Below, one piece after another: positions 1-33,510 of a stretch of DNA of 33,510 bases. Origin of the DNA: Pirellula sp. (GTDB taxonomy: Bacteria; Planctomycetota; Planctomycetia; Pirellulales; Pirellulaceae); contig JAIPFP010000041.1 of the NCBI GenBank assembly GCA_021736575.1, positions 1-33,510 on the forward strand, given 5' to 3'. The position numbers were made by a program, and so were the translations under genes. The stretch's first letter is position 1. Every line of letters begins with the position of its first letter. The notes beneath the pieces are model-generated. The model was not told where the DNA came from. It did no database searches and saw only the letters and a list, made by a program, of their open reading frames with translations.

Positions 1-775
1 TGCTGCCCGGAGTGGAAGTAGACGCAGCAGTGCCTTTGCCGGGCGCAGGGCTCTGTGCGGTTGAATTCGAAGCAGTGCCACTGAATGCCGAATTGAAGGC
101 GGCATAGTCGAGAGGCAGCATCTCAGGCAAGCGACCTGTTCGATCGCCGGCCTCGTAAGTTGGATGTGGCTTGGTTCGAAGCACGCGATCTACAACGAGA
201 TTGCCAGCAGCGTCTTTACGAGAGACCGAGTCGCCATAAAGGATGATGTCGACCAGGCCCAACACAACGTTTCGAGCACGATCAGGCAAGCTCGGAGTGG
301 TCTTGGTGTATTCGCCCGTTCGCGTTTCGATCGTCTTGTCGACCGCGTGCGAGATGAGGATCAACCCATATGGCAAGCTGGCCAAACGAGTCAGCACGCG
401 ATGCCATTCGTTCTTCACAAGAGCCCAGCCTTTGCCGTGGCCCATGTCCCCTTCGTACTCGATGCCATGCTTGGCACACACATAGTCCGAACACATCTTG
501 AAGGCGTTGTCGACCGTGTCGATCACTAACGTTTTGAAGTTGTGATCGCCCTTAGCGAGCAACTTGCAAGCTTCCAAGAATGCTTCCCACGAGTAGGTTG
601 GTACCTTGAACACTTCCAAGTGATTCAGACCTGGCTCGCATTCAAAGAACATAGCTTCGGGGAACTGGGAAGCGAACGAACTCTTGCCAAGCTTGGGAAC
701 GCCATAGAGCAAGATCGATTGCTTTGCCAAGTCGGTGGTCGGTTTGGTCTTTGTGGTTGGTAGTGTCACTGTCAT
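1..775 (-). CDS. Phage-type P-loop ATPase, Sak4/AAA_24-like (3' end outside window)
   Basis: The frame is open from ATG at 775 to the window edge, giving 258 visible residues. Walker A is GVPKLGKS at residues 25-32 and a Walker B-like strand, TLVIDT, lies near residue 82, as in the RecA-fold nucleotide-binding proteins of phages (AAA_24, Sak4-type single-strand-annealing ATPases). The last visible residues are a Ser/Thr/Ala/Pro/Gly-rich tail, so the folded part is probably complete. The start follows an AAGGAAA Shine-Dalgarno by 8 bases. It lies 20 bases downstream of a PD-(D/E)XK nuclease gene in the same operon, the usual pairing of a phage exonuclease with its annealing or recombination ATPase. 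Function is by family analogy; a host-derived AAA protein is less likely. Confidence 0.8.
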   Translation of the reverse strand, partial: MTVTLPTTKTKPTTDLAKQSILLYGVPKLGKSSFASQFPEAMFFECEPGLNHLEVFKVPTYSWEAFLEACKLLAKGDHNFKTLVIDTVDNAFKMCSDYVCAKHGIEYEGDMGHGKGWALVKNEWHRVLTRLASLPYGLILISHAVDKTIETRTGEYTKTTPSLPDRARNVVLGLVDIILYGDSVSRKDAAGNLVVDRVLRTKPHPTYEAGDRTGRLPEMLPLDYAAFNSAFSGTASNSTAQSPAPGKGTAASTSTPGS

Positions 776-795
776 AAACAAGGTTTCCTTTCAAA

Positions 796-1842
796 TCAGA
801 ACGGGGGTGCTTCAGAATCAACACGAGATAGCTCTTCGTTAGGGAGAGCTATCTCGTACAGGTTGTCAGCGACGTTTGGATTGAATCCCGACTGGCAATA
901 TGCCAAGTACTCGCATGGGCGTTGGTACGAGAAACAGTTCGAGGTGTTGAGCAGCCATTTGCCACGGCGACGGGCATCGAGGTACTGCTGCGTGATTTCC
1001 CACACCTCGTCTTGCAACATGGCCAGACGATCTTCGGAGAGATAAATGAATTCGCGATGGAATGCTTCGGGACGTGAATACCATTCAGTCAGCCGAGCTT
1101 GGAACTCCTCGTCCGTTTCGGGCATCTGTCGCTTGGCTGTTGATTTGCCGCTCTTGTTCTTAGCCGCGAGTTCCGCGTGGCGAACTTCGTACTCTTCCTG
1201 TGTCTCGCCTTTGCCTTGCTTAAGCCGACTCTTGAGCAGCACGTTGTAGATGACGCCAACGATCGGATAGCCGAGTTCACGCAAGTAATAGCAGTACAAT
1301 GCGATTTGTGTGTCGGTCCATAGCTTGTCGAGATAACTCGCATCAACGGTTGATGCCGTTTTGTGCTCGAGCAGGTACAAACCATCATGGCAACGAACGA
1401 TGCCATCGACCTTGCCGGCGATTCGGAAGGTCTGGCTCTGTCGTCCGGTGTCCGGATTGCGGATCTCACCGACGAATTCCTTCTCGACTTCGACGACTTC
1501 GAAATCTTCGGTTGCATAGCGTTCGGCGTAACCACCGATCATCGCCGTTGCCAAATGCCATTGAACCATTAGATTTGCATCGACCACGCGATTCTCAAAA
1601 GCATCGTCAATGTAGGTGAGTACATCGCGAAGCCGCGACTCGGTATTTGACGATCGATACCATAGCTCGATCGCTGTATGGATCACGCTGCCGAACGACA
1701 ACGCCTCTGCACGCTCACGCGGACGCAGGTTATCGAGATAGCGGTTCTTGTACTTACGGGGACAATTGCGAAACGTGTTTAACGCTGAATAGGTCAGCAG
1801 CGTCTTATCGTTCGCTTCGGTTTGTGTAATGAATTGGGACAT
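796..1842 (-). CDS. RecB/Cas4-like PD-(D/E)XK nuclease
   Basis: 348 residues. The nuclease core is visible: H55 in GSVIHTAIELWY, D146 in GKVDGIV, E159 and K161 in LLEHKT, and Q179 in TDTQIALYCYYL, matching the PDDEXK_1/Cas4/AddB order H-D-ExK-Q. One cysteine near the N terminus (C27, NCPRKY) and three near the C terminus (C303, C310, C316) have the layout of the iron-sulfur cluster that clamps the termini of AddB- and Cas4-type nucleases. The family acts as a DNA exonuclease in recombination or DNA processing. It is co-oriented with the Sak4-like ATPase, which suggests a phage-type recombination module. No strong Shine-Dalgarno precedes the ATG. The cluster assignment is inferred from cysteine placement only. 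Confidence 0.85.
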   Translation of the reverse strand: MSQFITQTEANDKTLLTYSALNTFRNCPRKYKNRYLDNLRPRERAEALSFGSVIHTAIELWYRSSNTESRLRDVLTYIDDAFENRVVDANLMVQWHLATAMIGGYAERYATEDFEVVEVEKEFVGEIRNPDTGRQSQTFRIAGKVDGIVRCHDGLYLLEHKTASTVDASYLDKLWTDTQIALYCYYLRELGYPIVGVIYNVLLKSRLKQGKGETQEEYEVRHAELAAKNKSGKSTAKRQMPETDEEFQARLTEWYSRPEAFHREFIYLSEDRLAMLQDEVWEITQQYLDARRRGKWLLNTSNCFSYQRPCEYLAYCQSGFNPNVADNLYEIALPNEELSRVDSEAPPF

Positions 1843-1891
1843 GGGTGCTTGGGGTTACTGTTTTGGGGTGCTTTGCGGCGTAAATCGTTGC

Positions 1892-2134
1892 CTAGAAGAA
1901 TTTCATCTCGTAGGTGTCTTGCTCCTCGATCGGAATGCCGTTGAGGCGTTTTGCGCCGCGTTCGCGAGCGATTTGTGCTTCACTCAACTTCAGTGACGCA
2001 TTGACTTGCGAGCACTTCTTGCAAATGCGATTGGCGGCACTCTTGGAACGAAACGTTTCGTTGCATTTCAGGCACTTCCGATCACCAGGTTCATGGGGTA
2101 ATAGTCGCGTTGACATCGCAATCGGATCTTTCAT
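1892..2134 (-). CDS. Small zinc-ribbon protein
   Basis: 80 residues with two CxxC pairs, RKCLKCNETF and RICKKCSQV, spaced like a treble-clef or zinc-ribbon finger, followed by a charged helix. Proteins of this kind are common in phages and mobile elements and usually bind DNA, RNA or a protein partner; I cannot assign a specific role. It sits between a small hypothetical gene and the PD-(D/E)XK nuclease on the same strand, with short gaps, so it is probably in the same operon. An internal ATG at 2116 (MSTRLLP) is an alternative start. Neither start has a convincing Shine-Dalgarno. Confidence 0.7.
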   Translation of the reverse strand: MKDPIAMSTRLLPHEPGDRKCLKCNETFRSKSAANRICKKCSQVNASLKLSEAQIARERGAKRLNGIPIEEQDTYEMKFF

Positions 2135-2170
2135 CGAGTAGGTCAGAGGAGAGTGATGACAGGTTGCGAA

Positions 2171-2410
2171 TCAAACCGTGTCGACGGATTCGACCTCGAA
2201 GTTGCCTTCGTGATCGCTGGTCACCAGAAAGTGCTGGTGCGAGATGTTGGCAACAAAGCGGCTTTCACGAGGAAGTGCCTGACGAATGGCCTGGCAGGAT
2301 TCGTTGAATTCATTGGAAGCGGCTTCGAAGCGTTCGACGGCTCGCAGATATCGCTGCAAAGCGAGCGAGATAGTGACGCGCTGATCGATATTCATGTTGG
2401 CTGCACTCAT
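2171..2410 (-). CDS. Small hypothetical protein
   Basis: 79 residues, not recognised. The N-terminal two thirds is predicted helical and amphipathic (ISLALQRYLRAVERFEAA), and the C terminus is acidic. The ATG is preceded by AAAGGAA at a suitable distance, which supports translation. It is the first gene after the 22-bp repeat at 2463-2484 and heads the series leading into the zinc-ribbon protein, nuclease and ATPase. The sigma-factor gene lies immediately upstream on the same strand. Confidence 0.65.
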   Translation of the reverse strand: MSAANMNIDQRVTISLALQRYLRAVERFEAASNEFNESCQAIRQALPRESRFVANISHQHFLVTSDHEGNFEVESVDTV

Positions 2411-2462
2411 TGACTGGAATTCCTTTTGGTTGATGACTCGTGTTGATTGATAAGTTGCTTTC

Positions 2463-2484
2463 TCTATCTGTTGGAATACCCGGT
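2463..2484. repeat. Left copy of 22-bp direct repeat (candidate att site or promoter)
   Basis: 21 of 22 bases match 19665-19686 in the same orientation; the shared core is GGAATACCCGGT. Similarity continues at fixed spacing to a shared TGACGG at 2497-2502, which matches 19699-19704. Read on the minus strand, the shared elements are CCGTCA, 18 bases, TATTCC, located 53-92 bases upstream of the gene starting at 2410. A CCCGG-rich palindrome overlaps its right edge. Confidence 0.6.
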
Positions 2485-2502
2485 CCCCGGGTGAATTGAC
2501 GG

Positions 2503-3099
2503 TTACGATTCCAGATATCTGTCGAATCCTGCTTCCTCGAAGAGCTTGCGGATCTGCAACATCCAGTCATTGAGCGTGGTGCGTGGGATGCCGAGGTCGC
2601 GAGAAATCTCGGTGATCGAGTGGGTTTGACGGCGACGGAGAATGTCTTGGAGTTTCTCTGGTAGCTTCGACATGAACGTGGCAAGGTCCATGCGTAGGTC
2701 GTTGAGCTCCTCTTCACCAAGGCGACGCGCACGTCCGAGCCGTCGATCTTGATCCTTATCGTGTAGTGTCTGAGACATTTCGACTTGACCACCGTCATCA
2801 CCACGGACGTTCTTGCTCAGACTGACGCGGCCGGCAGTCGAGCGTTTAACAACGGAGCGATCGCGAACGACGTTGGCCAAGTGGCGTTGCACCACGGTGC
2901 AGACGTATGGGTAGAGATGGCCAACCGATGGATCGTAGAGGCGAAGACTCTTGGTCGCCCGAACGTAAACCTCTTGGACCAGATCGTTTCGATCTTGCTG
3001 TGTAAAGTCGGACTTGGCGATTAGCTTTCCAACCTGCCGATGGATGACACTGCGAACGAAGTTGTCGTCACCAAGGTTGATGGATTGGTTGTCTGACAT
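2503..3099 (-). CDS. RNA polymerase sigma-70-like factor
   Basis: 198 residues from the ATG at 3099, chosen because AGGAGGT lies 6 bases upstream; an in-frame start at 3132 would lie inside a leader hairpin. A region-2-like helix set (DRNDLVQEVYVRATKSLRLYD, first 20 residues or so, then YVCTVVQRHLANVVRDR) and a C-terminal region-4 helix-turn-helix (ITEISRDLGIPRTTLNDWM) are visible. The middle is a charged linker. The architecture fits the ECF/sigma-70-like group, which redirects RNA polymerase to particular promoters. As the first gene before the phage-like module it could drive element genes. It could instead be a DNA-binding terminase-like or Hin-type protein, but region 2 argues for sigma. 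Confidence 0.75.
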   Translation of the reverse strand: MSDNQSINLGDDNFVRSVIHRQVGKLIAKSDFTQQDRNDLVQEVYVRATKSLRLYDPSVGHLYPYVCTVVQRHLANVVRDRSVVKRSTAGRVSLSKNVRGDDGGQVEMSQTLHDKDQDRRLGRARRLGEEELNDLRMDLATFMSKLPEKLQDILRRRQTHSITEISRDLGIPRTTLNDWMLQIRKLFEEAGFDRYLES

Positions 3100-3105
3100 G
3101 AACGG

Positions 3106-3112
3106 ACCTCCT
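3106..3112 (-). promoter_or_regulatory. Strong Shine-Dalgarno of the sigma-factor gene
   Basis: AGGAGGT on the minus strand, 6 bases before the ATG at 3099; it fixes the start. Its AGGTCC part is complementary to GGACCT in the loop of the neighbouring leader hairpin. Confidence 0.75.
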
Positions 3113-3118
3113 GATTGA

Positions 3119-3161
3119 GGCCCCACAGGCAACAGGTCCGAAAGTTAAAGCCTGTGAGGCC
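3119..3161 (-). promoter_or_regulatory. 12-bp stem-loop in the sigma-gene leader
   Basis: GGCCTCACAGGC (3161-3150, minus strand) pairs over 12 positions with GCCTGTGGGGCC (3130-3119), including one U-G pair that is possible only in the minus-strand RNA. The 19-base loop contains GGACCT, complementary to the AGGTCC overlapping the ribosome binding site. A second hairpin, GCTCGC/GCGAGC, lies directly upstream at 3163-3180. It is a candidate translational control leader; no known riboswitch class is recognised. Confidence 0.5.
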
Positions 3162-3454
3162 CGCTCGCTTGTTCGCGAGCTGTTTTCTGATGTGAATCAG
3201 ACCTGTCGTCCGCTACTGGCGAAAATTCCCAAAACGGGCTGGGAAAGAAGAAAATTCCCAAACGAGATCGCACGAAACCCAGGAAAACACTTGGTAAACG
3301 CAATCAGAAATTTGCTAAAATCCCGAGAGTGGGGTTTGGGAAAATTCCCATGTCTTCAATCCAGAAAGAGACCAGCGCCTAGAATCTGCGCGAAACAGGC
3401 CTGAGTAGGATTGAGTGCTTCAAGCAGCCAAGCAAAGGGAAACGGGGAAAGAGT

Positions 3455-3634
3455 ATGAAGACAACCAACGGCAACAAGAATATGGGAGCAGCGTTGGCTC
3501 TCGGATGTGGCGTTGGAGCGGCGTTAGGCGTTGCACTTGGTAACGTTGCAATCGGTGTAGCAATGGGAGTCGCGATCGGCGTCGCCCTAGGGGCATCAGG
3601 AGCGTTTTCTGGGAAGCCGCGAAATCCCATGTAA
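3455..3634 (+). CDS. Glycine-zipper small membrane protein
   Basis: 59 residues, MKTTNGNKNMGAALALGCGV at the N terminus, followed by repeated GxxxG/AxxxG steps (GVALGNVAIGVAMGVAIGVALGA in positions 24-46, given here as pattern G-x3-G) and a short polar tail, GKPRNPM. GGGGA precedes the ATG by about 8 bases. Repeated small residues every four positions form tightly packed transmembrane hairpins in glycine-zipper proteins, some of which are pore-forming or toxin-like. It is the only plus-strand gene in the left 15 kb, alone between two minus-strand blocks. It may be a toxin, a membrane-stress peptide or an unknown accessory; nothing in the neighbourhood decides this. Confidence 0.75.
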   Translation: MKTTNGNKNMGAALALGCGVGAALGVALGNVAIGVAMGVAIGVALGASGAFSGKPRNPM

Positions 3635-3731
3635 CTTTTTCTTTAAGTCGTCCATCGACCGGGAAACAACAATCTCTCGAAGAGTTGACTCGACAGCGCT
3701 TCGATGATTGGTCGGGGCGGTTGTTACGACA

Positions 3732-4817
3732 TCAGTAATCTTGATGCTCAGCCGCTAACCGAGCATACTCCAGGGAATTATCGGGCACCAGCTTGAATAT
3801 GCACCGATAGCCCTTCTTATCATCTGTCAGGCCGATCGGATCGCCATCGATGCCGAAGAAAGCACGAAGCGTCTTGTTCAACGCTTCCCGATGCTTGCGA
3901 TTCTCACGACGAGCCCCAGGTGAACTCCAAGTCATCAAGCCGTGGCCCTGCGCGAGCGAGTACAACAACTCCCACTGCATGTTCGGCAATCCGTTCTTTG
4001 CGTTGGCGAGTCCCATCTGTGCAAACATTAAACGCTCGTGCTTGCCGCCAGCGAGCACCGTCACAGTGTGTGAATCTTGGAAGCGAATCTCAACGTCCTT
4101 CCAAGAGCAACCAGATGGCGTTGGGAATTTCCCAACCGCAGCCTGCGGCTTCGGCAATAACCGGTCTCTGAACTCGACCAGATGCTTGCGAGCCCAATTG
4201 GTAAGTGCCCAGCCCTCCTCGTCGTGAACCAACGACTGTTCCAGGGGTAAAACGAGACAACCTTTATCGATCAACACTCGCGAGCATTGGGCGTTCAAGA
4301 CTCGCATCGACGTTAGGAACAGCACATACGGACGTTGGTCCTTCAGCTGAACTGCGTCTAGACATCGCGAAAAACGTCGGCCATTAGATTCTTTGGCCAA
4401 GTAGAACGCGAAGCCTGCACCCGAAGTTCCACCGAACTGCCCGAGAAGATAGCAGTGGTGAGTTTCATTCAACTGCTCGACGGCAGGAGCAAATCCGATT
4501 AAATCGCAGAGTACCTTGCTGAGCTTCACAACGTTGAATTCGAAGCAAACCAAGTCGCGTCGATCAACCGGAATATACTCCTCGGTCTTCTCATTGTAGC
4601 CTTCGAAGACTCCATCCTCGAACTCGGACACCTCGAGCCACTCGTACGGATTACCAATCACTGGCAGGGTCTTTGCCAGTTGATTGGTTGCCACGAGTAG
4701 CTCGTATCGCCCAAGATCCGCATTTCTGTGGTCTACATCGCCAAGGCGCTGTTGCCAACACAATCGGGAAGTTGACAGTCCCCAGACTCGTTCAAGCGCT
4801 AGCCAGAATCGGTTCAT
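3732..4817 (-). CDS. Hypothetical protein with probable C-terminal winged helix
   Basis: 361 residues from the ATG at 4817, which has GAGGAAG upstream and overlaps the preceding gene by 26 bases; the longer frame to 4949 would overlap it much more. Not recognised as a named family. The C-terminal 100 residues (NMQWELLYSLAQGHG, then RKHREALNKTLRAFFGI, then a beta hairpin KKGYRCIFKLVP) have the helix-helix-wing order of an OmpR-type winged helix. The N-terminal part has no catalytic motif that I can see. Translational coupling to the 395-residue partner suggests a complex. A perfect TTGGGAATTTCCCAA palindrome lies inside the gene at 4121-4135, sharing a half-site with the operator-like repeats near 3221-3350. 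Confidence 0.75.
   Translation of the reverse strand: MNRFWLALERVWGLSTSRLCWQQRLGDVDHRNADLGRYELLVATNQLAKTLPVIGNPYEWLEVSEFEDGVFEGYNEKTEEYIPVDRRDLVCFEFNVVKLSKVLCDLIGFAPAVEQLNETHHCYLLGQFGGTSGAGFAFYLAKESNGRRFSRCLDAVQLKDQRPYVLFLTSMRVLNAQCSRVLIDKGCLVLPLEQSLVHDEEGWALTNWARKHLVEFRDRLLPKPQAAVGKFPTPSGCSWKDVEIRFQDSHTVTVLAGGKHERLMFAQMGLANAKNGLPNMQWELLYSLAQGHGLMTWSSPGARRENRKHREALNKTLRAFFGIDGDPIGLTDDKKGYRCIFKLVPDNSLEYARLAAEHQDY
4121..4135. promoter_or_regulatory. Palindrome TTGGGAATTTCCCAA inside a coding region
   Basis: Perfect 7-base arms around one central base. The half-site TGGGAA matches the arm of TGGGAAAATTCCCA at 3337-3350. It may be an internal operator or coincidence. Confidence 0.3.
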
Positions 4818-5979
4818 GTCGAGGCTTCCTCGTCGATAGTCCAGTGATAATGAAGCCGCGTTGAGCCAACCAGGCTTCGATGATAGTTGCAATCGGACCT
4901 CGGTTGTACATCGCAACATTTGGCGGCCGCACGGTAACCGCCAACTCACTCTTTCGACCGAACATCTGAAGCTTGAACGTGGCTGAAATCAATCGTCGCT
5001 TAATATGGATATCCTTGTTGCGACCTTGAGCCCAATTGAAAAGATCGTCTCCCTTTCGAATCGTGATCACACCGTATCGCTCATCCGGATCGCCCAACCA
5101 CAGCTCCACCAATTTCACATCGCGGATGCCATCGATGTCTCCTGGTGAAAGCGCATCAAAGCCGAACTCACGCAGCGGCTCAAGGGAATACTTCACTCCA
5201 GTCGGAAAGCAATCCTCGCTGCCGAACAGGTGTTTGCCTAACAGCCGGCAATACAGAGCCTTCTCCTTCGGAGACTTCGCGTTGATGCGGAGTTCTCCGA
5301 ACGCACGATTGTAGATTGCCAAATCGCTTTGGACTGGCCAGAACGACTTGATATCGAAGTTGCCTGCGTTCACCACGGGCTGGCGTCGAAACAGGCTGCC
5401 ATGCAGGATCGAGATATCGACTTCGTCCTTCCGGTCGAATATCTCTATCTTGGTCCCTTGACCGCGGAATCGCTCGACGTACCACGAATCGATGTCGCGT
5501 TCGAGTTGCTGCAACGTTTCCTCGGCCGGCGTCACATACTTCGGTGGCTTCGTTTGATTCGCTTGGTAGTAATCAAACGACCTAGCTCGTTTCAACTTGG
5601 CTCGCGCATGTGTTTGAACAAGTTGCTCCCGCTCGGTCAACCAAGCGGCAGTAACGATGTCCGCTGCTGAATGTTCACCACCTTGCTCAAGACCCAGCGT
5701 ATGGCCAGGAACTCGATCGAGCAGCAGTTCGACAGCAACCGCGTTTGCAAGTTCGTCGATTAGGCAAATCGCGTCCAGCAAGTCTGCAGGTGTTTCGTGA
5801 TCAGCGTGGGTTATCTCGCGTATGACCGCTTGGCAATCGATCGAATCAGGTGACTCGATTCGCACGGACCGACTTGCAAAGAAGTCAGTGTAAGGTTGGA
5901 GCAATTCGAACAATCGCTTAGGAGCGATCGATTCCAAAACGCCAGGGCGCGATAGACGCGGAAGTCGAACAGAGGTCAT
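4792..5979 (-). CDS. Hypothetical protein, first of a coupled pair
   Basis: 395 residues, not recognised. It is a soluble mixed alpha/beta sequence without signal peptide, membrane segment or classical nucleotide-binding or nuclease motif. The first 160 residues are mainly helical and rich in acidic and Leu residues; the C-terminal half has several predicted strands ending in a helix (IIEAWLAQRGF). It overlaps the next gene by 26 bases, so the two are probably made in fixed ratio. It begins right after a 300-base region that holds a large inverted repeat. Position between a sigma/phage module and a defence operon suggests an accessory or conflict role, but that is context only. Confidence 0.75.
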   Translation of the reverse strand: MTSVRLPRLSRPGVLESIAPKRLFELLQPYTDFFASRSVRIESPDSIDCQAVIREITHADHETPADLLDAICLIDELANAVAVELLLDRVPGHTLGLEQGGEHSAADIVTAAWLTEREQLVQTHARAKLKRARSFDYYQANQTKPPKYVTPAEETLQQLERDIDSWYVERFRGQGTKIEIFDRKDEVDISILHGSLFRRQPVVNAGNFDIKSFWPVQSDLAIYNRAFGELRINAKSPKEKALYCRLLGKHLFGSEDCFPTGVKYSLEPLREFGFDALSPGDIDGIRDVKLVELWLGDPDERYGVITIRKGDDLFNWAQGRNKDIHIKRRLISATFKLQMFGRKSELAVTVRPPNVAMYNRGPIATIIEAWLAQRGFIITGLSTRKPRHEPILASA

Positions 5980-6280
5980 GGTGTCTGCCTAGAAAAAGTT
6001 ACAAACGCATAGCAATCCTTCATTGATAAAACGTCAATCGATCCAACCGGCTGACGAGAAAAAGCGATTGGCAGTGGTTGGTCTATTCGGCATCCACCGA
6101 GTATTGTTCCTGATTTGGGCATCCCATCCATCAGTTCATGACCGTTGTCCTACGAGATTCCATCCAGACCAAACCACTGCCAATCGCGAACGCTATCATT
6201 CACATGCGATTGACACGTTAGGTCACAGCCAAAAAAGAAAATGGGGAAAAGCCATGCGTCCCAAACCGGCTATCCCGGTC
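5980..6280. other. Intergenic region with nested inverted repeats
   Basis: No credible gene. The main content is the inverted repeat 6064-6187. An outer pair, ACGTCAATCG at 6031-6040 and CGATTGACACGT at 6207-6218 (two-base bulge), flanks it. CCGGCTATCCCGG followed by GGGGTTTTTT at about 6269-6294 is a weak plus-strand terminator-like element. Confidence 0.5.
6064..6187. repeat. Large imperfect inverted repeat, 21-22 bp arms
   Basis: Arm 1 at 6064-6084 begins GCGATTGGCAGTGGTT; arm 2 at 6166-6187 ends AACCACTGCCAATCGC. They are complementary over 21 positions with one extra A in arm 2. The enclosed 81 bases show no gene. A structured RNA, a small non-autonomous insertion or a protein-binding cruciform are all possible. 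Confidence 0.65.
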
Positions 6281-8272
6281 TCAGGGGTTTTTTCGGCTCC
6301 CGCGCTTAGATGAGGCGCGCTTAGTTGACGTTCGGTTGGCTGCTGACGCCTTCGTTTGATCGCTCGGACGCAGGCGCTCACCCGGCATCTTAATGATCAA
6401 AATTCTTCGAGGTTCTTGTTCGTTAGTTCTCTGAACATCAACAGTCTTGAAAAGATCACGAAGGTGCAGAGATGTCCCTTGACGATCAGTTTGATCAAGA
6501 ACGATAAGAAACCCTAATCTTGCGCTCGTATTCTGATACTCGCATGTTTGAGAAGAGTAGGCCTGCTCAAGCGAGGAGAAGGAGCAGTCGCGCTCCTCAC
6601 GTTTGACTTCAATAACTAAGTGTTCCGCTCGCAATTGAACGAATACATCCGCACGCCCGCCCCCAATATCTGAAACCTCGATCTCAGTACCAAGAAGAAA
6701 TGGCCGCAGTTGATTCAGTAAATCTGCTTGCAATGACGATTCATGTGCTTTCGTTCCATCAGCAGCGCGGAATAGGTAGGAAACGTTTGACTCGTGTCCA
6801 ACCGTCATTTCAAGTCGGCTACTGACAAACGACGTCAACCACAAGATCAAAGTATTGAATAGCCTCTGAACAACTGTAGACCTTTGATAATCGGGATGCG
6901 ACTCTATTGCGGCAATCTGTTCATTTAAGACTGCTAGTTGAGCCTCGGTGAGCGTCTCCAAGAACACACCAAACGCACTTTGCATCACACGTGCAAGTCT
7001 CTCGCCTCGGTCAGGTTGCGGCATCAAATTAGCAACAACATTGATGATCATATCCCTCCGTGAACTAGAACATAACACACGACGGGTAACCTGAGCGGGC
7101 TTTGCCGAACCCACCTTTCCTAACAGCTCTTCTGCACTATCAGAAAGGTCGGAGCTTGCATTCCTTTGGAGCCACGTGCGCAACAAAGTTGCGAACGCTG
7201 GCTGCTCAGCGATGCAGGAAACAATCTTCGGTTGTACTAAACGCTCAATCGCACCTTCCTTATCCATCCTGAGGATTGCGCGACTCGCTTGAAAAATGGG
7301 CAATAAGTGAAGTTCAATCATCGACGCTGGTTCGTACCAAGCGGGCGAAACCAATCCATCATCTAGTCTTTGAAGATTCTCCGCTAACTGGGTCCATTGA
7401 ACGACTTCTAGTGACCTGGCTCCCAGCCATGGCGGATCGCAAGTACTACGATGATAAAGCCTTAACTCCAATGTTCTGCGTCGGATTTCGTCTGATAGAG
7501 TGTTGTTAGGGTCATCAAGCTTGCACTCATAGAAGTCCAAGAGGGTTTGTAAACAAACGTCAAAAAGCTTTGCATCTGGTCGGCTATTCCCAAATTTCAT
7601 TGACTTTCTGAACCAGCCGCATGCTTCAACGATGTTCTCAATTGCTTCCTTACAATCAATACATCGTAGGAATTTCACCATGTGTGCAATCCCTAACTCG
7701 AAGGAAGCTTCGTCGGCTGCTTCTGAATGTCCCGAAAGATCATAAAGTCGTTTCAGTAGTGAATCATCAAACCAATATGTGTTTGCAATTCCCACGATCT
7801 TTGCGTACCAGCGAGAAGGTGCGGTCGATGAGCTCCAGTCTAAGTCAAGTAACGCGGCGATAAAAGCATATCGCAGCGACGGCTCTCGCAGCGCAATACG
7901 TAGGGCACCGTCAAGAACTCCAGAGCGCCCGACCGGTCCCAAACTCTCGGTATTTATCTGGTCGATATAGACACGAAAGAGCAAATGCTGGAGGCCGTCG
8001 GAAATGCACGGATCAATCGCGTTGACGCAACCACGTAGCGCAATTCCATTTGTGCAGGACGCAACTAGGGATAGGATAATCTCGTTATGAGAATGATCCT
8101 CAACAACAGCAAGCGCCTGAACTATCTCAGGCAATACAGGAGAATTTGCTAAACGGAAAACTCCTTCCTTGATCGATTGGAAACCACCAATACTTTCAAC
8201 GCTGATGACTTCGCCGTTCTCCAAGAGTGAAACGACTCGCTTCTCGACGGAGTGAAGTTCCTGATTTACCAA
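6281..8272 (-). CDS. ABC-3C-associated protein with C-terminal PD-(D/E)XK nuclease
   Basis: 663 residues. The first 480 are an alpha-helical repeat-like scaffold with no motif that I recognise. A PD-(D/E)XK domain follows: E511, D542 in GGGRADVFV, E555 and K557 in LVIEVKRE, Q570 in SLEQAYSSQ. The last 30 residues are a basic Ser/Lys/Arg tail that could bind nucleic acid. The start is TTG at 8272, overlapping the ATPase stop in TTGGTAA, so translation is coupled. As the last gene after an ATPase and a middle component it fits the effector slot of ABC-three-component systems, in which the ATPase is thought to license a nuclease or other toxin. The nuclease call is firm; the system assignment is inference. 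Confidence 0.8.
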   Translation of the reverse strand: MVNQELHSVEKRVVSLLENGEVISVESIGGFQSIKEGVFRLANSPVLPEIVQALAVVEDHSHNEIILSLVASCTNGIALRGCVNAIDPCISDGLQHLLFRVYIDQINTESLGPVGRSGVLDGALRIALREPSLRYAFIAALLDLDWSSSTAPSRWYAKIVGIANTYWFDDSLLKRLYDLSGHSEAADEASFELGIAHMVKFLRCIDCKEAIENIVEACGWFRKSMKFGNSRPDAKLFDVCLQTLLDFYECKLDDPNNTLSDEIRRRTLELRLYHRSTCDPPWLGARSLEVVQWTQLAENLQRLDDGLVSPAWYEPASMIELHLLPIFQASRAILRMDKEGAIERLVQPKIVSCIAEQPAFATLLRTWLQRNASSDLSDSAEELLGKVGSAKPAQVTRRVLCSSSRRDMIINVVANLMPQPDRGERLARVMQSAFGVFLETLTEAQLAVLNEQIAAIESHPDYQRSTVVQRLFNTLILWLTSFVSSRLEMTVGHESNVSYLFRAADGTKAHESSLQADLLNQLRPFLLGTEIEVSDIGGGRADVFVQLRAEHLVIEVKREERDCSFSSLEQAYSSQTCEYQNTSARLGFLIVLDQTDRQGTSLHLRDLFKTVDVQRTNEQEPRRILIIKMPGERLRPSDQTKASAANRTSTKRASSKRGSRKNP

Positions 8273-10218
8273 AGGTAATCATCTCCCGTCGCGCGGCGTG
8301 TATGTCCGTCCTTAACGCAATCCAGGATTACTTCAGAGGCGATTGAAGCGATAAACACCTGAAGCTGCTCATGTTCGAGAGCTACTTCCTGCAATCCAGC
8401 CATCAGTTGAGCTAGATCCGTGGCTGTCACCTCTTGAGCCGCCGGTGAGTCAATCACAAGTAGCCCAGGATACCTCCCAACGCCCAACTGTGTGCCCACG
8501 CTGATCATTGCGAGGACAGTAGCAACCTTTAGCCTTAGCTTCTCGCCCGCTGTTACTTTACTGTACGACGTTTGCTCATCACCCTTTGATAGTATCAGAG
8601 ATAGATTTCCGCGCAGCGTTGCAGATGTAAGATTAATCATCCCAAATCGGTTTGCATATTTGACGATTGCCTGAGAGACCTTCGTTAAAATGTCTTCTTG
8701 CACGGCTTTCACTCGCGACTCCGTTTCGACAAGAGCTGCTTCCAACACCACAAGATCGATTTGCTTCTCCATGTTTTCGGGAATTGACTTACCAGCTTCT
8801 TCAATGCGGGCTTCCAACACAGCAATTTCTTTTGCAAGCTCATTCCGTTTCGACGGTTTTTCAAATTTCTTTGCTTCGTTTAGAAGTGTCGCCTCCAGTT
8901 CAGCAAGTGACTCCTGTTGCCTCAATTGTTGCTCCTCAAGTGACTTGAGTTGCGACGCCGACTTGGACTTTGCCTGCTTGGATGCTTCTAAGCGATGACG
9001 TAAATTCCGCTCGATTTCTGCAGCATCGACGTCGCCGTGAATCGCCTCGCCGCATAAAGAGCAAGCGTTACTAGTGCTCTCCAGCTCCTTCTTCGATTTT
9101 GAAATAGAGTGCTCACATCGGGGACAACATGACGGCTCGAGGGCTCGAAACACTCCATCAGCGGCTGTGGCATCAACGTGATTTTGGAGATCGCGTCGAT
9201 CTTCCAGAAGAGTGTTATTCGCTGCCTCGAATGCTGAATTTGCCTCAATTATCTCGCGATCGAGTTTACGCAAAATCGACCGATCTTCGTTTAGCTTCGT
9301 TGTCAGGTCACTAATCCGATTGGTTGCAATGGCGATTGTTGGTAGTTTATCCCACTCCTGTTTCTTCGAATCCAGCTCGGTATTCAGCGTCTTGATACGA
9401 TCATTGACGGACTCTAAAGCGTCATTTTGTAGGCGGGTTCTCGCTAATTCTTTGCGATTCAGCTCTGCAATTACGGCCTTTATCGAAGACAGCGTAGAAA
9501 CCCAGGGAACGCCGAGATACATTTGCGTCAGCCGTATTGGGAGCCCTGATTCAGGCGGCAGTTCACCCACGAGAACTTTATAATCAGTGCCGATAAACAG
9601 TACGCTGCTCAGAACCTGCCAACCATGCTGCACGATCTTTCCACCAGCTTCACCGAGCGAGCGATGTACAGGAAGTGTTTCCATGCGAAACTCGTGCATG
9701 AAGAAGTTGGACATCACGTCTTCGAATTCGTCTTCGTTGCCAAACGAGTTGACAGTACGTCGATTTCCTGTCTTGCTGTATCTACTTAGCCGCCCTTCGA
9801 TACCGCTTCCTGAGCTAACTTCAATTTCGAATGAGGTCTCCTCTAAATCGAATCCCAGTCTTACCTGTTTGATCCATGACCTTACGTCCGCTTGAAGGTT
9901 GTCTGCCGGTCGTCCTCGCAACATCCAACGAATCACCTCTAGGACGGTTGACTTACCTCGAAGGTTCTTGTCAGAGAGTATTGCCCAGAAACCAGAGCTG
10001 AGTTCTTCCCATCGAAACTCAAAAGGTAATGGTGATTCGTCACTTCCTTTATCGCCAGAAAAGAAGATCGACCGGATTAACAGCCTCTTCGGAGCCGGAA
10101 CCACAGGGGAAGGTTGGATCTGGTACGAAGATAGAATTTGTTCAACACTTTCAGCATCTTGCTGAACTTGCTCAGCAATCGATTCCAGCCATTTGCGATT
10201 CTCCAATTTCGGTTTCAT
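8266..10218 (-). CDS. SMC/Rad50-like ABC ATPase with zinc hook (ABC-3C ATPase)
   Basis: 650 residues. Walker A, SDKNLRGKST, is at about 82-91 and lacks the usual second glycine of GxxGxGKS. Coiled coil runs about 250-355 and 395-515, interrupted by a zinc hook with C365/C368 and C386/C389. The ABC signature region is KVTAGEKLRLKV (about 554-565) and Walker B is GLLVIDSP (585-592). This is the SMC/Rad50 layout, at the short length typical of ATPases in ABC-three-component conflict systems. It probably dimerises by head and hook and senses or binds DNA. The ATG has AAGGG upstream, one base after the middle-component stop; it overlaps the nuclease gene downstream by 7 bases. A RecN/AbiEii-type ATPase is the alternative. 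Confidence 0.85.
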   Translation of the reverse strand: MKPKLENRKWLESIAEQVQQDAESVEQILSSYQIQPSPVVPAPKRLLIRSIFFSGDKGSDESPLPFEFRWEELSSGFWAILSDKNLRGKSTVLEVIRWMLRGRPADNLQADVRSWIKQVRLGFDLEETSFEIEVSSGSGIEGRLSRYSKTGNRRTVNSFGNEDEFEDVMSNFFMHEFRMETLPVHRSLGEAGGKIVQHGWQVLSSVLFIGTDYKVLVGELPPESGLPIRLTQMYLGVPWVSTLSSIKAVIAELNRKELARTRLQNDALESVNDRIKTLNTELDSKKQEWDKLPTIAIATNRISDLTTKLNEDRSILRKLDREIIEANSAFEAANNTLLEDRRDLQNHVDATAADGVFRALEPSCCPRCEHSISKSKKELESTSNACSLCGEAIHGDVDAAEIERNLRHRLEASKQAKSKSASQLKSLEEQQLRQQESLAELEATLLNEAKKFEKPSKRNELAKEIAVLEARIEEAGKSIPENMEKQIDLVVLEAALVETESRVKAVQEDILTKVSQAIVKYANRFGMINLTSATLRGNLSLILSKGDEQTSYSKVTAGEKLRLKVATVLAMISVGTQLGVGRYPGLLVIDSPAAQEVTATDLAQLMAGLQEVALEHEQLQVFIASIASEVILDCVKDGHTRRATGDDYLW

Positions 10219-10219
10219 G

Positions 10220-10864
10220 TTATGCCCTTGTGGTGCTCGGCTTACGTCGATCTAGCAGTCGACTTCGGACATCTTCTGCTATTGATGGTATAGTTGCTCC
10301 GAGCTTCGTGCTCGCATATTCGATTCTCTCGTATTGTCGTTGCTTCAGTTCGTTTCCATTCCGTCCGTTTGCGATTTGAGACACCAATGCTGATCGTTCG
10401 CGGTACCATTTGAGAACTGGTGCTTGCTTTTCAATTCCCTGGCACGTCTGAATAGCCTTGGGCATGACAAGATAGTCGGTCTCTAGCACGCGATCGACTG
10501 TTCTCCGTCCTCCAATTCGAATCATTTCTCGTGAACAAAGTATCGCTAAAGCATCATCTAGCTTCTCGTAAGCTCCAAACCGCCACCGAATCATAGGAAT
10601 GCGTCTAAGGTCAGGTTCATCATCAATAAAGATTTGGGCCGCGATATCTAGTAGGTGGTTGTCACCGGTTTTGTCAAAAAGCTCAATCAACTCGTCAGCA
10701 AGATAGTCGGGGTAACGCATCCAGAAGTCGAATGCGCAAAGACGCGTGTTACCTTGAAAGAGCAGGCTCTCACCAGCTGGAGACGCGGGGACAGACTTTT
10801 GCCCTCCCGCAACCAACAAAAACAGCAATCTCACAGCATCAAGGTAAAACGAATGGTGGTTCAT
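10220..10864 (-). CDS. Probable ABC-three-component middle component
   Basis: 214 residues, helical. The N-terminal half has a hydrophobic helix (DAVRLLFLLVAGG) followed by CAFDFWMRYPDYL, which resembles the LDFLLRYP signature I associate with middle components of ABC-3C systems. The centre, RRIPMIRWRFGAYEKLDDAL then GGRRTVDRVLETDYLVMP, looks like a winged helix. The gene is placed directly before the ATPase (one-base gap), exactly where this adaptor is expected. It starts 61 bases after res, the largest gap in the operon, so an internal promoter is possible. Assignment rests on this local resemblance and gene order; a profile comparison would settle it. Confidence 0.65.
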   Translation of the reverse strand: MNHHSFYLDAVRLLFLLVAGGQKSVPASPAGESLLFQGNTRLCAFDFWMRYPDYLADELIELFDKTGDNHLLDIAAQIFIDDEPDLRRIPMIRWRFGAYEKLDDALAILCSREMIRIGGRRTVDRVLETDYLVMPKAIQTCQGIEKQAPVLKWYRERSALVSQIANGRNGNELKQRQYERIEYASTKLGATIPSIAEDVRSRLLDRRKPSTTRA

Positions 10865-10925
10865 GTGTTTGGGCTCTTCAGTTTTACATAGTCAAAGCTA
10901 TAGGCATGCCTGCGAAAATGAGCAG

Positions 10926-13610
10926 TCAATTCTTCAGGGTGTTCTTTAGCTTCTCCCAATCGCCCTCAACAATCCACGCGAAGCGATAGCCATCGGGGCT
11001 CCGTTGCGCCCAAAGCTCGCCAATATCGCGTTTGTGCTGCTCATCGGGGTTGGATGCCAGTTTCGCATTCTTGTACTCGACGATTACCATGGTTCCATCG
11101 AGTAATTCGACGATGAAGTCAGGAAAGAATTTGCCGGGCGATTTCGGCAACCAGAATCCACCGTGGGATTCGTGATCTAGATTTCGGAGCCAACGTTTTA
11201 CGTTTACATGCGCATCGATGATCGTAGCAGTCTCTAACTCTTTCTTGTTCATGTCGCCGATTAGGTCAAAGGCATGCTTCTTGAACTTGTGGCCGCCTGA
11301 GTACTCGCGTGTTGGGTTGTAGCGAAACTCCTCCACATGAATGGCGAAATCCCTATCCGTCGTGATCGAATCCGGATCGTCTTTGATCAACATCTCAGTT
11401 GCCTTGCGTAACTGCACGCGACCGTGATCGGAGATTTTGACACGAATTACTTCAGCTAACTCGTGGCGTCGTCGGACCAACATCGATAGCGGAATGCCTC
11501 GCTTCTGGACTAACGCCTGGATGACGCGCAAGAGCCAAGGTTGGCTGAAACGAAGAGGCAGTCCCTGCAGCGAATCGCCGCGATGGATTTCGCGATCAAT
11601 CCAGCGAACAAGGTTTACTTCTGACCAATCATCGTCTTCGCGAATCAGCTCAAGCTGACGGAGCCGCACTTCGTTACCAACTCGCGAAACCAGTCCAGCT
11701 TCATTTCCGCCACGAGATTCAATATCGATGGTGGCAGAGTTACCGATCTTGATATCGGATGCGAACTCACTTTCTGGGATGGAAACGTCGCACTTATTGA
11801 GATCCCATTCAAATTGGTCGAGCTCTATCGGCTCAAGCAATCGTCGGCGGTCATCTGTCTTTACGCTCAAACGTGGGACAATAAATGGTACTGCGAATTG
11901 ACCTGGCAGCTTGGGTGTTATCCCTGCAGGCTTCTCCAGTTCCCAATAATCATCGATCGCCTTTTTATCTTGTTCGGTGCTAACTGCGTTCTGAAGCTGG
12001 TGAAGTTCCGTAGGTGTAGGCAAATCCTCAAGTACCAACGTGCTCGACTCAGGTTCCCATCGAATCTTATTGGCCAAGGTCGGTGTTAATTTGTCCGTTG
12101 CTGGAGGAGCTGTCATTGGGATGCGGCTAAAGCCGAGTCCCTGTTGAGCAGCATTCACCTTAACTCGCAATGCGTCCGCCGCGGAGCGCTCGTCGAATCC
12201 ACAGGTCTCAACCATCCGATCGCGAAGTTGCATTGCAGTCTGTACGACATTGTCGCTCAATACAAACGCATAGGCACGATCGAGGGCCGGAACATTCGTT
12301 GGACAAGCGTTAGGCATCCGCAGAATTCGACCGATCAACTGTTCGACGGCTGTTGCGGTGGCCGTGTTTCCAATCGAACCTAACACATACGCCCAAGGGC
12401 AGTCCCATCCTTCGCGCAGCTTGTCTACCGTGATGATGTAACGAATGGGGCACTGCAACGCCATCAGATCAGTGTCACCGATCTCATCGATACTACCTGT
12501 GCAAATCTTTACGTCGGCTTCAGGCACTTCGAGTTTCTCAATCAAGGCCTTCTTTACAGCCTCAACCGTGTGCATCTCTTTGGTTTTAGAGTTTGGCTGG
12601 GCTTGAATTAGTGCGATCGGACGAATGGGCTGGACGCCGTTATCCCGATGTTCAAGATCAGCGAGAAATTCAAGTTCCTCACGGCGATGCTTGGTAGCAG
12701 CGAGGACTTCGAGCCAGTCCGAACGATTCTCAAGCTCAACAGGCAGTTTGATCATGCCTTCATTCTTTAGAGCCAGGGCGCTGACACTGTGTAGAACGTT
12801 GCTCGCATACTTTGGATTCGTGCGATGCGATGGATCGTGGATTTGCTCGGGAGTAGCAGTTAGCTCAAGTACAAACGACGGTCCGAATCGCATCAACGAT
12901 TCGAAGGAAACTGGCGTTCGAGCGTTGTGTGCCTCGTCCATCACCACAATAGGCTGTCGAACTCTAAGCGCATTCGCCAACGACAGTTGTATTAGGCCAG
13001 ACTCATCCCTTTGTAAGTCTTGAACCACAGCCGCTGGTAAATTCTCCAGTGGCTCCTTCATGTAACCGTTATCTCGGTAGATGCGACGAGTTGTTTCCAA
13101 CTCTTCGCCGCTGCGATCATCGCGAATTCTGTAGGATTGAATCGTCGTCACAATTACGATGGCAGGACCACCAGGACGGACAAACTGCGGACGAGTCAGC
13201 GCTTCCTCAAGCGTCATCACTTCAATCGCCGCTCCCAACTCCTCCTCAATCGCAGCACGGTAAGGGTGGTTGGGGTTCTTCAGACCGCGAAGCGTTTGGT
13301 CGCGAATGGTTGTGCTAGGAGTGATCCACAGAACGGCAGGTCGGTCGGTTGCAAGCAAACTTCTGCCAATCACGCCTACAGCATGAGCGGCAAGTAGTGT
13401 CTTTCCGCCACCAGTCGGAATTCGCAAACAAACATAAGGGACACCACCGAACCCCGGCGTCGATAGGTAGTCTCGCTCGGTGAACTCTGCAAACGCATCA
13501 TGCTCAGGGCGATGAACGCCAAGCAGAGATTTCTCGCGCACAACAGCTGAATAGTTGCGAAGAATCGAGAGAGATTCAGTCTGGTATTGTTTGAGGGCCA
13601 ATCGCCGCAT
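10926..13610 (-). CDS. res: Type III restriction enzyme Res subunit (helicase-nuclease)
   Basis: 894 residues. An SF2 helicase motor is clear: Walker A PTGGGKT at 65-71, DEAH at 225-228, motif III-like LTATP in the next block, and motif VI QLIGRILRMP. The C terminus ends in a PD-(D/E)XK endonuclease, with P830-D831 in KFFPDFIVE and E845-Y846-K847 in VIVEYKNAK. Length is close to that of known Type III Res proteins. Res hydrolyses ATP to communicate between recognition sites and cuts unmodified DNA together with Mod. The start follows AGGAG that overlaps the Mod stop codon, so the two are coupled. All catalytic residues that can be judged are present, so the enzyme looks intact. Confidence 0.92.
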   Translation of the reverse strand: MRRLALKQYQTESLSILRNYSAVVREKSLLGVHRPEHDAFAEFTERDYLSTPGFGGVPYVCLRIPTGGGKTLLAAHAVGVIGRSLLATDRPAVLWITPSTTIRDQTLRGLKNPNHPYRAAIEEELGAAIEVMTLEEALTRPQFVRPGGPAIVIVTTIQSYRIRDDRSGEELETTRRIYRDNGYMKEPLENLPAAVVQDLQRDESGLIQLSLANALRVRQPIVVMDEAHNARTPVSFESLMRFGPSFVLELTATPEQIHDPSHRTNPKYASNVLHSVSALALKNEGMIKLPVELENRSDWLEVLAATKHRREELEFLADLEHRDNGVQPIRPIALIQAQPNSKTKEMHTVEAVKKALIEKLEVPEADVKICTGSIDEIGDTDLMALQCPIRYIITVDKLREGWDCPWAYVLGSIGNTATATAVEQLIGRILRMPNACPTNVPALDRAYAFVLSDNVVQTAMQLRDRMVETCGFDERSAADALRVKVNAAQQGLGFSRIPMTAPPATDKLTPTLANKIRWEPESSTLVLEDLPTPTELHQLQNAVSTEQDKKAIDDYWELEKPAGITPKLPGQFAVPFIVPRLSVKTDDRRRLLEPIELDQFEWDLNKCDVSIPESEFASDIKIGNSATIDIESRGGNEAGLVSRVGNEVRLRQLELIREDDDWSEVNLVRWIDREIHRGDSLQGLPLRFSQPWLLRVIQALVQKRGIPLSMLVRRRHELAEVIRVKISDHGRVQLRKATEMLIKDDPDSITTDRDFAIHVEEFRYNPTREYSGGHKFKKHAFDLIGDMNKKELETATIIDAHVNVKRWLRNLDHESHGGFWLPKSPGKFFPDFIVELLDGTMVIVEYKNAKLASNPDEQHKRDIGELWAQRSPDGYRFAWIVEGDWEKLKNTLKN

Positions 13611-13621
13611 CGGCAGTTCTC

Positions 13622-15244
13622 CTAGCTTTCACGCAATGAATAGGGGATTTGCCGAAAGACGATGTTCTCTCGAGCTAGAGTTGTTTCGCTCAGTCGAGTC
13701 GCTTCACCGAAGATGACCCGGCTGCCTTTACCCTCTGGGTGCGCAGGCAATCCAGCCAAAACACTGTTGGTCAAAACATTGCCTCCAGCAGGTCGACGAT
13801 CGCCCAACACGCCGTTGTAAAGTAAGTAGATTGCTCGTCCGTGATGGACGCCGAGCAATGGGCAATCCTTCTTCGGGCGTTTCTGTACTGGCACGCCTGT
13901 TTCCAACAAATACACATAGCGAGCTAAGTCGGTGAAGGGAACTTCGCCATTGATGTCACCAAACTCATCGAGCAACGTGCGACCGAGTTTGCAGTAACGG
14001 AATCCTGAGCCAAGGCCTTCAACTGATTTATCCGATCCGCCAACATAGCCTTCACATGCTCGCTGAATTCTCTGCCTAGTCACACGCTCGGAAACTTCAG
14101 GCAATACTTCTACCAAGACACATTTCCGCGTTCCCCCGTCTGCTTTATTTGCCGCAAGCACAGCTTGCCCCGTCGTTCCACTTCCAGCAAAGGTATCGAA
14201 GATTATCGAATCCTTGTCACTTCCGATGTCAAGGATTCGACGAATCAACCGCGTAGGTTTTGGCGTAATAAAAACGCTCGCCGAATCTTCAAAATCACAG
14301 ATTGAAACCAGTTCCTTCTTCGCCTCTTGAGTGTTGCCTACGTCGGTGAGTAGCCAAAGAGTTTCTGGAACGATTCCATCTTTGACATCGGTAAGAAACC
14401 GTTTAATACGCGGCACGTTATTTCCATCTTTGCCCCACCATATTCTGTTATCCGCATTGAGCCGGTCAAATTCTTTCTGAGAGAATCGCCAATAGGTTCC
14501 CTTAGGAGGACCTGCGATAACTCGACCAGAAGGACTGGTAATTGGATAAGTTCCTTCGCTGTAATAGTTGCGAGCAGAACAATCGCCTGAACTCCATGGC
14601 CCGCGTGAATCGTTGTCAGGGTTTTTGTATCTTTGCTTCTGATCGTCGCTTCGTGGTACTAGGTTTGGACGCCATAAGTCTGCATTCTGCGCATAGACCA
14701 AAATGTAATCATGACTCTCGGATAAGTGACGAGCGGAATTCTTCGGTGAAAACATCTTCTGCCAAATTACCGCAGCAATAAAATTGGCAACGCCGAAAAT
14801 TTCGTCACACACATATCTCAAATGCGCAACGGCATTGTCATCGATCGAGATAAAGATTGCTCCATCGCTCCGCAAGAATTCTCTTAGCAATGCGAGCCGC
14901 GGATACATCATGCACAACCACTTGTCATGACGGCACAAGTCTTCCGCTTCCTTGCCAACGACCTGTCCAAGCCATTTTTTGATTCGCGGATCGTTAACGT
15001 TGTCGTTGTACACCCAGTTTTCGTTGCCAGTGTTATATGGTGGGTCGATGTAGATACACTTCACTTGTCCTCGGTAACGAGGCAATAGGGCCTTCAGCGC
15101 TTCGAGGTTGTCACCCTCAACGAGTAAGTTTTCAGCATCTGGGTCTCCAAACGAAAGCTTAGGATCGCATTCCAGCAACCTCGTAGGGATATGCCGATGA
15201 TGATCAACGACAGCTTCTTTGCCGATCCAGTTGAGTGTTGGCAT
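13622..15244 (-). CDS. mod: Type III-like DNA adenine methyltransferase Mod
   Basis: 540 residues. Motif IV DPPY at 67-70 (YIDPPYNTG) precedes the AdoMet-binding motif I, FAGSG at 352-356, the beta-class order of N6-adenine or N4-cytosine methyltransferases; DPPY with a Res partner points to N6-adenine. The segment between about 160 and 300, including GPPKGTYWRF, is the likely target-recognition region, and a C-terminal extension of about 150 residues follows. It is shorter than classical Mod (about 640 residues). It would modify the host at the site cut by Res and is required for cleavage in Type III systems. First gene of the five-gene defence operon, with AGGGAA before the ATG; the XRE regulator is divergent 122 bases away. 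Confidence 0.92.
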   Translation of the reverse strand: MPTLNWIGKEAVVDHHRHIPTRLLECDPKLSFGDPDAENLLVEGDNLEALKALLPRYRGQVKCIYIDPPYNTGNENWVYNDNVNDPRIKKWLGQVVGKEAEDLCRHDKWLCMMYPRLALLREFLRSDGAIFISIDDNAVAHLRYVCDEIFGVANFIAAVIWQKMFSPKNSARHLSESHDYILVYAQNADLWRPNLVPRSDDQKQRYKNPDNDSRGPWSSGDCSARNYYSEGTYPITSPSGRVIAGPPKGTYWRFSQKEFDRLNADNRIWWGKDGNNVPRIKRFLTDVKDGIVPETLWLLTDVGNTQEAKKELVSICDFEDSASVFITPKPTRLIRRILDIGSDKDSIIFDTFAGSGTTGQAVLAANKADGGTRKCVLVEVLPEVSERVTRQRIQRACEGYVGGSDKSVEGLGSGFRYCKLGRTLLDEFGDINGEVPFTDLARYVYLLETGVPVQKRPKKDCPLLGVHHGRAIYLLYNGVLGDRRPAGGNVLTNSVLAGLPAHPEGKGSRVIFGEATRLSETTLARENIVFRQIPYSLRES

Positions 15245-15366
15245 CCATGTTCCCTGTTGGTTTTCAAATCAAAATCTTGCCCTGCCAGCTACTAGCCAGT
15301 GAGAACGATCTCGGGTATGTTGACTAGAGAGTGCAACAATTTACCGCTTTTGGGCACTGAGAACAA
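15245..15366. promoter_or_regulatory. Divergent promoter region between mod and the XRE gene
   Basis: 122 bases separate the two start codons, so both promoters must lie here. TTGACT at about 15320 could be a plus-strand -35, but I cannot place a good -10. The XRE protein is the obvious candidate repressor; no clear dyad operator is visible. Confidence 0.5.
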
Positions 15367-15699
15367 GTGGCGAACAAAATGACGCTTGGACAGAGATTGC
15401 GAGAGCTTCGAAAAGCAAAGCGGCTCTCGTTGCGTGAACTAGCTTCCCGCGTGGACGTCGGCTTCACGTACCTTTCGAAAATCGAAAACCACAAGCTCGA
15501 AGATGGCCACAGTCCATCGGAAAAGCTGCTTCATCTGCTGGCCGTCGAACTTGGCGGAGACGAAGAGGAATTGCTCTTGCTGGCCGAGAAGGTCCCCGAA
15601 CCCATCCGTCGCCGCGTTATTGCCCGTCCCGACGCTTTCCGACGCCTCGCAGAACTCTCGGATCGAAAGTTGGATCGGGTTCTTGCAAGCTTGGACTGA
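15367..15699 (+). CDS. XRE-family helix-turn-helix regulator
   Basis: 110 residues. The HTH_3/XRE domain spans about 8-65: LRELRKAKRLSLRELASRV, then GFTYLSKIENH, then a fourth helix. The C-terminal 40 residues (VIARPDAFRRLAELSDRKLD) resemble the tail of regulators that control plasmid or restriction-system genes. The frame opens with GTG at 15367; ATG at 15379 (MTLGQRL) is an equally good start since neither has a strong ribosome site. Divergent from mod and 48 bases upstream of a PIN-domain gene, it probably times expression of the methyltransferase and nuclease genes like a controller protein. It could also be the antitoxin-like regulator of the PIN gene. Confidence 0.85.
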   Translation: MANKMTLGQRLRELRKAKRLSLRELASRVDVGFTYLSKIENHKLEDGHSPSEKLLHLLAVELGGDEEELLLLAEKVPEPIRRRVIARPDAFRRLAELSDRKLDRVLASLD

Positions 15700-15747
15700 G
15701 CCGCCAATCGCCAGCTGGTTGAACTCTAATCAAGGAAGAACATTGAC

Positions 15748-16839
15748 GTGAATGACGAAGACTCAAGCCAATCTGTATCAGAGGTTCAATCGGGAATACT
15801 TGAATCTAGAGCCCTATTTATCGATACATCCGAGTACGAGCGACTTTCATATGCATTCGGAGTAGGGACACTCGCAATCCTATCAACACACAATCGAGTA
15901 ACACTCTTACTACCTGAGGTCGTTGAGTCGGAGATTCGCGACCATTTCAAGAAGGCCGCACAAGAGTCTGTGAGGCTACACAAGACTTTTTCCGACCAGG
16001 CGAGAGTGCTTCGCAATCTTGATGATCCGAAACTAGGGTTGGTTTTCACTAAATTCGTTGCGGATGAAGTAACCAAAGCATTGACTATCGCCTTCGAGAA
16101 GTTCACCGACATGATGACCACGATCAAGCTTCCCGTATCGACAGTAGATCCCAAAGTGGTATTCGATCGCTACGTGGCAACGCTCCCGCCGTTCAACTCA
16201 GGAAAAAAGAAACATGAATTCCCTGATGCGTTCGCACTAGAATCAATCAGAAACTGGGCAGTTGCAGAAGGTCGTAAGGTTTATGTGGCATCACAAGACA
16301 ACGGGATGAAAGAATACTGCGATGAAGTCCCTGAGTTAGTTTATGTTCAGAGCGTCGACCAGTTTCTCGACTTGGCGATCCGTGAGGATCAGGAGACTGC
16401 GTCGAAACTGAGAACCGTTATCGATGCCAATCAAGATTCAATCGAATCGTTCATTGAAGCCGATTTTCCGAGCCTTGGCTTTTTCGTCGACGATCGCGAG
16501 GGCGACGTTAACGAAGTCAGCGTCAACGAAATCGAGATTCACGCAATGTCCATCGTAAAATTGGATGCAGGTGTTGCGACAGTAGAACTCGATTTAACAA
16601 TTAAGTTTGTAGCAGATGTAAGTTACGACGACATTGAGCATGGCATTTACGACAGCGACACAAAATCTCTCTGGACCCAGCAAGAGACTGGAGAGTGGGA
16701 ACGAGAATACTACGGCAGTGCCGTGATTTACGTTTCGCTGGATGACGCTGACCCAACCAAGCTGACAATAAAGTCGTTTCAGATTAATGATGGAGAGGAT
16801 ATTGCACTTTCCTTTGATGATGGCTGGCCCTACAAGTAG
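15748..16839 (+). CDS. PIN-domain protein (DUF4935-like)
   Basis: 363 residues from a GTG preceded by AAGGAAG. The PIN fold acidic set is present: D26 in LFIDTSEY, E62 in VVESEI, D160 in FPDAFAL and D184 in VASQDNGM, so nuclease activity is plausible. A beta-rich C-terminal domain of about 150 residues follows (from LGFFVDDREGD). PIN domains are metal-dependent RNases and often toxins. At 363 residues this is much larger than VapC and matches the DUF4935 group, which occurs in defence islands. It shares a transcription unit with the XRE regulator and lies next to the restriction operon and the recombinase cassette. No classical small antitoxin gene is visible beside it. Confidence 0.8.
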   Translation: MNDEDSSQSVSEVQSGILESRALFIDTSEYERLSYAFGVGTLAILSTHNRVTLLLPEVVESEIRDHFKKAAQESVRLHKTFSDQARVLRNLDDPKLGLVFTKFVADEVTKALTIAFEKFTDMMTTIKLPVSTVDPKVVFDRYVATLPPFNSGKKKHEFPDAFALESIRNWAVAEGRKVYVASQDNGMKEYCDEVPELVYVQSVDQFLDLAIREDQETASKLRTVIDANQDSIESFIEADFPSLGFFVDDREGDVNEVSVNEIEIHAMSIVKLDAGVATVELDLTIKFVADVSYDDIEHGIYDSDTKSLWTQQETGEWEREYYGSAVIYVSLDDADPTKLTIKSFQINDGEDIALSFDDGWPYK

Positions 16840-16868
16840 ATCGGCCCCACAGCAAAGGCGAGCACTCA

Positions 16869-17288
16869 TTAGGATCGGTTGTGAGCCGGCTGACTCCAAG
16901 CGATTCTCTGTTTCCGCCAATCTGGACATGCACATAGCTTTTGAATTGCTTTGAGCCGAGTCTCACTTGTCGGCGAGCAGCCAAAGGTTGAAAATAACAG
17001 CTCTTCCTGAATCTCGGGTGCGAGCAGTCGCAAGTTCATGATCTGCGTAACCCTCGCCCGCGTCACGTGGCCTAGTCGGGCAAGATCGGCATAGTCTGTC
17101 ACGACGCCTTGTCTGATGAGATCCTCGAAGTGGATCGCTAGAGCCATGTAACGTGAGATGCGAGGAATGCGCTCAATTGCTGGTTTGGATTCGTCCAATT
17201 GGCGTGCGCCTTCAACCATTCGTTTCTTGGCTCCACGCCCGCGTTGCTGAACGGTAAAATGAAAGTCGACACTTACTGGTTTATTCAT
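16869..17288 (-). CDS. Helix-turn-helix protein of the recombinase cassette
   Basis: 139 residues. A ParB/KorB-type helix-turn-helix is visible at about 64-85 (DYADLARLGHVTRARVTQIM), followed by NLRLLAPEIQEELL. The N terminus is basic. Its ATG overlaps the recombinase stop (ATGA), so it is translationally coupled as the last cassette gene. Similar small HTH proteins follow serine recombinases in planctomycetes and myxobacteria. It may act as a directionality or accessory DNA-binding factor, which is inference. Convergent with the PIN gene, 29 bases away. Confidence 0.8.
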   Translation of the reverse strand: MNKPVSVDFHFTVQQRGRGAKKRMVEGARQLDESKPAIERIPRISRYMALAIHFEDLIRQGVVTDYADLARLGHVTRARVTQIMNLRLLAPEIQEELLFSTFGCSPTSETRLKAIQKLCACPDWRKQRIAWSQPAHNRS

Positions 17289-18859
17289 GATGCAACCTCG
17301 TGTAACTGTGGACGGTTTTCCATGGCAATTGTCTTGATGCCATCAGGATGAAAGGTGATCGTCACGCGACCCGTCGAGCCGTCGTAATCGATCTGCTTGA
17401 CGATCAGCTGTACGATCCGCGATTGTTCGCGGACTGTGAGCGATTCCCAGATCGGTACGAAACTGGTGAGCGCCTTCACAACATCGTCGCGTGTCAGCGT
17501 CTGGGCCTGCAGCGCTTGCACTTTTGCGGTGACAATCGCGTGTCGATGTTCTGCCCGATGAAGGCTTTCGTGCCAATCAGCCAATTGTTCGAGCGACTTT
17601 GAACTTGGATCACCGGGCTTGATCGTTGGAGCTGCAATTCGGATTGCTTCATTCCAATACTCCAGCTCCTTCACAAGCCCGTCCCGTTCGGCCACAAGTA
17701 CCCCAAGTTCGCGTTCAAATTGAATCTTGGCTTGTTCCACAACTTCGTCGACCATCGCCGCGTCGTGGCCAACGTGGCGTATTTTGTCCACGACAAACTT
17801 CTCGATCTCAGCGGCCGGCACCGACTTCGATTTGCAATTTTTCCAACCGCGTTTCTGAGCCTTCATGCAGACGTAGTAACGGTAGCGTTTGGTGCCATTC
17901 TTGGTGGTATGAGTCGGTGTCATCGAACAGTCGCAACAAGCGCATCGAAGGATTCCTTTGAGCAGTGCACCGAATTTGTTTCTCGCTTCGACACCGCCAG
18001 TGCGGCCGTTTCGCCGGAGAAGCGATTGCACCTTCTGCCAAACATCCGCGTCGATAATCGCGTCCTGCTCACCTTCGTTGATTTCATCCTTGTAGCCAAG
18101 CTTACCGATGTACGTCACATTGGTGAGCAGGCGGAATAGCGTCGCTTTGGTGAATTGCGAGCCGCCTCGCTGTGTTCCCTTCCGTGTCTGCCACACCTTG
18201 TTTGTCCAGCCACGTTGGTCCAACTCGGCGATCGTCGCCATGATCGATTGCTTCTCGAGGTAGAGATCGTAGATGGCTCGCACCTTGTTGGCTTCGAACT
18301 CATTGATCTTTAGCTTGCCGCCTTGGCCGTCGATATCGTATCCGAGCAACGGCATACCACCCGACCATTTTCCTTTACGTCGAGCTGCAGCGATCTTGTC
18401 ACGGGTTCTTTCCGAGATAAGCTCACGCTCGAATTGTGCGAACGATAGCAGCACGTTGAGCATCAACCTACCCATTGAGTTGGTCGTGTTAAACTGCTGC
18501 GTCACGCTTACGAAAGCGACTTGGTTGCGTTCGAAGACTTCGAGCATCCGAGCGAAGTCCATCAAAGAGCGACTCAGTCGGTCGACCTTGTAGACCACCA
18601 CGCAATTCACTTTGCCGGCTTCAATGTCCGCCAGCAGTTTCCTAAGGGCCGGACGATCCATGTTACCACCGGTGAATCCACCATCGTCGTATCGATCAGG
18701 CACACAATGCCATCCTTCTTGCGTCTGGCTCTTGATATACGCCTCGGCGCATTCACGCTGGGCGTCAAGCGAATTGAACTCCTTGTCGAGGCCCTCGTCT
18801 GTTGACTTGCGAGTGTAGATTGCACAGTTCAGTTGACGGTTGTTGGCTTGCTTGCTCAT
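17285..18859 (-). CDS. Large serine recombinase
   Basis: 524 residues from the ATG at 18859, which follows GGAGG by 6 bases and overlaps the previous stop in TGATG. The resolvase catalytic domain holds the nucleophile at about S19 in IYTRKSTDEG, plus the DRLSRS and SFAQFERELISERTRDK motifs. The recombinase domain follows (about 160-260) and then a zinc beta ribbon with Cys pairs (ILRCACCDCSM, later YYVCMKAQKRGWKNC), a coiled coil, and a short C-terminal region. This is the complete layout of large serine integrases, which join short att sites without needing homology. It is the likely mobility enzyme of the surrounding island. Its cassette's 5' end faces the 22-bp repeat at 19665-19686. Confidence 0.92.
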   Translation of the reverse strand: MSKQANNRQLNCAIYTRKSTDEGLDKEFNSLDAQRECAEAYIKSQTQEGWHCVPDRYDDGGFTGGNMDRPALRKLLADIEAGKVNCVVVYKVDRLSRSLMDFARMLEVFERNQVAFVSVTQQFNTTNSMGRLMLNVLLSFAQFERELISERTRDKIAAARRKGKWSGGMPLLGYDIDGQGGKLKINEFEANKVRAIYDLYLEKQSIMATIAELDQRGWTNKVWQTRKGTQRGGSQFTKATLFRLLTNVTYIGKLGYKDEINEGEQDAIIDADVWQKVQSLLRRNGRTGGVEARNKFGALLKGILRCACCDCSMTPTHTTKNGTKRYRYYVCMKAQKRGWKNCKSKSVPAAEIEKFVVDKIRHVGHDAAMVDEVVEQAKIQFERELGVLVAERDGLVKELEYWNEAIRIAAPTIKPGDPSSKSLEQLADWHESLHRAEHRHAIVTAKVQALQAQTLTRDDVVKALTSFVPIWESLTVREQSRIVQLIVKQIDYDGSTGRVTITFHPDGIKTIAMENRPQLHEVAS

Positions 18860-19356
18860 CACTTGCCTCCTTTCTTGTTTAGATTGAAAAAGTGATACCC
18901 GTTGCAGTGCTGGCCCGTGATCTTCTTGGCAACGGCGCTGAGCGTCTTATAGATCGCGCCTTCGTATTCAAAGCCGTTCTCCAGAACTAACACTAAGATC
19001 TTCTCGCCCTTGTAGACCCGCTCGAGTACTGATTTCGGCGGCGGAAGGCGATTGTCTTCTTCTGGCTGGACGAAACCTGTCACGGTATCTCCCGTGGGCT
19101 TCGGCATTGGCTTTACTGCTTTGGGCGCAGTCGTACGGATGTCGGTACCGCGAGCAAGTTCTGCTGCGCGACGCCTAGCTCGCTCTGAAATGTCGCCTTC
19201 GATGTTGGCCTGCATCTTCCAAGCGATGCGTTTGACGAGCCAGTGCTTATTGCGAGTGTTGGTAGGCTCGCCCCATGTCTCTTGATACTTCTCTCGTAAC
19301 TGCCCCACCGTCATACGGTGGAGCAGTGCGACCTCTTTGTCGATGTCTAGTTGCAT
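18859..19356 (-). CDS. DUF2924 protein of the recombinase cassette
   Basis: 165 residues from the ATG at 19356, preceded by TGGAGAAA. A GTG start at 19383 is possible but overlaps the upstream gene and lacks a ribosome site. The segment LRERYQE-like (MTVGQLREKYQETWGE) then NKHWLVKRIAWKMQ is the DUF2924 signature. The C-terminal half (VYKGEKILVLVLENGFEYEG, then AVAKKITGQHCNGYHFFNL) resembles a small modified-DNA or SAND-like domain. The family is found almost only next to serine recombinases in planctomycetes and alphaproteobacteria. The biochemical role is unknown; a recombination accessory factor is likely. Confidence 0.85.
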   Translation of the reverse strand: MQLDIDKEVALLHRMTVGQLREKYQETWGEPTNTRNKHWLVKRIAWKMQANIEGDISERARRRAAELARGTDIRTTAPKAVKPMPKPTGDTVTGFVQPEEDNRLPPPKSVLERVYKGEKILVLVLENGFEYEGAIYKTLSAVAKKITGQHCNGYHFFNLNKKGGK

Positions 19357-19379
19357 TGATTTCTCCAGAGAAAACGGAC

Positions 19380-19592
19380 TCACTGGTCGTTAACCACGTT
19401 GGTCACAGAGAGCACGCTTCCCGAAGAAACCTCAAGGCAAGCTGTTGGCAATACTTCTGGATCGTTGGCGATTTCTGAATCCGGAATCGCTACACGCGAT
19501 TTCATCCGAACGATGCCGGCCGCCAGAATCGCTGCGATTTCCGATCGCCGCACCGGCCCTGATAGGGAAGAAGGGGGAACAGTCGAGAGCAA
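19380..19592 (-). CDS. Small conserved protein heading the recombinase cassette
   Basis: 70 residues. The core RRSEIAAILAAGIVRMKSRV matches short proteins I have seen ahead of DUF2924-recombinase pairs in planctomycetes; function unknown. A strong Shine-Dalgarno, GGAGGT, lies 5 bases before TTG at 19592, so TTG is the likely start. GTG at 19556 is an alternative. The stop lies 24 bases before the DUF2924 ATG, consistent with a four-gene operon. Confidence 0.65.
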   Translation of the reverse strand: MLSTVPPSSLSGPVRRSEIAAILAAGIVRMKSRVAIPDSEIANDPEVLPTACLEVSSGSVLSVTNVVNDQ

Positions 19593-19646
19593 CTCGCACC
19601 TCCATGATCAACGCCGCTATAATCGCCGGCTCGAAGACAGACATTC

Positions 19647-19665
19647 GCGGCCACAACAGCCGCGT
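19647..19665. promoter_or_regulatory. Short hairpin abutting the right repeat
   Basis: CGCGGC and GCCGCG arms around a seven-base loop, directly next to the 22-bp repeat and about 60 bases upstream of the cassette start. It could be part of the recombinase binding region or of the mRNA leader. Confidence 0.4.
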
Positions 19666-19686
19666 CTATCTGTAGGAATACCCGGT
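19665..19686. repeat. Right copy of 22-bp direct repeat (candidate att site or promoter)
   Basis: 21 of 22 identical to 2463-2484, with TGACGG again 13 bases further on. It lies 73 bases upstream of the recombinase cassette's first start codon and 93 bases upstream of the divergent HEPN-like gene. A site beside the integrase gene is the classic attachment-site position; a shared element promoter is the alternative. Confidence 0.6.
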
Positions 19687-19779
19687 GCGAGTTCGAAATG
19701 ACGGAATAGGGTGCCTTCGAGATCGGTACTAGACAGAAATTGCCCCTTACTTCTATTAAAAAATTATCCGAGCAAGCAA

Positions 19780-20505
19780 ATGACCGACTCGTCTGCAGTG
19801 GAAAATCACTATTTCAGTCTTGCAGAAAAATGCGCAGGAATTGTCAAGACGTCGCTCGGTGATCCACAGAGATCAGCTCAGCAGGGCACAAGCGGCGAAT
19901 TCCTGTTGGAACTTGAGGTGTGGGTTCAAGCAGTTACACCAAGTAAATGTTCCGAACTGATCAAATCAGCAGCATTTGAATACCAATTTGCCTTGTTGGC
20001 AGTGTCGCAGGGACAGTATCGGAACGCGTTTAAAGGGCTTCGCTTAACACTTGAACTGATTTTGCAGTCGGTCCAGCTTTCAACCGATGAGGTCAAACTT
20101 CGTCAATGGTTGAACGGCAAAGCAGATACATCGTGGGCTGCAATAATGGATGACGAGAGAGGAGTGTTTTCGCGTTGTGTTGCCGATGCATTCAATCAAT
20201 CATTTCTGGATGACATAAAGCACTTTGCCAGTATTGCAGCAAGAGTGTATCGAGATTTGTCGCAATATGTACATGGAAACATTGGAGCAACGTCGGCGGT
20301 ACTCGAATTCGACAACTCCATGTTCGAAAGATTTCACAATCAGGCAGATCTAGTTGCGTACGTCTCATCATTTGCGTTAACTCTGAGGCACGTCACTGAT
20401 GAATTGCCAATTGAGCGACTACGCGAGCTGGACAAACACATAAGCGTGAGACTTGGAAATCTGGAGTCTGTCCGAAATCTACTTTTATTTTTGAACGCAG
20501 AGTAA
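19780..20505 (+). CDS. Small helical protein with HEPN-like R-x6-H motif
   Basis: 241 residues from the ATG at 19780; the frame could start at 19711, but that adds residues unlike the rest. The protein is all-helical with YRDLSQYVHGNIG at about 157-169, giving R158-x6-H165, the R-x4-6-H signature of HEPN ribonuclease domains, within a long helix as expected. The preceding helices (FEYQFALLAVSQGQYRNAFKGLRLTLELI) resemble the HEPN four-helix core. It is directly followed, two bases later, by a P-loop ATPase gene. HEPN-ATPase pairs are common in abortive-infection and toxin systems, where the RNase is controlled by the ATPase. No family name could be assigned with certainty. Confidence 0.65.
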   Translation: MTDSSAVENHYFSLAEKCAGIVKTSLGDPQRSAQQGTSGEFLLELEVWVQAVTPSKCSELIKSAAFEYQFALLAVSQGQYRNAFKGLRLTLELILQSVQLSTDEVKLRQWLNGKADTSWAAIMDDERGVFSRCVADAFNQSFLDDIKHFASIAARVYRDLSQYVHGNIGATSAVLEFDNSMFERFHNQADLVAYVSSFALTLRHVTDELPIERLRELDKHISVRLGNLESVRNLLLFLNAE

Positions 20506-20507
20506 TC

Positions 20508-22121
20508 ATGCAGAGTTTTAAAATTCGAACCGAGGATTTCAAGGAAACGGAAATCCTAGGCAACTACGTGCAGACGGCACGCGACAAGGGAATCGTTAGC
20601 GCCCTGATGTCCAACACTCCTACAATTGTTGAGGGGAGTAGAGGGACGGGGAAGTCTTTCTTACTCCGCGTGGCAAAAGCTCTGTTGTTACAGACCTTTC
20701 CCTCGGATCGAGTACTGCCGGTATATGTTGCATTTGCCAAAAGTTCGCTCATCCAGACGACTGACAAGAATCAGTTTTTCCACTGGATGCTTGCGAGACT
20801 TTCCGCCGAGCTGATACGTGCACTGCGCAAGCAGGGACTTCTAGTCTCAAACCCAGACGGACTTTCGATAATCGGTGCAGGTGCCGTTGATTTAAAGAGC
20901 GACACATCGAATGTTGAGCAACTCGCAAAACGCTATGAGGAGTCTTACAAGTCTCCCGGCGAATCAATCGATCCGAACGCATTGCCTTCGATCGAAGATT
21001 TCAAAACGGCTGTAGAGGATTTGTGCGAATCGCTTTCCCTCGATCGTATCGTCGTAATGTTCGATGAGGCTGCACATATATTCCGTCCTGAACAACAGAG
21101 ACGCTTTTTCACGCTTTTTCGCGATTTGCGTTCCCCGTACATCAGTTGCAACGCTGCCGTGTACCCTGGGGTAACAATGTACGGAACAACTTTCGAAACA
21201 TCTCATGACGCGACAATCCTTGAAATTAACCGAAATCCATTCGACGTGAATTACCTGAGCGAGATGAGAGAAATTGTTGCTAAACAGGCCGATGCTAACT
21301 TCATGAAGTCTGTTGATGAAAATCGCTCAAATTTTGAAGCTCTCGCGTTTGCCGTGAGTGGGAATCCAAGGCTGCTTTTAAAGACAATCTCTTTGGCACC
21401 GAAACTAAAGAGCGGTGAGATTCGGGCAGTCTTCAGGGACTTTTACCGATCAGAAATTTGGTCAGAGCATACCGGCTTAGGAGACAAATACCCTGGCCAT
21501 CGGGAGTTGGTGGACTTCGGGCGGAGATTTGTAGAGGAAAATGTTATCCCCGAAACCCGCTCGAAAAATGAAGAATGGTTGCGAGAAAGTAAATCGATTG
21601 CAACAAATTTCTTTTGGATACATCGCGACGCTCCTGAGCAAGTCAAGGAATCTTTGAGGCTACTGGCGTACACAGGAATAGTAACCAAAACAGATTCAGG
21701 GATCGTGGCAACTCGATCGGAACTTGGCGATCGTTACTTCATCAATCTTGGTTGCCTAGTGGCCCCCTCAGCAAATCCGATTGAAGAGATCAATCAAATT
21801 GCGAGAAGGATCTCGATAAAGCGATTCACAGAATACGGGCGAGATCATTCCGCATTCAAAGATGCCCTGAGTGCAGTTTCGAGCAATGAAGAACCTGACA
21901 TGTCTTCGATCTTGAGTAGGCAACTTTCTAGAAGTGTGGACGTACTGGAGCTTTCCAAGTTTCAACGTGAGTCGTTATGCAGGCTCGGATTCGAAACCAT
22001 TGGTAAAGCTCTGGCGGCAGACGAAACGAGCTACCAAGCAGCAGACTATATCGGTCCAGTACGTTCAAGGCAGATGCGGAATGCAGTGATCGCATCAGTG
22101 CTGGAATACCTATCTGGTTAG
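20508..22121 (+). CDS. AAA/ORC-like P-loop ATPase paired with the HEPN-like protein
   Basis: 537 residues. Walker A is GSRGTGKS at 43-50; Walker B is IVVMFDEAAH at 181-190 with D186 and E187; a sensor-like strand, YISCNAAVYPGVT, follows near 211. This is the AAA/STAND/ORC1-Cdc6 arrangement. A winged-helix-like region is likely around 320-420. The last 50 residues (LCRLGFETIGKAL, then YIGPVRSRQMRNAVIASVLEYL) read as a helix-hairpin-helix, which suggests DNA binding. It starts two bases after the HEPN-like gene and is followed by a plus-strand terminator. Likely role: sensor/regulatory ATPase of a two-gene conflict system, which is inference from pairing and location. Confidence 0.75.
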   Translation: MQSFKIRTEDFKETEILGNYVQTARDKGIVSALMSNTPTIVEGSRGTGKSFLLRVAKALLLQTFPSDRVLPVYVAFAKSSLIQTTDKNQFFHWMLARLSAELIRALRKQGLLVSNPDGLSIIGAGAVDLKSDTSNVEQLAKRYEESYKSPGESIDPNALPSIEDFKTAVEDLCESLSLDRIVVMFDEAAHIFRPEQQRRFFTLFRDLRSPYISCNAAVYPGVTMYGTTFETSHDATILEINRNPFDVNYLSEMREIVAKQADANFMKSVDENRSNFEALAFAVSGNPRLLLKTISLAPKLKSGEIRAVFRDFYRSEIWSEHTGLGDKYPGHRELVDFGRRFVEENVIPETRSKNEEWLRESKSIATNFFWIHRDAPEQVKESLRLLAYTGIVTKTDSGIVATRSELGDRYFINLGCLVAPSANPIEEINQIARRISIKRFTEYGRDHSAFKDALSAVSSNEEPDMSSILSRQLSRSVDVLELSKFQRESLCRLGFETIGKALAADETSYQAADYIGPVRSRQMRNAVIASVLEYLSG

Positions 22122-22236
22122 TTCCGAGGGTCTGGGGAGCGGTTACGTATGCACATAACGCGAATTCGCTTATTGACGCTCAATTCGAATCCGTTCTCAC
22201 TTGGCTCTCGAACGATAACTCTGTGTTAACTCTGGA

Positions 22237-22279
22237 GGGACCCGAAAAGAGAGAGTCAGAGAGTTCGGGACCGATTTTT
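22237..22279 (+). terminator. Terminator after the HEPN-ATPase pair
   Basis: CCCGAA and TTCGGG arms (extended by GG/CC past an A-A mismatch) around a purine-rich loop, followed by GATTTTTC. It lies 116 bases after the ATPase stop on the same strand. Confidence 0.55.
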
Positions 22280-22404
22280 CGCACCGGCGGGCGCAACCTT
22301 GAAGGTTTCGTTCGAGAGACGGAAATCTCTCTGCAAACAGAGAGCGCGGCGGTTTGGGCCGGCGAAAGGCGAAAAGCGTTGGAAACCCGCGAATAACTGG
22401 GTAG

Positions 22405-22444
22405 AAACGAAAAACGCCCGGCGGTCGATCTCTCGACGCCGGGC
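22405..22444 (-). terminator. Rho-independent terminator of tRNA-Asn
   Basis: On the minus strand GCCCGGC and GCCGGGC arms, extended by GTCGA/TCGAC past a one-base bulge, with a four-base loop, then GTTTTTCGTTT. It begins about 40 bases after the tRNA 3' end. Confidence 0.8.
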
Positions 22445-22485
22445 CTTAAGTCTTTTGGTCGTCAAAGTTCGTACTTTGACGCAAG

Positions 22486-22558
22486 CTCCCCCGGGTGGGC
22501 TCGAACCACCGACACACGGATTAACAGTCCGTTGCTCTGCCAACTGAGCTACAAGGGA
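22486..22558 (-). tRNA. tRNA-Asn (anticodon GTT)
   Basis: 73 bases. Acceptor arms TCCCTTG and CGGGGGA pair fully with two G-U pairs; the D arm is GCTC/GAGC, the anticodon stem ACGGA/TCCGT with loop CTGTTAA, the T arm GGTGG/CCACC with loop TTCGAGC. The discriminator base is G and CCA is not encoded. It is on the minus strand with its own terminator downstream, and it marks the edge between the accessory region and the chromosomal genes. Confidence 0.93.
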
Positions 22559-23015
22559 ATTTGTTCTTTAACATCGCTCATTCCTACCTCGTATTCTCGA
22601 TTAAGGAATGCTTCCAATCCGACTTTTTCCAGATCGTACCGCAACTGCCTGAAATTTACATGCTTTGGATTGCCTCTGCAAGTCCGGATTTGCGATCACC
22701 TGCTTTCCAGCCTTACAACCTCCCATACAATCCGCACAATCCATCTACCAAAACCATTGTCTTGGAGCCGATTCTCGCCTCTTTGACTTTCGTCGCAAAT
22801 AGCTGATTTTCAGCAGCATTGCGCTTTCCCATGCGTTGAAACTAGTCGTTTCAAAGCTTTTCCAAACGGATAATCCTTCAATTTCAATCCTCATGACCCC
22901 TAAACTGGAACCCTTCGCCTTCGGATTCATCCAATAGAATGCTGCCGTCGTCCTGGTTTTTTCAATTTCGGGCTAGACTTGCGCTGACTAATGAAAATCC
23001 TTTTGCTGTTTGCGG
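22559..23015. other. Intergenic region upstream of the secreted dockerin protein
   Basis: No gene that I can support. It must contain the tRNA-Asn promoter (minus strand) and a plus-strand promoter. The one clear element is the dyad TTGAAAC-TAGTC-GTTTCAA at 22836-22854, which could be an operator about 160 bases before the next start. GCTGATTTTCAGC at 22802-22814 is a second small dyad. Confidence 0.5.
22836..22854. promoter_or_regulatory. Dyad TTGAAAC-N5-GTTTCAA
   Basis: Perfect seven-base inverted arms with a five-base spacer upstream of the secreted-protein gene; operator-like. No factor can be named. Confidence 0.4.
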
Positions 23016-25367
23016 ATGCCTCGGTTCATGCTGCAGAGAATTACAAATCAATTGAAAAAGCTTGGGCTTGCTCGTAGGGCGATTAGACGCCCCTCGCGAC
23101 GCTTGACGCTTGAGCGTTTGGAATCGAGAAGTCTGTTTGCTGGGCTGCCGTTTGGGGCTGCCCCTGAGGATACGGGCGAATTTATGCTGGGGCGGATTGC
23201 CGTGACGCCAGTTTTTCTCGAAAGCACCGGGCAAATCGATCCGAACACCGAGAACTGGACTCCCGCTCAAAAAACAACCGTTCTCAACAACATCCAATCT
23301 GGACTCAACTGGTGGAAACAACTTCTTGCCACCAAAAGTGCCATTCAATCGCTCGATTTCGTTATCGATACAACTTATGTTGATACTCCTGCCCCAACCC
23401 CCTTCGAACCGATTTCCCGCATTTCGAACGCTTACTCCGATTGGGTTTCACAATTCCTCGTCGACCGTGGATTTTCGCAAAGTTCCCAACTTGACAACAA
23501 TATGCGTGCGTTTAACAACTCGCAACGCGTCAAGCTAAGCACCGATTGGTCCTTTACCATATTTGTCGTCAACTCGCAAAACGACGGCGACGGCAATTTC
23601 GCACCTGGTGGCTCATTTGATCGCGCGTTTTCGTTTGCGGGCGGACTTTTTCAGATTGTGCCATCGACTCGCCCCGCTTCCACCTTCACCCATGAAACCG
23701 GTCATATGTTTTGGGCACGTGATGAGTACATCGGTGGTTCGAACTATTTCCAAAAGCGTGGCTACTACAATTCTCAAAACACAAATGCTATCGATCTGAA
23801 CCCAGCTCCCTCATTCGTGCAAGTCGATAGCATCATGTCCAGCGGAGGTGCACTCGATCGGGCGTTTCAGAATGTGACAACCTCGGATGCGACGCTCGCA
23901 CAAATCGGTTGGGTGGACTCGGACAACGATGGGATCTTTGACGTGCTGGATGTGCCGTTGAAACTGGAAGGCTTAGGGCAACTGAATTCAACGGGCACCA
24001 CCTACAGCTTCGTTGGTCGAGCTGTCGTTCAAACATTGCCCAACGTGAATAGCTCGGGTTTGCAAAACGACATCACGATTAACCGGATCGGACGGATCGA
24101 GTATCGATTCAACAGCGGCAACTGGCAAACGTTTTCGACTCCCAACGACTACCAAGTCGACTTGAATTTGAGCATCGACGTTCCCGCAGGAACGACCGGG
24201 GCAATTGAGATTCGCGCTATTGAATCCTCCATCGGAATCACAAGCAATGTCTTTAGTGGGACGCTTGGTCCAACCCGTGATACCACCTCTGTGCCCGGCA
24301 TTCAAGGTTTTGCATGGAGCGACGTCAATCGCGATGGAAAATGGCAATCGACCGAAACGGGTATTGCCAATGCTCGAATCAGGCTTGTAGATAACAATCG
24401 TCAGTCGTTGGTCCTACAAAGCCGGATCGAGCCAGACAATTTTTCCGTTGGCTCGATCGCTTCCAATCAAAATGGTGTGCTCATCGAAGCGATCGGTGAG
24501 GACACGAACGGAACGGTCGGAGTGTTCACCGATAGTTCTGCTACGACTGGCTCCAAGGTCTTCCGTCCTTTTTCGACATCGCAGATAGCATACGTGGATA
24601 CGTTCCGCGGAGACCAGCAGCAACTGCGAATTACGTTTGCGCAACCCACTACGAGCGTTGCGATCGATGCGATTGCCGGCGGCGATAATACGATCGCAAG
24701 GCTGGACGCTTATTCTTCGAACGGCAAGCTCATACGGCGATTTCAGTCGGAAGCATTGAACACGGGCGGAACTGTGACAATGCGAGTCGGTTCGGACGTT
24801 GCCGACATCGCTTTCGTCATCGCCCGCGGGATACGTAATTCGAAGATCAAGTTAGACAATCTGGTGATTGGGCCTGCGACGGAAACCAAGACATCGGTGA
24901 ACGGCAGTTATGTCTTGCCTGGTATTCCAACAGGAACCTATCAGATAGAAATCACTCCTCAATCTCCAACCTACGACTTCGTGCAACCGAGCACAGGCCT
25001 TCGATCGTTGGCTATCGTGGCAGGTGCGGTGAATGCGCATGAGGACTTCAGTTTGCGACCAGCAGTTTCACCTTGGCAGAATCAGGTTCAACGTCAAGAC
25101 GTCAACAACGACGGACTTGTATCTGCCTTGGATGTGCTGGTTACTATCAATGAAATTAACCGCAATGGAGCGAGACCCCTTGAAAACTCCGGCGTTGTTT
25201 CTCCGCCTTTCTATGATGTCGACGGCAATCGCAATATCGAAGCACTCGATGTATTGATTGTGATTAATTTCATCAATTCCACTCAGGGCAATGGAGAAGG
25301 GGAATCGATATTCCTGGATGAAATGGGAGCCGCTGAGTCGGTGGTACGAAAGCGACGGAAAGCATAG
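23016..25367 (+). CDS. Secreted metalloprotease-like protein with SdrD-B-like and dockerin domains
   Basis: 783 residues from ATG at 23016; ATG at 23028 is an alternative and neither has a clear ribosome site. The N terminus carries a basic stretch and LERLESRSLFAG (about 33-44), the planctomycete export signature. A putative zinc site, HETGHMFWARDEY, begins near 226. A Ca-binding-like DSDNDGIFDVLD follows near 300. A SdrD-B/Cna-B-like region starts at FAWSDVNRDGKW and ends at LPGIPTGTYQIEI. The C terminus has two dockerin-type repeats, DVNNDGLVSALDVLVTIN and DVDGNRNIEALDVLIVIN, for anchoring. The HExxH protease reading is likely but the third ligand is not obvious. Expected outside the cytoplasm. 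Confidence 0.85.
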   Translation: MPRFMLQRITNQLKKLGLARRAIRRPSRRLTLERLESRSLFAGLPFGAAPEDTGEFMLGRIAVTPVFLESTGQIDPNTENWTPAQKTTVLNNIQSGLNWWKQLLATKSAIQSLDFVIDTTYVDTPAPTPFEPISRISNAYSDWVSQFLVDRGFSQSSQLDNNMRAFNNSQRVKLSTDWSFTIFVVNSQNDGDGNFAPGGSFDRAFSFAGGLFQIVPSTRPASTFTHETGHMFWARDEYIGGSNYFQKRGYYNSQNTNAIDLNPAPSFVQVDSIMSSGGALDRAFQNVTTSDATLAQIGWVDSDNDGIFDVLDVPLKLEGLGQLNSTGTTYSFVGRAVVQTLPNVNSSGLQNDITINRIGRIEYRFNSGNWQTFSTPNDYQVDLNLSIDVPAGTTGAIEIRAIESSIGITSNVFSGTLGPTRDTTSVPGIQGFAWSDVNRDGKWQSTETGIANARIRLVDNNRQSLVLQSRIEPDNFSVGSIASNQNGVLIEAIGEDTNGTVGVFTDSSATTGSKVFRPFSTSQIAYVDTFRGDQQQLRITFAQPTTSVAIDAIAGGDNTIARLDAYSSNGKLIRRFQSEALNTGGTVTMRVGSDVADIAFVIARGIRNSKIKLDNLVIGPATETKTSVNGSYVLPGIPTGTYQIEITPQSPTYDFVQPSTGLRSLAIVAGAVNAHEDFSLRPAVSPWQNQVQRQDVNNDGLVSALDVLVTINEINRNGARPLENSGVVSPPFYDVDGNRNIEALDVLIVINFINSTQGNGEGESIFLDEMGAAESVVRKRRKA

Positions 25368-25382
25368 GGCGCATTGAGCGCC

Positions 25383-25418
25383 CCGCGACTGGTGGTGTCG
25401 CGGTTCTCTTCCGTTTTT
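25383..25418 (+). terminator. Terminator between convergent genes
   Basis: CCGCGAC and GTCGCGG arms with a seven-base loop, then TTCTCTTCCGTTTTT. A second hairpin, GGGCGC/GCGCCC (25367-25383), begins at the last base of the upstream stop codon and abuts it. Confidence 0.7.
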
Positions 25419-25442
25419 AAAGTCGCGAACGAGGGAACTGGA

Positions 25443-27362
25443 TCACTCAAATCGATAAATGCACTGCCCCTTAGCGCTATCGATCATGTAGTAGACGTCA
25501 CCCTTTTGATCTTCACCAAATGCAAGTACAGGAATGCCTTTCTCAAGCAGTTGATCGTTTCGAGCGGCTTTTCCAGTTTTTTCATCGTAGGTCAAGGCCC
25601 AAACGCTGCCGCTAACGTAGTCTGCATAGATGTATTTGCCAGTGAGTTGAGGCAATCGGTCAGAATTATAAACACGACCACCCGTTATCGACTTGCCAAC
25701 GCTGTGGTCGTACTCCCAAACAGGTTCGATTGCAGCGGACACGCCCTTGACGTCGGGGCGATTGCCGAAGGAGTGGCTTCCTTCGTGGTTGCTCCAACCA
25801 TAGTTTCCACCTTTGGTAATAACATTTACTTCTTCCCACAAATCTTGCCCAACGTCACCGCACCAAAATCGGCCCGTTTTCTTGTCAAAAGCAATACGCC
25901 AAGGATTGCGCAGGCCGTGAGCAAAGATTTCGGGGCGCACACCATCGACACCGACAAATGGGTTGTCGTTAGGGATTCCGTATTTCAAGCCGTCAGCCTT
26001 GCCGTCCACATCGATGCGGAGGATTGAACCGAGCAACTGAGCCCGATTTTGCCCGGTTGCATTGGGATCATTTCGCGAGCCACCGTCACCGAGTGCGATG
26101 TACAGATATCCGTCTGGACCAAACTCAATCGAACCGCCGTTGTGGTTCTTGAATGGTTGCTCGACATCGAGGATGATTTCTTCTGAGTCAGGATCGGCCA
26201 CATTGGGATCGGTTTTGGAGAGCCGATATCTGGCGACGATCGTGCGGTCATTTTCCTTCTTGGTATAGCAGACAAAAAATTCGCCGTTCGATTTAAACTT
26301 GGGGTGGAATGCAAGACCGAGCAAGCCTTGTTCGTTTGCACCGTTATCGCTCCACTTCGTCACTTTCTTTTGGATGTCGAGAAAACGTTTTGATGTTTCG
26401 ACATCAGCCCGGTTTTCAAACCAGAAAATGAGGCCGCGTTGATCCATTGCAAAGAGCCGCTTGTCTTCACCGACAGGGTAAGTTAGATCTAGGATGCGAA
26501 GGGGTTTATCGACGGTTCCATCATCATCAATTGGCTGCCAGCCGTCCCATTTGAGTTTAGGAAACGCAAGCGAATTCTTAACATTGATCTTCCCGTCAAT
26601 CGGTTGTGTGATCGAGCCATCATCGCCTAGTTCACGGATCTTGATGTTGCGAAAGGAAACCAAATTGCCGTGGTCTTGAAGACAAAGAAAACCTTCCCCG
26701 GCTGCCCCAAAACCTGGCATCTTTGCGAACTTGCTCTTTTCGACGAGTTCTTTCCATTTGGCATCTCCGAGTTTGAATTGGAAATACCGAACTCCGTTCA
26801 TCGTGACTTCGCATTGATTCGGGGAGATTCGCAGGTACAGCTGGTTCCACTCACCGGCAGGTCGCGTTGCATCTGCGGCTTCCTTTTCACCCGCCCAAGC
26901 GACAGGAGTCGGTTTGAACAGTTGATAGAGCCAACCTGACTTTTGCGGATCTGTGCCGGCAACATTATCTTGGATTTGCACTTCCGGACCGCTGTTCCAA
27001 GGGTTGGGGTTATCCTCGGTCACATGAAACATTAACCCGCTGTTTCCACCTTTGGAGATCTTGTAGTCGACCGAGAACTCGAAGTATTTGTATTTTTTGG
27101 TCGTAACGATGTCGCCGGCATTTTTGCCTTCGCGAATCAACGCTCCGTCCACGACTTTCCATGCGTCGGAGATGGAATCTTTTTTGTAATTGCGCCACCC
27201 TTCGGTCGTCTTGCCATCGAATAGCAATTTCCAGCCAGAAAGGATTTCGGAGCGCGTAAGCTTGTTGGGATCGGCATCCGCAAACACGGAAGTGTTCGAA
27301 AAAGAAAAGCCGCACACCAGTGCAATCCAGCCCAACCAACGTTGTGATGACTTTCGACGCAT
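25443..27362 (-). CDS. Secreted DUF1080 (3-keto-disaccharide hydrolase) / PQQ sugar dehydrogenase fusion
   Basis: 639 residues from the ATG at 27362 (a TTG one codon earlier is less likely). A signal peptide covers about 1-28 (basic start, hydrophobic core, cut near VFADA). DUF1080 spans about 40-225 (GWKLLFDGKTTEGW, then GGNSGLMFHV, then EWNQLYLRI), a glycan-binding or 3-keto-disaccharide hydrolase fold. The rest is a glucose/sorbosone dehydrogenase propeller: GLLGLAFHPKF, NHNGGSIEFGPDGYLYIALGD in its centre, GLRNPWRIAFD, GDVGQDLWEEVN. Planctomycetes use many such proteins in periplasmic polysaccharide breakdown; here one chain could oxidise and cleave a sugar. Substrate unknown. Convergent with the dockerin gene and divergent from the molybdopterin enzyme. 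Confidence 0.88.
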   Translation of the reverse strand: MRRKSSQRWLGWIALVCGFSFSNTSVFADADPNKLTRSEILSGWKLLFDGKTTEGWRNYKKDSISDAWKVVDGALIREGKNAGDIVTTKKYKYFEFSVDYKISKGGNSGLMFHVTEDNPNPWNSGPEVQIQDNVAGTDPQKSGWLYQLFKPTPVAWAGEKEAADATRPAGEWNQLYLRISPNQCEVTMNGVRYFQFKLGDAKWKELVEKSKFAKMPGFGAAGEGFLCLQDHGNLVSFRNIKIRELGDDGSITQPIDGKINVKNSLAFPKLKWDGWQPIDDDGTVDKPLRILDLTYPVGEDKRLFAMDQRGLIFWFENRADVETSKRFLDIQKKVTKWSDNGANEQGLLGLAFHPKFKSNGEFFVCYTKKENDRTIVARYRLSKTDPNVADPDSEEIILDVEQPFKNHNGGSIEFGPDGYLYIALGDGGSRNDPNATGQNRAQLLGSILRIDVDGKADGLKYGIPNDNPFVGVDGVRPEIFAHGLRNPWRIAFDKKTGRFWCGDVGQDLWEEVNVITKGGNYGWSNHEGSHSFGNRPDVKGVSAAIEPVWEYDHSVGKSITGGRVYNSDRLPQLTGKYIYADYVSGSVWALTYDEKTGKAARNDQLLEKGIPVLAFGEDQKGDVYYMIDSAKGQCIYRFE

Positions 27363-27654
27363 CAATCGGTACCCCGCCTATATGAAAAAAGAAACGCTCG
27401 CCCATCGCAACCGGATTGCGATTTACCTCATTGTTCTAATTGATGAACGTTACGTTAGAAAGTAGTTGCACGTCTTTTTTGCTTAGTTGCCGTGAAAATG
27501 CCTCGGGAGTTCATAGAAAGGGGGGCTTTGTACCTGATGGAGCATTCGTTGTAACGCAATTCGAGACGTTGATCGCTTTTCAGCCATGCACTTGCAGACT
27601 ACGCTTACGACTTAAGTCACTCCCCTTTTTACGCGTTTCGATGATGGCACACCT
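27363..27654. other. Divergent intergenic region
   Basis: 292 bases between two divergent starts, without a gene that I can support. It must hold promoters for both neighbours; the AACGTTACGTT direct repeat near 27445 is the only pattern that I noticed. Confidence 0.4.
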
Positions 27655-29850
27655 ATGAGAAAGCTCACCGCAGGCGGTGGTTGGCAAGCAATCCGATACA
27701 CCTTCAAGAAAGGGATTGAATCGGGTGGTCTTTGGAAACTTTATCGCGCGCTTCGCTCTCGAAACGCTTGTAAGACGTGTGCTCTAGGCATGGGTGGGCA
27801 GCACGGCGGGATGGTCAACGAACATGGCTCGTTTCCAGAAGTGTGCAAGAAGTCGATTCAGGCGATGGCCGCAGACATGCAGCCCGCCATCACTTCCGAT
27901 TTTTGGGCAAAGCACCCGATTTCGCAAATGCGACAATGGTCCCCTCGCCAGCTTGAAACCAGCGGCCGCCTCATTCAGCCCATTCTTTTTGAATACGGGG
28001 CCGATCAATATCGCACCATCACGTGGAACGAAGCTTTTGATCGTATCGCGGCCCAGCTCAAGTTGTTGATGGCCGATCAAACTTTTTGGTATTTCAGTGG
28101 ACGCAGCAGCAACGAAGCTGGCTTCTTGTTGCAACTGCTTGCTCGCCTGTATGGTACGAACAATGTCAACAATTGCAGCTACTACTGTCACCAGGCCAGT
28201 GGCGTCGGCCTTCAGTCAACACTGGGAACAACAACCGCAACGGTGGTCCTTGACGATTTAGACGATTGCGACACCATCTTCATTATCGGAGGCAATCCAC
28301 CTAGCAATCATCCTCGTTTGATGACCACACTCATGCACATTCGTCGCAGGGGTGGCAGGATCGTTGTGATCAATCCAGTTCGAGAGTTGGGCTTAATCAA
28401 ATTCAAGGTTCCAAGCGATCCATTGAGCCTGTTCTTTGGAACCAAGATTGCGACCCATTATATTCAGCCTCATATCGGCGGCGATTTGGCGTTGCTGACT
28501 GGCGTTTGCAAAGCGGTTGTGGAAATGAGCCAGCATGATGTCGAATACCTCAGCAAACATTGCAATGATGTCGACGCTTATCTTGCGGGACTTGCAAGTA
28601 CTCCTTGGAGCGAGATATGCGACAAGAGTGGCATTGACGAAAAAGCGATTCGCGAGATTGCGGAGGTCTATTCCAAAAGCAACGGCTCCATTTTTTCATG
28701 GACCATGGGTATTACACACCATACGCAAGGAGTTGAAAATGTTCAAGCGATCGTCAACCTAGCTTTGCTCCGGGGAATGATCGGTCGCAAGGGTGCTGGA
28801 GTCATGCCGATACGCGGTCACTCCAATGTCCAAGGAATCGGTTCGGTAGGGGTTACGCCAAAACTCAAAGACGAACTGTTCGATAATCTGATAAACAAGT
28901 TTGGCGTCAAACTACCAACGACAAAAGGACGCGACACGCTGGATTGCATCGAGGCGGCTGAGAAGGGTGAGCTTAAGTTCGCTTTTTGTCTCGGCGGTAA
29001 TCTCTATGGTTCAAATCCAGATTCGCAATTCGCTGAAAAAGCCCTCGAGTCGCTCGACATGCTGGTCATGTTAAGTACAACGCTCAACACCGGTCATGCG
29101 CGTGGCCTTGCTAAGGCGACGATCGTCCTACCGGTGTTGGCCCGAGACGAGGAGCCTGAGCCAACGACGCAAGAGTCGATGTTCAACTACGTGCGTCTAA
29201 GCGATGGAGGCCCAAAGCGATTGCCAGGGCCACGCAGCGAAATCCACGTGATTGCGGAAATCGGCCGCCGTTTGCTCGGCGATTCAACGCCTGTGGATTG
29301 GGTGGAAATGCAAAAATCGAATACGATTCGAACTTGGATCTCGAAAGTTGTACCTGGTTACGAACAGATCGAGACGATTGCCAAAACTGGCCAAGAATTT
29401 CATGTTGGCGAGCGGACTTTCCATGTTCCTAAATTCAAGACAAAGGACGGGAAAGCGAAACTGTATTTTCATCGCCTGCCAGCCTTGACATCCTTAGCAG
29501 AAAATCAACTTCGGCTAATGACCGTCCGAAGCGAGGGGCAATTCAATACGGTAGTCTACGAAGACTACGATTTGTATCGTCACCAAGAGCGTCGCGATGT
29601 AATTTTAATCCATCCGACGGACATGCGGCGAATGAACCTGAACGATAATGATTTGGTAACCGTTAGCAGCGAAACGGGGCGGATGCATAACATTTTGGCG
29701 CGTTCGTTTGAAGAAATCCGAGACGGCAACGCGATGATGTACTACCCGGAATCCAACGTCCTCGTCCCCCGCACAGTCGATCCTCAGTCGCGTACGCCGA
29801 TGTTTAAAAACATCCGAGTCACGATTGCCAAACAGTTATCGCTTGCATAG
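27655..29850 (+). CDS. FdhF/YdeP-type molybdopterin oxidoreductase
   Basis: 731 residues. The N-terminal cysteines, C39-K-T-C42-ALGM and C64, are fewer than the four that bind the [4Fe-4S] cluster in formate dehydrogenase H, as in the YdeP (alpha-subunit-like) group. The molybdopterin domains follow: TWNEAFDRIA, WYFSGRSSNEAGF, NNCSYYCHQASGVGL with C178-H179 at the position of selenocysteine-His in FdhF, GGNPPSNHPR, then the C-terminal dinucleotide-binding domain RSEGQFNTVVYEDYD. It probably binds bis-MGD and acts in the cytoplasm (no Tat signal seen). Substrate is not established for this family; YdeP in E. coli is linked to acid resistance. Divergent from the PQQ gene. Confidence 0.85.
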   Translation: MRKLTAGGGWQAIRYTFKKGIESGGLWKLYRALRSRNACKTCALGMGGQHGGMVNEHGSFPEVCKKSIQAMAADMQPAITSDFWAKHPISQMRQWSPRQLETSGRLIQPILFEYGADQYRTITWNEAFDRIAAQLKLLMADQTFWYFSGRSSNEAGFLLQLLARLYGTNNVNNCSYYCHQASGVGLQSTLGTTTATVVLDDLDDCDTIFIIGGNPPSNHPRLMTTLMHIRRRGGRIVVINPVRELGLIKFKVPSDPLSLFFGTKIATHYIQPHIGGDLALLTGVCKAVVEMSQHDVEYLSKHCNDVDAYLAGLASTPWSEICDKSGIDEKAIREIAEVYSKSNGSIFSWTMGITHHTQGVENVQAIVNLALLRGMIGRKGAGVMPIRGHSNVQGIGSVGVTPKLKDELFDNLINKFGVKLPTTKGRDTLDCIEAAEKGELKFAFCLGGNLYGSNPDSQFAEKALESLDMLVMLSTTLNTGHARGLAKATIVLPVLARDEEPEPTTQESMFNYVRLSDGGPKRLPGPRSEIHVIAEIGRRLLGDSTPVDWVEMQKSNTIRTWISKVVPGYEQIETIAKTGQEFHVGERTFHVPKFKTKDGKAKLYFHRLPALTSLAENQLRLMTVRSEGQFNTVVYEDYDLYRHQERRDVILIHPTDMRRMNLNDNDLVTVSSETGRMHNILARSFEEIRDGNAMMYYPESNVLVPRTVDPQSRTPMFKNIRVTIAKQLSLA

Positions 29851-29894
29851 CGATCTTCAACAATAAAGCGAGCGGTCAGCTGACCATCGCCCTA

Positions 29895-29930
29895 GCGTGG
29901 AGGTAACGATCCTCTCACGCACTTTTATTT
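29895..29930 (+). terminator. Terminator after the molybdopterin enzyme
   Basis: GCGTG-GAGG pairs with CCTC-CACGC (one bulged base), then ACTTTTATTT. A perfect palindrome, GGTCAGCTGACC, lies just before it. It overlaps the stop codon of the convergent gene by two bases. Confidence 0.55.
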
Positions 29931-31158
29931 AGTTCTCGCAACCGATCGCCAAAGCAAGATCGACGCTTGCTTGATGCCATTCGAGCCAACGTTCGATTTG
30001 TAGCCCGCGTTCTTGCTGTCTTGACAATTTTGCTTCCATTTGTTCCGCAAGATTGCCGTGCGATTCGCCAAGCTTTTCAAGTTGCGAGATTCTACTGGTC
30101 CAATGCTCAAGTTGCGTTCCGACTTTGACCCATCGCAGGGCGGCGGACTTTTTCTTCTCGAAAGCGATTTCGACCTCCATCGCGATCTGCTTGGTTCGCT
30201 CGGTGATGAGTTCTTCCAACCAAGCTCTACGGGCTGCAACTGCGTTTTGGTTTTCCGTTTGATTGCAACGTCTCCGGAGAAATTTCGTCCAAAAGAAAGT
30301 GGTTTTCGTTCTCGTTGGAACTCCACTCGTCAGTGCACCGATGCTGTCCCATAAGTCAAGCGTTTCAGCCGATATCGAACCCCGCAACCTTTGCAGCATT
30401 ACCAAATCACATCGACATTCCAATGCCTCTTTGATTCGATCACCAACATCACAATCGCTTGGGATGACGCTGTCAATCTCCGTTGGAGCATGCGAGCATG
30501 CGTTCTCCGCCCCAATCAACGCAACGAGCTGAGTCCTAAGCACATAGAGTTTTGATTGGTTGTCTATTCGCTTGTCCTCCATGGTGGTCTTCAGGCGTTC
30601 AACCAACAAGGGATCGGGGATAGGAATCCCTCGATCAATGAGCTGGGATTGTGTTTCGCTCTGCACATCCAAAAGGCTTCGCGTTTCATCCAAGAGCCGC
30701 TCCGCTTGCAAACATGCTGCTATCCCATAGTGTAGCTTCAACGCATTGGCGGCTGTGGATTGACGCAAGCGATGGGCAATCGCGCGCTGAAAGGGAACGA
30801 GAATCAGGTTCTCGTCGTCTTTGCCATTCGCACGTGACGAATAGGTTCGCGAACGCACATCGGCACTCACCAGCCGCGAGGCTGCCGAACGCCGTGAAGC
30901 CAACTGACCGATCTCATCACGGGACAACGATTGTTGGTAGAAACTCTCCGGATTGGGACTCCCCGGATTGGGACTCTCCGTGTCGGCAATCTGATACGGA
31001 ACCGAGGAATGGACGAGGAACACATTTGGTTTGGCTTCTTGTGCAAAGACTCTGCCCGCCGATGGCGTGTTGCCGTTCAGAACAAAAAACGAAACGATGC
31101 AACAGCCGATCAAGCTGCTTTCGATTCGCTTTTTAGTCCATGACTCCGACAGAACCAT
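29929..31158 (-). CDS. Exported coiled-coil protein, possibly TolC-like
   Basis: 409 residues. An N-terminal hydrophobic segment, LIGCCIVSFFVLNG, and the cut-like AGRVFAQEA indicate export. Two long helical regions follow: AANALKLHYGIAACLQAERLLDETRSLLD (start) through LVALIGAE, and RRAWLEELITERTKQIAMEVEIAFEKKKSAALRW (start) to the end. The helix-turn-helix pairs with polar heptads resemble outer-membrane factor (TolC) halves, but the beta-barrel strands are not convincing and the length is a little short, so this is tentative. A 15-bp tandem repeat near 30946 gives SPNPGSPNPES. Upstream lies a methyltransferase-YceI pair in the same direction after a 208-base gap. Confidence 0.5.
   Translation of the reverse strand: MVLSESWTKKRIESSLIGCCIVSFFVLNGNTPSAGRVFAQEAKPNVFLVHSSVPYQIADTESPNPGSPNPESFYQQSLSRDEIGQLASRRSAASRLVSADVRSRTYSSRANGKDDENLILVPFQRAIAHRLRQSTAANALKLHYGIAACLQAERLLDETRSLLDVQSETQSQLIDRGIPIPDPLLVERLKTTMEDKRIDNQSKLYVLRTQLVALIGAENACSHAPTEIDSVIPSDCDVGDRIKEALECRCDLVMLQRLRGSISAETLDLWDSIGALTSGVPTRTKTTFFWTKFLRRRCNQTENQNAVAARRAWLEELITERTKQIAMEVEIAFEKKKSAALRWVKVGTQLEHWTSRISQLEKLGESHGNLAEQMEAKLSRQQERGLQIERWLEWHQASVDLALAIGCEN
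30946..30975. repeat. 15-bp tandem repeat inside a coding region
   Basis: Two copies of CCGGATTGGGACT with a 15-base period, in frame, encoding SPNPG/SPNPE. A short simple-sequence expansion in a linker. Confidence 0.7.
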
Positions 31159-31366
31159 TTAAGTAAACTCTACCGAACATTCCTAAGCTAGCATTCCAGC
31201 CGAATAGGCATTGAATGCAGGTTAGATCGATTGTCGGGATCGATTTTGTGAATAGCGAATCCTTAAATGCGCTTCGTTCGTGTTGGGCAAGCTATTCCGT
31301 TGCTATTCAACGGTTGGTTGGCAGGTACTTGAATCAAATAATCAACACAGCCGACCAAAGTCATGC

Positions 31367-32239
31367 TTAGGTCCGCAATGTGCCTGGGTTTGTCGAAACT
31401 ATTTCGGTTGACAATTCCAACCGCAGTCTCCCCATTGGTCCAAATCCTAGGAAGGGATAACCGGGAACGCGACTCGCGTACAATCGATAAGCGTTTCCCA
31501 AATAGTGCAGCATTCTTCGATCTTTGAAGTAGCTCCCGAGGAAGATGTAGAGCGTCCAGATCAAGGTCAACACTACGTGGTCCCATGTCATGATTGGCGT
31601 AAACCAAATCAGCCCGAGAAAACTCAAATAAACCGGATGTCGCATGTAACGAAATGCGCCTCGACCTTCGAATTTACGAATGGGAGGCGGTAACCGACGA
31701 AACCAATACCAGGCCTGCGTCGCACCCGTTTGATACCCAAAACCTGTCCAGTAGAGACTATAGAACAACCCCAACCACGACGCGTAGAAACCGACTTGCA
31801 TCAAGACGGCACCGCTTCCTGTCAAAACCCAGAGGCTGCCGCTGGTCCGAGTCCAGAATGCGAACAAGACAAGTAAACTAATGCAAGTTGCGAGGCAATG
31901 CAAACAACCGATCAAGCCTGCAGGGATATGTTGCTTTAATCGCTTTTGGATGCTCGGCACAAGCAACAAGCTATGCGGCCAAGCAAAAAAAACAGCCAAT
32001 AGGACATTCGCAACGAACGCGTTTCCTACGACAGAGCTACCGTCTCTCAAAAAGAAAAAAAGCCGCAATGCAGTCCAAAAAAATACCAATTGGGTCAGGA
32101 TTGCAAATGCAATCCCCAGAGCTCGCTGCCACGACATCCAGGACACATTCGGATTTGAAAGCGAAGGGCGCGATTTACTTCTTGCCGAACCGAGTGTTTC
32201 TATCGAAACCGCGGACTTCAATGTTTGCGAATCGTTCAT
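31367..32239 (-). CDS. Membrane methyltransferase, NnrU/ICMT/MddA-like
   Basis: 290 residues from the ATG at 32239, overlapping the YceI stop in TGATG. It has about six hydrophobic segments. The C-terminal half carries the family pattern RHPVYLSFLGLIWFTPIMTW, then HVVLTLIWTLYIFLGSYF with a charged KDRRML, then YRLYASRVPGYPF. This agrees with isoprenylcysteine-carboxyl-methyltransferase-like membrane enzymes, and the spacing HxxL...YI...ED/DR...RVP is closest to methanethiol S-methyltransferase (MddA) and NnrU. AdoMet would bind near the RHP motif. The N terminus (about 40 residues, Ser-rich) is extra. Substrate unproven. Coupled to a periplasmic YceI lipid-binding protein. Confidence 0.7.
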   Translation of the reverse strand: MNDSQTLKSAVSIETLGSARSKSRPSLSNPNVSWMSWQRALGIAFAILTQLVFFWTALRLFFFLRDGSSVVGNAFVANVLLAVFFAWPHSLLLVPSIQKRLKQHIPAGLIGCLHCLATCISLLVLFAFWTRTSGSLWVLTGSGAVLMQVGFYASWLGLFYSLYWTGFGYQTGATQAWYWFRRLPPPIRKFEGRGAFRYMRHPVYLSFLGLIWFTPIMTWDHVVLTLIWTLYIFLGSYFKDRRMLHYLGNAYRLYASRVPGYPFLGFGPMGRLRLELSTEIVSTNPGTLRT

Positions 32240-32928
32240 CAAGGTGCGATCCATAGGTCACCAAAAATTTCCAATCGATCGGTCACGCCAACCGCACCGA
32301 GCATCTTCGAATAGGGTTTCATTCCGAAGTCGCTTTGCAGTATCGCAAAGCCACCTCGGACATGCTTCCAACCATTTTCGTCGCTCACGTTCGCAAGAAT
32401 TTTCACCGGGCGGGTCTTGTTTTGCAGCGTGAAATTCCCTTCGATGATGACCTGTGGAGCGCCTCGAGCGTTTGGCTTGTCCGATGGGCTGACACGCGTA
32501 ACTTGAAATTGCGCGGTAGGGAATTTGTCAACAGAAAGGACCTCTTGGCCTCGCATGTTCGTATTGACTTGCTTCCGCGTCGATTCGTCCGTAGTTCCTT
32601 CTAGTCCTACGAACTTGCGAGCAGCAGGTGTATCGGCATCGAAACTAGTCATGTCGAATACCAATGTTCCCTGCGAGGACTCACCATTCAGTTTCAGTGT
32701 TCCTTCTCGCAACTTTCCGACGACACCGTGCTCGTGTCCCAAGCCTACCTTTCCGACCTTGATGTAAACTCGGCTATGTTCCAAGTTTACGTCGCCAGGG
32801 GAAACTGCCTGTTGGGTGGGCGGACTCGCTTGGTTGGCCGTTTGAGCGAGGCATTGTTTCGTTGCAGATTGGGAAAGCAACGCCACCGCCGTTGTTAGCA
32901 GCCACGCCATGGCTCGTGGGAATGTCAT
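32239..32928 (-). CDS. YceI-family periplasmic protein
   Basis: 229 residues from the ATG at 32928 (AAGGAG 9 bases upstream); an in-frame TTG at 32937 is not needed. A signal peptide covers about 1-28 (PRAMAWLLTTAVALLSQS, cut after CLAQ). The YceI fold follows: VNLEHSRVYIKVGKVGLGHEHG, a strand pattern ending VVG; SQGTLVFDMTSFDADTP; TAQFQVTRV; IIEGNFTLQNKTRPVKI; and the closing FGMKPYSKMLGAVGVTDRLEI. YceI proteins are lipocalin-like and bind isoprenoids. In operon with the membrane methyltransferase gene, sharing a TGATG junction, which hints that the bound lipid or quinone is its substrate. Confidence 0.9.
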   Translation of the reverse strand: MTFPRAMAWLLTTAVALLSQSATKQCLAQTANQASPPTQQAVSPGDVNLEHSRVYIKVGKVGLGHEHGVVGKLREGTLKLNGESSQGTLVFDMTSFDADTPAARKFVGLEGTTDESTRKQVNTNMRGQEVLSVDKFPTAQFQVTRVSPSDKPNARGAPQVIIEGNFTLQNKTRPVKILANVSDENGWKHVRGGFAILQSDFGMKPYSKMLGAVGVTDRLEIFGDLWIAP

Positions 32929-33255
32929 TATTTGCAACTCCTTTTATTGACTAGAATCCTCATAGCCAAGTTATAAAACACTTTTCGAAGAACGTATAGT
33001 TCAACATGCCGAGAACGAAATCACGAAACCACGGAACTCTCTGACGACATGGCTAGCAAAAGCAAAGGTGGCACACGGAGAGGCAGCATGAGATATACCC
33101 GTAGCATAGGCTGCTAGGGGCAACGCCCTGGGTTCGATGGTCAAGATCCTCCCGAGACCTGAAAGGTCGGCCCGATGGTTGTGCCACCCCTTCAGGCCTT
33201 CAGGGCTTGATGAGATGATGATGCGATCCCAGGCCGTTGCCCCCATGGACCACGC

Positions 33256-33354
33256 CAATAAGTCGTTCCCGCGCAGGCGGGAATCCACCAATAAGTCGTT
33301 CCCGCGCAGGCGGGAATCCATCAATAAGTCGTTCCCGCGCAGGCGGGAATCCAG
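33256..33354. repeat. Three 33-bp tandem repeats with palindromic core
   Basis: Units 33256-33288, 33289-33321 and 33322-33354, differing only at the last base. Each contains the palindrome TTCCCGC-GCAG-GCGGGAA. A fourth core lies in opposite orientation at 33377-33394. The sequence belongs to the widespread REP-like hairpin type. Confidence 0.9.
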
Positions 33355-33459
33355 TGGAGTGCGAGTGATGCCTGGGTTCCCGCCTGCGCGGGAATGACGG
33401 ACGAGCGGTGTTCGCCTCGCTTGCAGCTATGACTGGGTTCCCGCCAGGCACCTAACGGT

Positions 33460-33497
33460 GCCACCCATCAATCGGTCGAGCAGCATAGATGGGTGGC
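33460..33497. repeat. Perfect 10-bp inverted repeat
   Basis: GCCACCCATC at 33460-33469 and GATGGGTGGC at 33488-33497 with an 18-base loop. It directly precedes the second copy of GCCCCATGGACCACG, which overlaps its right arm by two bases. Confidence 0.8.
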
Positions 33498-33510
33498 CCC
33501 ATGGACCACG

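Follow-up and report, generated by a model that had tools for sequence, protein, structure and literature searches.

In type III restriction-modification a single strand is methylated, and cutting takes place at paired sites. Systems of the Lamassu / ABC-3C / DdmABC superfamily consist of three components, namely an SMC/Rad50-like LmuB, a small LmuC and a LmuA that carries an enzymatic domain such as a nuclease, ordered with lmuC in the middle; the Cys motif of a zinc hook occurs in many, though not all, LmuB. According to the accessible part of PMC10586767, the effector domain of Lamassu lies at the N terminus and the Walker B Glu of LmuB is replaced by Gln, while DNA ends and hairpins are the triggers proposed in the available text of PMC12904381. 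The Rad50 zinc hook is a single Cys-X-X-Cys, as far as the accessible part of PMC3874168 describes it.

ATPase-controlled effectors genetically linked to restriction-modification are also known in RloC and PrrC, which are single tRNA-cleaving proteins. In the portion of PMC2610378 available, RloC is a zinc-hook ABC ATPase effector found at a type I or III restriction-modification locus in 8/72 cases, and PrrC is described as always linked to restriction-modification and is silenced by the linked type I enzyme. RloC is thereby a precedent, within that text, for a zinc-hook ATPase effector beside restriction-modification genes. Mobile-element defence hotspots keep their flanks while the defence cargo changes; Pseudomonas genomic islands are an example (PMC12629846).

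The window analysed here is a stretch of 33,510 nt from Pirellula sp. (GCA_021736575.1, contig JAIPFP010000041.1), in which an earlier note had seen a type III Mod/Res pair and an ABC-3C nuclease system in one five-gene operon and suggested that they cooperate.

Results

Gene content and family assignment

Five tightly spaced minus-strand ORFs were confirmed: Mod, Res and then proteins of 214, 650 and 663 residues (Table 1). They are spaced by 11 nt (Mod/Res), 61 nt (Res/LmuC), 1 nt (LmuC/LmuB) and a 7-nt overlap (LmuB/LmuA), and the ORF of lmuA starts with TTG. Each protein is covered almost end to end by one PADLOC model. The genes, gaps and names given in the earlier note were accurate, including its placing of the 214-residue protein as middle-component-like. 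Since the 214-, 650- and 663-residue proteins match PADLOC LmuC, LmuB and LmuA, the ABC-3C trio belongs to the Lamassu family; judged by these matches it is a subtype with gene order C-B-A and a predicted C-terminal PD-(D/E)XK nuclease.

Table 1. Features of the window, with positions counted from its first nucleotide
Feature	Positions	Strand	Basis or remark
Mod, type III DNA methyltransferase, 540 aa	15244-13622	-	PADLOC MTase_III PDLC03644 3.4e-209; PF01555 1.8e-35
Res, type III restriction helicase-nuclease, 894 aa	13610-10926	-	PADLOC REase_III PDLC03650 8.2e-110; PF04851 8.2e-11
Res-lmuC gap, 61 nt	10865..10925	-	no consensus promoter or terminator listed; scan powerless here
LmuC / ABC-3C middle component, 214 aa	10864-10220	-	PADLOC LmuC PDLC03872 2.5e-75
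LmuB, SMC/Rad50-like ABC ATPase, two CxxC pairs, 650 aa	10218-8266	-	PADLOC LmuB PDLC03864 1.4e-196
LmuA effector, C-terminal PD-(D/E)XK nuclease (predicted), 663 aa	8272-6281	-	PADLOC LmuA PDLC03853 7.8e-141
ORF395, flank of cargo slot	4792..5979	-	eight further genomes of the genus match it at 71-90% identity over nearly its full length
Opposite flank of slot: 139-residue recombinase-like gene, large serine recombinase, DUF2924 gene	16869..19383	-	profiles: phrog_95 1.7e-118; PF00239 1.9e-39; PF11149 1.8e-37
XRE-type HTH gene, 106 aa, divergent, candidate mod-res regulator	15379..15699	+	PF13560 6.1e-9; PF01381 2.8e-8
PIN_12 protein, accompanies XRE-Mod-Res in G477	15748..16839	+	PF16289 2.8e-21
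Exchanged block, TcmP + DUF5131 in G477	6233..10944		blastn match ends at 10945, restarts at 6232
Tract with 91-100% identity to G468 in 100-nt blocks	5824..11122		sliding identity

The pair agrees with type III restriction-modification in that Mod adjoins Res and both carry conserved motifs, and no difference from such systems was found. The DPPYNTG and FxGSGTT residues do not vary in 16/16 aligned Mod; Res has the helicase motifs PTGGGKT (at 65) and DEAHN (at 225), and D831, E845 and K847 of its C-terminal PD-(D/E)XK domain are invariant in 17/17 aligned Res. The middle part of the window Mod is unlike that of the Mod in G477, a genome of the same genus. In LmuA, E532, D542, E555 and K557 show no variation in 51/51 aligned sequences. 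Both nuclease sites, at the C termini of Res and of the effector, therefore look intact, as had been claimed.

LmuB was found to be SMC/Rad50-like, with the zinc-hook Cys motif that many of its relatives share: C365/C368 and C386/C389 are present in each chain, and all four are kept in 78/80 LmuB. The earlier description of a zinc-hook ATPase stands as regards the motif, but there are two CxxC pairs per chain, against the one of Rad50. Besides PDLC03864, LmuB matches four other PADLOC LmuB models more weakly; its Rad50 matches in the profile search are weak (best 0.0012), and sequence searches of solved structures returned weak matches for LmuB and none for LmuA or LmuC. The trio shares with the superfamily its three components, a small LmuC and a nuclease LmuA. 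It differs in the order C-B-A and, compared with the accessible account in PMC10586767, in the C-terminal position of the LmuA nuclease and in a Walker B Ser of LmuB.

Distribution of the five-gene arrangement

A total of 94 loci were surveyed, omitting L016, which is the G468 contig. LmuC, LmuB and LmuA are all present in 83 of the 94, with the order C-B-A kept in 83/83. No Mod or Res match stands beside LmuC in any of the 81 LmuC-bearing loci outside this genus with at least 4.5 kb upstream, which amount to 79 distinct contigs because of duplicated sequences (L023/L146, L024/L145 and L036/L129 are each the same sequence twice; L023 and L024 are 99.9% alike). Conversely, the stretches fetched around Res in 15 other genomes of the phylum hold no LmuC, LmuB or LmuA match (0/15), while a Mod match is present at 14/15 of them. 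Genome contigs were scanned with one peptide pattern, which kept 80/81 relatives, and divergent relatives are missed for that reason; nine of the 36 matching plasmid records were fetched.

The five-gene linkage is thus, on the sequences compared, not conserved. The earlier note had tied its proposal to the last three genes recurring beside mod and res, and they very nearly never do; the five-gene order was found in none of the 81 LmuC-bearing or 15 Res loci compared, the one approach to it being G468, where Mod is not seen. The idea of a new five-gene system was dropped as not recurrent.

Same-strand neighbours within 130 nt are as frequent upstream (10/81) as downstream (11/81), whereas at any distance 44/80 lie upstream of LmuC vs 29/78 downstream of LmuA; both counts are rough because gene calls at these loci were greedy ORF picks. 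At four loci, PADLOC places C-B-A Lamassu closely behind HsdR, HmaB-HmaC, PprDinG-PprPIWI and a DruE-like helicase, respectively. These were found among 12 genes lying upstream at 8 loci and chosen by size and closeness from 66 listed genes plus two of L006, with Pfam run on a few more. The linked rows do not group together in the LmuB tree, which calls for at least four changes.

A virus-borne system was also considered and rejected: LmuB alone matched nothing in viral contigs and LmuC nothing in phage records. An LmuB alignment search of viral contigs returned one locus, L129; over 11,917 bases it does not differ from the L036 genome contig, and it has no Mod or Res match.

Cassette replacement and probable exchange in related genomes

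G477 carries the same PIN-XRE-Mod-Res block as the window, with Res 97% identical, the XRE gene 98% identical and residues 1-76 of the PIN_12 protein 86% identical. In place of LmuCBA it has a pair of TcmP (TIGR04474, 1.1e-58) and DUF5131 (PF07505, 2.2e-97), both flanks being kept, and homology resumes just beyond LmuA. The assembly is 80% complete and the contig short.

G468 is the one relative with Res-LmuCBA in common, its contig being cut inside Res. LmuC is 100% identical in the two, whereas the 100-nt blocks just outside the common tract are 88-90% and 67-78% identical. Synonymous divergence is 0.013-0.057 for LmuCBA, against 0.34-1.62 for three out of four further genes on the element; the element's sigma-like gene, too, has diverged little (dS 0.12). 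From these values the Res-LmuCBA tract looks recently exchanged. A jump in identity within the Res-LmuC gap was rejected: the jumps fall some 200 nt into res and some 155 nt into ORF395.

On the mobile element, the three-gene flank with the serine recombinase also occurs in G481 and G479, and between the same flanks these relatives carry argonaute and type IIG cargo (PADLOC calls on 10 genes at 3 loci). ORF395 matches nothing in Pfam or PHROG. In G481, genes of 280 and 273 residues were tried as a TcmP/DUF5131 pair and gave no match, and a search for direct repeats of at least 20 nt shared with the tRNA-Asn gene was negative. The slot resembles known mobile-element hotspots (e.g. PMC12629846) in its constant flanks and changing defence cargo and differs in lying in a planctomycete genus; no description of such a hotspot in this genus was found in the literature searched.

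Discussion

The locus quite probably holds two autonomous antiviral systems, head to tail, stacked by recombination as mobile-element cargo. Mod would methylate its own sites in host-cell DNA, and Res would travel along unmethylated DNA and cut it. LmuB and LmuC would sense abnormal DNA structure, either ends or hairpins from replicating invader DNA, and unleash the LmuA nuclease, destroying the DNA and probably the infected cell too. Recombination would have put LmuCBA into the slot right behind res, where the sister genome has TcmP/DUF5131, and the shared orientation of the two systems would follow from that placement. Family membership, the intact active sites and the replacement of the cassette can be read from the sequence, whereas the biochemical activities, the LmuBC trigger, the killing of the cell and the functional independence of the two systems are inferences. 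The constant C-B-A order, the separate occurrence seen from both the LmuC and the Res side, the G477 swap, the low divergence from G468, the cargo of G481 and G479 and the even counts of close neighbours favour this reading. Against it are the common strand, the 61-nt gap with no consensus terminator, the little-diverged sigma-like gene, the upstream same-strand bias, the four loci with restriction-type genes in front of Lamassu, and the incompleteness and short contig of G477.

Compatible with two stacked systems is shared control only, in which both are read from the mod promoter on one transcript, regulated by the XRE protein, and each acts separately. A single transcript for the five genes is plausible from their spacing, and the gap behind res is only 61 nt. 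The divergent XRE gene lies 134 nt from mod and is retained with Mod-Res in G477, where TcmP likewise follows res on the same strand, 75 nt behind. On the other hand, LmuCBA stands without Mod-Res elsewhere and therefore likely brought its own promoter; the promoter scan, which had no discriminating power here, found fewer promoter-like sites than in shuffles. A shared transcript is a tentative proposal, to which we give slightly less than an even chance.

A further step would make XRE-Mod-Res a platform with a promoter-driven trailing slot, whose swapped-in effectors are co-expressed and triggered by the work or failure of restriction. This is unlikely; if true, LmuCBA and TcmP would be interchangeable second-line effectors recombined into the slot, and the loci where C-B-A Lamassu follows HsdR, Hma, pPIWI-RE and the DruE-like helicase would be further cases.

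The cooperation proposed earlier did not find support, given the unlinked loci, the other cassette in G477 and the exchanged-looking tract in G468. As a relay, in which LmuBC responds to the ends that Res leaves on unmodified phage DNA and sets LmuA free to finish off genome or cell, it would suit the adjacency of the systems, their intact-looking nucleases and the triggers proposed for Lamassu in the available text of PMC12904381. LmuCBA, however, occurs without Mod/Res at each of the 81 informative loci beyond the genus, and the G477 Mod-Res block has a different cassette behind it, so neither system would appear to need the other; the relay is very improbable. Equally hard to credit is a guard, LmuCBA staying silent as long as the linked restriction enzyme is active and firing once a phage inhibits it, as PrrC does: the PrrC and RloC cases reported in the accessible part of PMC2610378 and the four restriction-type neighbours suit it, but those four were a selected set, close same-strand neighbours are equally common downstream and the linked rows do not cluster in the tree of LmuB. 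Compared with that same account, the window shares with RloC its zinc hook and occasional type III setting, and with both proteins a link to restriction-modification of which only the genetic side is visible here; it differs in having a separate sensor and a PD-(D/E)XK nuclease effector and, from PrrC, in that LmuCBA is unlinked to Mod/Res in the 81 loci.

Returning to two stacked systems, the comparison indicates that, within one genus, cassette exchange can build an operon-like defence cluster, and that two systems resembling one operon can be separated, one of them having a substitute in nature. Small gaps between genes call for caution when cooperation is inferred from them. If coupling were shown, loci of the window type (G000) and of the G477 type would provide a natural pair with and without LmuCBA.

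Results

Identity and integrity of the five genes

The five open reading frames and intergenic gaps described in the earlier note were borne out by their coordinates, and its naming of the parts as a type III Mod/Res pair and an ABC-3C set was right, PADLOC profiles matching all five genes, including the 214-residue gene likened there to a middle component. At E ≤1e-2, Pfam matched only Mod (PF01555, 1.8e-35) and Res (PF04851, 8.2e-11), the DEAD match of Res falling under the cut-off, and no NCBIfam model reached its curated cut-off for the five genes. A 2023 review (PMC10586767) uses Lamassu superfamily as a name covering Lamassu, ABC-3C and DdmABC; given the LmuA, LmuB and LmuC matches, the lmuCBA part belongs to that superfamily.

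Features of the window and of compared loci (positions without a prefix refer to the window; L, fetched locus; G, genome)
Feature	Position	Strand	Profile match (E-value)
ORF395, one slot flank	4792-5979	-	
lmuA	6281-8272	-	PADLOC LmuA (7.8e-141)
lmuB	8266-10218	-	PADLOC LmuB (1.4e-196)
lmuC	10220-10864	-	PADLOC LmuC (2.5e-75)
res	10926-13610	-	PADLOC REase_III (8.2e-110)
mod	13622-15244	-	PADLOC MTase_III (3.4e-209)
XRE gene	15379-15699	+	
PIN gene	15748-16839	+	
Recombinase trio, other slot flank	16869-19383	-	
ORC-CDC6-like AAA ATPase	20508-22121		PF24389 (3.3e-9)
tRNA-Asn	22485-22558		
33-nt repeat, three head-to-tail copies	33255-33353		
Mod-like matches, window's genome (L139, L140)	G000:C101:17173-18399; G000:C268:1053-1700		
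G477 Mod	L143:5309-6919		
G481, between flanks: long argonaute	L172:9345-12566		PDLC02384 (0)
G479, between flanks: type IIG enzyme, six further genes	L176:3976-14978		type IIG (5.4e-272)
Protein of ~350 residues before LmuC	L017:8130-9356; L018:8266-9354; L079:8065-9354; L027:8305-9333		

Res carries PTGGGKT at position 65, and its D225, E226 and H228, together with the C-terminal D831, E845 and K847, were invariant in 17/17 aligned Res, as were the DPPYNTG and FxGSGTT residues in 16/16 aligned Mod, rows under a set length being left out of both alignments. LmuA E532, D542, E555 and K557 were retained in all 51 aligned proteins. Among 80 aligned LmuB, G88 was found in 77, K89 in 78, all four tip cysteines in 78, and Walker B D590 and P592 in 79 and 76, respectively. 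The Walker B residue that is Ser in the window LmuB (S591, 77/80) is usually Glu in ABC ATPases, and an LmuB with this Ser may turn over ATP slowly or not at all. According to PMC10586767, LmuB generally show a Glu-to-Gln change there, whereas the window subtype combines Ser with a Glu five residues on (E596, 78/80).

The LmuC-LmuB-LmuA unit

All three Lmu matches occurred in 83 of the 94 loci taken from genomes, plasmids and a single viral contig (L016 left out), and in every one of these (83/83) the genes run C-B-A on the same strand; one match was missing in 11, several of these at contig ends. The trio is a unit. According to PMC10586767, the "middle component" is named for its operon position in other members and the effector lies at the N terminus of LmuA; because order and effector end differ from that account, the window trio belongs to a subtype in which the genes run C-B-A and the nuclease is C-terminal.

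At four loci the gene immediately ahead of LmuC encodes a protein of approximately 350 residues, 80-88% identical among Halomonas, Pseudomonas, Thiobacillus and Dechloromonas. In L017, L018 and L079 this gene shares 4 nt with LmuC; the L018 and L079 copies had no Pfam match.

Conservation of the five-gene linkage

The earlier note had proposed one cooperating operon, and the five-gene order was searched for from both sides. Of the loci that matched LmuC, 81 offered 4.5 kb or more of upstream sequence; neither Mod nor Res was matched (E ≤1e-3) in any of these 81, a set that includes two duplicates, and DPPYN[TS]G was encoded in 0/94 loci. Res relatives (E ≤1e-20) were present in 16/392 genomes of the phylum, the window's included; stretches fetched from the 15 others, extending 1.6 to 10.4 kb past the last Res match (an extension mostly filled by the Res gene itself in L124), contained no LmuC, LmuB or LmuA match (E ≤1e-3). 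LmuB is rare (3/392 phylum genomes; 5/241 family genomes), the family carriers being the window's genome, G468, G403, G406 and G434, of which the last three showed no Mod or Res match with LmuCBA, the G403 contig having only 1.2 kb upstream. The five-gene linkage is not conserved. Two further Mod-like matches occur in the window's genome, one with an internal stop and one partial.

The one sharer is the same-genus G468, whose 14,919-base contig starts inside Res and continues through LmuC, LmuB and LmuA; Mod was not found in that genome. Window-G468 identity was 91-100% per 100-nt block from 11122 to 5824, against 88-90% in two blocks before and 67-78% in ten after. Synonymous divergence was 0.013, 0.045 and 0.057 in LmuC, LmuB and LmuA, with dN/dS <0.25 underlain by few changes; among element genes it reached 0.48 (PDDEXK_1), 0.34 (AAA_24) and 1.62 (ORF395), the sigma-like gene also being low (0.12). 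We interpret the pattern as recent cassette exchange via flanking homology, in which case the two genomes would not be independent support for the arrangement.

A natural swap within a cargo slot

Res (E ≤1e-20) occurred in 3/27 genomes of the genus, and comparison with one of these, G477, reveals an unusually clear natural swap. Its Res and XRE gene are 97% and 98% identical to those of the window, and its PIN gene 86% over the first 76 residues; LmuB had no match in this genome (80% complete), and behind Res lie a TcmP gene (TIGR04474, 1.1e-58) and a convergent DUF5131 gene (PF07505, 2.2e-97). Since homology breaks off within the final codons of res (10945) and restarts at 6232, 49 nt beyond the LmuA stop, the block 10944-6233 was replaced whole, both flanks staying. 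The two Mod proteins are 94% identical over the first 140 residues, 91% over the last 150 and 41% in the middle, which would fit an exchange of the target-recognition part.

Eight other genus genomes carry ORF395 almost end to end at 71-90% identity, and G486, G477 and G469 carry part of it; seven ORF395 regions, G468 and G477 entered the slot comparison. On the recombinase side, the trio of DUF2924, serine recombinase and 139-residue genes shows 72-97% identity in G481 and 76-91% in G479; G484 and G490 have distant versions (40-52%) in the opposite orientation, and G475 has a distant 139-residue gene only. The trio was not seen in G482, and the G485 contig ends ~2 kb upstream of ORF395. In G481 the sequence between the flanks encodes an argonaute; in G479 a type IIG enzyme lies there, and behind it run six genes on the same strand, among them those for a CARF protein (1.2e-103) and a phosphoribosyltransferase-like product (3.2e-21). 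With Sak4-like, exonuclease and sigma-like genes on the far side in the window, the surroundings fit a phage-like or integrative element; mod-res-lmuCBA is thus cargo.

The ORC-CDC6-like gene, preceded by a 264-residue gene without Pfam or PHROG match, adjoins tRNA-Asn, perhaps an edge of the mobile element.

Discussion

C-B-A Lamassu also lie closely behind HsdR (L041), HmaB-HmaC (L030), PprDinG-PprPIWI (L057) and a DruE-like helicase (L006). As a control based on rough gene calls, same-strand neighbours stood within 130 nt upstream in 10/81 and downstream in 11/81 loci, and at any distance in 44/80 and 29/78. On the LmuB tree (80 rows), six rows were labelled, those of the window and G468 included; their distribution needs 5 changes, at least 4 of them by branches with good support, compared with 5.9 when the labels are shuffled. 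In this small sample, restriction-Lamassu adjacency seems to reflect repeated insertion into defence islands rather than any general rule.

The two systems most likely act separately: Mod/Res would restrict unmethylated DNA, and LmuBC would sense DNA structure and free LmuA, hairpins and DNA ends being proposed Lamassu triggers (PMC12904381, PMC10586767). A relay from Mod/Res to LmuCBA and a guarding of the restriction enzyme by LmuCBA would be less likely alternatives. The nearest precedents are PrrC, which a linked type I enzyme keeps silent, and RloC, an effector with a zinc-hook ABC ATPase that in 8/72 cases maps to an R-M locus of type I or III (PMC2610378, PMC3874168); given the RloC mapping, a zinc-hook ATPase effector beside R-M is already in print, for another effector.

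Because it diverges from mod, starting 134 nt away, and accompanies Mod-Res in G477, the XRE protein probably controls mod-res. A scan limited to consensus promoter types and terminators listed none in the 61-nt res-lmuC gap, but it had no power here, giving 3 promoter-like sites in the region versus 9.2 in shuffles.

The accessible literature on Lamassu or ABC-3C with restriction, co-location or Planctomycetes, Krishnan 2020 aside, yielded no report of this locus, and individual reports on Dnd and BREX name neither ABC-3C nor Lamassu. The earlier observation is sound. The five-gene arrangement, ordinary in kind, finds its best explanation in two systems of known types placed one behind the other in a cargo slot.
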